From assembly GCA_021604005.1 (NCBI GenBank), contig BQIV01000015.1, positions 1-64,000 on the forward strand: a DNA stretch of 64,000 nucleotides, in the 5' to 3' direction. Source of the stretch: Nitrospirales bacterium (GTDB lineage Bacteria > Nitrospirota > Nitrospiria > Nitrospirales > UBA8639). Positions 1-64,000 of the stretch are shown here, one piece after another. A program made the translations under genes and the position numbers. Numbering within the stretch: the first letter of the stretch is position 1; every line of letters starts with the position of its first letter. The notes under the pieces are model-generated. The model worked only from the letters and a program-made list of their open reading frames with translations. It did no database searches and was not told the origin of the DNA.

Positions 1-390
1 GTACGGCCCATACACCCGCCGATGCATCGTATAGCCCTTCAAGCACATCCGTGGATTGTGCGCAAACGTCCCGCGATTGCCGTAGAGATCTTCATACGTT
101 TGATGGTCGTAGTTCTGCTCCACCCGCATCACGATCCCGTTACGGACAAACGCCCGAATCCGGCAGGCATGCGTATCGTTCGGCGAACAACACCACGTAA
201 ACGAGGAATCATAGCGATATTGGTCGTGATACACCCGCTCCCACGACCGGTCCGGATACTCGCCTAGGGGGTTGCCCACTTCGATGACCGGTTGCAAGGC
301 CGTTAAGGCTAACGCCTTATCCGCCAACGCCACCGCGGCCACGGTACCAGCGGACACTTTCAAAAACTGCCGCCGTGACAAAAATTTCAT
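1..390 (-). CDS. nxrA: Nitrite oxidoreductase alpha subunit NxrA, amino-terminal 130 residues (runs off left edge)
   Basis: Molybdenum-cofactor subunit that oxidises nitrite to nitrate; in Nitrospira it faces the periplasm and works with the Fe-S subunit NxrB. Only the first 130 codons are in the window and no stop occurs before base 1. The start ATG (388-390) follows an AGGAG ribosome site by six bases. Residues 5-11 (SRRQFLK) and the following hydrophobic stretch to about residue 31 form a Tat signal peptide. C68, D72, C76 and C116 match the spacing of the His/Cys ligands of the first [4Fe-4S] cluster (FS0) in NarG, with Asp in place of one Cys. The sequence closely resembles my memory of Nitrospira NxrA. 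Family and location are established knowledge; the ligand assignment is inferred from motif spacing. Confidence 0.93.
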   Translation of the reverse strand, partial: MKFLSRRQFLKVSAGTVAAVALADKALALTALQPVIEVGNPLGEYPDRSWERVYHDQYRYDSSFTWCCSPNDTHACRIRAFVRNGIVMRVEQNYDHQTYEDLYGNRGTFAHNPRMCLKGYTMHRRVYGPY

Positions 391-1325
391 GTGCTTCTCC
401 TTTCACAAAAAACATGATTAAGTGAGAATGAAATGTGGTGCACAGAATACAGGCTACATGCCCTCCTTTCTTTTTTAAGCAAGGCCTCGAGTCAATTCAC
501 ATCACGCCCAACTCGTTAAGGCACATGCCGTCACCATGACGGTCTGCATCGTGAACTATGGCAAGCCATTGAATTCGCTCTCAACACACAAATATGGATA
601 AAGACTGCGAGGCTTATATGAGCCCACAAACCACGACGACTCCATCACTAGCAACCCATGTGCCTAATACGTTCCACAAACACCTATAATCCAAAACTGT
701 TGTAATACATGGACTTTTCTGCACATTGATGAACATTACATGCGTATAGGGCAAGTTACTCAGCCTTGAAAGTTCATCACGGCCTATTTGCCATCCGAGA
801 TTATTCATGGAATAAAAAGAAGGGCGAGGAAGAAAAGGCGAGGAAACACCCTATAGCTCTCAGGACACGATTTGAAGGACACATATGGCAACGAATCTGA
901 GGAAGGTCCACTCAAGAACTCAATGGGAAATGGCTAGAGCCGTTTCAGTTATGCCGAATCTACATGTCGTCGCACTGAATGCGTATTAACCCATCGTGAT
1001 TGAAGCATCAATCACCTGCAGGTCATCCAGGCGGGCATAACCTTCCTTACGTTCAGGCTGTACCGCGCAGAGTTCATCGTATTTTCCTGTTTGGAACGTA
1101 TTTGGATTCGCTATAGAGGAAAAGAAAATTCGTGGGAACGCACTCAAGAATATATATGCAAGATAGGCAAGAAAAGACAAAGAAGGCGGGGAAATACCAC
1201 CGGCCATGCGATAGCCGCGTTAAGACATTCTGACCGTACTATTTGTGCGCGAACACACTGAAGGAATGATATATTCGGAAGTGATATAGTACGGCTATAG
1301 TTTCCCCAGCGTGATCCTGAGATGA
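391..1325. other. Long nxrA leader / intergenic region
   Basis: These 935 bases separate the sigma-54 activator gene from nxrA on the same strand. Short open frames at 614-808 and 986-1207 (minus) lack ribosome sites and recognisable domains, so I do not call them genes. The region holds a perfect palindrome (528-542) and a strong Shine-Dalgarno-like sequence (461-470, minus) followed at once by ATG-TAG. I looked for a GG-N10-GC sigma-54 promoter on the minus strand and saw none that was convincing. Confidence 0.6.
528..542. promoter_or_regulatory. Palindrome upstream of nxrA, candidate operator
   Basis: CCGTCA-CCA-TGACGG is a perfect six-base inverted repeat with a three-base centre, 138 bases before the nxrA start codon. 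It could be an activator or repressor site, or a short hairpin. The TGACG half-site also occurs, in the opposite arrangement, in the palindrome at 2963-2977 before the adjacent regulator gene. Function is inferred from symmetry and position only. Confidence 0.35.
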
Positions 1326-2894
1326 CTATCGCGGTCGGTAAATACCAAGTTTTTTGAGACGACTTCGGAGCGTTCCCGGATTCAAGCCTAATTGCTTGGC
1401 TGCTCCTAATGCACCTTCGATGCGCCACTCACTTCGTTCCAATGCTTCAAGAATTCTCGCCCGCTCCAGATCCTTGAGCTTTGTTGGAGGTAGATCTCCC
1501 GAATCAGGCCTATGAACATTCACCAAGGTTTCATCGATTTTCAATTCGGATGCATTCGAAAGAATCATCGCACGTTCAAGCACATTCTTCAGTTCTCGAA
1601 TATTACCCGGCCAGGCATATTGAATTAATCGTTCCAGCGTATCGGCTTCAATCGACTGACATTTCCGCTTAAATTGCCGACAATATTCAGCCATAAAGTA
1701 TTCAGCCAGCACTGGAATATCTTGCGGCCTCTCACGAAGCGGGGGAGTGGTGATTGGAAAAACATGCAAACGATAGTAGAGGTCCGACCGAAAGCGTCCT
1801 TCGACAATAGCTTGCGTTAAGTCATTGTTTGTGGCCGCGATAATACGCACATTCACAGTAAGCGGCCGTGCACTTCCCACTCGATCCACCATCCCATCCT
1901 GCAACACAAGCAATAATTTCGCTTGCGCCTCGATGGGCATTTCCCCAATCTCATCTAAAAATAATGTTCCGCCATGCGCTAACTCAAACTTCCCTTGGCG
2001 AGACTGATCCGCACCCGTAAACGCTCCCCTCTCATGACCAAATAATTCACTTTCAACAAGGCCGGAAGGGATAGACGCACAATTCACCCGAATAAAGGGT
2101 TTATGCCGGCGCGGACTATGTTCATGAATATACCGGGCTAACATTTCTTTTCCGGTTCCCGTCTCTCCCATGATCAATACACTCGTTGCCGTCGGCGCAA
2201 CCGCCTGTGCAAGCTCCAAGGTTTTTTTAAACTTCTCACTCTTCCCAATCATAGATCCGAGATTATGCCGGCCCTTAATCTCTTCGAGTAAATAGGCATT
2301 TTCTCTCGTTAACTGTTCACGGAGCTGACTAATTTCTTCATATGATTTGACGTGATCAATGGCAAAGGCAATTTGCGTGGCGACCTGCGTCAGAAATTCA
2401 ATATTCTCCGAATCCGGTTCACCGGACTGCACACTCCCAATATTGAGCGACCCCAAGCACTGATCACGAACCAACAATGGGATATTGATCATGCGCCCCA
2501 ATCCTTCCTCAAAGTACAGGTCGTCTTCTAAAAATATACGCTCAATCTGTAAGTGAGGCCGGACATGAATGGTTCGATGCTCATAGACCCACCCGATGGC
2601 ACTGCCGTTTCGAGGAATAATCGTGTCACACTTTAACTTCACAATTGGCATGCTTGTTTCCACAGCATAAAACCGGAACGAATCCAGATCAGAGTCATAC
2701 AGGGTAATCCCCGCTCGCTCCCATGAAATAATATCTTTGATGTTGCTGGTAATGGCTCTCCAAAAACTTTCGGTATCTCGTTGTGAATTCAGAATATTCG
2801 AAACTTCAAGCAGTTTCCGGTAAAAATTTTTCGCAATATGTCCCGTTGAGAGGTCAGTATCATACTTATCCGACATGTGTTCATTAATGTGCAT
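1326..2894 (-). CDS. Sigma-54-dependent transcriptional activator (GAF - AAA+ - Fis HTH)
   Basis: Enhancer-binding protein that would remodel sigma-54 RNA polymerase at target promoters. The 522-residue protein has an amino-terminal GAF sensor domain (about residues 40-180), a short coiled-coil linker (about 185-212) and an AAA+ domain with Walker A GETGTGKE (243-250), the sigma-54 contact loop GAFTGA (290-295) and Walker B DEIGEMP. A Fis-type helix-turn-helix occupies the last 45 residues. There is no receiver domain, so control is probably by a small ligand or metal bound to GAF, as in FhlA/NorR-type activators. The first Met is preferred because an AGGCAGG-like site precedes it; the Met at codon 7 has none. 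It lies directly upstream of nxrA on the same strand, so nxr genes are a plausible target (inference). Confidence 0.9.
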   Translation of the reverse strand: MHINEHMSDKYDTDLSTGHIAKNFYRKLLEVSNILNSQRDTESFWRAITSNIKDIISWERAGITLYDSDLDSFRFYAVETSMPIVKLKCDTIIPRNGSAIGWVYEHRTIHVRPHLQIERIFLEDDLYFEEGLGRMINIPLLVRDQCLGSLNIGSVQSGEPDSENIEFLTQVATQIAFAIDHVKSYEEISQLREQLTRENAYLLEEIKGRHNLGSMIGKSEKFKKTLELAQAVAPTATSVLIMGETGTGKEMLARYIHEHSPRRHKPFIRVNCASIPSGLVESELFGHERGAFTGADQSRQGKFELAHGGTLFLDEIGEMPIEAQAKLLLVLQDGMVDRVGSARPLTVNVRIIAATNNDLTQAIVEGRFRSDLYYRLHVFPITTPPLRERPQDIPVLAEYFMAEYCRQFKRKCQSIEADTLERLIQYAWPGNIRELKNVLERAMILSNASELKIDETLVNVHRPDSGDLPPTKLKDLERARILEALERSEWRIEGALGAAKQLGLNPGTLRSRLKKLGIYRPR

Positions 2895-2954
2895 AAGACC
2901 TGCCTAAATTAAAAAATGAATGAATGAATGACCGATGTGCATGCGGAGGAACAT

Positions 2955-2992
2955 CTCCCACCGTTGACGACGTCAACACGTTCGTGTGGGAG
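2955..2992. promoter_or_regulatory. Nested inverted repeat upstream of the sigma-54 activator
   Basis: An inner palindrome GTTGACG-A-CGTCAAC (2963-2977) sits inside an outer inverted repeat CTCCCAC (2955-2961) / GTGGGAG (2986-2992). It lies 60-100 bases before the activator start codon on the minus strand, where an autoregulatory operator would be expected. A tetranucleotide run (ATGA repeated, 2916-2930) lies between it and the start codon. No binding protein can be named. Confidence 0.35.
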
Positions 2993-4114
2993 GCAGCAGC
3001 GGAACGTGAGACCAGCATCCCGTTCATGACTCTATGTATATGAAACTTCATCTGGCCTTTTGTCTGCTCGACACACCCTTGAGAAACCTGTTCACATAAT
3101 ACAGAGCAATACTTGGGCCAAACCTTGAAAAAGTAGAATATCATTTTCAAGGCACCTGAGCGTCTACACATCCATCAAGAATTTCACTCAGATATGAGTC
3201 TGCTAAGATATTGTTTCTGCTTATATTTTTAAAAATAAACTTCATCGCCTTAAACCTGTATGAGAGAAAATTACAAGATGTTATCTACATCAGATTACCA
3301 TTGAAATTTCATGGATTCATAGTGGAAAACAATAAAAATCAACACAGAAAGAGTTCATTAAACGGTGTGCTCAATTATTCTAGGGATAATACGTATTTTC
3401 AAAACTTTTTCTTAATGAGATATCTCCATCATTCGCATCTCTTTCATACAAATAAATACGTAGCATCGATCTTACGTGTTCTGAATGCCCCAAGAGCGGC
3501 ACAAATATGACAGCGCACATTCTCCCCATCAAATGAACATTAAATGTCGAGAGGATGAATGCGTGATATGTGCACTCTCACACACTCACATACGTGTTAT
3601 TTCGCACAACTGGACATATTCGGCCCGAATCATTTGCGATAGAAAACCAAAGGAACATGGTTGATCCCGGCTATATCGTAGCCCCCGAGAGACTGCAACA
3701 CTTTTCATACAATGCTTCCTGCAATTGTTACGCTCATGTGAAGCAATTCGGCATAGAGTGCACCATGTCACAATGCGGCGTTGCTCGTTCGTTCTTTTCA
3801 TCCAGAACTTCGGCCTCTAGCATGTCTTCACCTATTGTAACATTTCACGAACGTCACCGGTGTCCGTGCCATTGCCTCTGACATCAATCGACAAATCTTT
3901 CCCATGAATCCAAGAATGAATTTAGCTCGTAACGCTAAGCATGACCGACAACAATAACGACTGACAGTCCAGAGAATCCGGCACCCATTTATTCGTATGA
4001 TGCATCGCCGTGATCAAGAAAGGAGGCTCATATTCTTCGTATCGTAACGTCCCAAACACTTTCTGAATGATTCCGACAATTTTATTCATCTTGGCAGACA
4101 CAGGAGGAGATAGT
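2993..4114. other. Intergenic region, partly A+T-rich, no convincing gene
   Basis: About 1.1 kb between divergent genes. The stretch 3190-3470 is clearly richer in A+T than its surroundings and may hold promoters. Open frames at 3211-3510 and 3570-3881 (plus) and 3586-3801 (minus) have no domain or ribosome site that I can support. Confidence 0.5.
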
Positions 4115-4822
4115 ATGAAAAGGAATTTCTTGTTACCGTACCGACGTTATACATGGACTGGATCACTCATGCGTGCGGCGATACTCGTGAGTACGCTTGG
4201 CATTGTCGGGGCGTACACGCCGCTTGCCCACGCACAGGTGCCCCAGCCAATTCCGTTAACATCGACAGTCTATGCTGCAAAGTTTATCTGCGGATTCAAA
4301 CCGGGCTTCACACCTCCTCAATCACGAGTACTCTTAGGCCCGGCCATTTACGACTATCGCGACTTCGAGCCTGGGAGCTATGCCACGGCACTGAATGTCC
4401 TATTTGTAACAGGGGCAAGACTCTACACAACAACGAATATCAATGTGTTCGTTTCGGTACCAGAAACATCACACAACGCTGCGGTACAAGGCGTCAACCT
4501 CGGCCCGCTATCCATTTCAAACTTTGGAACAGTCAACGTGGATTGCGAAGATATCGCACAAGCATTACGTGGCCCTCTGCCTCAAGTGGCTGACAAAGAA
4601 GTCATCGAGGGGTTTCTCTATATCACGCGGTCGATTGACGATTTGGTTGTCGAAGCCGTGTACTCGTATTCTTCCGAGATTGGGTCACTGGGAGGAGAGC
4701 CACGTCACGAAGGAGGGATCGGCGTAGGGAGTTCTCTTCATGTTCAAAACATTGAGCCGAAAACCTATAGCATCCGGTTCCCATTGGTGTTGAATGGTCC
4801 AAACGTTAATCGCACGCCGTAA
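4115..4822 (+). CDS. Secreted protein of unknown function
   Basis: I do not recognise the family. The 235-residue product starts at an ATG preceded by a very strong AGGAGGAGA ribosome site; an in-frame ATG 16 codons upstream lacks one. Residues 1-40 form a long signal peptide with basic start, hydrophobic core around 21-36 and a likely cut after AHA (38-40). The mature part has few charges, beta-strand-like sequence and a small number of Cys (one in FICG, one in VDCED), which could form a disulfide. Next to it lie only gene remnants and the upstream intergenic region, so context says little about its role. Confidence 0.75.
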   Translation: MKRNFLLPYRRYTWTGSLMRAAILVSTLGIVGAYTPLAHAQVPQPIPLTSTVYAAKFICGFKPGFTPPQSRVLLGPAIYDYRDFEPGSYATALNVLFVTGARLYTTTNINVFVSVPETSHNAAVQGVNLGPLSISNFGTVNVDCEDIAQALRGPLPQVADKEVIEGFLYITRSIDDLVVEAVYSYSSEIGSLGGEPRHEGGIGVGSSLHVQNIEPKTYSIRFPLVLNGPNVNRTP

Positions 4823-5014
4823 CAAGGGAATGGAGGACCAAAGAATTCGAGAATATACGGCACAGAGGCCGGTCGCGCAGGGAAAGCCCATGCAGACGTT
4901 TGGCTGACGCGCCCGCCTCCTGCTCTTACGGGTAGTCAATCATGAACCCTACTTACCAACCAAAGAAGATTGCCTATCACATACGCCATAATTCAATTGT
5001 GCAATCCCAAACGG

Positions 5015-5460
5015 TCATAGCCATTTCAACCAACGGAACACACCAACAAGGAGCAACCCAGAGAAGATTAAGGTCACACAGACGAGTGTAAATGCGCCTG
5101 GATTCTCGGCCCCAGGAATGCCACCGACATTGATCCCTAATAACCCGGTCGAACGTAATGGGAAGAAAAATCCCTGCTAACACCGTAAGAATATACATGG
5201 CTTTATTCATTAATAACCACGCTGCGAGGTCGCGTTTCTGCTTCAAGCAGTGCGTCCTCAATGATGGGATTCACCCCACTTTCCTCCTGAAGCCAACGTC
5301 GGCTCTCTGCCTCGGTCCGGTCAAGATGAATCCACAACGTTCCCTGTGTTGAAGACCATTGCTTGATAGCCTCCCACGTCACGACCTGTGCGCCTCCGTC
5401 TCCGGTTAATCGACACGCGAAAACAAGTCCCTGTTCCCTCGTCATACGCTTTCCCTTCAT
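5015..5460 (-). pseudogene. Remnant of a ZntB/CorA-type divalent cation transporter
   Basis: The first part (5460 down to about 5205) encodes the beginning of a ZntB-like cytoplasmic domain, with LWIHLD and ETRPRS motifs, and ends at TAA just after VINE. The next segment, in another frame, encodes the carboxy-terminal membrane part NKAMYILTVLAGIFLP, and a second frame change leads to TGLLGINVGG and a final helix ending at 5015. The GIN motif corresponds to the GxN pore signature of the CorA family. Roughly 190 central residues are missing compared with a normal protein of about 330. The junction is at ATTAATGAATAAAGCC, where ends of both parts share ATGAA. An alternative ATG start lies at 5445. 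Confidence 0.85.
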
Positions 5461-5502
5461 TGTGCATATAACCTCAAACACGCTCCCCCGCACCTATTGT
5501 AA

Positions 5503-5830
5503 AACAATAATCGAAATTGATGTCGGCGTCTGCTATCAATCAGACTTGCAGACGGTTATCCACACGCTCATCGAAGCTGCGTCCGAACACCCAGACGTCT
5601 TACGCGATCCGGCCCCCAAGACGTGGCTCTTAAGTTTTGGAGATAGTTCCTGGAATATGCGACTGCTCGTATGGTTGAATTCTCCCAAAAATCGCATGCA
5701 GGTCATTTCGGATGTGAACTGCGCCATTGTCGAAAAATTTCGAAGCTGTGGAGTTGAAATTCCATTTTCACAACGGGACCTTCATCTCAAAACATTTCCA
5801 ATGTCCTGGGCAGCAGACGCTCAACGTTGA
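5503..5830 (+). pseudogene. Carboxy-terminal fragment of an MscS-type mechanosensitive channel
   Basis: The reading frame from about 5503 to the TGA at 5828-5830 matches the last third of MscS proteins (IEIDVGV, FGDSSWNMRL, CAIVEKF, VEIPFSQRDLHL). It aligns by eye along its whole length with the carboxy end of the intact channel gene at 30429-31310. The membrane helices and beta domain that should precede it are absent; instead a ZntB remnant begins about ten bases away on the opposite strand. It has no start or ribosome site of its own, so I treat it as a gene remnant. Confidence 0.85.
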
Positions 5831-5902
5831 CAAGGCTATTTGTGCTAGCTCAATTATGTTGGCACAATAGGGTGACGGATCCGACGAGCAAAAGGGTACA
5901 AT
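5827..5902 (+). promoter_or_regulatory. Possible promoter(s) for the trehalose synthase gene
   Basis: A perfect -35 box TTGACA (5827-5832) overlaps the stop of the MscS fragment; 17 bases on is only a weak -10 (TCAATT, 5850-5855). A better -10, TACAAT (5897-5902), lies 86 bases before the start codon, with a loose GTGACG (5872-5877) upstream at a long 19-base spacing. Either could drive the 5989 gene; neither is a full consensus. Confidence 0.3.
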
Positions 5903-5988
5903 TCCCGTAGTGTAGAGACACCAAGACGCACCAACATATTTCACTCGCCAGCAATAGGCAGATCAATTGAGTACCACGGGGAGGCACG

Positions 5989-8900
5989 ATGGCTGACAAG
6001 GGCAAGAACGTCGAGACGCGAGAACATGACCCGCAGTGGTATAAAGACGCAATCATCTACGAATTACATGTCCGGGCCTTTCATGATAGTAACACCGACG
6101 GCGTAGGAGATTTTCGAGGGCTGACAGAAAAGTTAGACTATTTACAAGATTTAGGAGTCACCACCATTTGGCTCTTACCGTTCTGTCCATCCCCCTTACG
6201 CGATGACGGATACGACATTGCGGATTTCACCAATATCCATCCATCGTACGGAACCCGACGGGATTTTCGTGCATTTGTTCGCGAAGCGCATCGTCGAGGA
6301 CTGCGGGTGATCACAGAGCTGGTCGTGAATCACACCTCAGATCAACATCCATGGTTTCAACGCGCCCGGCACGCTGCCCCTGGAAGCAAATGGCGGAACT
6401 TTTATGTATGGAGCAACACCGTAGAGAAATACAAAGACACCCGTATCATTTTCAAAGACACCGAACATTCCAATTGGTCGTGGGACCCTGTCGCCAATGC
6501 GTACTATTGGCATCGGTTTTTCGCGCACCAACCAGACCTTAACTATGACAATCCCGATGTGCAGCGCGCAATCTTTGATGTGCTGGATTTTTGGCTGGAG
6601 ATGGGCGTCGACGGACTCAGACTGGATGCGGTTCCCTATCTCTATGAACGTGAAGGGACCAATTGCGAAAACCTTCCTGAGACCCATGCGTATCTGAAAA
6701 AACTTCGCAAACATGTGGATAAAAAATTTGCTGACCGGATGCTGCTGGCCGAAGCCAATCAATGGCCGGAAGATGCGGCCGCCTATTTTGGTAAAGGTGA
6801 CGAATGTCACATGAACTTTCACTTTCCACTCATGCCGCGGCTCTTTATGGCCATGCAGATGGAAGATCGCTTCCCCATCATTGATATTCTCGAACAAACA
6901 CCCGATATTCCCGACAATTGCCAATGGGCCCTCTTTCTCCGTAATCACGATGAACTGACGTTAGAGATGGTAACGGACGAAGAGCGGGACTATATGTATC
7001 GTATGTTTGCCCACGACAATAAAGCCCGGATCAATCTCGGCATTCGCCGTCGCTTGTCCCCGCTGTTAGGGAATGACCGGAAAAAAATCGAACTCATGTA
7101 CAGCCTGCTCTTCTCCATGCCCGGCACTCCGGTCATTTATTACGGCGAAGAAATCGGCATGGGCGATAATTATTATCTCGGCGATCGAAATGGCGTTCGA
7201 ACCCCGATGCAATGGAATGCTGACAGGAATGCCGGCTTCTCTCGAGCCAATCCGCAAAAGCTGTACCTGCCTATCATTATTGACCCTGAATATCACTATG
7301 AGGCCATCAACGTCGAACTCCAACAAAACAACGCGCAATCCTTGCTATGGTGGATGAAACGGATGTTGTCGATTCGCAAGCAATTTAAAGTGTTCGGCCA
7401 AGGCACGATACAATTTTTTCATCCGGCCAATCGCAAAGTTCTTGTGTACCTCCGCCAGTTCAACGATGAACTCGTGCTCATCGCAGCCAACCTTTCTCGC
7501 TATGCCCAATGCGTCGAACTTGATCTTTCAAAATACAAAGGGATGATTCCCACATCCATTTTTGGACAAACACCATTCCCGCCCATTGGAGAGTTACCGT
7601 ATTTTCTCACATTAAGTGGGCATACCTTTTATTGGTTTCAGCTTCAGGCACCGACTTCCGATGCAATACGAATCTCTACCGAGGGCCCCAGGGAAATCCC
7701 GGCCCTGACCACCACACGCGATTGGGATCACCTCCCAACGAGTCGGGACAAGCTTCGTCTAGAAGCAATCCTGCCGGAATACTTACGCCGGTGCCGATGG
7801 TTTGGAGGAAAGGCGCGAATCATTCAACATGTCGACATTGTTGAAACCGTCTCGATGCCTAATGAAAACCCGTTGGCCATTCTATGTTTGATTCGAGTGG
7901 AATATACGGAAGGTGAGTCGGACACCTATTGTTTCCCGCTTCGTTATATTTCCCACGAAGAGGCCAAACATCTGGTCGACACTCCGGCACTCGTCGCCGA
8001 CCTGACAATCAGACAAAAGGGACAAGAAGAACGTCAAGGTATGTTATGTGATGCAATCTATACGTCAGCCTTCTTGTCACACGTGCTTGAGAGCATGACG
8101 CGAGGCCGACGATATAATGGGCCCTTGGGTGACTTTTCCGCTGGATCAGTCCGGGCGTTTCGGCGACAACTCACCGCACAACGGCCACACCTGATCCCCA
8201 CACTGCTCCGAGGAGAGCAGAGCAACAGCTCCATAGCGTACGGAAATGACTTCATTCTAAAGATATTCCGACGAATGGACGTCGGAGTCAACCCGGACTG
8301 GGAAATTGGACAGTTTTTAACACAGAAAGGATTTTCACACATCGCACCCGTTGCCGGCCAATTAGAATATCAGCGGGATAACGGCGACACGATGACTCTC
8401 GGCATTCTCCAACAATACATCATGAATGAAGGCGATGCCTGGCGATATACCTTGGACGAATTAAGTCGATACTATGAAACCGCGTCGACGCACCCCACGG
8501 CCATGACATCGTCACTGATTCCCCAAGCACCCCTCTCGACATTATTTCAGGAACCCATCCCACCGCTGGCACAAGAATTCATCGGCCCTTATCTCGAAGA
8601 AGTTCGACTCTTGGGGCTTCGAACGGGAGAACTTCATCTGGCCTTAGGATCAGATGCCAACGATCCAAATTTTTCTCCTGAACCTTTTACCGATTTTTAT
8701 CGACGAAGTCTGTATCAGAGCATGGTGGGGTTGACGAATCAAAACCTACCACTCTTACGTCAACGCATAAAAACACTCTCAGAACCGATACAGACCACCG
8801 CCAAAGCCTTCTTAAGCATGGAATCAATGCTCCGAAAACGCTTTCAACCAATTCGTGACCGGAAAATCAAAGCCATGCGCATCCGGTGTCACGGCGACTA

Positions 8901-9342
8901 CCACCTTGGACAGGTGCTTTATACCGGAAAGGACTTTATCATTATTGATTTTGAAGGTGAGCCCGCTCGCGCCTTGAGCGTTCGACGGCTCAAGGAATCA
9001 CCGCTTCGGGATGTCGCGGGTATGTTGCGTTCATTTCACTACGCAGCCTACTCCAGCCTGGTCGGTCAAGTTGCGGGCGTACGGCCGGAAGATTTTCCCG
9101 CTCTCGAACCGTGGGCAAGATTTTGGCAACGTTGGGTCAGCGCCACATACCTGAACGCCTACCTCGATGTCACAAGCGACGCGCACTTTCTTCCTCAGAA
9201 TACGGATGATCTGTTTGTTCTCTTAGACGCCTATATTATCCAGAAAGCCATCTATGAACTTGGGTATGAACTCAATAACCGTCCGGATTGGGTTGGCATT
9301 CCATTGGACGGCATTCAACAAATACTTGCGGTCGATTCATGA
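5989..9342 (+). CDS. treS: Trehalose synthase / maltokinase fusion (TreS-Mak)
   Basis: Bifunctional enzyme of the GlgE pathway: the amino-terminal GH13 domain interconverts trehalose and maltose, and the carboxy-terminal kinase phosphorylates maltose with ATP to maltose 1-phosphate. In the 1117-residue protein the TreS half (about 1-560) shows the nucleophile D213 in GLRLDAV, acid/base E255 in LLAEANQW and transition-state D321 in RNHDE. The kinase half (about 590-1117) has the phosphotransferase motif HGDYHLGQ (968-975) and the metal motif IDFEGEP about 15 residues later. The start ATG follows GGGGAGGCACG. The next gene encodes GlgE, 103 bases on, which would consume the maltose 1-phosphate. 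Cytoplasmic; a role in osmoprotection or carbon storage is inferred. Confidence 0.95.
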   Translation: MADKGKNVETREHDPQWYKDAIIYELHVRAFHDSNTDGVGDFRGLTEKLDYLQDLGVTTIWLLPFCPSPLRDDGYDIADFTNIHPSYGTRRDFRAFVREAHRRGLRVITELVVNHTSDQHPWFQRARHAAPGSKWRNFYVWSNTVEKYKDTRIIFKDTEHSNWSWDPVANAYYWHRFFAHQPDLNYDNPDVQRAIFDVLDFWLEMGVDGLRLDAVPYLYEREGTNCENLPETHAYLKKLRKHVDKKFADRMLLAEANQWPEDAAAYFGKGDECHMNFHFPLMPRLFMAMQMEDRFPIIDILEQTPDIPDNCQWALFLRNHDELTLEMVTDEERDYMYRMFAHDNKARINLGIRRRLSPLLGNDRKKIELMYSLLFSMPGTPVIYYGEEIGMGDNYYLGDRNGVRTPMQWNADRNAGFSRANPQKLYLPIIIDPEYHYEAINVELQQNNAQSLLWWMKRMLSIRKQFKVFGQGTIQFFHPANRKVLVYLRQFNDELVLIAANLSRYAQCVELDLSKYKGMIPTSIFGQTPFPPIGELPYFLTLSGHTFYWFQLQAPTSDAIRISTEGPREIPALTTTRDWDHLPTSRDKLRLEAILPEYLRRCRWFGGKARIIQHVDIVETVSMPNENPLAILCLIRVEYTEGESDTYCFPLRYISHEEAKHLVDTPALVADLTIRQKGQEERQGMLCDAIYTSAFLSHVLESMTRGRRYNGPLGDFSAGSVRAFRRQLTAQRPHLIPTLLRGEQSNSSIAYGNDFILKIFRRMDVGVNPDWEIGQFLTQKGFSHIAPVAGQLEYQRDNGDTMTLGILQQYIMNEGDAWRYTLDELSRYYETASTHPTAMTSSLIPQAPLSTLFQEPIPPLAQEFIGPYLEEVRLLGLRTGELHLALGSDANDPNFSPEPFTDFYRRSLYQSMVGLTNQNLPLLRQRIKTLSEPIQTTAKAFLSMESMLRKRFQPIRDRKIKAMRIRCHGDYHLGQVLYTGKDFIIIDFEGEPARALSVRRLKESPLRDVAGMLRSFHYAAYSSLVGQVAGVRPEDFPALEPWARFWQRWVSATYLNAYLDVTSDAHFLPQNTDDLFVLLDAYIIQKAIYELGYELNNRPDWVGIPLDGIQQILAVDS

Positions 9343-9445
9343 CGATGGTCATTCAGCGCTCACGACACGTTGAAATGCCATTGCGGTGCAATTATCACCT
9401 GGAGTATCCACATTTGAAACCTTTTCGTATTCCGAAGGAGTATTT

Positions 9446-11398
9446 ATGAACAAACTCCCCAAAACGCTACACCCGATCATCATTGAATACGTCAGACCTG
9501 AACTGGATGGCGGACGATATCCTGTCAAGCGTATCGTTGGCGACACACTGGAAGTGACAGCCGATATTTTTAAAGAAGGGCATGATACCTTGGCCGCTCG
9601 ACTCCGCTACAAAACCCCGGAACACAAGGATTGGACGGAAGTGACGATGCACCATGTCGACAATGATCAATGGGCCGGCTCATTCGTTCTTTCAGAAAAC
9701 ACACGATATACATATTCCGTCGGCGCCTACGTTCAACAGTATGAAACATGGCGGCGGGAACTTCAAAAAAAACACGGAGCCGTCTCAGACCTGTCGAGCG
9801 AACTCTTGGAGGGGAAAGCACACATCACTCACGCCATGACACGCGCCAAAGGTGAGGGGAAAGCGCAACTCAAACAGTGGCTTCAACAGTTTGCGTCCGC
9901 CCCAGACCAGGAACGCCAAATTACGATTGCACTGGATTCGGCATTAGCTGCGCTGGTTGCGGAACATGAAGTCCGGTTTGCCTGGACCACCTATGCACAT
10001 TCCTTAGAAGTCGTGGTGGACCGTCGACGTGCATGCTACGGGGCCTGGTACGAGATTTTCCCAAGATCCGAAGGCACGGAAGACGGCAAAGGCGGAACCT
10101 TTCGGGATTGCGAAGCACGGTTGCCTGTCATTCGGGATATGGGATTCGATGTGCTTTACCTTACGCCCATTCATCCGATAGGAGAAACCAATCGGAAGGG
10201 CCGCAACAATAGCCTCAAGGCCGAATCCGGAGATCCCGGCAGCCCCTGGGCTATTGGAAGCAAGCATGGAGGACATGATGCGGTAGAGCCGGCCTTGGGA
10301 ACTATGGAAGATTTTGCTCACTTTCAAGCCGCGGTGCAAAAACACGATATGGAGATCGCATTAGACTTCGCAATCAATGCAACTCCCGATCATCCCTACG
10401 TGAAAGAACATCCCGAGTGGTTTAAACAACGTCCCGATGGGTCAATCAAATATGCAGAAAATCCTCCCAAAAAATATGAAGATATTTATGCATTGGACTT
10501 TTACTCCGATGCATGGCAAGACATCTGGCAGGAAATGAAACGCATACTGTTATTTTGGATCAATCAGGGCGTCAAAATCTTTCGCGTCGACAATCCCCAT
10601 ACCAAGCCCGTCATCTTTTGGGAATGGCTGATTCGTGACATTCAAACCGCACACCCCGATGTCCTATTCCTGGCAGAAGCTTTCACACGACCGAAAATGA
10701 TGCGCGTCTTAGCCAAGGCCGGCTACACGCAATCGTACACCTATTTCACCTGGCGCAACACCAAAGAAGACATAATCGAATATATGACAGAATTAACGCA
10801 GACCGCGATGTATGACTATTTCCGTCCAAACTTTTTTGCCAATACCCCGGACATTCTTCCGGAAATACTCCAGCAAGGCGGACGTCCCGCATTTAAATTC
10901 CGGTTCGTACTCGCGGCGACGCTGTCTCCGACCTATGGCATCTATAATGGATATGAACTCTGTGAAAATCGAGCTATCCCAGCAACCGAAGAATATCTGG
11001 ACTCCGAAAAATATGAAATCCGGCATTGGGATTGGGATCGTCCAGGAAACATTCGCGACTATATCACTCACATCAACCGCATTAGACGTGAGCACCCGGC
11101 GCTACAGACATTGGGAAACATTCACTTCTATTCTGCGGATAACGAGCAGGTACTGTTCTATGGAAAAATGACTGACGATAAAGCGGATAGACTCCTGATC
11201 GCCGTAAATATGGACCCGTATACCGTCCAAGAAGCCAAACTGACCATTCCACTTGCTGATCTAGGAATTGGTGAACGCGAACCCTATCGCATGCACGAAC
11301 TGATTCAGGATTATCGGCATGAGGTCGTAGGCGACGAATACATCATTCGCTTGGATCCCAATACCGAACCCGCCGCAATCTTTGTTGTTCAACAGTGA
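9446..11398 (+). CDS. glgE: Alpha-1,4-glucan:maltose-1-phosphate maltosyltransferase GlgE
   Basis: GH13 enzyme that transfers maltosyl units from maltose 1-phosphate to the non-reducing end of alpha-1,4-glucan. The 650-residue protein has an amino-terminal beta domain carrying a family-typical insertion, then the catalytic barrel with the nucleophile D382 in FRVDNPHTKP and acid/base E411 in LAEAFTRP, and a closing beta domain. Length and order agree with characterised GlgE enzymes. The start at 9446 is chosen because GAAGGAG lies six bases before it; an in-frame GTG at 9386 has no ribosome site. It follows the TreS-Mak fusion, so the pair supplies trehalose-to-glucan flux. No branching enzyme GlgB or TreY/TreZ is in this window. 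Confidence 0.96.
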   Translation: MNKLPKTLHPIIIEYVRPELDGGRYPVKRIVGDTLEVTADIFKEGHDTLAARLRYKTPEHKDWTEVTMHHVDNDQWAGSFVLSENTRYTYSVGAYVQQYETWRRELQKKHGAVSDLSSELLEGKAHITHAMTRAKGEGKAQLKQWLQQFASAPDQERQITIALDSALAALVAEHEVRFAWTTYAHSLEVVVDRRRACYGAWYEIFPRSEGTEDGKGGTFRDCEARLPVIRDMGFDVLYLTPIHPIGETNRKGRNNSLKAESGDPGSPWAIGSKHGGHDAVEPALGTMEDFAHFQAAVQKHDMEIALDFAINATPDHPYVKEHPEWFKQRPDGSIKYAENPPKKYEDIYALDFYSDAWQDIWQEMKRILLFWINQGVKIFRVDNPHTKPVIFWEWLIRDIQTAHPDVLFLAEAFTRPKMMRVLAKAGYTQSYTYFTWRNTKEDIIEYMTELTQTAMYDYFRPNFFANTPDILPEILQQGGRPAFKFRFVLAATLSPTYGIYNGYELCENRAIPATEEYLDSEKYEIRHWDWDRPGNIRDYITHINRIRREHPALQTLGNIHFYSADNEQVLFYGKMTDDKADRLLIAVNMDPYTVQEAKLTIPLADLGIGEREPYRMHELIQDYRHEVVGDEYIIRLDPNTEPAAIFVVQQ

Positions 11399-11448
11399 AC
11401 ACGGAAGGCGTATCCCTAGCCAACAATAGGCAGGAAGAAATCACCGTA

Positions 11449-12336
11449 CTACTCGACAGGCACGACATCAACCGCGACGGCTACGGTATGCTCTCCCCCG
11501 CCAACCATGAACCCGTTAATCGGACTGACATCGCCATAATCACGTCCCCAGGCAAGCGTAATATGTTCATCTCCGGGAATCATATTATTGGTGGGGTCAA
11601 AATCAATCCAGCCATACCCCGGACACCAGACGGAGATCCAGGCATGCGAGGCATCCGCCCCGGCTAATTTTTCTTTCCCTTCTGGCGGGTGGGTTAACAA
11701 ATACCCGCTAATATACCGGGCCGACAGCCCAAGACTTCTCAGCAAGGCAATTTCTACATGCGCAAAGTCCTGACACACGCCACGTTTCGTTTCCAACACC
11801 TCATCAACCGGAGTCGACACATCGGTCACACCTCCTTCATAACGAAACTCCTGAAAGATTCGAGTCGTTAACTCCATGACGGCCGCAAGCAAGGGACGTC
11901 CGTAAGGAAAACACTGCTGCGCATAGTCATAGGCAGCATCATTGCTAATTACGTACGGAGAGTTATAGAGAAACTGGAGCGCGTCGTGTGTGTCCGGATC
12001 ATGCAAGGACTGCAAGTCATGTACGACTTGCTCCCACGGTGGACTCCGGTCCAAGAGAATGGCCTCAATCGAACGCACCTCGATTCGTGAACTGGCAGAT
12101 ACGACAAGTTGAGCATGCGGTTCTTGAATCGTGAGATACATCATTGGATTTCCGTAATAATCCATACCTTCGGTACGAACAGAGGGTGAAGGCTCTACCA
12201 AAACCGTGGAGTGGAGGGCATGCTGACGTGGATGCACTCGTGGAAGCAAACGTAGAATATGATGAGAAATTGCGACAGGGTTCGTGTACGTAAACGTGGT
12301 CCTGTGACTAACCTGATACATGACCATGGGGCTCAT
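11449..12336 (-). CDS. Transglutaminase-like cysteine peptidase/transferase
   Basis: Member of the bacterial transglutaminase-like family (295 residues) with an amino-terminal beta domain (YQVSHRTTFTY, LRLLPR) and a papain-like core. The catalytic triad is visible: C188 in GVCQDFAH, H231 in DASHAW and an Asp at about 245-247 in WIDFDPT. There is no signal peptide, so it is probably cytoplasmic. It follows the fused ATP-grasp/alpha-E gene on the same strand with a 12-base gap and is surely co-transcribed. This association is widespread in bacteria, where comparative genomics suggests peptide synthesis or modification; the substrate is unknown. Confidence 0.9.
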   Translation of the reverse strand: MSPMVMYQVSHRTTFTYTNPVAISHHILRLLPRVHPRQHALHSTVLVEPSPSVRTEGMDYYGNPMMYLTIQEPHAQLVVSASSRIEVRSIEAILLDRSPPWEQVVHDLQSLHDPDTHDALQFLYNSPYVISNDAAYDYAQQCFPYGRPLLAAVMELTTRIFQEFRYEGGVTDVSTPVDEVLETKRGVCQDFAHVEIALLRSLGLSARYISGYLLTHPPEGKEKLAGADASHAWISVWCPGYGWIDFDPTNNMIPGDEHITLAWGRDYGDVSPINGFMVGGGEHTVAVAVDVVPVE

Positions 12337-12348
12337 TGATAAACGTCT

Positions 12349-14904
12349 CTACACGCGTTTCGGCATAGAATGATTAAAATACAGGTGCATCACTTCATCG
12401 GATATTTTCTGAACGCCCTGCTCAAGCTGTCGAATCAGCCGTTCGAGATGTGAGCGGACACCGCTTTTTTCATTCATCGCCGATAACCGCACCATATCAG
12501 CCAAACGGAGTTCGGTGCATAAACGAGTGCTCGTCTGCAGGGCCGGAGGCAATCTGGCTTGAGAACGATCATGGGGCAACATTTCCATATGCGTCTCAAA
12601 CGTCACTAATTGAAAAATCACGGATCGCGGATTGGTTTCATCAGCCAGCAGCAAATCCAACACCGCCCCAAGATTGGCTTCCGACTTATAGCGTGTCCGA
12701 TAGGTGATATAACTATCGGCCAACTCCAGGAGAAGATTCAACGCACCGGTCGCCTCAGGGCTGCCACGAGTCGTGAGATGACGTACGAGTTTGGACAGGT
12801 GACGTACCCGTTCCAATCGCCGCCCCATCTCTAAAAACCTCCAGGCATAACTTCTGGTCATATTCTCCATGACCATGCCATTCAATGCCGCAAGATGTTG
12901 GATCATTCGACTCAGCAAACGGATTGTATCGTCGATGCTCTGTCCCTTCGTTCGTCTCCACTCCTGGGGAACATTGGCTAACTCCATAAGAATTTTCCAG
13001 GTATCGGTCGAGAGACGTTCGCGAACGCGATCTGCCGTTAATCGAACATTCATGAGAATTTTGGCGAGCCCATCCGGAGAATCAGGGTCAAACAATATGG
13101 TTCGGAGTTCGCGTTCGACCGCCCGCGCACCGCCAATCAGTACACGTCGAGCACGCCGTTGCGCGAGATGCTCCTGCACGACAAGCAACGAGACGAGCCG
13201 ATGCAGCATTTCGGGATCGGCGCCAAGTTCCGACGCACCACTCAACCGTTCCACGAAACTGCGCAGGACTCTGATTGCCCCCTCCGCACGTTCTAGATAT
13301 CGACCAAACCAGAAAAAGTTATCGGCCGTACGACTGGGTAAATCGCGACCGCCTCGACGAAGATGCAGTGTGTGCGGAACATGCGGAATAATATTGGGAA
13401 CATGTTCGTGCCGCTCCCGCAATATCCAGGTATCTTTGCTGAAATCTCCAGGCTCGTGCCAATGCCCACGCGGGTCGGACTGGACAGACACACGCGTGAG
13501 ACCACCAGGCATCACCGTATAGCCATGCGGCGATGCCGTGATATACATACGCAACGTCATCGGTACCGGCTTGAGTGACTCTTGGTTGGACCAGAACGGT
13601 GCGGTTGATGGTGAGACAATCTCTCTGCCGACATATTCGTGGCCACGCCGAATGATAGCCCGGCGTAACTGTTCTTTCGATTGTTGGGAAAGATCAGTGC
13701 CAAAGGAACTGATGTGACGTTGGGGAGCCGTACTGGGTGAGGACAGCACCCGTCGGATCATGAGTTCATCAAGTCTGTCCAACACGAGTGACTGTTCGTT
13801 GGGCTGTCCACACCACCAGGTTGCCACACTCGGAATTTTCAATCCTTCATGAAAGAAATATTGACAGACTCCGGGAAGAAAACTGAGGAGCACTTCACTA
13901 TCGACAAGTCCGCTGCCTAAGGCATTGACCATTGTGACTTGTCCGGCACGAATCGCTTGCATCAGCCCTGGCACACCAGACACTGATTCGGTATTTAATT
14001 CCAATGGATCGCACAAATCGGAATAAATCCGGCGCAATACCAAATCAACTGGCTTCAACCCTTCGACCGTCTTGAGGAACAGCCGATTATCGCGCACGGT
14101 GAGATCAGCCCCCTCGACCACAGGATACCCAAGCGCGCGCGCAAGATAGGCATGTTCAAAATAGGTAGCATTTTGTGGCCCCGGCGAAAGAACCACGGCC
14201 AAGGGATCATCATGTTGAGCAAACTGCAAGACATGATCACTGAATGTCTGGAAAAAAGCGGAGAGTTGCTGCACGGGAGTCTGCGTAAACACATTGGGCA
14301 ACGCCCGGGAGACAATCGTACGATTTTCTAGGGCAAATCCCGCTCCCGTCGGCGCTTCCGTTCGATCTCTCAAGACCCACCATTGGCCGTCCGGCGATCG
14401 AGCCAGATCCACCGCAAGAAAGTGCAGATAGGTTCCGCCTTGTACCGGAATCCCATGGCACGGTCTGAGAAATTGAGGGTTTCCAAACACCACAGCCGGT
14501 GGAAGTGTTCCATTTTTTATTAACTGCTGTGGGCCATACAAATCATTGAGGATATGGTTGAGTAAATGCGCACGTTGAATAAGCCCTGCCTCAAGTTGCC
14601 GCCATTCTGCCTGACTAATCAGTAACGGAAAGAGATCAAGTTGCCAGGGCCTCGCGGCCTGTTGATTATCCTGACGAGCCAGATAGGTCATCCTATCATC
14701 GTGGAGCATACGTGCAGCTGTTTCATGGGCGTGACGGCGGGCATCCTGGGTTAATCCACTAAACGTATTGAGAAGTCCGTGCCAATGTGGACGAACGGAA
14801 CCATCCGAAGACACCAGCTCATCAAATGTGCCATCTTTTGGGGGATAGATGATGGGGGATCCCTGTGAGTCGGGTGATTGATCGCGCGAATACAACGTAC
14901 TCAT
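12349..14904 (-). CDS. Fused circularly permuted ATP-grasp and alpha-E domain protein
   Basis: An 851-residue fusion. Residues 1 to about 500 are a circularly permuted ATP-grasp domain (DUF404/DUF407 type) with motifs such as WVLRDRTEAPTGAG, LALGSGLVDS-like and GGLTRVSV. From about residue 530 an alpha-E domain begins at the hallmark LPSRTADNFFWFGRYLERAE. ATP-grasp enzymes form amide bonds via acyl phosphates; the substrate here is unknown, and alpha-E is an all-helical domain of unknown role. The same two domains occur as separate genes at 18660 and 20117. It is the first gene of a pair with the transglutaminase-like gene downstream. No clear ribosome site precedes the ATG. Confidence 0.92.
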   Translation of the reverse strand: MSTLYSRDQSPDSQGSPIIYPPKDGTFDELVSSDGSVRPHWHGLLNTFSGLTQDARRHAHETAARMLHDDRMTYLARQDNQQAARPWQLDLFPLLISQAEWRQLEAGLIQRAHLLNHILNDLYGPQQLIKNGTLPPAVVFGNPQFLRPCHGIPVQGGTYLHFLAVDLARSPDGQWWVLRDRTEAPTGAGFALENRTIVSRALPNVFTQTPVQQLSAFFQTFSDHVLQFAQHDDPLAVVLSPGPQNATYFEHAYLARALGYPVVEGADLTVRDNRLFLKTVEGLKPVDLVLRRIYSDLCDPLELNTESVSGVPGLMQAIRAGQVTMVNALGSGLVDSEVLLSFLPGVCQYFFHEGLKIPSVATWWCGQPNEQSLVLDRLDELMIRRVLSSPSTAPQRHISSFGTDLSQQSKEQLRRAIIRRGHEYVGREIVSPSTAPFWSNQESLKPVPMTLRMYITASPHGYTVMPGGLTRVSVQSDPRGHWHEPGDFSKDTWILRERHEHVPNIIPHVPHTLHLRRGGRDLPSRTADNFFWFGRYLERAEGAIRVLRSFVERLSGASELGADPEMLHRLVSLLVVQEHLAQRRARRVLIGGARAVERELRTILFDPDSPDGLAKILMNVRLTADRVRERLSTDTWKILMELANVPQEWRRTKGQSIDDTIRLLSRMIQHLAALNGMVMENMTRSYAWRFLEMGRRLERVRHLSKLVRHLTTRGSPEATGALNLLLELADSYITYRTRYKSEANLGAVLDLLLADETNPRSVIFQLVTFETHMEMLPHDRSQARLPPALQTSTRLCTELRLADMVRLSAMNEKSGVRSHLERLIRQLEQGVQKISDEVMHLYFNHSMPKRV

Positions 14905-14992
14905 TGTTGCTTATAACGATATGATGAAAGGTCGACGGTTTGGCATACGGCCTCTTCCTGATACACAATCGTCTCGTTGGATATCCTGAGGT

Positions 14993-17900
14993 TCACCATC
15001 GAAGATCAAGGGTATACGGAAACTCTGGACGCGATTCATCAACCGGTTCCTCGTATTCCCCTCCTGTGTGACCAAACGGAAAGAATCTTGCCAATCGGCG
15101 ACTTTCCGCTTCATAGGCATTCACGGGAAACTGTTCGAAGTTTCGTCCTCCGGGATGTGCGACATGGTAGGTACAGCCGGCTACGGCCCGTTTCGACCAA
15201 CGGTCGTACACATCAAAAACCAGAGGGGAATGAATACCAATCGTGGGGTGCAGACTCGCTGCTGGTTTCCACGCTCGATATCGGACACCACCCACGGCTT
15301 CGCCTTGGCGTTCAGTAGAGATCAGTGGCACGCGCCGACCATTGCAGGTTACCACATAGCGATTGTCGGTCAAACCGGACAGTGTGACCTGCAAACGTTC
15401 AACGGATGAATCGACATGACGGACCGTGCCGCCAACCGCGCCTTCTTCTCCCATCACATGCCAAGGTTCGAGGGCGTGCCGCAATTCAAGCCCGACACTC
15501 CCGAAGACAATGGATCCATAAAGCGGAAACCGAAATTCAACATGTGGAGCAAACCATTCAGCCTGGAGTTCATACCCAGCATGGTTCATATCTGCCACAA
15601 CATCGCGCAAATCTTGTTCAATGAAATATGGCAACATAAAACGATCATGTAACTGCGTGCCCCATCGTACCAATTCGCCATCGTCCGGATGTTTCCAAAA
15701 GCGCGCGATGAGTGCCAACAGTAACAGCTGTTGCACAAGACTCATGCGTTCATGCGGAGGCATTTCAAACCCGCGAAATTCCACAAGCCCTAAACGCCCG
15801 GTCGGCCCATCCGGAGAATAGAGTTTATCGATACAAATCTCAGTACGATGGGTATTCCCGCTCACATCAATCAACAGGTTTCGGAAAATCCGGTCGACAA
15901 GCCATGGCGGCGTAGGCATATCGTTCTGAGATTTCGACAATTGTTTGAACCCTAACTCCAATTCGTACAATGAATCATGCCGTGCTTCATCAATGCGAGG
16001 GGCTTGACTCGTTGGGCCAATAAATAACCCGGAAAATAAATATGACAACACGGGATGGCGCTGCCAATACGCAATAAGACTTCTCAGAAGATCTGGCCGT
16101 CGAAGAAATGGACTATCCGCAGGTGTTTCGCCTCCAAAGACTACGTGATTGCCACCACCGGTTCCGGTGTGACGTCCATCCAGCATAAACTTTTCTGTTC
16201 CCAAACGGCTTAGCCGAGCCTCTTCGTAAATACCTGTGGTGATCGCGATCATTTCTTCCCACGTTCTGGCAGGATGGATATTTACCTCCAGCACGCCAGG
16301 GTCCGGCGTAATTTTCAAAACACTAATTCGTGGGTCATACGGAGGCGTATAGCCTTCGAGATACACTCGCCGATTGAGTTCACGCGCCGTATCTTCAACG
16401 GCGGCCACCAGGTCCAGATAATCTTCAACCGTTTCTACCGGCGGCATAAACACATACAGATGATGATCGCGGACTTCAACCGTCAAAGACGCCCGAACGA
16501 TCCGTTCTTCCCCCTCGCCACTGACCTGACCGACCAACCGCTGAGAGTCAACAGTACGTTCCTGTTGTCCTCGACGTGTGCGCTGAAAGCGTTGGCGGCG
16601 CTCAGAAGGATTTGTGAGCGCTTCGCGAGGCTCAAACGGATCGGCGGCAATGATATACGGATACTCATTCGGGGCAAGTGGTGGAAGTGATGGTAACGGT
16701 AAACGAAACCCTATGGGTGAATCCCCAGGTACTAAAAAAAGATGATCAGTTCGTGTTGACCAAGACTCGCTATACCAGCGTCGGCCTTGATCTTTGGTGT
16801 TCCATCGTTGCAGGGGTAGGACATACCCAGCCGGGTGCCCTAACCCTCGTTCAAACACCTTGGCTAAACGGTGACGAGCCATCGGATCCTCAAGATTGTT
16901 CGAGGCTGGATCAAGACTTTCAGGAAGCTTGCGTTCCTGAGAGAGAAAATGCCATGGATCCTCATACACGGTTTGAACGGCCGTCGAGTCAACCTCTACA
17001 CGTTCAGCAATTCCTTTGATGAATACATGCGCATCGTTCATTGACAAACTGTTATCCTCAGATCTCCCTCCAAGCAGTTGATCCTGCTGCCAGAGCGGGT
17101 GGCCATCATTCCGCCAATACAGTGACAGAGCCCATCGAGGCAGTTGTTCGCCCGGATACCATTTCCCCTGTCCAAAGTGCAGCAACCCCTGAGGAGCAAA
17201 TCGCTGACGAAGCCGATGCAGCAAATCAACGGCAAGCTTGCGTTTGGTCGGACCAACAGCCTCGGTATTCCATTCAGAAGCATCGGGACAATCAAGAGAC
17301 ACGAATGTTGGTTCTCCACCGATGGTCACGCGAACATCCTGATCGTGTAATTCTTTATCCAACTTTTGGCCGAAGCAATCAATGTCACGCCATTGCGCAT
17401 CCGTATAGGGTTTTGTCACTCGTGGAGTTTCCACAATACGATGAACCGACATATCAAAAGCAAAATCCGTTTGGCACGGATCCATTGTGCCGCTGATAGG
17501 AGCTGCCGTCGTCGGATGCGGTGTCGCAGCCAGCGGAATATGCCCTTCGCCAGCCAACAGACCAGACGTGGGATCCATGCCGACCCATCCCGCTCCCGGA
17601 AGATAGGCTTCGACCCAAGCATGCAAATCTGTAAAATCGCGTGAAGGACCAGAAGGGCCATCCAATGAAGGCTGATCCGCCACTAATTGAATGAGATAGC
17701 CAGAGACAAAACGACTGGCAATGCCCAGATTTCGAAGAATTTGGACCAGTAGCCACCCCGTATCACGGCACGATCCTTTGGCCAAACTGAGAGTCTCTTC
17801 TGGAGTTTGCACGCCCGCTTCCATGCGAACCACATACTCAATCTGTTGTTTCAGGCCTTGATTCAGGTTCACCAAAAATGGCACGGTGGGATCATGCTGC

Positions 17901-18310
17901 GGGTACTGAAAACTCTTCAACCACGATTGCAGGTGAGGACCTGGCGTCTCCGTCGCCAAATACGGACGAAGATCGTGCCTTAGCAATGGATCATAGGAAA
18001 ACGGCAAGGTCTCGGCATCGGGTTCAAGGAAGAAATCAAACGGATTGTGAACCACCATATCCACCACAAGATCCACTTCAAGATGGAATTCCGTGATCTT
18101 ATCTGGAAACACGACGCGTGCAAGATAATTTCCATGTGGATCTTGTTGCCAATTCAGAAAATAGCCTTCAGGACTAAGCTGCAAAGAATAACTCAAAACC
18201 GGCGTGCGACTATGCGGAGCCGGCCGGAGTCGAATGACTTGCGGACCCATCTGAATTGGACGGTCGTATTGATAATGAGTCTGGTGATTGAGCGCAACGT
18301 GCAATGCCAT
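14993..18310 (-). CDS. Transglutaminase-like domain fused to DUF2126
   Basis: A 1105-residue protein. The first 300 residues form a transglutaminase-like domain with C181 in GSCRD, H230 in DLHAWVEAY and an Asp near 246 in GMDPT, so the triad is intact. The remainder (about 310-1105) is the large DUF2126 region, with motifs VTIGGEPTFVS, GQGKWYPGEQLPRWA, TGGGNHVVFGG and VEFRGFEMPPH; its biochemistry is unknown. Such fusions commonly accompany circularly permuted ATP-grasp and alpha-E proteins. It is 88 bases upstream of the fused ATP-grasp/alpha-E gene on the same strand, so all three minus-strand genes may form one transcript starting in the divergent region before 18660. Confidence 0.93.
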   Translation of the reverse strand: MALHVALNHQTHYQYDRPIQMGPQVIRLRPAPHSRTPVLSYSLQLSPEGYFLNWQQDPHGNYLARVVFPDKITEFHLEVDLVVDMVVHNPFDFFLEPDAETLPFSYDPLLRHDLRPYLATETPGPHLQSWLKSFQYPQHDPTVPFLVNLNQGLKQQIEYVVRMEAGVQTPEETLSLAKGSCRDTGWLLVQILRNLGIASRFVSGYLIQLVADQPSLDGPSGPSRDFTDLHAWVEAYLPGAGWVGMDPTSGLLAGEGHIPLAATPHPTTAAPISGTMDPCQTDFAFDMSVHRIVETPRVTKPYTDAQWRDIDCFGQKLDKELHDQDVRVTIGGEPTFVSLDCPDASEWNTEAVGPTKRKLAVDLLHRLRQRFAPQGLLHFGQGKWYPGEQLPRWALSLYWRNDGHPLWQQDQLLGGRSEDNSLSMNDAHVFIKGIAERVEVDSTAVQTVYEDPWHFLSQERKLPESLDPASNNLEDPMARHRLAKVFERGLGHPAGYVLPLQRWNTKDQGRRWYSESWSTRTDHLFLVPGDSPIGFRLPLPSLPPLAPNEYPYIIAADPFEPREALTNPSERRQRFQRTRRGQQERTVDSQRLVGQVSGEGEERIVRASLTVEVRDHHLYVFMPPVETVEDYLDLVAAVEDTARELNRRVYLEGYTPPYDPRISVLKITPDPGVLEVNIHPARTWEEMIAITTGIYEEARLSRLGTEKFMLDGRHTGTGGGNHVVFGGETPADSPFLRRPDLLRSLIAYWQRHPVLSYLFSGLFIGPTSQAPRIDEARHDSLYELELGFKQLSKSQNDMPTPPWLVDRIFRNLLIDVSGNTHRTEICIDKLYSPDGPTGRLGLVEFRGFEMPPHERMSLVQQLLLLALIARFWKHPDDGELVRWGTQLHDRFMLPYFIEQDLRDVVADMNHAGYELQAEWFAPHVEFRFPLYGSIVFGSVGLELRHALEPWHVMGEEGAVGGTVRHVDSSVERLQVTLSGLTDNRYVVTCNGRRVPLISTERQGEAVGGVRYRAWKPAASLHPTIGIHSPLVFDVYDRWSKRAVAGCTYHVAHPGGRNFEQFPVNAYEAESRRLARFFPFGHTGGEYEEPVDESRPEFPYTLDLRW

Positions 18311-18659
18311 ACGAATCTCGTCCTATACAGCAGTCTTGTGTGAACACATGGCGGGACCACAACAACAAGACAACATATCCACCATGAATATCCACATTAC
18401 CAGAAATCCCAATCTCATCCTAGCCTGTAACTCAAGACTGTTCATCGCATGAAATTCAATCATGACGATAGACATGCTACGTTCGGCGGCTTTGATTGAA
18501 CAGATGATTAATGTACACTGACGGAGGAAGTCACCGGCCACATGTCGCGGACCGGGACGGTCTTTCCTGACAAAGCAGGGATCACATATGGGCATGTCGA
18601 CAGCACAACTACATAATGAGACGTAGAAAGTATGTCCATAACATGAACAGGTAGGTACC
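18311..18659. other. Divergent intergenic region between two ATP-grasp/transglutaminase gene groups
   Basis: About 350 bases that must hold promoters for the minus-strand group (from 18310) and the plus-strand pair (from 18660). The only symmetric element I noted is TGTGT-GA-ACACA (18337-18348), close to the minus-strand start. No clear -35/-10 pairs were seen. Confidence 0.45.
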
Positions 18660-20117
18660 GTGAAAACACTCTTTGATCGATATCTCGTCAAGCCGGGATT
18701 CGATGAGATGTTTGCAGCTCAGGATGTTCCGCGCAAGCATTATCGTCGCCTTGTTGAACGACTCCAAAAATTTCCCCTCAAAGATCTGAACTTAAAACGC
18801 CGCCAAGCCGATGAGGCCTTTCTCAGACAGGGCATTACGTTTACGGTCTACGGCGACTCACAGCAAACTGAAAAAATTTTTCCGTTCGATTTGCTTCCTC
18901 GGATTATTCCCAACACGGAATGGCACATCATTAATGATGGCCTTCGGCAGCGGATTCGCGCACTCAACATGTTTCTCCTTGATATTTATGGTCCGCAAAA
19001 AATTCTGAAGGACCAGGTCATTCCACGAGACCTCGTGGAAAGTTCGATTCACTTTCAGAAAGATCTTGTCGGCTTTCGTCCGCCAAAAGATATTTTCATT
19101 CATATTGGCGGCATTGACCTCATACGCGATCATGACGGAACCTACTACGTGTTAGAGGACAATCTCCGAACCCCATCGGGGGTGTCATACGTGCTCGAAA
19201 ACCGCATTGTCATGAAACAACTTTTTCCCAATTTATTTGCTGACATGCAAGTTCGCCCGGTCGATTCCTATCCAACGCACTTACTGGAAAATCTCAAGTA
19301 TCTCTCACCCAACCCCCGGGAGAATCCCGCCGTCGTGTTGCTCACACCCGGCGTCTTTAATTCAGCCTATTTTGAACATTGCTTTTTATCTCTTCAAATG
19401 GGAATTCCCTTAGTCGAAGGCCGGGACTTGGTTGTTGAATCAGATAAGGTCTTTATGAAAACTACACAAGGACTGGAGCAAGTCGACGTGATCTACCGGA
19501 GGGTCGACGATTCGTTCCTGGACCCCGAAGTGTTTAATCCTGATTCCGTTCTTGGCGTACCAGGGCTCATGCGAGCATATCGTGCAGGGAACGTCGCCAT
19601 GGCTAATGGAGTGGGAACCGGTATCGCCGATGATAAAGCGGTATATGTTTATGTTCCGAAAATGATTGAATACTATTTACGCGAAACCCCCATACTCAAT
19701 AATGTCCCGACATATCTGTGTCAGAATGACAAAGATCAAGACTATGTGTTGGACCACCTGTCGTCACTAGTCGTGAAGGCCGTCGCGGAATCAGGAGGCT
19801 ATGGGATGCTCATGGGGCCATGGTCTACGACAAAACAACAAGAGGAATTTCGACAGAAAATTCTGGCTCACCCTCGCAGTTATATCGCACAACCCGTTGT
19901 GTCGTTATCGCATCATCCCTGTGTGATTGCAAACAACCAGGACTTAAAGTTAGACAGTCGCCACGTCGATCTCCGCCCTTTTGTCCTGTGGGGAGAAGAG
20001 ATCTCCGTGTCACTTGGTGGCCTGACGCGCGTCGCGCTTCGAGAAGGGTCTCTGGTCGTTAATTCGTCGCAAGGTGGTGGAAGTAAAGATACCTGGGTCC
20101 TCTATGGAGAAGAATAA
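18660..20117 (+). CDS. Circularly permuted ATP-grasp type 2 protein
   Basis: A 485-residue stand-alone circularly permuted ATP-grasp protein (DUF404/DUF407). The family hallmark GTYYVLEDNLRTPSG lies near residue 160, with RPVDSYP, LTPG, VDVIYRRVDD and GGYGMLMG further on; these cover nucleotide and metal binding elements in permuted order. It probably ligates an amino group to a carboxylate using ATP; the substrate is not known. The start is GTG with an AGGT site upstream. Its stop overlaps the ATG of the alpha-E gene by one base, which makes translational coupling likely. It is a paralogue of the amino half of the fused protein at 12349-14904. Confidence 0.93.
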   Translation: MKTLFDRYLVKPGFDEMFAAQDVPRKHYRRLVERLQKFPLKDLNLKRRQADEAFLRQGITFTVYGDSQQTEKIFPFDLLPRIIPNTEWHIINDGLRQRIRALNMFLLDIYGPQKILKDQVIPRDLVESSIHFQKDLVGFRPPKDIFIHIGGIDLIRDHDGTYYVLEDNLRTPSGVSYVLENRIVMKQLFPNLFADMQVRPVDSYPTHLLENLKYLSPNPRENPAVVLLTPGVFNSAYFEHCFLSLQMGIPLVEGRDLVVESDKVFMKTTQGLEQVDVIYRRVDDSFLDPEVFNPDSVLGVPGLMRAYRAGNVAMANGVGTGIADDKAVYVYVPKMIEYYLRETPILNNVPTYLCQNDKDQDYVLDHLSSLVVKAVAESGGYGMLMGPWSTTKQQEEFRQKILAHPRSYIAQPVVSLSHHPCVIANNQDLKLDSRHVDLRPFVLWGEEISVSLGGLTRVALREGSLVVNSSQGGGSKDTWVLYGEE

Positions 20118-21145
20118 TGATGCTGAGTCGCACCGCAGAATCGTTCTTTTGGATAGGACGGTATATTGAACGCGCTGAGTATACGGCACGGTTTACCACC
20201 GTGCACTACCATCTCTTAACTGAAATCGCAAAGTGGGATGATCAAGTCGACACATGGCGACAGTATTTAGAGGGAACAGGCGAAGGCCCATTATACCAAG
20301 AACTCTATGGAAATATTTCAACTCATTCAGTCCTTGAATTTTTCACCTTGTCGCGAGACAACCCCAACTCGTTATTCAGTTTAATTGCCGCAGTCCGCGC
20401 CAATGCCAGAGGCATTCAAGACCAGCTTTCAAGCGAAGTCTGGCATTTCATCAACGATTTCTATTTAGGGATAAAAGAAAAAACCAACCAAGACTTGTGG
20501 AGTGACACACATGACTTGTTGGATCATGTACTCAACACCTGTTACACCCTCGATGGTGTTGTGGGCAGCACGATGATCCATGATGAGGGGTGGAACTTCT
20601 ATCGACTCGGAAAAAATATTGAACGAGGCGGGCGCACGGCTCGCCTGATGGACATCCCAATCTTCAGCCGTCCCATTGTTGAACCTCGTATCATCTCAGA
20701 CTACCATCAATGCCTGGCCGTCTTGAAATCAGCCAGTGCCTTTGAAGCCTACCGAAAATTTTATTCTGCGCAACTGGTCCCCAAAAAAATCGTACAATTC
20801 CTCCTTTTTCATAATAAATTTCCACGTTCCGTCAGATTTACCACCACCCTCAATAGTAAATTATTGGAACGTATGGTTGGCTCGACCCGCCGTTCGGAAA
20901 CCCGGCAAGCCATTCGAGTAGCCGGAGCATTAGCGGCTGACCTGGAATTTGGCAGCCTAGAGGAAGTCTATGACATGGGGCTTTCAGACTTTTTAGGACA
21001 AGTACTCCAACAATTAGACCAACTCACCAACCTTCTTGCGCAAGGGTTTTTTCGCACAGCAGCCTATTCCCCTGATCCCAAGGCAGTTGAAAAGGCTTCA
21101 CGACACACACAACATCAATCTGCAGATGCCAACATCACTAGCTAG
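20117..21145 (+). CDS. Alpha-E domain protein (DUF403)
   Basis: A 342-residue all-helical protein starting with the alpha-E hallmark LSRTAESFFWIGRYIERAE and showing further conserved ER-type motifs (YRLGKNIERGGRTARL, FHNKFPRSVRF). No catalytic residues are recognised for this family; it is a constant partner of circularly permuted ATP-grasp proteins. It overlaps the upstream ATP-grasp stop codon by one base, so the two are a translation-coupled pair. The homologous domain is fused to its ATP-grasp partner in the gene at 12349-14904. Confidence 0.92.
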   Translation: MMLSRTAESFFWIGRYIERAEYTARFTTVHYHLLTEIAKWDDQVDTWRQYLEGTGEGPLYQELYGNISTHSVLEFFTLSRDNPNSLFSLIAAVRANARGIQDQLSSEVWHFINDFYLGIKEKTNQDLWSDTHDLLDHVLNTCYTLDGVVGSTMIHDEGWNFYRLGKNIERGGRTARLMDIPIFSRPIVEPRIISDYHQCLAVLKSASAFEAYRKFYSAQLVPKKIVQFLLFHNKFPRSVRFTTTLNSKLLERMVGSTRRSETRQAIRVAGALAADLEFGSLEEVYDMGLSDFLGQVLQQLDQLTNLLAQGFFRTAAYSPDPKAVEKASRHTQHQSADANITS

Positions 21146-21476
21146 AAGGATTACGAGAAACGGCTCATCCCGATGAATATCAGACCCCAACTATTGACCT
21201 CCTGACATTCCACATTTCCCATCACGCTTAACCAAATTTATACGGCAAGATTCTCCCAACTCAACAATGACAGAGTTAGTGAGCCTATATGCCACCCCCT
21301 GTTTCTCTTGAACATTGCAAAACGACTTTCGAACGGCAAACCGACATACCTTGGTCTTTGACCTACAGTATGGTAACTATAACCTTGCGTGCATCCCCCG
21401 TCTCATCTGCAGGGACAGACCATTTACCCTGGTTACCACATGACCATACTGACTCCGGTAAATTACAACCAACGCA
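21146..21476. other. Intergenic region upstream of the first ECF sigma gene
   Basis: About 330 bases without a supportable gene. It contains the inverted repeat described separately (21366-21451). No confident promoter pair was found. Confidence 0.4.
21366..21451. repeat. Long-spaced inverted repeat before the ECF sigma gene
   Basis: CAGTATGGT (21366-21374) pairs perfectly with ACCATACTG (21443-21451). The left arm continues as AAC and the right side also holds GTTACC (21432-21437), so the full twelve-base left arm is present on the right but interrupted by eight bases. It lies 26-110 bases before the start codon and could form a leader structure or bind a regulator. Confidence 0.4.
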
Positions 21477-22001
21477 ATGAATCGTTTCGAGCACATTGAT
21501 GACCATGGGCTCATCGATCTCATCGCCCAAGGTGATCTCGACGCGTTTGAAGGCCTGTACGACCGATATGCTTCCAAGGTCCTAAAACGGTGTTACTTCA
21601 TTTGCCTCAATGCCACAGATGCACGTGATTTAATGCAAGAGGTGTGGATGCGAGTGTTCCTTCGTCTCCATCAGTTCCAAAAGCAAGCAGCATTTTCAAC
21701 TTGGCTGTATCGACTCACGACAAACCATTGCCTGAATTTCATCAAGGCCAAGGCTCAGGCCTCCAATGTCGAAGCCAACATCGAGGCCATCTCCCCCCCT
21801 CCCCAGGACCCGACGCAAACAGCGGAAGTTCATCATCTTCTTGCACGATTGTCCATAGAGGACAGAAGCATTCTTGCCATGAAATTTATGGGCGAGTATA
21901 CATACGAAGAAATCGCCACCTTCTATGGCATCGGGGTCAGCGCCGCGAAAATGAGAGTGTCTCGATTAATTGATAAACTCCGAAAGGAGGTGAGGACGTG
22001 A
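21477..22001 (+). CDS. ECF-family RNA polymerase sigma factor
   Basis: A 174-residue sigma-70 family protein with region 2 (about residues 22-90, including DARDLMQEVWMRVF and AAFSTWLYRLTTNHCLN) and region 4 (about 115-170, with YEEIATFYGIGVSAAKMRVSR as the promoter-recognising helix-turn-helix). Size and architecture fit the ECF group. The ATG lacks a strong ribosome site. Its TGA overlaps the GTG of a 60-residue gene by four bases, and a MscS-like channel gene follows, so the three form an operon. Its signal and targets are unknown; envelope or osmotic stress would fit the neighbours (inference). Confidence 0.92.
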   Translation: MNRFEHIDDHGLIDLIAQGDLDAFEGLYDRYASKVLKRCYFICLNATDARDLMQEVWMRVFLRLHQFQKQAAFSTWLYRLTTNHCLNFIKAKAQASNVEANIEAISPPPQDPTQTAEVHHLLARLSIEDRSILAMKFMGEYTYEEIATFYGIGVSAAKMRVSRLIDKLRKEVRT

Positions 22002-22180
22002 ACAATGACGAAAGTTTCGTATTTGAACAAGTCCTGAACGCCTTAGATCTACCTGAACCAGACCTTGTGACCAAAGAGCGAATCATGAAAGCCGTGTACC
22101 TCCTCATGGTCGCAAAAGAAATTGGACTCTTTCACGTGTCCATTCCTGGAACATTACTGGATGATACAACATACGAGTGA
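21998..22180 (+). CDS. Small 60-residue protein coupled to the ECF sigma factor
   Basis: I do not recognise a family. The GTG start overlaps the sigma stop (GTGA) and is preceded by AAAGGAGGTG, a near-perfect match to the 16S rRNA tail, so it is very probably translated. The product is acidic in its first half (NNDESF, PEPDLV), has a hydrophobic helix around residues 30-45 and no Cys. It sits where an anti-sigma factor normally lies but is too short for a classical one and has no zinc motif. It could be a minimal anti-sigma or regulatory peptide. The stop overlaps the ribosome site region of the next gene. Confidence 0.7.
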   Translation: MNNDESFVFEQVLNALDLPEPDLVTKERIMKAVYLLMVAKEIGLFHVSIPGTLLDDTTYE

Positions 22181-22191
22181 GAGGAGCGAAT

Positions 22192-23049
22192 ATGGTTGAC
22201 ACACAACATGACGTCAAGGAATGGGGAATGGTTGTCTGGACTTTTTGGGAACGCCTCGGTGAGCGCATTGGGACATTCCTGCCAAATCTCATTGGCGCGA
22301 TGCTCATTATTCTCGTCGGATGGGTTATTGCAAAGCTCCTCAGAGGACTTACGACAAAACTTCTAGGCGTGCTTGGCATTGCGGCATTAGCGGAAAAGAT
22401 CAAACTGCAAGAGACCTTACAAAAATTCGGCATCTCCAAGAGCCTCAACCACATTATTGGAACGCTCATCTATTACATAGTGCTGCTCGTCTTCTTCATT
22501 TCGGCTTCTGAAGTGCTGGGACTGACGGTTGTTCTGGATACACTGAATTCATTCATTGCTTATGTCCCCCATGTGCTCGGCGCGTTTCTTATTCTGGTGA
22601 TTGCCTTGTACATCGCAAAAGTCATCAAAGACGGAGCCACCTCCGCATCGACAAACATGAATGTTGTCTATGCCGGAGCCTTAAGTTCTTTTCTCGAAAT
22701 CCTTATTATTGGATTCGGGATCGTGATGGCCCTCACGGAACTCGGATTGGATATGACCGTGTTTACGGCGAATATCACGGTTATGATCGCTGGCTTTGTG
22801 CTCGCAATGGCCTTGTCTATTGGTCTCGGAAGTCGGACCATTATGGCTAACGTTCTGGCACGATATTACATTGCTCAACTCTACCATGTGGGAGATGAAG
22901 TCATTCTTGCCGGGGAAAAAGGCATCATTCGCAAAGTCACGCCAGTCTCCGTGGTCATACAAACAGAACATGAGGAAACCCTCCACATTCCAAATGATCA
23001 AATCATTGCAGAAGGCTCGAAGAAGCGAAGGCCCGAAACAGACACCTGA
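22192..23049 (+). CDS. MscS-like small-conductance channel with conserved TM-helix repeats
   Basis: A 285-residue inner-membrane protein with about five hydrophobic helices. It opens with the conserved TM-helix unit (LPNLIGAMLIILVGWVIAKLL), repeats a similar unit later (YVPHVLGAFLILVIALYIAKV), and ends with a short MscS-type beta domain (VGDEVILAGEKGIIRKVTPVS). It lacks the long carboxy-terminal cage of true MscS. ATG 22192 has GAGGAG five to six bases upstream; an earlier in-frame GTG at 22177 would overlap the preceding gene and has a poorer context. It probably releases ions on osmotic downshift. A close paralogue is at 31463-32299. Confidence 0.85.
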   Translation: MVDTQHDVKEWGMVVWTFWERLGERIGTFLPNLIGAMLIILVGWVIAKLLRGLTTKLLGVLGIAALAEKIKLQETLQKFGISKSLNHIIGTLIYYIVLLVFFISASEVLGLTVVLDTLNSFIAYVPHVLGAFLILVIALYIAKVIKDGATSASTNMNVVYAGALSSFLEILIIGFGIVMALTELGLDMTVFTANITVMIAGFVLAMALSIGLGSRTIMANVLARYYIAQLYHVGDEVILAGEKGIIRKVTPVSVVIQTEHEETLHIPNDQIIAEGSKKRRPETDT

Positions 23050-23437
23050 CACAGACAGAGACTCTCACATCGTGCTTCGGCCTTCCTCCTTCACCAACAC
23101 CCGCAAACGCCTTCCCTCAATGCCTCTCCACGCCTGCTCAAGGTATTGCCCCATCAACAGACCTTCGTGAGGCCTATGCTCACGAATATCCTTGCCCTAC
23201 AAGTCTCACCTTTTGGCATCACACCACCGCATATTCATAATGAATGGTACATATTGCTCACAAGCGACCGAAAAAATAATGTGACCAAATCCCTGGCTCA
23301 ACTGTCTAACTAGTCAGAATAGTCAATTTTAGCAGAACATTATTTCCAGAGGGCTATCAGTTGGCCTTCATACAATACATCATATGTATCTCCGTATGAT
23401 ATTGCAGAACTCATCAAACCAGTAAGGAGGAACCCCT
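23050..23437. other. Intergenic region before the Asp23 operon
   Basis: About 390 bases without a gene. Direct repeats of TAGTCA occur near 23310-23325 and a palindrome lies at 23375-23389. Confidence 0.45.
23375..23389. promoter_or_regulatory. Palindrome upstream of the Asp23 operon
   Basis: ATACAT-CAT-ATGTAT is a perfect six-base inverted repeat about 49 bases before the first Asp23 start codon, a typical operator position. Nothing identifies the binding protein. Confidence 0.3.
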
Positions 23438-23878
23438 ATGGCAGATACGAAAGACAGTTCACGAGGCGGATCAGATTTAGTGACCAAAGAGGGAAAGACA
23501 TCCATTGCGGACGAAGTTGTAGCCAAAATTGTCGCAATTGCAACAAAAGAAATCGAAGGCATTCACGAAATGGGGACGTTGGGACTCGGCGATACGATTA
23601 CCGGCATGGCCCAGCGGGCAGTAAAAACTGGCCAAGGCTTTCAAGGAGTCCATGTCGAAGTCGGAGAACGCGAAGTCGCCGTTGATGTGAAAGTTGTCGT
23701 CGAATACGGGATTAGCATCCCTCAAGTGACGGTAGCCGTTCGCCGGAATATCATCAACCGTGTGAATGCCATGACTGGCCTCACCGTCAAAGAGGTTAAT
23801 GTTGACGTCAGCGGACTACACTTTGCTGAAGAAAACAAGGAAAAGGATAGACAGGGGGAGGGTTCCCGGGTGGCCTAA
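23438..23878 (+). CDS. Asp23/Gls24 family envelope stress protein, first copy
   Basis: A 146-residue protein of the Asp23/Gls24 family, which in Gram-positive bacteria forms a membrane-associated layer anchored by AmaP and responds to envelope or alkaline stress. Family motifs are SIADEVVAKIVAIATKEIEG (about 27-46), VEVGEREVAVDV and the closing NVDVSGLHF. The start follows AAGGAGG at good spacing. It is the first gene of an operon with a second copy (23981), a frameshifted third member (24434), AmaP (24768) and a small membrane protein (25377). Residues 1-25 are polar and probably flexible. Confidence 0.92.
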   Translation: MADTKDSSRGGSDLVTKEGKTSIADEVVAKIVAIATKEIEGIHEMGTLGLGDTITGMAQRAVKTGQGFQGVHVEVGEREVAVDVKVVVEYGISIPQVTVAVRRNIINRVNAMTGLTVKEVNVDVSGLHFAEENKEKDRQGEGSRVA

Positions 23879-23980
23879 CTGCCATGGATAGGGTGCATAA
23901 TGCACTCCCCGACATTGGTCATCGAACAGACCCATAACACCTAGACAGCTGATAACACTGTGAAGAGGGAGATTTGATGT

Positions 23981-24415
23981 ATGACAGACGTCACGAAAGG
24001 CCACACGCAAGAGACATCAACTTTGACGACCGATCAAGGGAAGACGACAATTGCCGATGATGTCGTCGCAAAAATGGTGACCATTGCAGCCAAAGAAATA
24101 GAGGGCATCTATGACATCGGTAGTCAGAAGCTTGGAGACCAACTCTCGGGATTCACTCAACGGCTCTCAGGACATGGGTCCTCAGAACAAGGAGTGCAGG
24201 TGGAAGTCGGAGAACGCGAAGTCGCGATTGACCTCAATATCATTGCTCAATATGGCGTTCACATTCCAGATCTGACGGCAAACGTACGACGCAATATCAT
24301 CGACCGTGTCGAACGGCTCCTTGGTCTCGTGGTTAAAGAAATGAACATTAAAGTCAGTGGGCTACACTTTCCTGAGCAAGAGAAAGCCGCACCTCCGCCC
24401 AAAAGAGTAGAATGA
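23981..24415 (+). CDS. Asp23/Gls24 family envelope stress protein, second copy
   Basis: A 144-residue paralogue of the preceding protein with the same motif order: TIADDVVAKMVTIAAKEIEG, VEVGEREVAIDLN and IKVSGLHFPEQ at the end. By eye about half the residues are shared, so this is an old duplication rather than a recent one. A GAGGGAG ribosome site precedes the ATG; an overlapping out-of-frame ATG a few bases upstream is ignored. The pair could form mixed assemblies at the inner membrane. Confidence 0.92.
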   Translation: MTDVTKGHTQETSTLTTDQGKTTIADDVVAKMVTIAAKEIEGIYDIGSQKLGDQLSGFTQRLSGHGSSEQGVQVEVGEREVAIDLNIIAQYGVHIPDLTANVRRNIIDRVERLLGLVVKEMNIKVSGLHFPEQEKAAPPPKRVE

Positions 24416-24433
24416 CACTAGCGGAGGATCTTC

Positions 24434-24764
24434 ATGGAACAATCTCTCCTTAGTAACGAACAACATATTGCTGAAACCGTCATCACGGGAATGAGCCGTG
24501 TACGTGAAGCGGCAGTCCTAGACACTCCTCAAGTACACGTAACGACGGCGACCAGGCGTACGGATTTCCGGGGTCACTATTCATCGAGTTGAGGGATCAC
24601 GAAACATCGATGTGGGAATTAATGCAATCCTCAAAAAACAGGGCTCGTTACCCATACTTGCTGCAAGAGTCCGGCGCTGGGCTCGACAAGCCATTCATGC
24701 CTCGACGACAGAACATGTCCGAAGGGCCAACATACGGATTACAGATATTCAGATGAAGGATTAA
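24434..24764 (+). pseudogene. Frameshifted small Asp23-like gene
   Basis: A strong GGAGG site precedes ATG 24434. The frame encodes MEQSLLSNEQHIAE onward and stops at 24590-24592 after 52 residues. From about 24548 the +1 frame continues smoothly as RPGVRISGVTIHRVEG, then NIDVGINAILKK, VRRWARQAI and NIRITDIQMKD, ending at TAA 24762-24764 just before AmaP. The combined 110-residue product resembles a small Asp23-family protein. The total length is one base over a multiple of three, so a single inserted base explains the break. It may be a real mutation, a sequencing error or, less likely, programmed frameshifting. Confidence 0.75.
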
Positions 24765-24767
24765 CGC

Positions 24768-25352
24768 TTGAACACGTTGAATCGAATCTTGGTGATCTTT
24801 GGGGCCCTCATTCTTTTATTGATCATCGGGACTATTGTATTAGTCTCCACACATATGAGCACCCCACAGCAATTACTTCCATCTCCTTGGGATCAAACGC
24901 TGACTCCATTCACTCAGATGGAATCATCAACGTGGTGGGCAATCATCGCAAGCGGGATCAGTACTGCACTCGCCACGCTCCTCCTCTTGCTGATGGAGCT
25001 TCGACCTTGGTCGCGCACGGATAGCCGATTATTGGTCAAGAAAGATGAGCTTGGGGAAGTCACTGCAGCGCTGACAAGCATTCAAGATCTTGCCAGTCGA
25101 GAGACAGGGCACATCGAGGGGGTTATGGAATCATCGACCCGAGTTCGCGAGTCTCCCGATGGGATTCATTTAGACTGCCGTCTATCGGTTGACCCCGCCA
25201 CGAGCATTGCCGATCTTGGGCATCAAGTACAAGAGCGTCTGAAAAGTTCAGTGGAACATTATTTGGGAAAGGCCGTGGCCGGCGTGCATATTACAGCACA
25301 AGTCGCCCCACTAGGGAAAAAACACATCCGAAAAACTTCCCGCGTCCGATAG
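24768..25352 (+). CDS. amaP: Alkaline shock response membrane anchor protein (AmaP)
   Basis: A 194-residue protein with two membrane helices (about residues 6-27 and 56-78) separated by a short outside loop, then a cytoplasmic domain of about 110 residues with the AmaP-type SRVRESPDGIHLDCRLSV and GVHITAQ motifs, related to the Asp23 fold. In known systems AmaP recruits Asp23 to the membrane, which matches its position after the Asp23-like genes. TTG is taken as the start because AAGGA lies seven bases upstream; a second TTG four codons later is possible. It begins three bases after the frameshifted gene's stop. Confidence 0.85.
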   Translation: MNTLNRILVIFGALILLLIIGTIVLVSTHMSTPQQLLPSPWDQTLTPFTQMESSTWWAIIASGISTALATLLLLLMELRPWSRTDSRLLVKKDELGEVTAALTSIQDLASRETGHIEGVMESSTRVRESPDGIHLDCRLSVDPATSIADLGHQVQERLKSSVEHYLGKAVAGVHITAQVAPLGKKHIRKTSRVR

Positions 25353-25376
25353 GATTCTTTTGAAGAAGGAGACCAC

Positions 25377-25583
25377 GTGAATTCATTACTCGCAGCGCTC
25401 GCCACTCTGACTCACAATGTTGGTCCGGTTGTGTCGTCCGTGTTGGCGGCGTTTCTGATCATTTTGGGACTTCTTATTATCATCAAACCAGCTCTTCTTG
25501 GGTGGATAGTAGGACTGGTTCTCATCCTCGCTGGTGTGGCAGTCCTGGCTGGCCTTCTTACCCCAAGTGAACGATACCGCTGA
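25377..25583 (+). CDS. Small two-helix membrane protein
   Basis: A 68-residue hydrophobic protein with two membrane helices (about 17-37 and 40-61) joined by KPALLG and a short charged tail. It somewhat resembles DUF3096-type small proteins, but I cannot assign it firmly. GTG start with AAGGAG six bases before it, 24 bases after amaP, so it is the last gene of the Asp23 operon. Small membrane proteins often close such operons; a role in anchoring the Asp23 layer is a guess. Confidence 0.75.
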   Translation: MNSLLAALATLTHNVGPVVSSVLAAFLIILGLLIIIKPALLGWIVGLVLILAGVAVLAGLLTPSERYR

Positions 25584-25913
25584 GTCCTATCTCTCCTGCT
25601 CTTCAGTACACACGTCGTATCTCGGAGACACGAGACTGGTGACACAAGCATGAAAGCCGGCCAAGCAAGAGACGACATTTGGCCGGATATGTTGTACATA
25701 GAAGCCTAGCATTGAAGCACAATTACTGTAATCATATTCCTTTCCATGAAGGGCACAAAGCACTAACGGCTAAGAAAATCATCATGACATGATTCATGAA
25801 ACTCATGAAAACGAATTCATATTTCCAGCAAGCATCGAGAACATGCGTCACACATCGCATGCAGTACGGACTTCACACATTGAATAAATGGCAACGTGGA
25901 AATTCTTTCATTC
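25584..25913. other. Intergenic region after the Asp23 operon
   Basis: About 330 bases in which I see no gene, no clear terminator and no repeat. Confidence 0.4.
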
Positions 25914-26012
25914 ATGGCGGGTGCGTTGATCGGCGCAGTAGTTCTCGCATTCGTACTTGACCGTATTCTGCTATATTTAAGGAACCGTGTAAAAAGACAT
26001 AAGGGAAAATAG
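25914..26012 (+). CDS. Possible 32-residue single-pass membrane peptide
   Basis: An ATG at 25914 (or GTG at 25896) opens a frame for a short peptide with one clear hydrophobic helix (ALIGAVVLAFVLDRILLYL) followed by a strongly basic tail (RNRVKRHKGK). This is the composition of a genuine small membrane protein rather than random sequence, but there is no good ribosome site. It may also be the remnant of a longer gene of the Asp23 group. Confidence 0.4.
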   Translation: MAGALIGAVVLAFVLDRILLYLRNRVKRHKGK

Positions 26013-26176
26013 TCAGTTGAAACGTAGAGAACAAGGTGGCGAGATTTGCCTAAGGTGCACGAATGTTGAGTACAGACTCTGCCATGTCAGCCAGACATAT
26101 GGCTTCGGCAAAAGCAAGAATCGCACATACAGAGATCATTGGAAACATCGCAAGCCATTCATATCGAAAGGCAACT

Positions 26177-26881
26177 ATGAGAATAGTCTTACACATTGCA
26201 CTCATCACATTAGCCTACAGTCTGCTGTCAGCTTGTGCATCATCTAATAATCTACCTGAGCCAAATTCGCCAACCATGATCGAACAAATGCTCATGGCCC
26301 AGGCGGTCGATTTCAGCTTAGAACCAAACGATCCTCCTATCACTATCCCCGTCCCGCCTGGATCATCTCTCTGCGTACGGGCGACAGGATTACGAGACAA
26401 TCAGCAATTCATGATTGGCATCATCAGTGGGTGGCTGGGCAAACAAGGCTTTACCGCTCTCCAAGACTGTGAACCGGCAACCTATCGAGTACAAATCATC
26501 ATCCACACTCTGGGAGTCGAACAATCTGAATCTCTTTTTGGCATGCCGGAGGTGAACGGGGGCTTACTCCCATTTGCCCTGCCAGAGCTGGCCATTTATA
26601 AAGCCACTCGCCAAACAGGATACACCAGGTTTTCATTTGAATTTTTTGAAACCGCGACGAAAAAATTTTTACGAACAACCCCATGGTATCGTGCAAAAAC
26701 ATACTTCAATCAATATACGATTTTGTTTTTCATTGAACACCAAACAACAAATCTGATTGAAAGCTCGATAGACATTGAGCCGTTTCAACACAAAGATTCA
26801 AGAGAAGCGATGCAAGAAGTCGAACCGGTGCCACGGCCAAAGCCTAGAGAAGAAAGACAGGAAGAAACAATATTGTACTAA
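26177..26881 (+). CDS. Lipoprotein of unknown function
   Basis: A 234-residue protein with a type II signal peptide: hydrophobic residues 3-17 and lipobox LSAC with C20 as the lipidated residue. ATG 26177 is chosen because AAAGG precedes it and it places the lipobox correctly; an open frame extends further upstream to 26063 but would bury the signal. The mature part starts with a EQMLMAQAVD-like segment seen in some DUF6655-type lipoproteins (tentative) and ends with a Pro/Glu/Arg-rich tail (PVPRPKPREERQEE). It lies just upstream of an AsmA-like gene, consistent with an envelope role. Function unknown. Confidence 0.75.
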   Translation: MRIVLHIALITLAYSLLSACASSNNLPEPNSPTMIEQMLMAQAVDFSLEPNDPPITIPVPPGSSLCVRATGLRDNQQFMIGIISGWLGKQGFTALQDCEPATYRVQIIIHTLGVEQSESLFGMPEVNGGLLPFALPELAIYKATRQTGYTRFSFEFFETATKKFLRTTPWYRAKTYFNQYTILFFIEHQTTNLIESSIDIEPFQHKDSREAMQEVEPVPRPKPREERQEETILY

Positions 26882-26962
26882 AGCGGCTTCGGGATGGACT
26901 CATGACTTTCTCACGCCTGAAGCCGTAGACTGATCAGTCAGCTCCCCAGACAAGACATTACA

Positions 26963-29900
26963 ATGAGAATTGTCAAATATTTTTGCATATTTAGTCTCAT
27001 CGTTTTTTTCCTTGTCGGCACAACGCTGAGCATACTGATCACGTACGCAGACACTGAACCACTCAAAGGATATATACTCGAAAAAGCCGGAAACACGATT
27101 GGCGCTACAGTGTTCGCCGACCAATTGGACATTCACATATTCTCTTCTCCGCACATTCGGCTTACCGGGGTCACATTCCTCGATCAACAGACAAATGCCA
27201 GAGTGTTTCAATTAGAAAGCGGGGCATGCCAGTTCGACATGTCGTCTCTCATGAGTGGACATGTTGTTATCAATCGCTGCACGCTCAATGAACCGGCAAT
27301 CACAATACGACAAGAACAAGACGGATCGTGGCAGTGGCTCATGGGCCCTGAAGAGGAAGATACGGGAACGTCTCTCGTAAAGTTTACTGGCGTCAAAGAA
27401 CTTGGCATACACAATGGTTCCCTTACAATCATCGCCAAATTACGGCAAGAGAAATCCCGATCCTTCACACTCTCTCGCCTTGAGGCCACTCTACACGCGC
27501 CAACAGACTTCAATGAGTTGAGTTTTCGAGTGACGGCTATTCCCTCAGATGCCCCCACGTCGTCAGAAATCGCAGTGACGGGACAAGCACAGGGCATCCG
27601 GTCAATCGCATCCAGCCATTCACCAATCCAGTCTCCGTCAGAGACGCATCTGGACGTCACAGCAAACGTGCATATCCGTGATATGGACATTCGTCCCATC
27701 CTGGAATTCGTCGATCCAACGATAGACATCTCAAGACCGCATCTCATCAGCGATCTTGACACAACGCTGACGCTCTTTTCAGATACGACGGGCTACACAC
27801 TGATTGCCGAAGACGCCTCCTGTCTTATACACGATTTCCCGCTTCATGGGAAAATGAGTGTCACAGGACTCTCAACCGGTCAACCGGCATTCTTCTTCAC
27901 CGGCACGGTTCCTATGTACTCCATTGAAAACCTTGTCCAACTCACTCCTCGAACATGGATACCAGACGACATTCACTTACTCCTTCAACAACACGAAATT
28001 CGAGGAAACTTCGATATTCCACATATGACGATTGCCGGACCTCTGGATGGGAAAACGTCGCCATCGATCATTGGAAGCCTTCACCTGACCCATGGTTTTG
28101 TGGATCCCCATACAGACATTCCGCCGTTGCACAATATTCAAATAGCCATGACCCTGGAATCCAATCATCTCACAATTAACAATGTCTCTGCGGACTATCA
28201 AACCTCACACATTCGGCAAGCGCAAGGAAGCATTCACTTCAGAACACCTCATCCCTGGCTCACGCTCACTGTGAATGGAGACATCCAGGCACAGGACGCA
28301 TTAAAAGCCGCTCGGCAATTTGGCACGTTCGCGCAAGACCCTCCTTTATGGCTCAAGGCACAGGCCGTAGAAGGGCACGCCCGTGTCGGATTAAGAATTG
28401 AAGGAGCCATGGGTGGTTCCGACCACGTTCAGGTTCAACGTGGAGAGTTAAACATCGAAAATCTCGGCTTTCAGCTTCCCATGCAACCTCTTCCCATACA
28501 TGCAATAACAGGAAAGGTCACGTTCGATCACGATCAGGTTACCTTCGACACGTTGTCGGCTGAATATGGATCATCCACTCTGCAACAGGCCAATGGACAC
28601 ATCGAGTCTCGAAAGCCTGGCCCCTGGCTCACGGTCACCGCCAATGGCAACCTTCATGCTAGAGATATTCTGACGACGGTTCGTCAACTCGACACAACCA
28701 AACAAGACCAGTCTCTATGGCTCGAGATGCAAAACGTCCAGGGCAATGCGGCATTCGCACTCGCACTAAAAGGACCATTGACCGAACCCAGCCAACTCAA
28801 GATTCACCAAGGTGAGTTACACGTACGGAATCTCGGCTTTGAACATACAGCATCTCCCCTCCCTCTTCAGGAATTTTCTGGACACCTGAACTTTGACCAG
28901 GAACACGTCACCATTCATACGCTGAACGGAAAGGTTGGAAAGAGTGACATGACACTGCAGGGAAGTACATCGTTTGGACAGGAATATACGCTGAAAGACG
29001 TCACACTTCAGAGCCAAGTCGAGCTCTCTGACCTACAACTCATATTTCCTCAATTGTCTCAAGACAATCATCTATCAGGCGGTCCGCTGGACATCACGTT
29101 GAACATCTCAGGTTCAACCACACAACCAACGTTCCAAACTGAAATAGACCTCACGCCCATAACTATCTCGTACCCTCATGTCATACATAAACCTTCTGGC
29201 ATTTCGACATGGTTAAAACTTGACAGTGAACTCACGCCAAATCACAAACTCCATATTCGCCAATCAGCATTAGAAATTCCTCCCTTTCATCTCAAGATGA
29301 AAGGTGACGTTTCTTTTGATGATCAACACATATTCAATGTGACAATCGCAACAGGCTCAAAAGACGAATCATTTTTCCCAGAACATGTTGTCGTTGGAGA
29401 TGAACGGTTCAAGATACAACATCTGGGAGCCAATGTGAGGCTTCATGGTTCAGGGAAAGATTGGTTGGCCTGGCAGACCAATGGAATTATACACATCAAT
29501 ACATCACAGTCCATTGCTGCACAAACATCAAACGATACACATCAAACGGCAAGAGTCCAATGGACACAAGAACACCGTACCGCAACCGTTCATGTTCGCG
29601 CACATGACATTCCGCTTGAGTCGATTATTCCCGATAACTCCAAAGTAGATGGAAACCTGTCAACAACCGTCTCATTCACCACTCAATTGGGTAACGCTCA
29701 ACAACTCCAACAGGACTTGACCGGAGAAGGTGACGTGCACATTCATGATGGGCACATTATTCAATCACCAACCATATCGAGAATTCTTGGTCTTCTTAAT
29801 CTGCCCAACGTACTCATGGGCAAAGTTAACCTCGCACAAGAAGGGATACCATTTCACAACTTGACTGGCACGTTTACCATCAACAATGGGCTCATGGCCT

Positions 29901-30271
29901 CGAATGATCTGTTACTCAATAGTCCTGTCATTAAAATGACTGCAGCCGGCACGTATGACCTGCCACAGGATCAACTCGATTTCATCGTTGCGGTCAGCCC
30001 ATTTGGTGAATATTCCAATCTCTTAAAAAACATTCCCCTATTCGGGAGAATTCTTAAAGGTGAACGACAGGGACTCGCCACCGCATTATTTGAAGTCAAA
30101 GAGTCACGGTCATCACCGAAAGTTCGATATCTGCCATTGGAATCCTTTGCTGGAGGCCTGCAAGGCTTAGCTCAATTTGCTGTAGATGTTTTAAAAAATA
30201 CCGTCACGCTCCCAAAGGGTCTGATGACTGAGCCTCAAGAAAAAAACACCTCTTCACAAGCACGAGAGTAA
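26963..30271 (+). CDS. AsmA-family envelope protein, 1102 residues
   Basis: Long protein with one amino-terminal membrane helix (residues about 5-28) and a periplasmic body rich in beta strands, ending with the AsmA-like carboxy domain (DLPQDQLDFIVAVSPFGEYSNLLKNIPLFGRIL split over about 1010-1045). AsmA/TamB-type proteins are thought to bridge the periplasm and move phospholipids to the outer membrane. Residues about 405-775 contain internal repeats of about 124 residues, with units starting near 406, 530 and 653 (YQTSHIRQAQGS, YGSSTLQQANGH, VGKSDMTLQGS). No strong ribosome site precedes the ATG. The upstream gene encodes a lipoprotein. Confidence 0.85.
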   Translation: MRIVKYFCIFSLIVFFLVGTTLSILITYADTEPLKGYILEKAGNTIGATVFADQLDIHIFSSPHIRLTGVTFLDQQTNARVFQLESGACQFDMSSLMSGHVVINRCTLNEPAITIRQEQDGSWQWLMGPEEEDTGTSLVKFTGVKELGIHNGSLTIIAKLRQEKSRSFTLSRLEATLHAPTDFNELSFRVTAIPSDAPTSSEIAVTGQAQGIRSIASSHSPIQSPSETHLDVTANVHIRDMDIRPILEFVDPTIDISRPHLISDLDTTLTLFSDTTGYTLIAEDASCLIHDFPLHGKMSVTGLSTGQPAFFFTGTVPMYSIENLVQLTPRTWIPDDIHLLLQQHEIRGNFDIPHMTIAGPLDGKTSPSIIGSLHLTHGFVDPHTDIPPLHNIQIAMTLESNHLTINNVSADYQTSHIRQAQGSIHFRTPHPWLTLTVNGDIQAQDALKAARQFGTFAQDPPLWLKAQAVEGHARVGLRIEGAMGGSDHVQVQRGELNIENLGFQLPMQPLPIHAITGKVTFDHDQVTFDTLSAEYGSSTLQQANGHIESRKPGPWLTVTANGNLHARDILTTVRQLDTTKQDQSLWLEMQNVQGNAAFALALKGPLTEPSQLKIHQGELHVRNLGFEHTASPLPLQEFSGHLNFDQEHVTIHTLNGKVGKSDMTLQGSTSFGQEYTLKDVTLQSQVELSDLQLIFPQLSQDNHLSGGPLDITLNISGSTTQPTFQTEIDLTPITISYPHVIHKPSGISTWLKLDSELTPNHKLHIRQSALEIPPFHLKMKGDVSFDDQHIFNVTIATGSKDESFFPEHVVVGDERFKIQHLGANVRLHGSGKDWLAWQTNGIIHINTSQSIAAQTSNDTHQTARVQWTQEHRTATVHVRAHDIPLESIIPDNSKVDGNLSTTVSFTTQLGNAQQLQQDLTGEGDVHIHDGHIIQSPTISRILGLLNLPNVLMGKVNLAQEGIPFHNLTGTFTINNGLMASNDLLLNSPVIKMTAAGTYDLPQDQLDFIVAVSPFGEYSNLLKNIPLFGRILKGERQGLATALFEVKESRSSPKVRYLPLESFAGGLQGLAQFAVDVLKNTVTLPKGLMTEPQEKNTSSQARE

Positions 30272-30428
30272 AGAGTTTGATCGACTCAAAAGCATGAAAA
30301 CGAGATCGTCTCTTATGCATTCTTAAGAGGAATTCGTGCATCTTAGTAAAAACGGAGAAATCCCAATGCTCTAAGCCTCTCGTTGACAGGAGCATTGCTA
30401 TGAACACCAAGGTGGAGGACATGTAAAA

Positions 30429-31310
30429 ATGAACGACTGGGATTTTATGACGACGGTGAAGGACATCTTCCAATACCAACTATTTTTGGTGAACCAAACT
30501 CCAGTGACATTGTCTTCTCTCATGGTGTTTTTTCTGTTTATGGTTGGGGTGTTCATTCTAAACGGCGTCCTGCACCGCTTGTTCGCGAATCGCCTCCTGC
30601 GACACATCAATCTTCCTGCCAGCACGAAGTACAATCTCACGCGTGTGGCTCAATACCTTTTGTGGGTACTGGGGGCGATTATCGCGTTTCAACTGATTGG
30701 TATAGATCTCAGTGGACTGGCGGTCATCTTTGGGTTTTTGTCGGTCGGAATAGGATTTGGCTTGCAGAATCTGACCTCGAACTTTATTTCTGGGATCATT
30801 CTATTGTTTGAACAACATATTAAAGTCGGAGACCGCGTGACCGTCGCGGACACAGAAGGCGACGTGGTTGAAATCAACATTCGTTCGACCACCATTCGTT
30901 CACTCAACAATATCGCGATTGTCGTTCCCAATTCTGAGTTCATTTCAGCGACTGTTATCAACTGGTCACATGGAGATCCAAAGACACGTTTAGAGATTGA
31001 TGTGGGTGTGTCATATGGCTCTGAACTCGACACGGTCGTTTTTTCTTTGTTGGAGGCCGCAAGAGAACACCCTGAAGTCTTAGCCAGTCCTGAACCAAAA
31101 GCTTGGCTATTGGGGTTTGGTGATTCAGCATGGAACATGCGTTTGCTGGCATGGGTTGGCGATCCTCAGGGTCGGCGTCAAGTCCACTCTGATATTAACT
31201 GTGCCATCGTGAAAAAGTTCCGAGAAAATAGCGTAGAAATCCCATTCCCACAACGAGATTTGCATGTGCGCTCTCCGGTTCCATTACCACTGATGACAAC
31301 GACTTCCTAA
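30429..31310 (+). CDS. MscS-family mechanosensitive channel
   Basis: A 293-residue channel with three membrane helices, the pore-lining third helix (FGFLSVGIGFGLQNLTSNFISG, about 97-118), the beta domain (IKVGDRVTV...GDVVEINIRSTTIRS) and an alpha/beta carboxy domain ending in VEIPFPQRDLHV. This is the complete MscS layout, so it should open on membrane tension during osmotic downshift. A GGAGG site lies upstream, but an ATG-TAA pair sits between it and the true ATG. The remnant at 5503-5830 is homologous to its last third. Confidence 0.93.
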   Translation: MNDWDFMTTVKDIFQYQLFLVNQTPVTLSSLMVFFLFMVGVFILNGVLHRLFANRLLRHINLPASTKYNLTRVAQYLLWVLGAIIAFQLIGIDLSGLAVIFGFLSVGIGFGLQNLTSNFISGIILLFEQHIKVGDRVTVADTEGDVVEINIRSTTIRSLNNIAIVVPNSEFISATVINWSHGDPKTRLEIDVGVSYGSELDTVVFSLLEAAREHPEVLASPEPKAWLLGFGDSAWNMRLLAWVGDPQGRRQVHSDINCAIVKKFRENSVEIPFPQRDLHVRSPVPLPLMTTTS

Positions 31311-31462
31311 AAAGAACACGGAGAGGTTCATCGTTGTCATTGGATATGTATCTTTGAAGTGAACCACGGATCCATGGTTGTCTTGTCACTTCGTTTTCAC
31401 TGGCTCTCGGCAATTGTCGTATCATCTTGAATATTCGTTCTAACCATCCTGGAGGTGCTCTT

Positions 31463-32299
31463 GTGGATATTACAATTTGGACCGCGCCAATAGAGGAATC
31501 TCTCAAGGCTAGCTTTACACTCTTTATGACCTTTCTGCCCAAAACACTCGGGGCACTGATGCTCTTGGGGATCGGTGTGATCTTGGGAAAACTCGTGCAA
31601 AGTGGCATTAGCCGTCTGATGGAGTTTGTTGTTGTAGACCGATTACTCAGTGGAACAGGCGTGTTGTCGATACTTCAGAAAACCGGCAGTAAGATGACGC
31701 TCTCTCAAGTTGTTGGGGCTGTGGCTTTTTGGGTTATTTTTCTGCTGTTTCTCATTTCTGCTACCGAAACCTTGGAATTGGCCCTCTTATCTCAAGCCCT
31801 CACCGGCCTCGCGTATTATCTGCCGAAGATTGGATTGGCGACACTTATTCTTGTCTTAGGGTTGCTTGCCACAAACTTTGTTAGAGAGCTGATCTCCTTG
31901 GCTTGTGATTCCGCTGGAATTCGGCAAGGTACTGTTATCGCACAAACGGTGTACGTGGCCTCGACACTCTTAGTCCTCGTGACGGCTATTAATGAGTTGG
32001 GGATTGATACCTCTCTTTTGAATCAAATTATCGTGTTGATCGCGGCGGGGCTCATTGCGGGTGCGGCATTATCGTTCGGATTTGGGTCGCGTTCGGCGGT
32101 GGGGAATCTCATTGCTGCTCATTATATTCAACCCATCATTCGAATCGGAGAGCAAATTCAGGTCGGGCCACATTTTGGGACCGTCACCTCCGTCACACCG
32201 ATGGTTGTCGTTCTAGAAACCGAACGAGGCCGTGTCGTCGTGCCTGCCGCGCAATTTACTGAAGTGGCCAGTGTCATTTCTCCGGCACAGGGGGCGTAA
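31463..32299 (+). CDS. MscS-like channel with conserved TM-helix repeats, second copy
   Basis: A 278-residue inner-membrane protein paralogous to the one at 22192-23049: conserved TM-helix units (LPKTLGALMLLGIGVILGKLV and YLPKIGLATLILVLGLLATNFV), glycine-rich helix GAALSFGFGSRSAVGNLIA and a short beta domain (RIGEQIQVGPHFGTVTSVTPM). The GTG start at 31463 is chosen because GGAGGTG lies seven bases before it; the open frame begins 12 codons earlier at a TTG. It is followed after two bases by an MgtE-related gene, so channel and MgtE genes are probably co-transcribed. Confidence 0.85.
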   Translation: MDITIWTAPIEESLKASFTLFMTFLPKTLGALMLLGIGVILGKLVQSGISRLMEFVVVDRLLSGTGVLSILQKTGSKMTLSQVVGAVAFWVIFLLFLISATETLELALLSQALTGLAYYLPKIGLATLILVLGLLATNFVRELISLACDSAGIRQGTVIAQTVYVASTLLVLVTAINELGIDTSLLNQIIVLIAAGLIAGAALSFGFGSRSAVGNLIAAHYIQPIIRIGEQIQVGPHFGTVTSVTPMVVVLETERGRVVVPAAQFTEVASVISPAQGA

Positions 32300-32301
32300 A
32301 T

Positions 32302-33165
32302 ATGGGACTTCAACAGGATCTCATTCATACGTATATCCAACGACATCCAGTCGAAGCGGCTCGTCACCTCGAGTCTCAGTCTGCTGTCGCAGCCCATGAT
32401 CTGCTGAAGAAGATGGATGTTGAGATCGTGGCATCAGTACTTGAATATTTTTTGCCTGCTCACATGGCCGAAGTGTTGAAGCATTTCTCCCCCGAGATGG
32501 GTGCGAAGATCATCAATCGAGTATCGACCACTGCTGCCCGAGCGGTGTTGCGGCAATATGAGACGTCAACACAATCCACACTCTTGTCGAAACTTGACCC
32601 GGCCATCGCTTCCTATTTCCGTCGAACGTTGTCCCAGCCAGACCATACGGCAGGAAGTCTCGCTGACCCCCGTGTGTTAACACTTCGACCAGACATTACC
32701 GTTGGGCAGGCACTGAACCGCATTGGCCTAGAATCACGTCACGCTATTTATTATCTGTATATCATCGATCACCAGACCACATTACACGGGGTCGTTCTGA
32801 TGAAAGAATTGCTCGCCGCGCATGCAGAAACCTCGCTTCAATCAATCATGAACCAGAACGTCAAGATGATCCCGGCTTCTGCAAGTGCGCAGGATCTTCT
32901 TTCTCATCCGGCATGGCAGATGCACGATAGTCTTCCCGTTGTTGAGCAGGGAAAAGCGTTTATCGGTGTCTTACGCTATCGCGTCCTTAAAAAATTCCTG
33001 GAAGCACGCACCGATATGCGAGAACCAGAATTTCTTTCCGATGCACTTCTTCAACTATGGGAAGCGTATTCACTGTCTGGCATTGGGTTGATGACGACGC
33101 TTGGAGAAGTGCTCAAAGCAACGCGTGAGCAAAAGCTGCCACAACAGCAGGAGGAGACACGATGA
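32302..33165 (+). CDS. MgtE-like cytoplasmic regulator: N domain plus CBS, without membrane part
   Basis: A 287-residue soluble protein resembling only the cytosolic half of the Mg2+ channel MgtE: an amino-terminal helical N domain (residues 1 to about 115, with repeats like LPAHMAEVLKHFSPEMGAKI) followed by CBS-type sequence (about 125-245: YLYIIDHQTTLHGVVLMKELL, DSLPVVEQGKAFIGVLRYR). There are no membrane helices and no pore sequence. The next gene, overlapping by four bases, encodes a full MgtE. It could be a Mg2+- or nucleotide-sensing partner in a mixed channel, or an independent sensor. The role is inferred. Confidence 0.82.
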   Translation: MGLQQDLIHTYIQRHPVEAARHLESQSAVAAHDLLKKMDVEIVASVLEYFLPAHMAEVLKHFSPEMGAKIINRVSTTAARAVLRQYETSTQSTLLSKLDPAIASYFRRTLSQPDHTAGSLADPRVLTLRPDITVGQALNRIGLESRHAIYYLYIIDHQTTLHGVVLMKELLAAHAETSLQSIMNQNVKMIPASASAQDLLSHPAWQMHDSLPVVEQGKAFIGVLRYRVLKKFLEARTDMREPEFLSDALLQLWEAYSLSGIGLMTTLGEVLKATREQKLPQQQEETR

Positions 33166-34466
33166 CGACAATGCCTCAGACTATTGCAATGCACGAAGCA
33201 TTTATTTCGCAATATCCAGAAGAAGTCGCCCATCTCTTCGAAACCTATCCAGTCGATGAAGTTCTTGAGGTACTTCACGGTACGTCAGGACATGACACTG
33301 CCAAGATACTCTCTGCTATGACTCCCTCCGTTGCCGCAGAAATTCTTGGAGACATGCCGGGGGAAATGTTACAGGAGACGCTTCTTCAGGTTGAGCCATC
33401 TGTCGCAGCCACACTCCTGCGAAGGCTCTCTGAAGATCAGCGTCATACCGTGTTAGAAGCATTACCGAAGACTGTCTCCACCGAGATCGACGCGTTTCTG
33501 GAATACCCAGAAGATTCAGTCGGCCTGCTTATGGATCCACGATTCTTTGCGTTACCTCAGGATATACACGTCGAAGAAGCTATCAGTCAGATTCGAACAC
33601 GTGCTCCGCGGGATCTGCATGAAATCTATATCATCGATCGCAGTCAGGTGCTGACTGGAATCCTTCTTCTCCGTGATGTGTTTCTTGCGCCCGGGCAGGA
33701 ACAACTCCAATCGTTAATGAAGCGAGAGTTGCCAACCATCCATCCGCTTGAAAGTCAGGAACAGGTCATAGAAGTGTTTGAGCAATGGAAGGTGCTGACG
33801 ATCCCCGTCACCGATTTAAATGGTCGGTTACTTGGCGTCATTAGAAATCAAGATATCATCGAGGTTGAAAAGGAAGAGGCCACTATCAGCATGCAGACCA
33901 TGGTCGGGGCCAGCAAAGACGAACGTGCACTCTCCCCACCCATGTTCGCTGTTCGCAAGCGCTTACCGTGGCTTCAAATTAATCTTCTCACGGCATTTCT
34001 TGCGGCTTTTGTCGTGGGGTTATTTGAGGACACCATTGCCAGGTTTACTGCCTTGGCTGTGTTGCTCCCAGTCGTAGCTGGGCAATCTGGAAATACCGGG
34101 GCTCAAGCCCTGGCGGTTGTCATGCGCGGATTAGCGCTTCGGGATATTCGTCCAGCTCAATGGGTTCGAGTGGCAACGAAGGAGTCGTATGTCGCATTCG
34201 TGAATGGAGTTGCCGTCGCTGCGACCACGTCGGCCGCGGTCTATGTCTGGAGCCAATCATGGGGACTGACGATGGTCATTGGGATTTCAATGGTGCTTTC
34301 GATGGTCATGGCAGGACTTTCTGGGGCGGTGATTCCCATCATACTGAGAGCGCTCAATCAAGATCCGGCACAATCATCATCCATTATTCTCACGACTGTC
34401 ACTGATGTGGCCGGGTTCCTGAGTTTCTTGGGTCTCGCTACGATGTTTGCAAGTTTCCTTGAATAA
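33162..34466 (+). CDS. mgtE: Magnesium transporter MgtE
   Basis: A 434-residue Mg2+ channel with N domain (about 10-120), paired CBS domains (about 125-250), a connecting helix and five membrane helices (about 270-432). The pore signature AGQSGNTGAQALAVVMRG is intact, and the conserved acidic residue of the last helix is present in TDVAGFLSF. In characterised MgtE, Mg2+ binding between N and CBS domains closes the pore. The ATG overlaps the stop of the soluble paralogue (ATGA) and GGAG precedes it, so the two are translationally coupled. Located in the inner membrane. Confidence 0.94.
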   Translation: MTTMPQTIAMHEAFISQYPEEVAHLFETYPVDEVLEVLHGTSGHDTAKILSAMTPSVAAEILGDMPGEMLQETLLQVEPSVAATLLRRLSEDQRHTVLEALPKTVSTEIDAFLEYPEDSVGLLMDPRFFALPQDIHVEEAISQIRTRAPRDLHEIYIIDRSQVLTGILLLRDVFLAPGQEQLQSLMKRELPTIHPLESQEQVIEVFEQWKVLTIPVTDLNGRLLGVIRNQDIIEVEKEEATISMQTMVGASKDERALSPPMFAVRKRLPWLQINLLTAFLAAFVVGLFEDTIARFTALAVLLPVVAGQSGNTGAQALAVVMRGLALRDIRPAQWVRVATKESYVAFVNGVAVAATTSAAVYVWSQSWGLTMVIGISMVLSMVMAGLSGAVIPIILRALNQDPAQSSSIILTTVTDVAGFLSFLGLATMFASFLE

Positions 34467-34529
34467 GTCGAGACGTTAGAGAGGCAATGTAATACGCATG
34501 GTAGGCCAATTCGGCAAAAGGCAGTTTTC

Positions 34530-34832
34530 ATGATGGAATCTGCATTGATGTGGACAGGAATTTTTGCGTGCCTGGCAGGGTCGGCGATGTGTTCCGGCTT
34601 GACGCTCGGTTTCTTTAGCCTGAGCCGTATTCATCATGAGCTTATGGACAAACAGGGTAATGCCGAAGCCCGGACCGTGTTGAAGATACGTCAAGATGCC
34701 AACTTTCTCCTTGCGACACTTCTACGGAGCAACGTCGCGGTGAATGTATTACTGACGCTACTGTCTGAAGAACAAGTGTTAGGTGTGTGAGCATTTTTTT
34801 TCGCTATTTGGCATTTGGTCAGTTTCTACTAA
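34530..34832 (+). pseudogene. Truncated CNNM/CorC-type (DUF21) transporter gene
   Basis: The frame encodes the first 86 residues of a DUF21 membrane domain (GLTLGFFSLSRIHHE, LLRSNVAVNVLLTLLSEE), then TGA at 34788-34790. Reading through, the same frame continues as AFFFAI, which matches what should follow in the family after a Gly, then degenerates and stops at 34832. A GGA-to-TGA change plus loss of the remaining 250 or more residues explains the state. DUF21 proteins are linked to Mg2+/Co2+ transport, and an intact mgtE lies directly upstream. Confidence 0.75.
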
Positions 34833-34908
34833 ATCTTGAGAATGAACATAACATTATAACGGGTCATAACACCTCGCTCATATTGTGAAAAGGGAATAGG
34901 TCAACCGT

Positions 34909-35394
34909 ATGAATAAAACCACGATCGGTTGGAGGGAATGGGTCGCGCTTCCTGATTTAGGCGTTGAACGGATTAAAGCCAAAATTGATACAGGAGCGCG
35001 AACCTCAGCCCTCCATGCATTTGACATTCAAGTATATGAAGAACGAGGGAAGCATTGGGTTCGTTTTGCGGTTCACCCATACCAGAGGAATGACACTGAT
35101 GTGCAAACGTGTGTATGTCCAATCCGTGAATCTCGGGTGGTCACCAATTCAGGGGGAACCCAGGAGGAACGACTCGTCATTGAAACCCAATTAACAGTGG
35201 GAGTTCAGTCATGGCCGATTGAAGTTACATTGACGAATCGAGATCAAATGGGTTTTCGAATGTTGTTAGGTCGAACTGCTCTCAGAGGCCATTTCCTTAT
35301 CGATCCCGGAAAGTCATTTTGTAGCAAGCCTTCAGCAGTAAAAGCCTCTCGACGACTTCATTCAGCTTCTGTTCATTTTCAAGAGGAGGAATAA
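34909..35394 (+). CDS. RimB-like retropepsin-fold protease (Zn_protease family)
   Basis: A 161-residue cytoplasmic protein of the family annotated as ATP-dependent zinc protease (PF05618), now viewed as retropepsin-like. The catalytic-type motif IDTGARTSALHA carries D27, and LLGRTAL with the following hydrophobic strand closes the fold. In Pseudomonas, rimB of this family is co-expressed with rimK and affects the glutamate tail made by RimK. The adjacent rimK starts four bases after its stop, supporting the same partnership here. Substrate and activity are inferred. Confidence 0.85.
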   Translation: MNKTTIGWREWVALPDLGVERIKAKIDTGARTSALHAFDIQVYEERGKHWVRFAVHPYQRNDTDVQTCVCPIRESRVVTNSGGTQEERLVIETQLTVGVQSWPIEVTLTNRDQMGFRMLLGRTALRGHFLIDPGKSFCSKPSAVKASRRLHSASVHFQEEE

Positions 35395-35397
35395 CCT

Positions 35398-36303
35398 ATG
35401 AAACTTGCCATGATGGCACGTAATCCAAAATTGTATTCTCATCTACGGCTTGTGGAAGCGGCAGAGAAAGCTGGGCATCACATCGATGTCATCAATACTA
35501 CAAAGGTGTATGTGAATATCACCTCCCATAATCCTGAACTTCGTTATAAAGGAGAAAATCTAACAGGCTATGATGCCGTCATTCCAAGGATTGGTGCCTC
35601 TATCACGTTTTACGGGTTAGCCGTGTTACGACAGTTCGAGATGATGGGAGTGTGGCCACTGAACGAGTCCGTCGCCATCGGACGATCTCGAGACAAGCTG
35701 CGTGCCCTACAATTATTGGCACGGAAAGGTATTGGACTGCCAGTTACAGCCTTTGCTCATTCAGACGACTTTGCGGATGATGTCATCGCGATTGCTGGAG
35801 GAGCGCCAGTCGTAATCAAACTGCTAGAAGGGACCCAAGGCATTGGCGTCGTGTTGGGCGAAACACATAACTCAGCAAAGTCGGTCATTGAGGCCTTTCG
35901 AGGTGTCAAAGTTAATATCATGGTTCAAGAGTTCATCAAAGAAGCCGGAGGTTCTGATATTCGCTGTTTGGTCATCGGTGATCGAGTGATTGCTTCCATG
36001 AAACGACAAGGTGCCAAGGGGGACTTCCGATCCAATCTTCATCGTGGTGGCAATGCCGAAGTGATTAAAATCACCCCGGAAGAACGATCAACGGCGACTC
36101 GGGCGGCCAATATCATGGGACTCAATGTCTGTGGTGTGGACTTGCTTCGTTCCAAACATGGTCCAGTCGTTATGGAGATTAATTCTTCTCCGGGTCTTGA
36201 AGGCATTGAAAAAGCGACGGGAATCGATGTGGCGAAAGAGATCATTCAATTCATCGAAAAAAATGCAAAACCCAATAAGACGAGGACGCGAGGTCGTGGC
36301 TAA
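35398..36303 (+). CDS. rimK: RimK, ATP-grasp glutamate ligase
   Basis: A 301-residue ATP-grasp enzyme of the RimK family, which adds glutamate residues to the carboxy end of ribosomal protein S6. Visible motifs are [13 protein letters not shown], the ATP-binding loop [13 protein letters not shown] (about 139-151), [18 protein letters not shown] and the metal-binding [11 protein letters not shown] near 260. Length and order match E. coli RimK. GGAGG precedes the ATG closely. It is flanked by the RimB-like protease (four bases upstream) and an AstE/aspartoacylase-like hydrolase (overlapping), a recurrent gene trio. Confidence 0.94.
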
Positions 36304-37339
36304 CACTCAACGGCAAGCTTTTGAAATTGGCGGTACCAGCGTGCAGCCGGGCACACGAAAAACCATCAACTTGTCCATGAGTTTACTGTCCAATCATGCG
36401 CCAATGGATATTCCCGTCCATGTCATTCATGGCAAAAAAGATGGAGCCCGTCTTTTTATGAGCGCGGCGATTCATGGAGATGAGCTCAATGGTGTTGAAA
36501 TTATACGCCGAGTTCTCAAGGTTCCTCGTTTGAATACACTTCGCGGTACGCTCATTGCCGTTCCCATTGTTAACGTGTTCGGATTTTTGGCCCATTCTCG
36601 CTATTTGCCTGATCGTCGAGATCTCAATAGAAGTTTTCCCGGAAACGAGAAAGGTTCCTTAACTTCTCAATTGGCTAATGTATTCATGAAGGAAGTGGTC
36701 CTTCGATGCACCCATGGCATAGATCTTCATACAGGAGCCATTCATCGAAGTAATCTTCCGCAAATTAGAGCAGATCTGACAGATCCGAACATGGAAGCTC
36801 TAACCAAATCGTTTTCCGCACCACTCATTCTTCACTCCAATCTCCGTGACGGCTCATTGAGAAGAGCGGCGACTGACAAACACATTCCAACAATGCTGTA
36901 TGAAGCAGGCGAAGCTCTTCGTTTTGATGAGTTTGCGATCCGTCTTGGGGTGAAGGGTATTCTTCGAGTGATGCAGACGTTAGCGATGATTGGGAAGTCT
37001 CCACCGCCAATTCAAACAAAAAGTGTTGTGTCCATGACTTCGTATTGGCTTAGGGCTCCTATAGGAGGAATTCTTCGCTCCCTTCATCCCTTAGGAGCAC
37101 GGGTGGAATGTGGCGACCACGTTGGAACTATCGCAGATCCGATGGGTGAAATGGAAACAGCCGTGATAGCTGGGGAATCAGGAATACTTATTGGTCGGTC
37201 AAATTTGCCAGTGGTCAACCAAGGAGATGCTTTGTTTCATGTCGCAAAGGTCAAGAATGTCACCACGGCTGAAAAAGTTGTTGAAAAATTTCACGAAAAA
37301 TTTAAGGAAGAAATCCAACTTGATAATTCAATAGGTTAA
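36296..37339 (+). CDS. Succinylglutamate desuccinylase/aspartoacylase-family metallohydrolase
   Basis: A 347-residue zinc hydrolase of the AstE/ASPA branch of the M14 clan. Zinc ligands H60 and E63 are in AIHGDELNG and H145 in [18 protein letters not shown] supplies the substrate-binding Arg. The carboxy third (from about 240) is a lipoyl-like beta barrel ([21 protein letters not shown]). GTG 36296 is taken as start because it lies after AGG-rich sequence and overlaps the rimK stop by eight bases; an ATG at 36263 inside rimK lacks a ribosome site. It may trim or deacylate the acidic tails formed by RimK (inference from gene neighbourhood). Confidence 0.88.
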
Positions 37340-37530
37340 TCACACTTGGATTGAACTTTTTTGTGACAACTTCATCACGGTCAAAGGATGTGAAACTTGG
37401 CGATCAGTCAGTAGTCCACTTTTAACGAGAAAGGAGATTTCGTCATCGGTACGGTCTATTATTATCATTATCCAAAGATACCAACGAGCATATTGGTGTC
37501 TTGTTGTTCTTTTAATAGGAGGAAAAACCC

Positions 37531-38487
37531 ATGTCCGAAGAAAAATCCATTATCGTAAAAGCTAAAGAGGGTGTTGTCGAGACAATCAAAGGGACTGGTG
37601 ATGTCACGAATGCCGTCCTTGATCTGCTCAGCGGTTCATTACTCACGGCTCTCAAGGGCACAAAGGCTGTTGGCGCCGAAGCTGGCAACCTAGTGAAAGA
37701 TACGATCATTGGCTCGGTCAAAGGCCTCGCTGAAGTAGGTGGCGAAACGGGTTCGGCCGCAAAGGGTGTGATACTAGGTGTTGTCAAAGGTACGAAGGAA
37801 TTGACCACGGACACACTCGAAACGATTGGGGTCAGCACTTCCACACTGATCAAAACCACGTCAGAGGTTGGCGGTGACCTCGCCAAAACAGCCAAAGGCG
37901 CTGTGGAAGGGGCCATCGTCGCCACAAAGGATTTAAGCATGGAAATCGCAGATGCCGCTGCGCAGTCTGTAAGTGTCGCGATTAAAGGAGTGAGTTCCGT
38001 TGGAGGACAGTTAGCAGATACCGCAAAAGAAGCAGTCATTGGTGCGGCACAGGCCACGCAGGAGGTAGGTGGGAAAGCTATGGAAACCATCAGCCATACT
38101 GCCGGTGCCGTTGTCAAAGCCACGGTAGAGGTCGGTGGGGATCTCGCTTCGACCACCAAAGCCACGATGGTGGGGGCACTTGAGGGGGCAAAAGAAGTTG
38201 GAGAGAAAGCCATGGACACGGTAAGCGGAACGGCCAGTTCCATGATTAAAGCGACGGCGCAAGTCGGTGGAGATCTGGGAATTACGGCCAAACATTCGGT
38301 TGAAGGCGCAATTGAGGGGGCCAAGTCCATCGGGGCAGACACAGCCGAAGCCGCATCTGCCGCTGCGACCAGTGCTTTCAAAGCCGCGGGTGAAATTAGT
38401 TCCAGCGCCGGGGAACAAGTTCGAAACGCCGTGACTGGAACAATAAGTGGTGTAAAAGTCGTGTTAAAAGAGCCGTTTAAGAAATAA
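37531..38487 (+). CDS. LEA-like repetitive amphipathic helix protein
   Basis: A 318-residue protein without Cys, Trp or Tyr, rich in Ala, Gly, Thr, Val and Lys. Residues 69-288 are five consecutive units of exactly 44 residues, each beginning VGG or a close variant (at 69, 113, 157, 201, 245), and each dividing into four 11-residue steps. Eleven-residue periodicity is typical of LEA group 3 proteins, apolipoproteins and synucleins, which form membrane-binding or desiccation-protective helices. A half unit (47-68) precedes. GGAGG lies before the ATG. There is no signal peptide. With trehalose enzymes and mechanosensitive channels nearby, a protective role under water stress is plausible but unproven. 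Confidence 0.85.
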   Translation: MSEEKSIIVKAKEGVVETIKGTGDVTNAVLDLLSGSLLTALKGTKAVGAEAGNLVKDTIIGSVKGLAEVGGETGSAAKGVILGVVKGTKELTTDTLETIGVSTSTLIKTTSEVGGDLAKTAKGAVEGAIVATKDLSMEIADAAAQSVSVAIKGVSSVGGQLADTAKEAVIGAAQATQEVGGKAMETISHTAGAVVKATVEVGGDLASTTKATMVGALEGAKEVGEKAMDTVSGTASSMIKATAQVGGDLGITAKHSVEGAIEGAKSIGADTAEAASAAATSAFKAAGEISSSAGEQVRNAVTGTISGVKVVLKEPFKK

Positions 38488-38588
38488 TAGTCATCGGTAT
38501 GTTTTCATCCCAAAACACATTTCACACAAAGAACACAAGCAGGACATGATGTGTTGAGTTACGAGGCTTAGTGGGTTAAAGGCGTCAT

Positions 38589-38804
38589 ATGACACAGGCA
38601 AAACTTATGGCGATCTTGACACTTTTAGGTTGTGTCGTCTTATTCGTTGTTCAAAATTATGAAATTGTTGAATTGCGGTTTCTTGTCTGGCATCTGGATA
38701 TGTCGCGTGCATTGCTTGTGTTCTTTGTGTTTGGGGGTGGGGTGTTAACCGGATGGCTGCTCCGGGGTGGTAAAAGAATCAATGAAAGGGATCTATCAAA
38801 ATGA
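38589..38804 (+). CDS. LapA-domain (DUF1049) small membrane protein
   Basis: A 71-residue protein with two membrane helices (about 5-22 and 40-60) and the LapA/DUF1049 pattern FVVQNYEIVELRFLVW between them. Members of this family assist envelope or lipopolysaccharide assembly in some bacteria. Its TGA overlaps the ATG of the next gene, a lipoprotein, by four bases, so the two are coupled. AAAGG lies about ten bases before the start. Confidence 0.85.
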   Translation: MTQAKLMAILTLLGCVVLFVVQNYEIVELRFLVWHLDMSRALLVFFVFGGGVLTGWLLRGGKRINERDLSK

Positions 38805-39985
38805 GAAGATACCGAATCATCGTGATTGCTTGTTCTTTATGTGTGAGCTTGTCGGGATGTTTGTCTCCCTTTGCCCTGGAGCGCGCCGTAACCGCGTATG
38901 ATCATGCTGTGACCGATGCCTTGACGGAGCAACTGCTTCTGAACATTGCCCGTGCTCATAATCATCAGCCTATTCATTTCACGGGCGTGGCAAATATTGC
39001 TGCAACCTTTGATTTTCGAATGAGTGCCGGAGCAACGCCGCCTCTTGGAGGATTGGATGGTGGTGTACGTTTGTCACCGATATTTGGCACAAGTATAGCG
39101 GAGAATCCAACCGTGAGTATTGTGCCAATTGAGGGAGAAGATTTTACCAAACGCTTACTGACTCCCCTCCAAGAAAGCAAACTGACCTTATTATTACGCC
39201 AAGGTGTCGACATTGACCTTTTACTTCGTCTTATGGCTGCAGAATTACGTCTTCCGAAAGATCAGGCCGAGACCGTGTTCTATAATCGTCCAAACGACAA
39301 AGTTGGATATACAAAATTTCGCCAGGTCGTACTGCATCTCTCCACGTTACAAGATCGAAATAAGCTGTATGTCGAACCATTGATATTACATAAAGAGTGG
39401 AAACTGCCATTCGCGCATGTTTCTGGACAAGACTTTCAGGCTCTCGAACAAACCTATCAAGTCACCATCAATTCGCAACGACAGGAGTACATTCTACGAA
39501 AGAAAGTTCTTGGACGGATCCTGATCACCAACTACGATCCCGAACAGTTATCAAACGAGCAACGCCTCAAACTGCAACAACGGGCTGATCGGTGGCCACC
39601 GAATGATCTAACTATTGATATTCGTCCAGAATACCCTGGAGGAGAATACCCTCTTTTTGGCAATTTTCGGCTTCGAAGTTTTCATGCGATTCTGAATTTT
39701 CTTGGACGCAGTGTTCATGACGAACCAGAATATGATGTGCAAAAGGATTCGCGTACTCCACCGGTCATGGAAAACCCAACACGGACTCTCACCATTCTGG
39801 AATCAGATCTACCATTCGACGATGCCGAACTATACGTGAACTATCGAGGCGAATATTACGGCATTCGGGATGACCCGCACGACACGTGGAATCGGGAAGC
39901 GTTTCGCCTTCTCTACCAATTGTTCCAGATGACTGTGACGGACGTTCCCCGAATTGGAACACCAAGCATCACCATAGCTAAATAA
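38801..39985 (+). CDS. Large lipoprotein of unknown function
   Basis: A 394-residue protein with a type II signal peptide (hydrophobic 6-17, lipobox LSGC, C20). The mature part has no recognised domain; it contains a conserved-looking start (ALTEQLLLNIARAHNHQPIHF, residues about 41-61) followed by a Gly-rich beta section and a basic, alpha/beta middle. Proteins with this EQLLLNIARA opening occur as hypothetical lipoproteins in diverse Gram-negatives. Translationally coupled to the LapA-like gene. Probably attached to the outer membrane; function unknown. Confidence 0.8.
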   Translation: MRRYRIIVIACSLCVSLSGCLSPFALERAVTAYDHAVTDALTEQLLLNIARAHNHQPIHFTGVANIAATFDFRMSAGATPPLGGLDGGVRLSPIFGTSIAENPTVSIVPIEGEDFTKRLLTPLQESKLTLLLRQGVDIDLLLRLMAAELRLPKDQAETVFYNRPNDKVGYTKFRQVVLHLSTLQDRNKLYVEPLILHKEWKLPFAHVSGQDFQALEQTYQVTINSQRQEYILRKKVLGRILITNYDPEQLSNEQRLKLQQRADRWPPNDLTIDIRPEYPGGEYPLFGNFRLRSFHAILNFLGRSVHDEPEYDVQKDSRTPPVMENPTRTLTILESDLPFDDAELYVNYRGEYYGIRDDPHDTWNREAFRLLYQLFQMTVTDVPRIGTPSITIAK

Positions 39986-40364
39986 ATACGGTACAATGAA
40001 GTATTGTTTGGAGATCAGGCTGAAAATGAATCTTCTCAGTACAGAACTCATAGGAATTGGGGCAATCTCAACACGAGGAGATCAGTCAGAATGAGAAAAT
40101 CTGAGGAAATGGCGGCTCCAAACATCAATCTTACAACACTGATGCATGCAGATAGTAGATTAAAGTCGCTGTCTCTCATGGTCTTGACTCTTTCTTTCAT
40201 TCTTTGGTCAAACGGATAGTGTTCTTCTCTTACTTCAGCGCGAGAACACCACGATGTTTTTGTCTATTCACAGGAAAGAGTAAGGGATTTGCCAAATACC
40301 TTGTTATTGGAGCGAAAAACGGTAGAACTGCGATAATCAGCGTCATCGTTAGAAATAGTGAACT
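39986..40364. other. Intergenic region before the transhydrogenase gene
   Basis: About 380 bases. The frame at 40004-40219 has no ribosome site or domain and is not called. A weak inverted repeat ACAAT/ATTGT lies at 39993-40007. No clear terminator or promoter was seen. Confidence 0.4.
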
Positions 40365-41774
40365 ATGAGCACTTCTTCTAGTCCCAACTTCGATTACGAC
40401 CTTGTCTGTATCGGGAGTGGACCAGCCGGACAACGTGCGGCAGTTCAAGCAGCCAAACTTGGGGAAAAAGCTGCTGTCATTGAAAAAAGACAAGTCGTCG
40501 GCGGAGCTTGCCTTGGCACGGGGACGATCCCCAGCAAGACCTTTCGTGAGGCGGTGTTAGCCTTCTCTCATGGCCAATCGTACCTTCATGAAAAAGAATT
40601 AGCTCAATCTAGACGACCCACGGCCAACCAACTGCTTTCTCGAGTTCATGAGGTTATTCGAATGGAAGGCATGGTGTTAGAGGATCAACTGTCCCGAAAT
40701 GATGTGGCCATGATCAGAGGCGATGCATCTTTTCTCGATCCTCACACGTTACATATTGTCACTGATCGAGAGGAGAAATGTATCACATCTGACAAGATTC
40801 TTATCGCGGTGGGCACGGTTCCTACTCCTCCACCCGGCGTTCCGACAGATGGAACGATGGTGTTGAACAGTGATGGAATCATGATGCTTGACCACCTACC
40901 CAAAACGATGGCTGTCGTTGGGGCAGGCGTGATCGGTATTGAATACGCCTCGATGTTTGCTGATTTAGGGGTTGAAGTGACAGTCGTGGATAAACGACAC
41001 CGCCCTCTCGAGTTCCTTGATAATGAAATAGTCGACGAATTAATTCATCAGATGCGAAACAAGAATGTGCTGTTTCGATTAACTGAAACAGTCGCTCACC
41101 TTGAGATTTCTTCGGGTGCTCGAAAGCGAGCGATTCTGCAACTCGAATCGGGAAAACGCCTCGTTTCAGATGTTGTGCTCTATTCAGTCGGTCGCCTAGG
41201 AGCAACGGAAGCTCTCAACCTGAAGGCCGTCGGTCTAGAAGCGGATGGACGCGGTCGTTTACAGGTTAATGATCAGTTCCAAACGAGCGTGCCTCATATT
41301 TTTGCTGCAGGTGATGTCATCGGGTATCCCAGTTTGGCGGCAACATCTTCCGAGCAGGGGCGGTTGGCTGCGTGTTATGCCTTCCATGTTCCCGTCGACC
41401 TCATAGATGATCACTTTCCGATTGGCATCTATTCCATTCCAGAAATATCCATGGTCGGAAAAACTGAACAGGACTTAACCCAAAGTAAAGTGCCCTATGA
41501 GACCGGAATCGCTCGATACAGAGAAATCGCACGCGGGGCGATCATGGGCGACAATACAGGCTTTTTCAAGATGCTATTCCATCGGGACACTCATTGTCTT
41601 TTGGGCGTTCATGCAATTGGCACAGGTGCGACTGAACTAATCCACGTTGGTCAAGCGGTGATGGGTATAGAAGATGGATTAGGGTATTTCCTGAAAACGG
41701 TATTCAACTATCCTACGCTGGCGGAATGTTATAAAGTTGCAGCCCTTGATGCCTATAACAAACTTCAACACTGA
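40365..41774 (+). CDS. sthA: Soluble pyridine nucleotide transhydrogenase (SthA-type)
   Basis: A 469-residue FAD protein of the class I disulfide oxidoreductase fold, most like the soluble NAD(P)+ transhydrogenase. The FAD site is CIGSGPAGQRAAVQAAKLG (near 12-30), the NAD(P) site VVGAGVIGIEYASMF (about 184-198) and the second FAD motif IFAAGDVIG. In place of the paired Cys of lipoamide dehydrogenase it has GACLGTGTIPSK with a single Cys, as SthA does, so it should not do disulfide chemistry. It would balance NADH and NADPH in the cytoplasm. No strong ribosome site. Cytochrome bd genes follow 36 bases on. Confidence 0.88.
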   Translation: MSTSSSPNFDYDLVCIGSGPAGQRAAVQAAKLGEKAAVIEKRQVVGGACLGTGTIPSKTFREAVLAFSHGQSYLHEKELAQSRRPTANQLLSRVHEVIRMEGMVLEDQLSRNDVAMIRGDASFLDPHTLHIVTDREEKCITSDKILIAVGTVPTPPPGVPTDGTMVLNSDGIMMLDHLPKTMAVVGAGVIGIEYASMFADLGVEVTVVDKRHRPLEFLDNEIVDELIHQMRNKNVLFRLTETVAHLEISSGARKRAILQLESGKRLVSDVVLYSVGRLGATEALNLKAVGLEADGRGRLQVNDQFQTSVPHIFAAGDVIGYPSLAATSSEQGRLAACYAFHVPVDLIDDHFPIGIYSIPEISMVGKTEQDLTQSKVPYETGIARYREIARGAIMGDNTGFFKMLFHRDTHCLLGVHAIGTGATELIHVGQAVMGIEDGLGYFLKTVFNYPTLAECYKVAALDAYNKLQH

Positions 41775-41810
41775 CCGAGAGTTTTTTACTCTGAGCAGAA
41801 CAAGCAGGCG

Positions 41811-43142
41811 ATGATGAGTGATTTGCTGGCAGCAAGATCTCTGATGGCGATGTCCTTGGGGTTTCATATCATCTTTGCGATGGTGAGCATGGCTATGCCG
41901 CTTCTCATGATCCTAGCGGAATGGCGTTGGTTGAAAACCGGTCAGGATGCGTATCTGATCATTGCCAAACGTTGGGCAAAAGGCACGGCCATTTTCTTTG
42001 CAGTTGGGGCCGTAACCGGAACCGTCTTGTCTTTTCAACTTGGACTCTTGTGGCCGACATTCATGGCATGGGCGGGACCGATAATCGGGTTGGCCTTTTC
42101 TATTGAAGGTTTTGCTTTTTTTACGGAGTCCATCTTTCTTGGCATTTATTTGTATGGATGGCGCAAGGTGAGTCCACGCGCTCATCTGGCCGCAGGTGGC
42201 GTCGTGGCACTGAGTGGAGTCGTCTCAGGCCTGGTCGTGGTCATGGCCAACGGATGGATGAATACACCAAGAGGTTTTACGATCGTGGATGGTATGCCCT
42301 CAAACATCGATCCCATCGCGGCTCTTTTGAATCCCTCTGGCCTGCTGCAAGCGCCCCACATGATATTAGCCGCATTTGCTGCCACAGGATTTGCTGTGGC
42401 TGGGATTCATGCATTCCTTTTGCTCCGCCATCCAGATAATCCGTTTCACCAATACGCATTCAAGATTGCGTTGTCTGTGGGCTGCGTGAGCGCCATTCTC
42501 CAGCCCCTGAGTGGAGACCTTTTGGCCAAACGTGTCGCAGAACTTCAACCTTTGAAATTAGCCGTCTTCGAAGGGCAAGTGCAGACGCAACAGGGAGCCC
42601 CCTTTCGTATGGGGGGAATTTGGAATTCGGAAAGGGAAGTGTTTGATTATGTACTGGAAATACCGTACGCCCTCAGTCTCATGCTACATCTCGATCCCTA
42701 CGGAGAAGTCAAAGGTTTCAAGGATTTTCCGAAGGAAAATTGGCCACCAATCGGTATCGTCAGGACAGCGTTTCAAATCATGGTCTTGATTGGATTTCTC
42801 ATGATGTTTCTTGCTCTATGGGCCGCGTGGCTGACGTTTGGGACACGCGATATTTTTCAGTCAAAAACCTTCTTGAGGGCGATGGTCGCGGCCACTCCTC
42901 TCGGATTCATAGCCACCGAAATTGGTTGGGTGGCAACTGAAGTTGGCAGGCAACCCTGGGTGGTGGTGGGATATGTAAAGACTGCTGAAGCGGTCACCCC
43001 CATGCCAGGCCTCACTGTTCCGTTGATTTTTTTTGGTGCGCTCTACACATTTTTAGCGCTTATCGTGACCTGGCTCATGTTTCGACATGTGGCAGCTACT
43101 CCTGACCAATTCGAGATGATTGTTTCTGCTCAAGCATCGTAA
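41811..43142 (+). CDS. cydA: Cytochrome bd-type quinol oxidase subunit I
   Basis: A 443-residue membrane protein with about nine helices. H19 (SLGFHIIFA) and H183 (LQAPHMILAA) match the conserved heme-ligand histidines, and KLAVFEGQ and GRQPW are family signatures. The loop after KLAVFEGQ is short, as in the cyanide-insensitive (CIO) branch with a short Q loop. It would oxidise quinol and reduce oxygen to water at high affinity. The gene starts with two consecutive ATGs; CydB follows five bases after the stop. In a nitrite oxidiser it could serve oxygen scavenging or stress (inference). Confidence 0.92.
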   Translation: MMSDLLAARSLMAMSLGFHIIFAMVSMAMPLLMILAEWRWLKTGQDAYLIIAKRWAKGTAIFFAVGAVTGTVLSFQLGLLWPTFMAWAGPIIGLAFSIEGFAFFTESIFLGIYLYGWRKVSPRAHLAAGGVVALSGVVSGLVVVMANGWMNTPRGFTIVDGMPSNIDPIAALLNPSGLLQAPHMILAAFAATGFAVAGIHAFLLLRHPDNPFHQYAFKIALSVGCVSAILQPLSGDLLAKRVAELQPLKLAVFEGQVQTQQGAPFRMGGIWNSEREVFDYVLEIPYALSLMLHLDPYGEVKGFKDFPKENWPPIGIVRTAFQIMVLIGFLMMFLALWAAWLTFGTRDIFQSKTFLRAMVAATPLGFIATEIGWVATEVGRQPWVVVGYVKTAEAVTPMPGLTVPLIFFGALYTFLALIVTWLMFRHVAATPDQFEMIVSAQAS

Positions 43143-43147
43143 TCAGC

Positions 43148-44164
43148 ATGATCGAACTCGAAACGGCTCTCGCCATCGTTCTTCTTGTTGCGCTCACATT
43201 TTATGCCTTAATGGGAGGGGCTGACTTTGGAGCTGGCGTCTGGCATCTCCTGGCCCATGGGTCGTCCCGTCGTGACCAACATAGATTGATCGGCGAGGCT
43301 CTCGGTCCTATTTGGGAAGCGAACCATGTGTGGCTCATCCTCATTGTCACGATCCTATTCACGGCGTTTCCCACTGCCTATGCCCAAATATCAGTAACAC
43401 TACACATCCCTCTCACGCTTTTAGTCATAGGCATTGTTCTTCGAGGTTCGGCGTATGCATTTCGGCATTACGACATTCAAGATGATGAAATCCACGTCCG
43501 TTGGGATCAGTTATTCGCCTTGTCTAGTTTGATCAGTCCAGTATTGCTGGGAATCATCATGGGAACGATCACGGCTGGTAATTTTTCGTTGAGTCCCGAC
43601 AGTTTTTATGAAGGGTACGTTTTATACTGGGTTCAGCCTTTTCCGTTAGCCGTGGGCATTCTGGCTTTAGTGCTCTTTGCCTATTTGGCCGCAGTCTATT
43701 TGATCCTTGAGACGAGTGACGTTCAGCTACAAGAAATTTTTCGGAAACGAGCGATTGCCGCTGCTGTATTCTCCGGATTGCTTGGAGAAATTGTCTTTTT
43801 TCTGGGAAAATCTGGCGCACCGTATTTGTGGGGAGGGTTGACCAACAACATATGGGGTGGACTTATCATTCTGGGCACTGTCGGATTCACCCTAGCCGCT
43901 GTTTGGTTTCTGTCCACACGCCAATACTGGTGGGCCAGAACATGCGCTATTCTTCAGGTCACTCTCACCATCTGGGCATGGGGCGTTGCACAGTTTCCAT
44001 ATTTAATTCCGCCATACCTTACGATCTACAATACCTCTTCTCCAGAATTCACGCTTCAGTTGATTCTTTTCGTTTTATTGCTCGGCGCCCTTCTACTTTT
44101 TCCGGCGCTCATTTACCTGTTTCGTATCTTTAAGAGCAGATCTGTATTTGGTCAACATCAGTAA
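43148..44164 (+). CDS. cydB: Cytochrome bd-type quinol oxidase subunit II
   Basis: A 338-residue partner of CydA with about nine membrane helices. The opening FYALMGGADFGAGVWHLL (about 18-35) and EANHVWLILIVTILFTAFP are the strongest CydB signatures. Length fits the family. It follows cydA with five bases between. No cydX-like small gene is visible after it, although such genes are easily missed. Location is the inner membrane. Confidence 0.93.
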   Translation: MIELETALAIVLLVALTFYALMGGADFGAGVWHLLAHGSSRRDQHRLIGEALGPIWEANHVWLILIVTILFTAFPTAYAQISVTLHIPLTLLVIGIVLRGSAYAFRHYDIQDDEIHVRWDQLFALSSLISPVLLGIIMGTITAGNFSLSPDSFYEGYVLYWVQPFPLAVGILALVLFAYLAAVYLILETSDVQLQEIFRKRAIAAAVFSGLLGEIVFFLGKSGAPYLWGGLTNNIWGGLIILGTVGFTLAAVWFLSTRQYWWARTCAILQVTLTIWAWGVAQFPYLIPPYLTIYNTSSPEFTLQLILFVLLLGALLLFPALIYLFRIFKSRSVFGQHQ

Positions 44165-44295
44165 CCGGGACAACGGGTCATTGTGTGAAGAAAGCTAGAA
44201 AATTCTCACTTGACATTTCCAAGCCCAATCATTTCATTGATCTCTCACTTCTTTCTATTTTTCCACTGATTATGGATTGAACCAGTGAAGCTCTC

Positions 44296-44790
44296 ATGAC
44301 ATTCCCGATATTCCACATTCCTCGATTAACTCATGCGGGTTTTGGGAGACTTTTTTGTCATCCTTGCAACATCGGGAATTTCTTTCTGGGGGGCTTGCAT
44401 CAAACGGTAGTGATAATTGATCGGATTCGAACCCGTATCTTAGCCTTCCAACATGAAGATCTAGGTTTTCTTACTCACTTCCAGCGCGAGGCTCATGATG
44501 AGCAGGAGGTACTTCTATTTATTGAGGACACGGGTCGTAGAATGCCGCCTGAGGTACGAGATAGTCTTTTTAGTGCCGCAGCAGTAAGCCATAAACCAGG
44601 CAGGACAGGATTAGGAACGAAGATTGTCAAAGACGTGATTGATACTCATGGCGGGACAATCATGGTGGACAGTGTCGAAGGTCGGGGACCTCGTTTCGTA
44701 TTCGTCTTCCCAAGGGTGGACCACTACATTCAACAGCATGAATGTCATGAAATTCTATTGCTTTACCTCTCTGGCATCTTCGAGTATTGA
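44296..44790 (+). pseudogene. Degraded histidine kinase ATPase-domain fragment
   Basis: Only the last part of a sensor kinase is recognisable: LLFIEDTGRRMPPEVRDSLF, then SHKPGRTGLGTKIVKDVIDTHGG and a closing VFVFP, which correspond to the G1, F and G2 boxes of the HATPase domain (about residues 72-140). The N box, phosphorylated His and sensor part are missing; the first 65 residues of the open frame do not resemble a kinase. Some motif residues are altered (DTGRR for DTGxG). It is most likely a decayed remnant. Its end overlaps the carboxy end of the REC-DUF2934 gene on the other strand. Confidence 0.65.
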
Positions 44791-45423
44791 GAGATGGAGT
44801 TCGCTCTTCTTGGGCTGCCTTTCTTTCGAAAAAATTCGTGAAGGCTTACTGCCAGCCTTTTGGGGAGGTTCGCGCTTGAAGATGAATCGTTCTGCCTCGA
44901 GCCAATCATCCTGATCATGACCATGTGTGCGTCCGCGCGACTCATACAGTTCATAGGCACGCTTTGCGATCAAAGCATGCAGTGTCATACGAATGGCCGC
45001 TTCTATATGTCCCATTAGAATGGAGCATGGAATTCCCACCCCTTGAGGATCTCCGACCACCTGATCAACTCCAAGGCGATGGGCTTGTGAAATCAGTGAG
45101 CTGATCGAACTTCCTCCGAGTAAGACGACTTTTCCACTGAATCCATGTGCCCGTAAATCACGTAAGACTTCTAAACCACTTGGGTGAGTCACATACATAT
45201 CCAGTAGAAGTACGAGTGGTTTCTGTTGGGTTGCCATGGCGATGACGTCTTGCCGGTGAGATGGAGTACAGACTTCATAGCCTCGCTCGCACAAATAGGG
45301 AACGATCTGCTGACGAAAATCGTCTCTGAATGTGCACACCATAATCATCGTTCTATTTTCCACACTCGCCTCAGTGCTGTCAAAATTTTCTACTGGTGCA
45401 TGAATATGCAATTCACTAACCAA
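44755..45423 (-). CDS. Receiver-like domain protein with DUF2934 tail
   Basis: A 222-residue protein. Residues about 27-145 are a response-regulator receiver fold with the phospho-acceptor Asp in LLLDMYVTHPSG; the usual Lys near the end of strand five is not obvious, so it may be atypical. A DUF2934 segment (RAYELYESRGRTHGHDQDDWLEAE) follows at about 158-182, a small helical motif common in Nitrospira and other environmental bacteria with unknown role. The tail is basic. The open frame begins at a TTG; ATG 45348 is an equally possible start because it begins just before the receiver fold. No DNA-binding domain is present. Confidence 0.8.
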   Translation of the reverse strand: MVSELHIHAPVENFDSTEASVENRTMIMVCTFRDDFRQQIVPYLCERGYEVCTPSHRQDVIAMATQQKPLVLLLDMYVTHPSGLEVLRDLRAHGFSGKVVLLGGSSISSLISQAHRLGVDQVVGDPQGVGIPCSILMGHIEAAIRMTLHALIAKRAYELYESRGRTHGHDQDDWLEAERFIFKREPPQKAGSKPSRIFSKERQPKKSELHLSILEDAREVKQ

Positions 45424-45726
45424 ATAATCGATAGGACAGAAACCTTACATTTTTCACCGTACTTATGGTGTGGAGATTATCTCATGTTGAGAGCGAACGA
45501 GCGTGAGTCATGAGGGCATGAAAGAACTTGAGGTAAAAGGCTACATGTGAACAAAGTCGTTGACCCAACTATTCTACAGCGATAATTTAATGATTGAGAT
45601 TGACATGAGCGCATGACAAGAGCACGCTCGTTGCCAGGCCTTAGAGAAACGTATGTTTTGAAGAAACGAACCTCGTGGATTTTTGTCACCAGTACGCCGA
45701 AAGGATAAACTCAGCGCTCTAAACCT
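45424..45726. other. Intergenic region
   Basis: About 300 bases between the REC-DUF2934 gene and the end of the pyruvate kinase gene, both on the minus strand. I see no gene, clear terminator or promoter. Confidence 0.4.
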
Positions 45727-47169
45727 CTAGTGTACCTCGTAGACTTTCATGAGATTCGTGCCTGTTCGTTTCTGACCATGTTCTCCTGAAAGGATCACCA
45801 CACGATTTCCAGATTCTACTAAACGGTGACGTTTTAAAATCATCTCAGCCATCTCAATTCGTTCATCCGTGTTCGAAATGTGGTGCATCAGATACGGGGC
45901 AACACCCCAAAAAGTCTCCATGCGCCTTAGACTGCTGGTGAATGGGGTGAGCCCGACGATGGGGACATTTGGTCGTTGTTTTGACATCAAGAGTGCTGTC
46001 GTTCCTGAGTCTGTAAACACTACGATCACATGCGCCTGTATGAATCGAGCAGCCGAAGCTGCTGCAACACATGTTGATGCTACCACTGAAGCACTGAAAT
46101 CTTGAGTCGCATTTGCTGGCTCCCACCGAAGAACGTCACTGTTTTCGGCAGAACGAATAACTCGATCCATGACTTGAACAGCTTGGACAGGATACTGTCC
46201 GGTGGAGGTTTCGGCGGACAGCATCAGCACGTCTGATCCATCTAGCACCGCATTCGCTACATCTGACGCTTCAGCACGAGTCGGGATTGAATGCTGAGTC
46301 ATAGATTCCAGCATTTGGGTTGCCGTAATGACTAGGCGATGCCGACGGTTGGCCACTGCAATGATTTGTTTTTGAAGAATAGGAACGGCTTCAAGGGTCA
46401 TCTCAATGGCAAGATCGCCACGGGCCACCATCACCCCATCGGCATGATCTAAAATTTTGTCTAATCGATTGACAGCCTCAGGACGTTCAATTTTGGCGAT
46501 CACGGGTATCGCTGAACCAGACCGTCGAATGATTCGTTTGACAGCTTGAATGTCTATCGCCGAACGCACAAAAGAAAGGGCAATGTAGTCCACATTGTGT
46601 TCGACAGCGAGTCGGATGTCTTCGTGGTCTTTTGGTGTTAACGAAGAGGTACTGAGAGACGTATCTGGAAGATTGACGCCCTTGTTGGACGTCACTCGCC
46701 CACCGACTATCACCGAGCATGTGACATGCTTCTTTGCCACTTTCACGACGCGTAATTCAATCAACCCATCATTAATCAAAATTCTCTGTTTAGGCAGTAC
46801 ATCTTGAGAAAGTGTTGGATAGCCAATGGGTAGACTTGCTGATTTGACGTTAACCACACCCCTCTTCTTTGATCGTTGGGAATCAATTGGAGTCAATGAG
46901 ATCGATTGTCCAGAAATCAGTTCCATACCTTTGCTGGACAGCGTACCAATACGAATTCTAGGGCCTTGCAAATCCACCATAATGGGAATCGATACATTCA
47001 ATTTTACTTCAACATCTCTAATCATTTTTATCGTTTTGGCATGCCAGTGATGTGTTCCATGCGACATGTTCAGCCGAACCATATTCATCCCGTTGTTGAG
47101 TAACGCCTCAAGCATGTGAGGTGTAGCGCTCTTCGGCCCAACCGTACAGAGGATTTTCGCTCGTCTCAT
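45727..47169 (-). CDS. pyk: Pyruvate kinase
   Basis: A 480-residue glycolytic enzyme converting phosphoenolpyruvate and ADP to pyruvate and ATP. Motifs are KILCTVGPKSAT at the start, MVRLNMSHG, the metal and substrate site VIAKIERPEAV / GVMVARGDLAIE, and the family signature TQMLESM with RAEASDVANAVLDGSD. ATG 47169 is preferred: it gives the normal length and the normal opening MRRAKILCTVGP, while the open frame extends 32 unlikely codons further. AGAGAAG lies upstream. Confidence 0.95.
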   Translation of the reverse strand: MRRAKILCTVGPKSATPHMLEALLNNGMNMVRLNMSHGTHHWHAKTIKMIRDVEVKLNVSIPIMVDLQGPRIRIGTLSSKGMELISGQSISLTPIDSQRSKKRGVVNVKSASLPIGYPTLSQDVLPKQRILINDGLIELRVVKVAKKHVTCSVIVGGRVTSNKGVNLPDTSLSTSSLTPKDHEDIRLAVEHNVDYIALSFVRSAIDIQAVKRIIRRSGSAIPVIAKIERPEAVNRLDKILDHADGVMVARGDLAIEMTLEAVPILQKQIIAVANRRHRLVITATQMLESMTQHSIPTRAEASDVANAVLDGSDVLMLSAETSTGQYPVQAVQVMDRVIRSAENSDVLRWEPANATQDFSASVVASTCVAAASAARFIQAHVIVVFTDSGTTALLMSKQRPNVPIVGLTPFTSSLRRMETFWGVAPYLMHHISNTDERIEMAEMILKRHRLVESGNRVVILSGEHGQKRTGTNLMKVYEVH

Positions 47170-47532
47170 GAGAGATTTCTTCTCTTTCTCATACAAATGG
47201 ACATCTCTAAAAAATCGTCCTTTCCCCGATTGCGGCGTCAGCCTCGTGAGCACATCCTCATGCATTCGCCTCTCACCACGTTGATTGACTGCTCAAGCTT
47301 GAGACGGGTGATGACGCCGTGGCCGCCCTCACCGCTTACCGGCCGTCACGGGGCTTGGCTCGCATTTGTCGTCGTCATGGACCATGAAGCCTTCCCGCGC
47401 AGATGGCCGTCTCTGTCCAAGGCAAAGAAACGGAAGATAAACCAAGGCTCAAGACACTCCGGCTTTGCACACGCGGCGTCCTTGCATTCACCAAAAAATC
47501 CTAGTTCTTAGAGGCGCCCCAATATGCAATCT
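47170..47532. other. Intergenic region with small palindromes
   Basis: About 360 bases. A perfect 12-base palindrome CTCAAGCTTGAG lies at 47292-47303, and a G+C-rich hairpin with a two-base bulge at 47317-47351 (CCGTGGCCG pairing with CGGCC-GT-CACGG). The hairpin may help terminate the minus-strand transporter transcript, but no T run follows. The open frame at 47116-47511 is not supported. Confidence 0.4.
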
Positions 47533-49206
47533 TTATCTGCTCGGCACATGCCAGAGGCGAACGAAGCCTACAGCGAGCAATGGCATGACAAGACCAATCG
47601 AGATCACAATGATGAGCAATATCCCGAGTTCACTGTAATCTGCAGGGACGGTTACGGTTCCTGGCGTCTCCCCTTGTACTTCGCGAGTAACGGTAAAAAT
47701 CTGATTGAGGTATTGAGTTCCTAATTGGCTGACAGACAGGGCGAGGTTCGTAAACGAGGCCATGACGGCAAAAAATGTTGCCTTGAGTTTTTCAGGAGCA
47801 GACTGCGCAATCCACGCAAGCATCGGGATCATGGCAATCTGCCCAAGTGGGGATTCCAACGCCGTATTGATAATCGCAATAAACCGTGCATCCACAATTC
47901 CATTGGTGAGAGGTTCCGTCCAATTTTGAATGCCATAATAGAGCCCGAGCATCGGTAAACTGAGGATTGTACTCGTAATGGTGAGAAACACAATGACATA
48001 GGCAATCGAACGTTCGGCCATAAACCGACGGAACAGAAACATCCCAAATAAGGTCAAACAATTCGCAATCAACGCGAGGACGGAAAGAAATTGCTGATCG
48101 AAGCCCAACTCATCAATTTGAAACCAGGTCGCACCCTCCCCTGGACCTGGAGTGGACCGGTAGATAAAGATAATGATCGCCGTTCCGACTAAACTCCGGC
48201 GAGCCTCCGGGGTCAAAACGGCGACAAGACGAGAAATCATGAATAAGATAATCGTCAACGATCCGACTAACACCAGTTCCTGACCATAGGGGATTTCTCC
48301 AATCCCCATCACCATCGTAAATAGGATATAGGCTGCACTGCCCCCAAGGATCCACCAGTTCGGTTTTGGTGGAGACTCCTGAGAAGACAAGGCCCGATCA
48401 ATCTGCTGGGGATCAACCCCCTTCCGCAACCATTGCTTAACTTGACGTCGTTTGAGAATGCTCGCAAGCACGACGCCCAGGACTGAGATAACGGGAATAC
48501 AAAGCGCCAATTGATAAATATTCAAGTAGGCTGCAATCTTGTCGGCCTCTCCCATGTTCCGGATGTCGGCAAACTGAATCAGATTTGCGAGGGACACGGC
48601 AACGAGACCTCCGATAATCGCCACGCGTCCAAGTGTTTGCATTGTGGTGTGCATTAAGCGGATACGTTGATCATCACACGGCCGCCCGTTCTCATCCAAT
48701 AACGGAACGGCCTCGACGGTCATGGCATCGGCCACAACATCCTGTAATACATAGCCAATCGGAGTCAGCAAGACACTGATCACATACCAGCTTTCCAACG
48801 GCATGACCTGCTGCATGGCTTCTGGTGATCCAAGGAGCCCTAACATGATCGTAAGACTGACAGTAATCAACCCAGCCCCTAAAAAGACAAAACCTGTCTT
48901 CCAGCGCCACAATAAGTCCACCAAATGACCAAGTGGCATTTTCACCGCCCACACCAACCCCGCCCAAAATCCCAACATGGCAAGAAATTCCGCTGAAAGC
49001 CCTAGATAATCTTTAACAAAGAATGTACTGACAATTCCTGTGAGACCAGAAACCCCTGCGGCAAGATAAATCATCAGAGGCGGAAGATAGGAAAGACGAA
49101 CCTCTCGGCCTAACTCAAAAATATTGGCATCCAGCCACTTCAGCAACCAAGAGCCGACTGAAGAATATTGAGCGATCCGTGGATCGTTATATGAATTGTG
49201 TTCCAT
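47533..49206 (-). CDS. BT1-type major facilitator transporter
   Basis: A 557-residue inner-membrane protein with about 12-14 helices, longer than a standard MFS carrier. DVVADAMTVEAVP (about 157-169) is the conserved motif of the BT1 folate/biopterin transporter branch, and MPLGHLVDLLWRWK fits the MFS loop 2-3 region. A large insertion of soluble sequence lies near residues 175-205 and 255-280. The natural substrate cannot be told from sequence. The ATG is preceded on the same strand, 40 bases away, by a broken MarC gene. Confidence 0.85.
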   Translation of the reverse strand: MEHNSYNDPRIAQYSSVGSWLLKWLDANIFELGREVRLSYLPPLMIYLAAGVSGLTGIVSTFFVKDYLGLSAEFLAMLGFWAGLVWAVKMPLGHLVDLLWRWKTGFVFLGAGLITVSLTIMLGLLGSPEAMQQVMPLESWYVISVLLTPIGYVLQDVVADAMTVEAVPLLDENGRPCDDQRIRLMHTTMQTLGRVAIIGGLVAVSLANLIQFADIRNMGEADKIAAYLNIYQLALCIPVISVLGVVLASILKRRQVKQWLRKGVDPQQIDRALSSQESPPKPNWWILGGSAAYILFTMVMGIGEIPYGQELVLVGSLTIILFMISRLVAVLTPEARRSLVGTAIIIFIYRSTPGPGEGATWFQIDELGFDQQFLSVLALIANCLTLFGMFLFRRFMAERSIAYVIVFLTITSTILSLPMLGLYYGIQNWTEPLTNGIVDARFIAIINTALESPLGQIAMIPMLAWIAQSAPEKLKATFFAVMASFTNLALSVSQLGTQYLNQIFTVTREVQGETPGTVTVPADYSELGILLIIVISIGLVMPLLAVGFVRLWHVPSR

Positions 49207-49246
49207 TTACGTTTGAAGATGCATTTCGTTTCGGATTACGACATGA

Positions 49247-49701
49247 TCATGAATAACCTTTGGAAAGAATAAAGGTCAGCGCAATACACAAGCACATCAT
49301 CGCCGGCCCCAAACGACTTCCGGCAAACACGCTCACGCTGATTGTACCCGGATCAACGATAGGCGGCATAGCAACCTTCCCTGAAAGCTGGGAAGACTCT
49401 GCCGCAGCGCTTCCATTGGCAGTCCCATGCCCAATATGAGACGAATACCAATAATTAAAAACGTAATGTCACCAAAAATCTGGAATGAAGAAAATCGGAC
49501 ATGCAGAACTTGCGCAAACAATGCGTCACCGGCCAGCACAAAGGAGATGAAGGCGGCAAGACTGAGAAACGAAGCCCATGTGAGCAGCCGTGCGAACCGA
49601 CGAAGATCGATGGCCTTGGTGACGTCAAGGAGGTAAATACTCAGCATGCACGGATTGCGTAACACAAAAAACAAGAGAAATATTTTCATGAAAACTTCCA
49701 T
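49247..49701 (-). pseudogene. Frameshifted, truncated MarC-family membrane protein gene
   Basis: The first frame from ATG 49701 encodes a typical MarC/UPF0056 start (FFVLRNPCMLSIYLLDV, LTWASFLSLAAF, VRFSSFQIFGDITFLIIGI). Around 49380-49420 the match moves to another frame: SSQLSGKVAMPPIVDPGTIS, then VFAGSRLG and a stop at 49247-49249. A full MarC protein has about 200 residues; here about 150 remain and the last two helices are missing. Thus both a frameshift and a carboxy-terminal loss. The family consists of six-helix inner-membrane proteins of uncertain function. Confidence 0.82.
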
Positions 49702-50025
49702 GGGCTCAGATCCGTTGCTGACACCAATGCACACACCTGGAGTCGTCCCCCACTTGTGCCTGAGATGTTGGGACCCAACCATAGGTACAGGGAAGCATGA
49801 CGCAATACTCCATTACGCGAAGCGGTAGAACAGAAACCCTGAATGGTCCAAATCGAAGACTGAAGCAGGATCTACGATTCATCTTGTATTATTTCAGAAG
49901 TTAGGAGTTGTCATGTTGAAGGCTTGAGAGAAACACTGTGCCATTGGGGTACAAACTACCTGGAATTGTTAGGTGAAACATGGACTTGCAGGAACGCAAT
50001 GTCGAGCCTGCACTGCAGTTCGTGC
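49702..50025. other. Intergenic region
   Basis: About 320 bases upstream of the broken MarC gene and downstream of the 50026 gene. No gene, repeat or terminator recognised. Confidence 0.4.
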
Positions 50026-50592
50026 TCATTGTTGGGGTGAACGGTTAACTGGAAAATCATGGGCAAACATCTCAACAAGTCGATCAAGCGCTTCGAGGAT
50101 CTTTTTAGGGCGTTTCGACCCCCCAAGAATGCTTTGACTCTCACTCCACGTAATCGCATGAGTCTCATGTTGATTATGGACAATTTTTACTCGCTGAAAA
50201 AGCTGTAGCGTGACAGCCACACTCCCGATCTTCGCTACGAACATCGCGGAATCTTCAGTCCGTCTAACATGAATACCTAACATAGCCAAACTTTGGGACT
50301 TGACCGTTTTTACTTTTTCCGAAGAACGTGCTTTGGGAAACGACCGATCCCCTTGGTTGACAAAAAGACCGGCCTTCACCAACTGCTTGGCCACATGCGA
50401 CTTCATCTCTTCCGGTGTGGGAGAGCCTTCATCCATATTTTCGTAGGCAAGCACTTCAACGTAAACGCCAGGAACATGGGAAAAAGATTGTCGATCGGGA
50501 AATTTCGGTGGGTTTGCCCACGCTGGAGACAGGATCAATAGGCAACTGGCAAACACGGCTAGAGGCTTGAGGACTCCCCATCGCCCTATCAC
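50026..50592 (-). CDS. Secreted protein of unknown function
   Basis: A 188-residue protein. GTG 50592 is taken as the start because GAGGTGG lies about six bases upstream and a textbook signal peptide follows (MIGRWGVLKPLAVFASCLLILSPAWA split as basic start, core 8-22, cut after AWA at 26). An open frame continues upstream to 50658 but would hide the signal. The mature part is basic, alpha/beta in pattern, with no recognised domain; LGIHVRRTEDSAMFVAKIGS and ITWSESQSILGG look like strands of a small periplasmic domain. Probably periplasmic. Confidence 0.72.
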   Translation of the reverse strand: MIGRWGVLKPLAVFASCLLILSPAWANPPKFPDRQSFSHVPGVYVEVLAYENMDEGSPTPEEMKSHVAKQLVKAGLFVNQGDRSFPKARSSEKVKTVKSQSLAMLGIHVRRTEDSAMFVAKIGSVAVTLQLFQRVKIVHNQHETHAITWSESQSILGGSKRPKKILEALDRLVEMFAHDFPVNRSPQQ

Positions 50593-50938
50593 TGGATTCC
50601 CACCTCTGCACTGTATCGCCGCGAATTCGACAAAACAACCTCTTGGAACATATGACATCTCCCATCCTGGTAAAATTGAAAACGACGTTCCTTACGTGGA
50701 CAATATCAAAACCCATCTCACAAGGTAAACTCACAGCAACCAACACGAACGTATCTTCTTCATGAGGGTATGGCAATCTCCCCCCCTCGCACGTCCTCAG
50801 GCATACTGGCTATGACGGAGGAACGTACTGGCAAACCACAGACAAGATCCTCGGACAGACAACGACGAAACGGTTTGCCGTCTAAACTTCTCATCTATAG
50901 GCTTTTCACGAAACAGTATACAGGGTCACACACGAGAC
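50593..50938. other. Intergenic region
   Basis: About 350 bases between two minus-strand genes. No gene, clear promoter or terminator recognised. Confidence 0.4.
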
Positions 50939-51850
50939 TTATGATTCGGCAAAGATTGTTTCAGTGTCATTCTGAAAGGCAGGTTCGATGGCAAGATCGA
51001 CCGTATGTTGAGCATGAGACTGTGAACCAAAACGAAATTTTGTGAGAAATTTTTTGAGAATCGCCTGTTCAAGACGAGAAGGGAAAGAGGTGGGACAAGG
51101 AATCCGCAATAACAGTGTAATCTGACCTGGCTCGGGAAGTTGGACGATCACTCGTGGTTCGACAGAAGGCGCATCTAGCCACACCTTTCCCTCGAGAGCT
51201 TTCATCATCTTCTTCGCATCTTGAAGGTAGATCTGACATTCTTCGTGTGCCACCTCCAACAAAAAGTTCTCAGCCAACTTCCAGTCATCGTATATGCTTA
51301 ATGGAACCCTGATAATGTGAAGCCGATAATCTTTCATATAGGTTTCATTCGTAAGCGAATGCCTGAGGAATAAACTATTCGGAATCACCATGGTTCGTCC
51401 CGTATATTGATGAGAGGTTTGGCCAGGGCCAATCTCTAATACATTAGTTGTCAGAAAATTATGATCCACGACATTCCCGCGAATTCCATTGATTTCTATG
51501 CGCGCTCCTATAGAATAGGCTCGTGAGGCGGTTCGAAACATTGACCCGATAAGGCAATCCAGCAACTCTTTAGTGGCGATAACAAACGCCAGGGCAAACG
51601 CGAGGAGCGAAACCGCAGCGTTTTAAAGATGGGGAGCCCAGATAAAGCTGAGTCCGACAAGGGAAGCAAAGACCAAAGTATTTCTGATATTGACAGACCA
51701 CCGCCGTCGCGTGTCCCCAGCTAATTCGACTCCCTCTAAAATTGAATGGTGCAGGCCAATGCGAAGAATAAAGATGACTAACAGCAGGATAAGTGTGCTT
51801 AACCCATAACGAAAGAGCGACTCAGCAGATAGTGCGGTAACATATTCCAT
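50939..51850 (-). pseudogene. MscS-family channel gene interrupted by an in-frame stop
   Basis: The frame runs 304 codons from ATG 51850 to 50939 with a single TAA at 51623-51625 (codon 76). Before it lie two membrane helices (SLFRYGLSTLILLLVIFILRI, LVFASLVGLSFIWAPHL); after it, in the same frame, the pore helix region (NAAVSLLAFALAFVIATKELL), the beta domain (YSIGARIEINGIRGNVVDH) and the carboxy domain. The position is a Gln in my memory of relatives (HLQNAAVS), so CAA-to-TAA is the likely change. The second part could be re-initiated at ATG 51565 but would lack two helices. Otherwise the sequence looks undamaged, so the mutation seems recent. Confidence 0.82.
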
Positions 51851-52212
51851 AACAAGTTTAATGCCTTACATAACGTCCATGATCAATGAACGTCGCATGA
51901 GTGCTCACGAGATTGCCTGAACTGCCTAGTCCAAAGGTAGACCTATGCCTACAGAACAAACAAGAGCAAATGCCATGCCCCGGAACCAAGAACGATATAT
52001 GAGTACATATATGTTTCGGTTGAATAGAATCCAGAAAATAGAGATATTTTGGTATCCTCCGTTAGGCAAGCAGTTCCATGGAACAAGACAAATTGTCTGT
52101 ACATGGGACAAGTTGTCTGAAGATTATGTCTTCTGGTCTGTGATAAAAATTTGCGCCCCCTGTTGTGGGCTCATGCATGAAATAATCGATGCCATCTCAT
52201 CGAAAGACGACT
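51851..52212. other. Divergent intergenic region upstream of the glycosidase gene
   Basis: About 360 bases between the MscS pseudogene (minus) and the glycosidase (plus). It contains a ten-base palindrome ACATATATGT (52005-52014) and the paired operator-like sites described separately. Confidence 0.5.
52087..52117. promoter_or_regulatory. Two GACAA-N-TTGTC palindromes spaced 20 bp: candidate double operator
   Basis: GACAAATTGTC (52087-52097) and GACAAGTTGTC (52107-52117) are perfect five-base inverted repeats with one central base, nearly identical to each other. Their centres are exactly 20 bases apart, two turns of the helix, which would place two dimeric proteins on one face of the DNA. 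They lie 96-126 bases before the glycosidase start codon. This is the most operator-like element in the window; the regulator is unknown. Confidence 0.55.
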
Positions 52213-54855
52213 ATGACGACCGAAGAACGACGGTTAAAAGAATCTAGAAACCATACAAAACATTGGAAACGCTGGGGTCCCTATTTGAGTGAACGGCAAT
52301 GGGGAACGGTACGCGAGGACTACAGTCCAGATGGGTCGGCATGGGACTCTTTCCCACATGATCATGCACGGTCTCGCGCGTACCGGTGGGGAGAAGATGG
52401 GCTTGGAGGCATTAGTGACCGGCACCAATATATGTGTTTTGCACTCGCACTGTGGAACGGACAGGACTCAATTCTCAAGGAACGGCTGTTTGGACTGACG
52501 AATCGGGAGGGCAACCACGGCGAGGACGTCAAAGAGTATTACTTTTATCTTGACTCTACGCCAACCCATTCCTATATGAAATTTCTCTACAAGTACCCGC
52601 AACGCGCATTCCCCTACCAACAACTTGTGGAAGAAAACCAGCGACGAAATCGACACAACAGTGAATGTGAACTGCTGGATACGGGGGTCTTCCAGGACAA
52701 TCGATACTTCGATGTGTTCATCGAATATGCGAAACAGAGTCCGGAAGACATGCTGATCAGGATCACGGCAATGAATCGGGGACCAGACCTCGCAGACCTC
52801 GTCATCTGCCCGACCCTATGGTTCCGGAATACCTGGTCGTGGGGAGAGGCCACTGATAAACCACTCATACGACGAGCCAATACGATTGCTGGCATCACGG
52901 CTCTTGAAGCCGAGCATGCCTACTATGGAACACGTTGGCTGCTATGTGAGGGGGATCCCGAGCTGTTGTTCACAGAAAATGAGACAAATGGAACGCGGCT
53001 CTGGGGTGTTCCCAACTCTACGCCATATGTCAAAGACGCGTTTCATCGCTATGTCATTCACAACGAACATGAGGCCGTCAATCCACGTGGACAGGGGACG
53101 AAAGCCGGAGCCCGTTATCAGCTACGACTCTGCCCTCACGCAGAAATGTCGATCAAGCTTCGATTGACGAATGTACGACGAAAAGAGCAAGGATTTGGGA
53201 AAACATTCGATGCGATGTTCTCGAAGCGTAAAGCGGAAGCCGATGAATTTTATAACAAACGGGCTCACGCACTCTCTCCCGATGAACAACAGATCCAACG
53301 ACAAGCCTTTGCCGGCCTTCTATGGTCAAAGCAATTCTATCACTACGATGTTCGAACCTGGCTCACGGGTGACACGACTCACCCTCCCCCCAAACAACGA
53401 GAAAACATTCGAAATGCAAATTGGCGTCATCTCTATAACGCCGATGTGATCTCCATGCCGGATAAGTGGGAATATCCATGGTATGCCACATGGGATCTTG
53501 CCTTTCATTGCCTTCCACTCGCTCAGATCGATCCAGACTTCTCAAAAGAGCAACTGCTCTTGTTCCTCCGTGAATGGTATATGCACCCAAATGGACAGCT
53601 TCCGGCTTATGAATGGTCGTTTGACGACGTCAATCCTCCGGTGCATGCGTGGGCTGCCTGGCGAGTCTATAAAATCGATAGACGAATTCAGGGCAAAGCT
53701 GATCGCAACTTTCTTGAACAAGTCTTTCACAAACTTCTTTTGAACTTTACCTGGTGGGTCAATCGAAAAGACCCGGAAGGGAAAAATCTCTTTCAAGGTG
53801 GATTTCTCGGGCTAGACAACATTGGGGTCTTTGATCGCTCAAAAGAATTGCCAACTGGCGGACATTTTGATCAATCAGATGGAACAAGTTGGATGGCCAT
53901 GTATTGTCTCAACATGCTGGCCATTGCGTTAGAACTCGCCAAAACTAACTCCGCCTATGAAGGCGTCGCCAGTAAATTCTTCGAACATTTTGTCTTCATT
54001 ACCGACGCCATCAACGGAAAAGGCGACGACTGCCTTGATCTCTGGGATGAACAGGATGGGTTTTATTACGACGTCTTACATCTCCCCAATGGCCACCATC
54101 AAAAAATGAAAATCCGGTCTATGGTCGGCTTAATTGCCCTCTTCGCCGTCGAAACTCTGGAGCCTGAGGTGGTCGATAGCCTTCCAGAATTTAAGAAACG
54201 CATGCTGTGGTTTTTAGAAAACCGCCCGGAGTTTCACCGGCATGTCGCAACAGCGACCAACTCGGATGGCGGCATCCGCCGCATGTTGTCCATTGTGGGA
54301 GAAGACCGTCTCCCACGCGTTCTGCACAAAATGCTCGACCAGCAAGAATTCCTCTCGCCCTATGGTATTCGCTCGTTATCAAGATACCATCACGAGACAC
54401 CGTTTATGTTCCATGCGAACGGCCATGGTTACCACGTCGGCTATGAACCAGCGGAATCGACCGTGCCTGACTTTGGCGGCAACTCCAATTGGCGTGGCCC
54501 GATTTGGTTTCCCGTCAATTACCTGTTGATTGAGTCGCTTCAGAAATTTCATCATTTTCTAGGAAACGCGTATACCGTCGAATGCCCGACCGGCTCAGGT
54601 CAGTTCATTTCACTCTGGGAAACCGCCGGCGAATTAGCACATCGACTGATAAACATTTTCCTCAAGGATGGGAATGACCTGAGACCGGTCTATGGTGGCA
54701 TCACACAATTCCAACACGATCCTCTCTGGAAAGACTGGATTCAATTCCATGAATATTTCCATGGAGATAATGGAGCAGGCATTGGCGCGAGTCATCAAAC
54801 AGGTTGGACCGCATTAGTCGCGAAACTTCTTGAACAATATCCTGACACGGAATAA
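52213..54855 (+). CDS. MGH1/GH63-like glycoside hydrolase
   Basis: A cytoplasmic protein of 880 residues (888 if the ATG at 52189 is used; neither start has a strong ribosome site) with the six-hairpin toroid of GH63 and mannosylglycerate-hydrolase-like enzymes. Motifs in order: [15 protein letters not shown] near the start, [18 protein letters not shown] and [15 protein letters not shown] in the middle, [15 protein letters not shown], and [19 protein letters not shown] near the end; the Asp and Glu residues in the middle blocks are candidates for catalysis. Substrates in this group include glucosyl- or mannosylglycerate and alpha-glucans, so it could recycle a compatible solute. Exact specificity cannot be read from sequence. 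Confidence 0.85.
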
Positions 54856-55269
54856 TCGAGTCACACGAGCCTGCTCTTGTTCCCGACACGATGGTCTTAG
54901 CCCTGACGATTCCGTTGATACTGCGAACGGGCTTGCATAAACCCATATAACAACCGGTGGATGACCAGACTCTTCGGTAAACGTTCAGGTAGCCATTGTA
55001 CGGCTCATAATTCAGGAGCGGATGGATACCCATCCCTCACTGACTTCAACGACAGCCACAGCTGAGCGAATATAGTGACTGGATGGGACTGGCTACACAG
55101 ATTGGCAACAGTATCGAAAAGCACTTGATAAACCTGCAAATTTCTGTATAGTCACAGAAGCAATTTTGATGCTAAGGTACCATGGAATGTAGCGATCCGG
55201 TCGACGCGTCACTATGTGCTCTTACCTGAATACGTCTGCCTGACAACAATGTATTCGAAGGAGTCTCCA
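54856..55269. other. Intergenic region before the secreted protease operon
   Basis: About 410 bases with no supported gene. A palindrome lies at 55142-55159. The open frames here have no domain or ribosome site. Confidence 0.45.
55142..55159. promoter_or_regulatory. Palindrome TTCTGT-N6-ACAGAA, candidate operator
   Basis: Perfect six-base arms separated by ATAGTC, about 110 bases before the start of the protease-7TM-ligase operon. Symmetry and size fit a dimeric repressor site; there is no further evidence. Confidence 0.35.
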
Positions 55270-55794
55270 TTGACATTTTCACACATGCTCTTGGCCGTGT
55301 GTTCTCTTGCCCTGTTGACACCTACGTTGAATGCTAGGGCTGAATTAATCCTCGATTATAGTCCAAAACTTATTGTTGGTTGGATTGAAAAAGTTCAAAT
55401 TCTCCCGGAAAATATTCTCCTTCACGCCAAGGTTGATACGGGGGCAGATACATCGTCACTCAATGTGTCAGGACTCTCAGATATCGTGCGTGACTCGGAA
55501 CGATGGGTAAAGTTTACGGTAACCACCAAAGAGGGACAAAGCGTTAATCTTAAAAAGCCCGTACACCGGTATGTAAAGATCAAGAGAAAAGGCACGCACT
55601 CCCAACGGCGACCCGTGGTGAGATTTGATTTGTGCTTAGGAAACATTTTCAAAAAAAATGTGCAAGTCAACCTGGCTGATCGTAAAAATTTTAAATATAA
55701 CATGCTCGTGGGTCGAAACTTCCTCAAACGCACAGCGGTCGTTGATTCTGCCGAGATCTACAAACATGAACCTAACTGCGTAAAAGAGAAGTAA
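55270..55794 (+). CDS. Exported retropepsin-like protease (Zn_protease family)
   Basis: A 174-residue protein. TTG 55270 is chosen as start: AAGGAG lies six bases upstream and the product then begins with a signal peptide (hydrophobic 6-20, likely cut after ARA near 24). The mature part holds the retropepsin-like motif KVDTGADTSSL with D56 and the closing NMLVGRNFLKRTAVVDSA. It is a paralogue of the cytoplasmic RimB-like protein at 34909 but exported. The next two genes encode a 7TM protein and a RimK-like ligase, a gene trio that I recognise from many proteobacteria. Confidence 0.85.
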   Translation: MTFSHMLLAVCSLALLTPTLNARAELILDYSPKLIVGWIEKVQILPENILLHAKVDTGADTSSLNVSGLSDIVRDSERWVKFTVTTKEGQSVNLKKPVHRYVKIKRKGTHSQRRPVVRFDLCLGNIFKKNVQVNLADRKNFKYNMLVGRNFLKRTAVVDSAEIYKHEPNCVKEK

Positions 55795-55800
55795 GTATTC

Positions 55801-57321
55801 TTGAACAAGCGTCATCTGTATTTACTCGTTCTGTCTTTATCTGCCTTTGGTCTTGGCCTGTTTGTCTATAAGGCTGCCGTCCTTCAATTTCCGTTAGTTC
55901 CACAAACACAAGCCGAACTGTGGAACGTCGAAGTTCACCTGACGTTTTTCGCCAAAAATAAGCCGGTAAAAGCTTCGCTCGCCTTACCGAGGAATACTCG
56001 TCGATATGCCATCGTTGATGAAAACTTTATTTCTCAAGGGTATGGGTTAACGACGGTAAAAGATGATGAGAACCGGCGAGCCACCTGGTCCATCCGGAAT
56101 GCCAACGGCAAACAACATTTATACTATCGCGCTACGGTTCGACGAGTTGAAGTTGCGGATCTTCACACAGAACCTCGCATGCCCGACATCGCCATTTCCC
56201 CTCTTCTGGGCGCACAATTAGCTGCTGCCCAAGCGCTGCTGGCTGACATTAAGGAAAAGTCTGCCGATGCCACCACCATGGTTGCCGAACTCTTCTCCCG
56301 GATGAAACATCCAAATGCCGATCCAAATCTTCAATTACTCCTCGCAAAAGATTATTCGCCGGAAAACAAGCTCGAACTGGCCACTGACATCCTGGATCTT
56401 GCCAAAATTCCCAATCGAATCGTTCATGGCGTTCGACTCGCAGAATTTCAACGACAAGCCACCATCGTCCACTGGTTACAGATTTTTGTAAAGGGTGAAT
56501 GGAAGTCACATCATCCGGAAACCGGCAGTCCTGATATTCCAAGTAATTACTTCACCTGGTGGCGCGGACTCCAGCCATTAATGGATATTGACGGCGGCGA
56601 TAAACTCGCCATGACAATGACCGTAGCTCCCAATCAGGAAGAGGCCATACAGGCAGCCATGTATCATACGCAACTGGCAACCCCTGAATTATTGGAATTT
56701 TCTCTCTTTAGCCTACCTCTCGAGGCACAGGCGGTCTATCGGATTTTGCTCATGGTTCCCCTGGGAGCCTTGTTGTTACTCGTGCTCCGAAACGTCATTG
56801 GGATCAAGACGTTTGGGACCTTCATGCCCATCCTCATGGCCCTAGCATTTCGCGAAACGCAATTACTCTGGGGGGTCATCCTGTTCTCATTCGTAGTAGC
56901 GTTAGGATTGGGGGTACGCTTTTATCTCGAACATCTCAAACTCCTCCTTGTTCCCCGGCTGGCGTCCCTTCTGATTATCGTCATTCTCCTGATGGCCGCC
57001 CTTAGCATCCTCAGTCATAAACTTGGCCTTGATCGAGGACTCTCGGTCGCATTATTTCCTATGGTCATTTTAACGATGACGATTGAGCGTATGTGCATCG
57101 TCTGGGAAGAACGGGGAGCGAGTGAATCCATTCAACAAGGCTTAGGAAGTTTAGCGGTCGCCTCACTGACCTATGTGGCCATGACAATCCCATATATGGA
57201 GCACCTGCTCTTTGTCTTTCCAGAATTGTTATTACTCTTCCTGGCAGGCACATTGCTGATGGGACGGTACTCTGGTTTTCGGTTGCTCGAACTTCGTCGT
57301 TTTAAGGCATTAACGCAATAG
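55801..57321 (+). CDS. UUP1-family membrane protein: inactive transglutaminase-like domain plus 7TM
   Basis: A 506-residue protein with one amino-terminal helix (about 6-26), a periplasmic region of about 270 residues that resembles a transglutaminase fold (LELATDILDLAKIPNRIVHGVRL, IVHWLQIFVKGEWKSHHPETG) and about seven membrane helices from residue 310 to 490. The expected catalytic Cys before the central helix is not present, so the fold is probably non-catalytic and may bind a peptide. TTG start with AAGTAAG-like sequence before it, six bases after the protease gene. The function is unknown; export or sensing of a ligase product is a reasonable guess. Confidence 0.85.
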   Translation: MNKRHLYLLVLSLSAFGLGLFVYKAAVLQFPLVPQTQAELWNVEVHLTFFAKNKPVKASLALPRNTRRYAIVDENFISQGYGLTTVKDDENRRATWSIRNANGKQHLYYRATVRRVEVADLHTEPRMPDIAISPLLGAQLAAAQALLADIKEKSADATTMVAELFSRMKHPNADPNLQLLLAKDYSPENKLELATDILDLAKIPNRIVHGVRLAEFQRQATIVHWLQIFVKGEWKSHHPETGSPDIPSNYFTWWRGLQPLMDIDGGDKLAMTMTVAPNQEEAIQAAMYHTQLATPELLEFSLFSLPLEAQAVYRILLMVPLGALLLLVLRNVIGIKTFGTFMPILMALAFRETQLLWGVILFSFVVALGLGVRFYLEHLKLLLVPRLASLLIIVILLMAALSILSHKLGLDRGLSVALFPMVILTMTIERMCIVWEERGASESIQQGLGSLAVASLTYVAMTIPYMEHLLFVFPELLLLFLAGTLLMGRYSGFRLLELRRFKALTQ

Positions 57322-57342
57322 CACGATTGCAGCACGGCATGT

Positions 57343-58317
57343 ATGTTTGCTCTCAGTAAAGCATTGGCAAAACAGGGCGTCCTCGGCTTAAACCACCGCA
57401 ATGCGGGCTATACGCTTTGGCATAACCCACGCCACCTCTTTCCTCTTGTCGATGATAAATTGACAACGAAGCAATTAGCTGAAGCAGCCGGACTCGCGGT
57501 TCCCAAATTGTATGGCGTTATTGAAATTGAACGACAGGTGCGCGGGCTTTCCAACTTGCTCAAACCCTACGATGACTTTGTGATTAAACCAGCGCAAGGC
57601 AGTGGCGGAGATGGTATTGTCGTGATTACGGGCCGACGCAGCCATCGCTATCGCAAAGCCAGTGGTCACTTTGTCACTCAGGAAGGCCTCGACCATCATG
57701 TGTCCAATATTTTAAGTGGACTCTACAGTCTTGGCGGACACCCGGACAAAGCCTTGATTGAATATCGTGTACAGTTTGATCCCGTGTTTGAAGCTATTAG
57801 CTTCCAAGGCATTCCTGACATTCGCATTATCATCTTTCTTGGGGTTCCCGTCATGGCCATGGTTCGTCTTCCGACTCGCATGTCGGATGGGAAGGCGAAT
57901 CTCCATCAGGGAGCTATTGGAGCAGGCATCGATCTGGCCACAGGACGGACCTTAAGCGGGGTTTGGAAAAATGAGATTGTCACCGAACATCCAGACACCG
58001 AACAATCAATCACTGGCGTCCAAATTCCACACTGGGAAACCTTACTGCATCAATCGGCCCAATGTTATGAACTGACAGGACTCGGCTATCAAGGGGTCGA
58101 CCTCGTCTTGGATAAAACCCAAGGACCACTAATCTTAGAACTGAATGCGCGGCCTGGGCTCAACATTCAAATTGCCAATCAGGCAGGACTTTTGCCACGA
58201 TTGCAAATGGTCGAAAAAGAATCAAAAAATCTCATCAAGCTTGAAGATCGATTAGCCTTTGCCACACGGCACTTTGCCGCATCCTCAAATGACCCTTCAG
58301 AACCACGAGGACAATAG
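57343..58317 (+). CDS. RimK-like alpha-L-glutamate ligase (ATP-grasp)
   Basis: A 324-residue ATP-grasp protein of the RimK-related ligase group that accompanies UUP1-type proteins. Motifs: LGLNHRNAGYTLWHNPR at the start, KLTTKQLAEAAGLAVPKLYG, the nucleotide loop VIKPAQGSGGDGIVVI (about 84-99), DIRIIIFLGVPVMAMVRLPT and the metal site LILELNARPGLNIQIAN near 265. It starts 21 bases after the 7TM gene. It probably adds Glu or similar residues to a peptide or small molecule; the acceptor is unknown. It is only distantly related to the RimK at 35398. Confidence 0.9.
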   Translation: MFALSKALAKQGVLGLNHRNAGYTLWHNPRHLFPLVDDKLTTKQLAEAAGLAVPKLYGVIEIERQVRGLSNLLKPYDDFVIKPAQGSGGDGIVVITGRRSHRYRKASGHFVTQEGLDHHVSNILSGLYSLGGHPDKALIEYRVQFDPVFEAISFQGIPDIRIIIFLGVPVMAMVRLPTRMSDGKANLHQGAIGAGIDLATGRTLSGVWKNEIVTEHPDTEQSITGVQIPHWETLLHQSAQCYELTGLGYQGVDLVLDKTQGPLILELNARPGLNIQIANQAGLLPRLQMVEKESKNLIKLEDRLAFATRHFAASSNDPSEPRGQ

Positions 58318-58336
58318 GCTCTACTGCTCCCATAAA

Positions 58337-58410
58337 CCTTCCCCTTCATCGATACGGCAAACGAGTGTCAACAGCAAATCAGATGAGAGGCTTCGCATGA
58401 AAAGGGAAGG
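58337..58410. terminator. Imperfect long-loop inverted repeat between convergent genes
   Basis: CCTTCCCCTTCAT (58337-58349) is nearly complementary to ATGAAAAGGGAAGG (58397-58410), with one mismatch and one extra base. It lies between the convergent ligase and anti-sigma genes, where a two-way terminator would be expected. The 47-base loop is long, so this is tentative. Confidence 0.25.
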
Positions 58411-58440
58411 AGGAGAGCAATTCGATCCACTATGCTTATG

Positions 58441-59067
58441 CTAGACAATCGATTCAAGCAGCTCATTATTCGGCGAGAAGATCATGAGCATGAGACATCC
58501 ATCTTCAGTTGACGTTTCATGATGCACGGTTCCGGATTCCGCGCGGTGGTAATCTCCAGGATAGAGAATATGTCCGCCGCACGACAGCGTACCCTCGAGA
58601 ATATAAAACTCTTCGGGGGATGTATGCCGATGAGCTCGATAGCAACTATGGGGTGCCATACGTGCAAGCACGGTCATCCGCCCGATGGCTTTATCAAACG
58701 ATAGCCGCTTGACACGAATACCAGGCTCAACTTCTCGCCAACAATCATCTGTCGATCGAACGATTGTAAACCCGCTGGACTGCTCGGACGGCGCCTCTGG
58801 GTCCTGTACGACACCTTGTCCTTTTTCTTGGGGTTCAGCGGCAACGCGCTTGAGTAATGTTGTACGGAGCGAAGCAGGGGGAGTTTTGGGTGCGGCGGCG
58901 GCACCAAGTAGCCCGGCAACGTTCTGAAAGTCTTTCACGGCTTGGCACGTCGCGCAGCCTTCAGCGACGGTTTTTTCAAAGGCCTTCAACTCCGCCCCCT
59001 CAAGCGCACCCAATACATAGAGCGCGGCCTGTTCGAGCATGTCATCGCTAGGTTCTTGCGGGATCAC
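58441..59067 (-). CDS. ChrR/RskA-like anti-sigma factor with cupin domain
   Basis: A 208-residue cytoplasmic protein. The first 75 residues form an anti-sigma-type helical domain (AALYVLGALEGAELKAFEK) with a CATC pair near 38-41 that may bind zinc, although the usual upstream His is not obvious. From about 105 to 200 it has a cupin with the metal motif HRHTSPEEFYILEGTL and GGHILYPGDYHRAESGTVHHE. In ChrR the cupin senses singlet oxygen or related damage and frees the sigma factor. Its ATG overlaps the sigma stop by four bases (ATGA), which couples their translation. Confidence 0.88.
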   Translation of the reverse strand: MIPQEPSDDMLEQAALYVLGALEGAELKAFEKTVAEGCATCQAVKDFQNVAGLLGAAAAPKTPPASLRTTLLKRVAAEPQEKGQGVVQDPEAPSEQSSGFTIVRSTDDCWREVEPGIRVKRLSFDKAIGRMTVLARMAPHSCYRAHRHTSPEEFYILEGTLSCGGHILYPGDYHRAESGTVHHETSTEDGCLMLMIFSPNNELLESIV

Positions 59068-59714
59068 GAGATAAGACCTTCCTCCAATGGACCAAGAATC
59101 ATTCGTAACTTCATCATACCTAATCGTACTCGCGTTTTCACGGTTCCAAGCGGCTCGCCGATATGCTGAGCAATCTCACGTTGCGTAAGCCCTCCAAAAT
59201 ACGCCAACTCAATCACACTCCGCTGATCACTTGTCAAAGACGCTAACGCCTGCTGAAGCACACGACGCTGTTCACGATAGGCGCTCGATTCTTCAGGATT
59301 CGCCTTTGTCGCCGGAGCATCTTCTATCGTATCTAACGATTGGCAACGGTCTCGCTCTTTCTGTCCTGAGCGAAGTCGATCGATCGCGCGACTTCTCACT
59401 AACACCGTTAACCACACAATCGGCTTCCCTCGCTTCTGATCAAATTGGCCAGCCTGACGCCAGACTTGCATATACACGTCCATCGTCACTTCTTCGGCAA
59501 GCATGGGATCATTCAAGACACGGCAGGCCAACCCATACACATAAGGTGACGTTTGGTCATACAAATCTCCAAGCGCGTGCTCATTTCCCCGAGCCACCAT
59601 TGCAATCAAACGCACCAACTCCTGATCGTGCGCACTCAACTCCGGCTTCACCTGTACATCGACATCAAGCACTCGCGTATATCCTTTACTCCTACTACGA
59701 GAAAGGTGCGTCAC
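59064..59714 (-). CDS. ECF-family sigma factor (SigK-like) paired with the cupin anti-sigma
   Basis: A 216-residue ECF sigma factor: region 2 at about 45-115 (ALGDLYDQTSPYVYGLACRVL, WRQAGQFDQKRGKPIVWLT) and region 4 at about 155-205 (RSVIELAYFGGLTQREIAQHIG). The PIVWL pattern and partner type fit the SigK/RskA-ChrR group. Cytoplasmic and held inactive by the overlapping anti-sigma gene product. Divergent from it is a DUF4331-TPR-HupE operon, probably under its control since this pairing recurs in bacteria (inference). The amino-terminal 30 residues are variable and the exact start is uncertain. Confidence 0.92.
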   Translation of the reverse strand: MTHLSRSRSKGYTRVLDVDVQVKPELSAHDQELVRLIAMVARGNEHALGDLYDQTSPYVYGLACRVLNDPMLAEEVTMDVYMQVWRQAGQFDQKRGKPIVWLTVLVRSRAIDRLRSGQKERDRCQSLDTIEDAPATKANPEESSAYREQRRVLQQALASLTSDQRSVIELAYFGGLTQREIAQHIGEPLGTVKTRVRLGMMKLRMILGPLEEGLIS

Positions 59715-59974
59715 ATGGATTCATGCCCAACACAGGATATCCGTCTGCGTGCGGTGACGCGATACCCTCCTCGCTCCCTGACGATTTCATCAATACTCAA
59801 GACCACACTCTACAACTTACCTAGACCAACATGAAACGTATTGTACGCATTTCCATAAAAGAAATCCAAAACGATACATCCGTCCGTACCGTAGAAAAAC
59901 ACGACATATTCAAACACACCCACATGATGCACATACCACAATCACTTATCACTGACAATCTTGGAGGTCATGAC

Positions 59975-61486
59975 ATGAGAATTCCGCATGGACAGCAACT
60001 CGCAGCCCTTATGCTCACAATATGTATCGCGGCTCCCGCTTTTGGCGCCAGCCACCGTGAAGCTCCGCTGATTGCACTTGACCCGGCAGCTGACAACACC
60101 GATGTCTATGCCTTTCGAAGTTGGGAAGATCCGGACAAGGTCGTGTTCATTCTCAACGTCATACCTGGCCAAGATCCAGCGGATGGACCAAATTACTTTG
60201 CCTTTGATGACAAAGTCCTGTACGAAATTCATATTGATAATAATCAGGATGGCAAAGCCGAGGACATCGTCTATCAGATCAAATTTACGTCTGAAACTCG
60301 ACCAGCACTTGGATCATTAAACTTTCCTCTACCCTTCGTTGGAAATCCAAACATCGCTGTCTCCGAACTTCAAGGAATTACTGCGCTCGACGGCCCGGGC
60401 TCGGAAGGATTGACTCGACGGCAAACCTACACCGTCACCGAGGTTCAAGGAAAAAAACGAAAGCGTCTCTTTCGAGGTCAAAGGCTCGTGGCAGTCCCAT
60501 CGAACGTCGGACCAGCCACGATGCCAAATTATGAAGACTTGGCCGCGCAAGGTATCTACAAAGATAGCTCGAGCGGTATTCGTGTCTTTGCTGGACAACG
60601 CGCTGAGACCTTTTATATTGATTTAGGAGCCGTCTTTGACACGGTAAATCTACGCCGTCCTGTTCCTGCTCTCACCGAAGATGAAGACGCGAATGATGCG
60701 GCCAACCCATTCGGGATCAATCGCTTCAGCGGGTCTAACATCAACAGCATTGCAATTGAAGTACCAATTACACGAATCATCAAAAATAATAAATCTAGAG
60801 GCACAACCGACAAACCCGTAATCGGCATATATGCCTCGACCAGTAAGAAGCAGATAAAAATCTTACGGCGCAATGGGAAAGCAATTGATGTCGGCAAGTT
60901 TGTTCAAATATCCAGAATGGCCAACCCACTGGTGAATGAACTCGTTATCGATACTCCAACGAAAGATAAGTGGAATGCATCTGATCCTGAAGACGAGGCA
61001 CAATTTCAAGAATTCTTTAAAGCGCCTTCCCTCGCAACTGCGCTGAACTTGATTTTCAAGCTTCCTGTACCCGCTACTCCTCGAACTGATCTGATGCAAG
61101 TGTTTTTGAAGTACCCGGGACAACAGTTAAACGGGACGAACTGTGGCTCACCCTGTTCGGAGTTGCTTCGGGTTGATCTCAGCATTTCACCTACATCTCC
61201 GGAAAACCAAAAACGCCTCGGTCGACTAGCTGGTGACCCAGCAGGATTTCCTAATGGACGCCGACCCAATGATGACGTCACGGATATTGCCACGCGAGTC
61301 GTCGGCGGACAAGCTTTTATCGACAACCGTGTGGGAGACGGAGTCAATTTTCTTGAAGACGCTCCAGGGACCAATCTCACATCTAATGGAATATACAAGA
61401 TTTTTCCATTCCTTCCGACGCCACACGATGGGCGAAACCGCCGGCATATCGATTGCGATGAAGTCGGAGCAAATCCGTGCAATTGA
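59975..61486 (+). CDS. DUF4331 exported protein
   Basis: A 503-residue protein of the DUF4331 family. ATG 59975 follows GGAGG by seven bases; the open frame extends 48 codons upstream to 59831 without support. The signal peptide is cut after FGA (about 25), leaving SHREAPLIALDPAADNTDVYAF, the family hallmark. Further motifs are FVGNPNIAVSELQGI-like and DDVTDIATRVVGGQ near the end. The function of DUF4331 is unknown; members are secreted or periplasmic and often sit beside ECF/ChrR systems and TPR and HupE-type genes, exactly as here. Confidence 0.92.
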   Translation: MRIPHGQQLAALMLTICIAAPAFGASHREAPLIALDPAADNTDVYAFRSWEDPDKVVFILNVIPGQDPADGPNYFAFDDKVLYEIHIDNNQDGKAEDIVYQIKFTSETRPALGSLNFPLPFVGNPNIAVSELQGITALDGPGSEGLTRRQTYTVTEVQGKKRKRLFRGQRLVAVPSNVGPATMPNYEDLAAQGIYKDSSSGIRVFAGQRAETFYIDLGAVFDTVNLRRPVPALTEDEDANDAANPFGINRFSGSNINSIAIEVPITRIIKNNKSRGTTDKPVIGIYASTSKKQIKILRRNGKAIDVGKFVQISRMANPLVNELVIDTPTKDKWNASDPEDEAQFQEFFKAPSLATALNLIFKLPVPATPRTDLMQVFLKYPGQQLNGTNCGSPCSELLRVDLSISPTSPENQKRLGRLAGDPAGFPNGRRPNDDVTDIATRVVGGQAFIDNRVGDGVNFLEDAPGTNLTSNGIYKIFPFLPTPHDGRNRRHIDCDEVGANPCN

Positions 61487-61515
61487 TTTGTAGGTCCTGA
61501 AATTTTCGACACATG

Positions 61516-61544
61516 CCACCCTCTCCCTAACATGGAGAGGGTGG
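61516..61544. repeat. Perfect 11-bp stem-loop between DUF4331 and TPR genes
   Basis: CCACCCTCTCC (61516-61526) and GGAGAGGGTGG (61534-61544) form a perfect eleven-base stem with a seven-base loop. No T run follows on either strand, so it is not a classical terminator. It may be a partial terminator, an mRNA-stability element, or a member of the dispersed CCCTCTCC/GGAGAGGG intergenic repeats found in many bacterial genomes. Confidence 0.65.
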
Positions 61545-61562
61545 GGACAAGAGCGACAGACA

Positions 61563-62753
61563 ATGCTGACCTCAATGACTTTTCTAAAAATGCTCCTGCT
61601 CAGCTTGGCGATTGTATTTCAGTTATACGACGCAACCAGCCTTTATGCAGAACCTTACATTCCTCAGGATGATTCGGTGGTATTAGAACAACTTCCAGTA
61701 TCACGTGATCCTCAAATTAAGAAACTTCGTAGGCTTCGAACACAACTATCCAAACATCCCGAAGATCTCACTCTTGCCGTTCAACTTGCGCGTGCGTACC
61801 TTCATTTGGGGCAGACCAAAGCTGACCCTCGTTACGACGGCTATGCGAAGTCCGCACTTGCGTCCTGGTGGAACATGACTCAACCGCCGCCAGAAGTGCT
61901 CATCCTGCGTGCAACCCTTCGACAACGTCAACATGACTTTGATCGTGCACTCCAAGACCTATCCCTCGTCATTAACGATCAATCCAACCATGCCCAGGCA
62001 TGGCTCACTCGGGCCGTTATCTACCAAGTTCGTGGAAACTATCAAGATGCACGCCAAAGCTGTCTTCCTCTATTGCGACTCACCAACACGTTGATTTCAA
62101 CGGCATGTCTTGCCAATGCCATGAGCATGAACGGTCATGCATTGGAGAGCTATCACAGCTTACAAAGAAGTATCGAGCAAGATTCCTCTTCCACGCCACA
62201 AGAAAAGCTTTGGGCCTTGACAATCCTGGCTGAGACGGCCACACGGTTGGGGAAATATCCAGAGGCTGAACAGTATTTTCAAGAGGCCCTCACCATCGAG
62301 CGAGAAGACACGTATCTGTTAGGGGCCTATAGCGATTTTTTATTGGACCAAGGCCGCCCGAAAGACGTTCATGTTTTACTCAAGAATCAAACCTTGCCTG
62401 ACGGCCTACTCTTGCGCCTCACTTTGGCAGAACATCAACTCAATTCTTCAACACGCGACAAACATGTCGAAACACTCAAGGCGCGTTTTGCAGAAAATCG
62501 ACTGAGAGGGGAAGCACGGCACCTGCGGGAAGAAGCTCGCTTCACACTTCACCTTTTACATCAACCAAAACACGCCCTGAAACTGGCGTTGGAGAACTGG
62601 AATATTCAACGGGAGCCCTGGGATGCTCGCATGGTGTTGGAGACGTCGCTTTTGAGTGGAGACCGATCGGCAGCGCAACCTGTTTTGAATTGGCTCTCGT
62701 CCAATAATTTAGAAGATACACAACTTCAGAAACTCATAGGGCCATTGTCATGA
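61563..62753 (+). CDS. Exported TPR-repeat protein
   Basis: A 396-residue protein with a signal peptide (core about 8-20, cut near LYA at 29) and several tetratricopeptide-like helical pairs from about 55 to 270: EDLTLAVQLARAYLHLGQ, HAQAWLTRAVIYQVRGNYQDA, GKYPEAEQYFQEALTIERED. Such proteins act as protein-binding scaffolds. It lies after the DUF4331 gene and overlaps the HupE/UreJ-like gene by four bases, so it is part of the same operon and may hold DUF4331 protein at the membrane. No strong ribosome site precedes the ATG. Confidence 0.85.
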   Translation: MLTSMTFLKMLLLSLAIVFQLYDATSLYAEPYIPQDDSVVLEQLPVSRDPQIKKLRRLRTQLSKHPEDLTLAVQLARAYLHLGQTKADPRYDGYAKSALASWWNMTQPPPEVLILRATLRQRQHDFDRALQDLSLVINDQSNHAQAWLTRAVIYQVRGNYQDARQSCLPLLRLTNTLISTACLANAMSMNGHALESYHSLQRSIEQDSSSTPQEKLWALTILAETATRLGKYPEAEQYFQEALTIEREDTYLLGAYSDFLLDQGRPKDVHVLLKNQTLPDGLLLRLTLAEHQLNSSTRDKHVETLKARFAENRLRGEARHLREEARFTLHLLHQPKHALKLALENWNIQREPWDARMVLETSLLSGDRSAAQPVLNWLSSNNLEDTQLQKLIGPLS

Positions 62754-63892
62754 TCCGGTGGTCTTTCACCATTTTTTCATGTTTCCTTCTGCTTCTATGT
62801 TCAGAACTCACGTTCGCTCACAAAGCCAGCGATAGTTATCTACGCTTCACGATTCATGACAATACCATTCAAGGACAATGGGACATCGCCTTACGCGACC
62901 TCGATTATGCCATCGAACTCGATAAAGACAATGACGGGAAAATCACATGGGGAGAACTTCAGGCCAGGCATCAAGCCATCACGAATTATGCCCTCCCCCG
63001 TCTTCAGATACGCGGGAATGGCACCGCCTGTTGGAGCAACGCCACAGATCATCTCGTCGATCATCACACCGACGGAGCCTATGCCGTTCTGCGTTTTTCA
63101 GTCGTCTGCCCTGAAGCGTTGAACACCGTTGCGATAGAATACGGCCTGCTGTTTGACCTCGATCCATCGCATCGTGGACTGTTACACGTCGATGACGATG
63201 GACGAGTGCACACCGGAGTCTTGAGTCCTGACCAGCGAACGATTCAACTCGATCTCAAGAAACGCTCTCATTGGTATGAGTTTCTCCAATTTGGACGAGA
63301 AGGCATGTGGCATATTTGGATCGGCTATGATCATATACTCTTCTTAATCAGCCTTCTTCTACCTGCCGTATTATGGTGGGAAGGACGACGGTGGCATGCA
63401 GTCGAATCCTTTTCTCCGGCATTCCGAGAAGTCGTGAAGATTGTCACGGCATTTACCGTGGCGCACTCCATAACCCTTAGCCTAGCGGTGCTAGGGATGG
63501 TGAGTCTACCGTCACGATGGGTGGAATCCGCAATCGCCGCCTCAGTATTATTTGCTGCACTCCATAATGTATACCCTGTTATCCGTGCTCGCCTTTGGGT
63601 CGCGACCTTTCTGTTTGGCTTGATTCACGGATTAGGGTTCGCGTCCGTTCTCATCGATCTCGGACTGCCAGGAAAGTCATTGGCATTAGCTCTTGCGGGA
63701 TTCAATCTCGGAGTAGAAGTCGGCCAGATCGTGATCGTCGGCCTATTTATCCCACTGGCCTTTTTGATCCGTCGATCCTGGTCTTATCAACATGTCGTCC
63801 TGAACTTCGGTTCTATTCTGATCGCCCTCATGGCATTCGTCTGGTTAATGGAACGAAGTATGGACGTCAATGTAGGAATGGGAGTGTGGTAA
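62750..63892 (+). CDS. HupE/UreJ-family membrane protein with EF-hand-like loop
   Basis: A 380-residue protein. A signal peptide (about 1-23) leads to the typical mature start HKASDSYL, then a periplasmic domain of about 170 residues containing an EF-hand-like loop DKDNDGKITWGE (about 63-74), which could bind Ca2+. From about 190 there are six to seven membrane helices with the HupE/UreJ signatures GYDHILFLISLLLP, AHSITLSLAVLG and FGLIHGLGFASVL, whose His residues may bind metal. HupE/UreJ proteins are nickel or cobalt permeases, but this larger branch may have another role. ATG overlaps the TPR stop by four bases. Confidence 0.88.
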   Translation: MIRWSFTIFSCFLLLLCSELTFAHKASDSYLRFTIHDNTIQGQWDIALRDLDYAIELDKDNDGKITWGELQARHQAITNYALPRLQIRGNGTACWSNATDHLVDHHTDGAYAVLRFSVVCPEALNTVAIEYGLLFDLDPSHRGLLHVDDDGRVHTGVLSPDQRTIQLDLKKRSHWYEFLQFGREGMWHIWIGYDHILFLISLLLPAVLWWEGRRWHAVESFSPAFREVVKIVTAFTVAHSITLSLAVLGMVSLPSRWVESAIAASVLFAALHNVYPVIRARLWVATFLFGLIHGLGFASVLIDLGLPGKSLALALAGFNLGVEVGQIVIVGLFIPLAFLIRRSWSYQHVVLNFGSILIALMAFVWLMERSMDVNVGMGVW

Positions 63893-64000
63893 GTGCTTCA
63901 TCGAGCATTCATAGGCATCGTGTTCATGATTCTCGTTTTTGTGTTGTGTCATACCATGATGGTCAGCACGACAACAGGCATGATGGATTCACGAGCGTTA
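63893..64000 (+). CDS. Start of a further exported protein (runs off right edge)
   Basis: Immediately after the HupE-like stop, GTG 63893 opens a frame that stays open for the remaining 36 codons. The product begins with a basic residue and a long hydrophobic core (GIVFMILVFVLCHTMMV), as in a signal peptide or membrane anchor. GGGAG lies about eight bases before the GTG. Probably the fourth gene of the DUF4331 operon; the family cannot be told from this much sequence. Confidence 0.5.
   Translation, partial: MLHRAFIGIVFMILVFVLCHTMMVSTTTGMMDSRAL

Follow-up and report, generated by a model that had tools for sequence, protein, structure and literature searches.

An rloABC operon in a Nitrospirales bacterium and a sister operon with an intact transglutaminase triad

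Three plus-strand open reading frames at positions 55270-58317 of the window, a 64,000-nucleotide stretch of genomic DNA from a Nitrospirales bacterium, encode a retropepsin, a membrane protein and a ligase and constitute an rloABC operon, of a kind already described in Pseudomonas aeruginosa (Lormand et al., mBio, 2025; PMC12239564) and found here outside the Proteobacteria. More interesting than this operon itself is what is new here, namely, a sister operon in which the transglutaminase-like domain of RloB retains its catalytic triad, along with a pattern of mutual exclusion between the intact triad and a linked retropepsin that holds across all 105 RloB proteins classified over five phyla.

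The operon and its three proteins

The first gene, rloA (55270-55794), encodes an aspartic protease of the retropepsin type whose N-terminus resembles an export signal (PF05618, 2e-33); the second, rloB (55801-57321), an inner-membrane protein with a first TM helix, a periplasmic inactive transglutaminase-like domain and a 7TM block (PF14402, 8.9e-103; PF14400, 3.7e-48); and the third, rloC (57343-58317), a RimK-related, alpha-L-glutamate ligase-like ATP-grasp ligase (TIGR02291, 481.5 bits, above the cut-off of 314.2; PF14397, 2.4e-96). The A-B-C order on one strand and the tight spacing, with 6 bases between rloA and rloB and 21 between rloB and rloC, are those of rloABC. Both gaps had been noted in the original prediction, and the open reading frames and family searches bear them out; its reading of the domains as a ligase, a membrane protein with an outer fold and a retropepsin-like protease also proved right by PF05618, PF14400/PF14402 and TIGR02291, with export judged from the sequence. 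Both rloA and rloB start with TTG, and rloC with ATG. The rloA start is preceded, at seven bases, by AAGGAG, and the RloA of the nearest relative, from the same genus, likewise begins with MTF, although ATG at 55249 and GTG at 55216 are possible alternative in-frame starts upstream. The matches of RloA to the NCBIfam families RloA3, RloA1 and RloA2 (6.7e-32 to 2e-24) and that of RloB to NF052267 (8.5e-145) fall well under the curated cut-offs (110.4 of 210 bits and 483.3 of 900 bits, respectively), which are a naming rule rather than a defining feature of rloABC. Together with the host lineage, these scores set the operon apart from that of P. aeruginosa, which it otherwise resembles in gene order, in the DTGA motif and cysteine pair of a putatively exported retropepsin, in the inactive transglutaminase joined to a 7TM block, and in the RimK-related ATP-grasp ligase. 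The 4.7 Mb genome carries one PF14402 gene, one strong TIGR02291 gene and three PF05618 genes, the third of which (L035:8558-9139, contig C74), located away from both rim and rlo, is RloA-like (about 115 bits in NCBIfam) and is a candidate for a redundant retropepsin like RloA2 or RloA3.

RloA probably starts with a signal peptide of about 24 residues (MTFSHMLLAVCSLALLTPTLNARA; 55270-55341), as suggested by inspection of the sequence and the alignment of relatives: the N-terminus is hydrophobic, ends in ARA, has few positive charges and is kept in RloA relatives but absent from the two RimB rows. The active site, A-K54-V-D56-T-G (55429-55443), combines the catalytic Asp motif DTGA, of which D56, T57, G58 and A59 are invariant in the RloA-family alignment, with the basic K54. 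Residues were matched to those of P. aeruginosa RloA through alignment with the solved relatives identified by sequence, 9g58 (7e-18), 9g59 (4e-16) and 2pma. The four basic residues that touch the modelled chain in the P. aeruginosa protein, K46, R92, R114 and R137, are all kept, as K54, R100, R114 and R138; the arginine pair R114 and R138 (55609-55683), invariant in the alignment, corresponds to the R114 and R137 required there for poly-Glu cleavage (PMC12239564). C122 and C170 occupy columns that are common to the RloA rows and missing from the two RimB rows, so that the cysteine pair of the periplasmic orthologues is kept as well. Compared with 9g58, the flap is about 8 residues shorter.

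The RloB model (46 sequences; mean pLDDT 83.9, pTM 0.63) consists, in order, of a TM helix (residues 3-27), which precedes the outer domain and is additional to the 7TM block, a beta-sandwich, a transglutaminase-like domain reaching to about residue 281, and the 7TM block. The outer part (55909-56643; model residues 37-281) matches 3isr, a putative cysteine protease (Z 15.9 over 224 residues), and TgpA (6g49, 6g4h; Z 7.6-7.8), a periplasmic transglutaminase-like protein of P. aeruginosa. RloB shares with TgpA the membrane-anchored periplasmic transglutaminase-like domain, but differs from it by a 7TM block at the C-terminus and, as far as the window protein is concerned, by the loss of the catalytic triad. 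Indeed, PF14400 and PF14402 were matched, PF01841 was not, and the triad columns hold P, V and H, so that the protein should be catalytically dead. The 7TM block (56719-57264; PF14402; model helices 307-488) was considered as a known transporter, a reading that we rejected given that Foldseek returned no confident match and that matches to RnfA/NqrD-type subunits lay within the background of helical proteins. In VIA-align comparisons, these subunits ranked top among membrane folds (Z 7.0-8.5 over about 120 residues).

RloC retains K82, D253, E266 and N268, which are common to RimK; the last three, in the metal site of the ATP-grasp fold (58099-58146), are invariant in an alignment that includes the RimK of the window. 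Thus, the catalytic residues are present in both the protease and the ligase, as the original prediction requires. The glutamate specificity of RloC is suggested by the family name only, and its best Pfam match, PF14397, denotes a sugar-transfer associated ATP-grasp domain. Accordingly, one may imagine that RloC ligates a wall- or sugar-linked precursor instead of glutamate chains and that the substrate of RloA is a different one, and the phenotypes that P. aeruginosa mutants show in cell shape and with ampicillin (PMC12239564) would suit such a role. We consider this very unlikely, as the more specific TIGR02291 is named for alpha-L-glutamate ligase-like proteins and the protease of the operon prefers poly-Glu.

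The operon has a cytoplasmic counterpart in the same window, the rimB-rimK pair (34909-36303, plus strand; PF05618 for the protease), which the original prediction had placed at 34.9 kb and which is real: the best NCBIfam matches are RimB (2e-37, 128 bits, under the cut-off of 200) and RimK (430 bits, over the cut-off of 331). The operon proteins themselves miss the equivalog scores of this pair (RloA, 62.3 of 200 bits for RimB; RloC, 16.3 of 331 bits for PRK10446, RimK), and in our alignments, RimK of the window is 23% identical to RloC, and RimB 27% identical to RloA. The two systems are alike in setting a retropepsin of the same Pfam family beside a RimK-type ATP-grasp ligase and in the poly-Glu chemistry known from Pseudomonas (PMC11957791); unlike rloABC, RimB-RimK is cytoplasmic and comes without RloB. 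Genes for MscS-type mechanosensitive channels and genes of the MgtE type lie upstream of rimBK (30429-34466), MscS-type genes flank rloABC in a member of the same family (L026:1854-4523 and 8809-11807), and in the same-genus relative L025, rimBK is located about 4 kb upstream of rloABC. These neighborhoods agree with a possible osmotic role. Two other kinds of neighbors were observed, namely, an Ala/Gly/Thr/Lys-rich repetitive protein without a Pfam match, encoded near rim or rlo (window 37531-38487, L025:10109-11104, L026:4566-5519), and, downstream of rloC (58441-59714) and also near it in L025 (1575-2809), an ECF-type sigma factor and a cupin anti-sigma-like protein, recognized by eye, which are possible regulators.

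A sister operon with an intact triad

PF14402 was found in 11 of the 198 genomes of the Nitrospirota draw, and in all 11, RloC adjoins RloB, whereas RloA is encoded upstream in six of these loci and not in the other five. Downstream of B and C, four of the five RloA-less loci encode a TPR protein with a TM anchor and then a secreted protein about 400 aa long, the contig of the fifth ending too early. The RloB proteins of these loci match the PF01841 core (1e-16 to 2e-19), and C210, H245 and D260 (L033 numbering) are invariant among them. We refer to loci of this kind as Type II and to those with a linked retropepsin as Type I. The complete Type II operon comprises four genes, for an intact transglutaminase fused to 7TM, an RloC-like ATP-grasp protein, a TM-anchored TPR protein and a predicted 16-strand barrel, without a linked retropepsin (L027, L030, L031, L033 and L037-L081; L033:4398-10042 is one example). 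Among named genomes, a scan yielded 45 Type II loci, from Gammaproteobacteria, Nitrosomonadales, Mariprofundaceae, Deltaproteobacteria, Nitrospirota, Helicobacteraceae, Spirochaetes, Flavobacteriales and others, with the B-C-TPR-barrel order in most of those of sufficient length; no PF05618 match at all was obtained in 30 of the 45 genomes, many of which are incomplete metagenome assemblies. In L203, L205 and L078, a Type II-like RloB has Cys-His-Cys in place of Cys-His-Asp. No description of the Type II operon was found in the literature searched, which excluded the amidoligase survey of Iyer et al. (2009), and we claim no priority.

The window operon and Type II thus share homologous RloB 7TM cores, RloC and the B-C order but differ in that Type II has PF01841 with Cys-His-Asp, TPR and barrel genes downstream and no linked retropepsin, whereas no TPR or barrel match was obtained between 45001 and 64000 of the window (19 kb), where RloB has P/V/H and a retropepsin is linked. 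The model of the Type II secreted protein, built from 28 sequences (mean pLDDT 85.8, pTM 0.80), has 16 long strands that form a barrel, and the protein is very likely an outer-membrane barrel. Its structural matches are outer-membrane barrels of diverse kinds, including porins, CdiB and BamA, with PgaA, PelB and AlgE among them. A TPR protein beside an outer-membrane barrel is also the arrangement of PgaA/PelB/AlgE-type exporters, and from this neighbor, we infer that the barrel may export a polymer. The likeness to PgaA, PelB and AlgE is one of fold as distinct from sequence homology, and because these proteins appear in the ranking amid numerous porins and further barrels, the common fold does not indicate a common cargo.

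Linked retropepsin and intact triad exclude each other

The 105 RloB proteins were classified from the Nitrospirota set and from draws in which PF14402 occurred in 65 of 398 genomes of Pseudomonadota, 7 of 296 of Bacteroidota, 20 of 247 of Desulfobacterota and 6 of 149 of Spirochaetota. A retropepsin is linked to 78 of them, the window included, and the triad is broken in every one of the 78 (Type I); the Cys-His-Asp triad is intact in 17 (Type II), none of which has a linked retropepsin and 13 of which have a TPR gene. The remaining 10 combine a broken triad with no linked retropepsin: three are Spirochaetota loci with a TPR gene, in which the triad is C-H-C or cut by the contig end, and seven lack the linked retropepsin, the intact triad and the TPR gene alike. 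Not a single locus (0 of 105) has both a linked retropepsin and an intact triad. Loci from the 45-locus scan were kept out of these statistics unless they also appeared in the unbiased draws, because one of the search patterns includes the catalytic Cys. Where the contig extends far enough, RloB is almost always followed by an adjacent RloC, a recurrence across five phyla which indicates that the B-C pairing in the window is not due to chance.

A tree of 119 rows, built from the 7TM part by a quick method, separates the retropepsin-linked loci on one side from the intact-triad loci on the other. Each of the two traits needs no more than three changes on this tree, and there are too few independent pairs for a test. 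Hence, the exclusion is clean but amounts to roughly one evolutionary event, since the tree shows essentially one deep split, and we discarded the notion that it was replicated independently. Two Spirochaetota loci, L201 and L202, have a retropepsin together with a recognizable transglutaminase core in which Cys is replaced by Ser, and, judging from their sequences, look like intermediates between the types. Given the split between Type I and Type II, with no locus showing both, RloBC looks like a conserved core with alternative, swappable cutters. Variants of the pair were encountered as well: in L171 (4830-7597) and L172 (4851-7846), short RloB-like 7TM proteins of 373-385 aa without a recognizable transglutaminase core adjoin an RloC homologue and are preceded by a secreted protein of about 315 aa, and in L197 (3036-5306), RloB and RloC share one 756-aa frame, an apparent fusion, followed by a secreted protein whose sequence starts like that of a barrel.

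A proposed scheme: a product made, presented and cut

The window operon is known from its sequence, and the poly-Glu cleavage and the hypo-osmotic phenotype are P. aeruginosa data. That organism requires three secreted retropepsins, which act redundantly, when osmolarity is low; RloA cleaves glutamate runs of 8 or more, and upon deletion of rloB or rloC, the rloA1-3 mutant fully loses its hypo-osmotic growth defect and partly loses its other defects (PMC12239564). Together, the suppression and the cleavage fit the notion that something made or placed by B and C has to be cut by A. Accordingly, that a product is made, moved and cut, as originally predicted, is the best-supported logic, to which the published function is similar; its middle part, the moving, is a step that we infer rather than prove, and the product, which had been called unknown, can be narrowed to something glutamate-rich. 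We envisage that RloC, in the cytoplasm, would spend ATP on assembling a glutamate-rich chain, either free or joined to something else; that RloB, its constant membrane partner, would pass or present the product to the periplasm, perhaps binding it, without catalysis, by the transglutaminase-type domain that has lost its triad; and that RloA would cut it there, such that it does no harm to the wall and envelope at low osmolarity. In the sister operon, the job of RloA would apparently be done by the intact Cys-His-Asp centre of RloB itself, and the product may be handed on via the periplasmic TPR protein and the outer-membrane barrel; the presence of a live transglutaminase centre beside outer-membrane export-type genes hints that the product of RloC crosses the membrane. 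The gene order and domains common to P. aeruginosa rloABC, the intact catalytic residues of RloA and RloC, the RloB-RloC linkage with the one fusion in L197, the split of 78 versus 17, the predicted barrel and the MscS-type neighbors are the evidence for this scheme, sister operon included; weighing against it are a glutamate specificity taken from a family name, a best Pfam match associated with sugar transfer, the single deep split and the seven loci that do not fit. We put its chances at about even, with transport by RloB as its conjectural part.

The same cleavage data can be accommodated if RloC and RloB add glutamates to at least one envelope protein, or to RloB, and RloA removes them again, in the way that RimK and RimB treat ribosomal protein S6, with no free polymer crossing the membrane. 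In vitro, poly-Glu tails are cut by RloA as well as by RimB, the target of RimK is a protein (PMC12239564, PMC11957791) and RloC is RimK-related; a tag made in the cytoplasm would, however, still have to reach the periplasm, and no linked acceptor protein was found in flanks of about 1.5-2 kb, which leads us to regard such a tagging cycle as rather unlikely. The linked small acceptor peptide for which the original prediction proposed a search did not turn up among the small ORFs (20-110 aa) that surround rloABC of seven genomes, the matches in the window being shadow frames on or overlapping rloABC. Two candidate substrates were set aside. Ribosomal S6 of this genome ends in TPDDRVQ, with no terminal glutamates. 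The single run of at least 7 GAR codons in the genome, a GAG repeat on contig C36, lies in a 173-aa poly-Glu frame, opposite which runs a poly-Pro frame of at least 685 aa; as the latter looks like the real gene, the repeat is no credible RloA target.

We judge it improbable that RloB is instead a receptor, the outer domain of which detects a ligand from the wall or arising under stress, so as to control RloC, with RloA shedding or tuning the receptor and nothing crossing the membrane. A dead outer enzyme domain joined to 7TM would be a plausible receptor layout, but the catalytic triad, TPR and barrel genes of the sister type suit processing or export better than sensing, and poly-Glu is the preferred substrate of RloA. 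Taking the made-presented-cut scheme further, RloB-RloC might be the inner-membrane core of an unrecognized machine that makes an acidic polypeptide and moves it through the inner membrane, with an exporting form in Type II, where an active transglutaminase centre, a TPR scaffold and an outer-membrane barrel take part, and another form in Type I, where a periplasmic retropepsin would have replaced a transglutaminase centre that had lost its activity; this extension is possible but doubtful.

In P. aeruginosa, rloABC affects low-osmolarity survival, biofilm formation and antibiotic tolerance, and the operon is also present in Nitrospirota, Desulfobacterota and Spirochaetota. The description of RloB as an inactive transglutaminase fused to 7TM covers only part of the family. 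The existence of two operon types leads to the testable proposal that RloBC is a constant core with a swappable cutter, and Type II operons are the place where a released product should be easiest to find.
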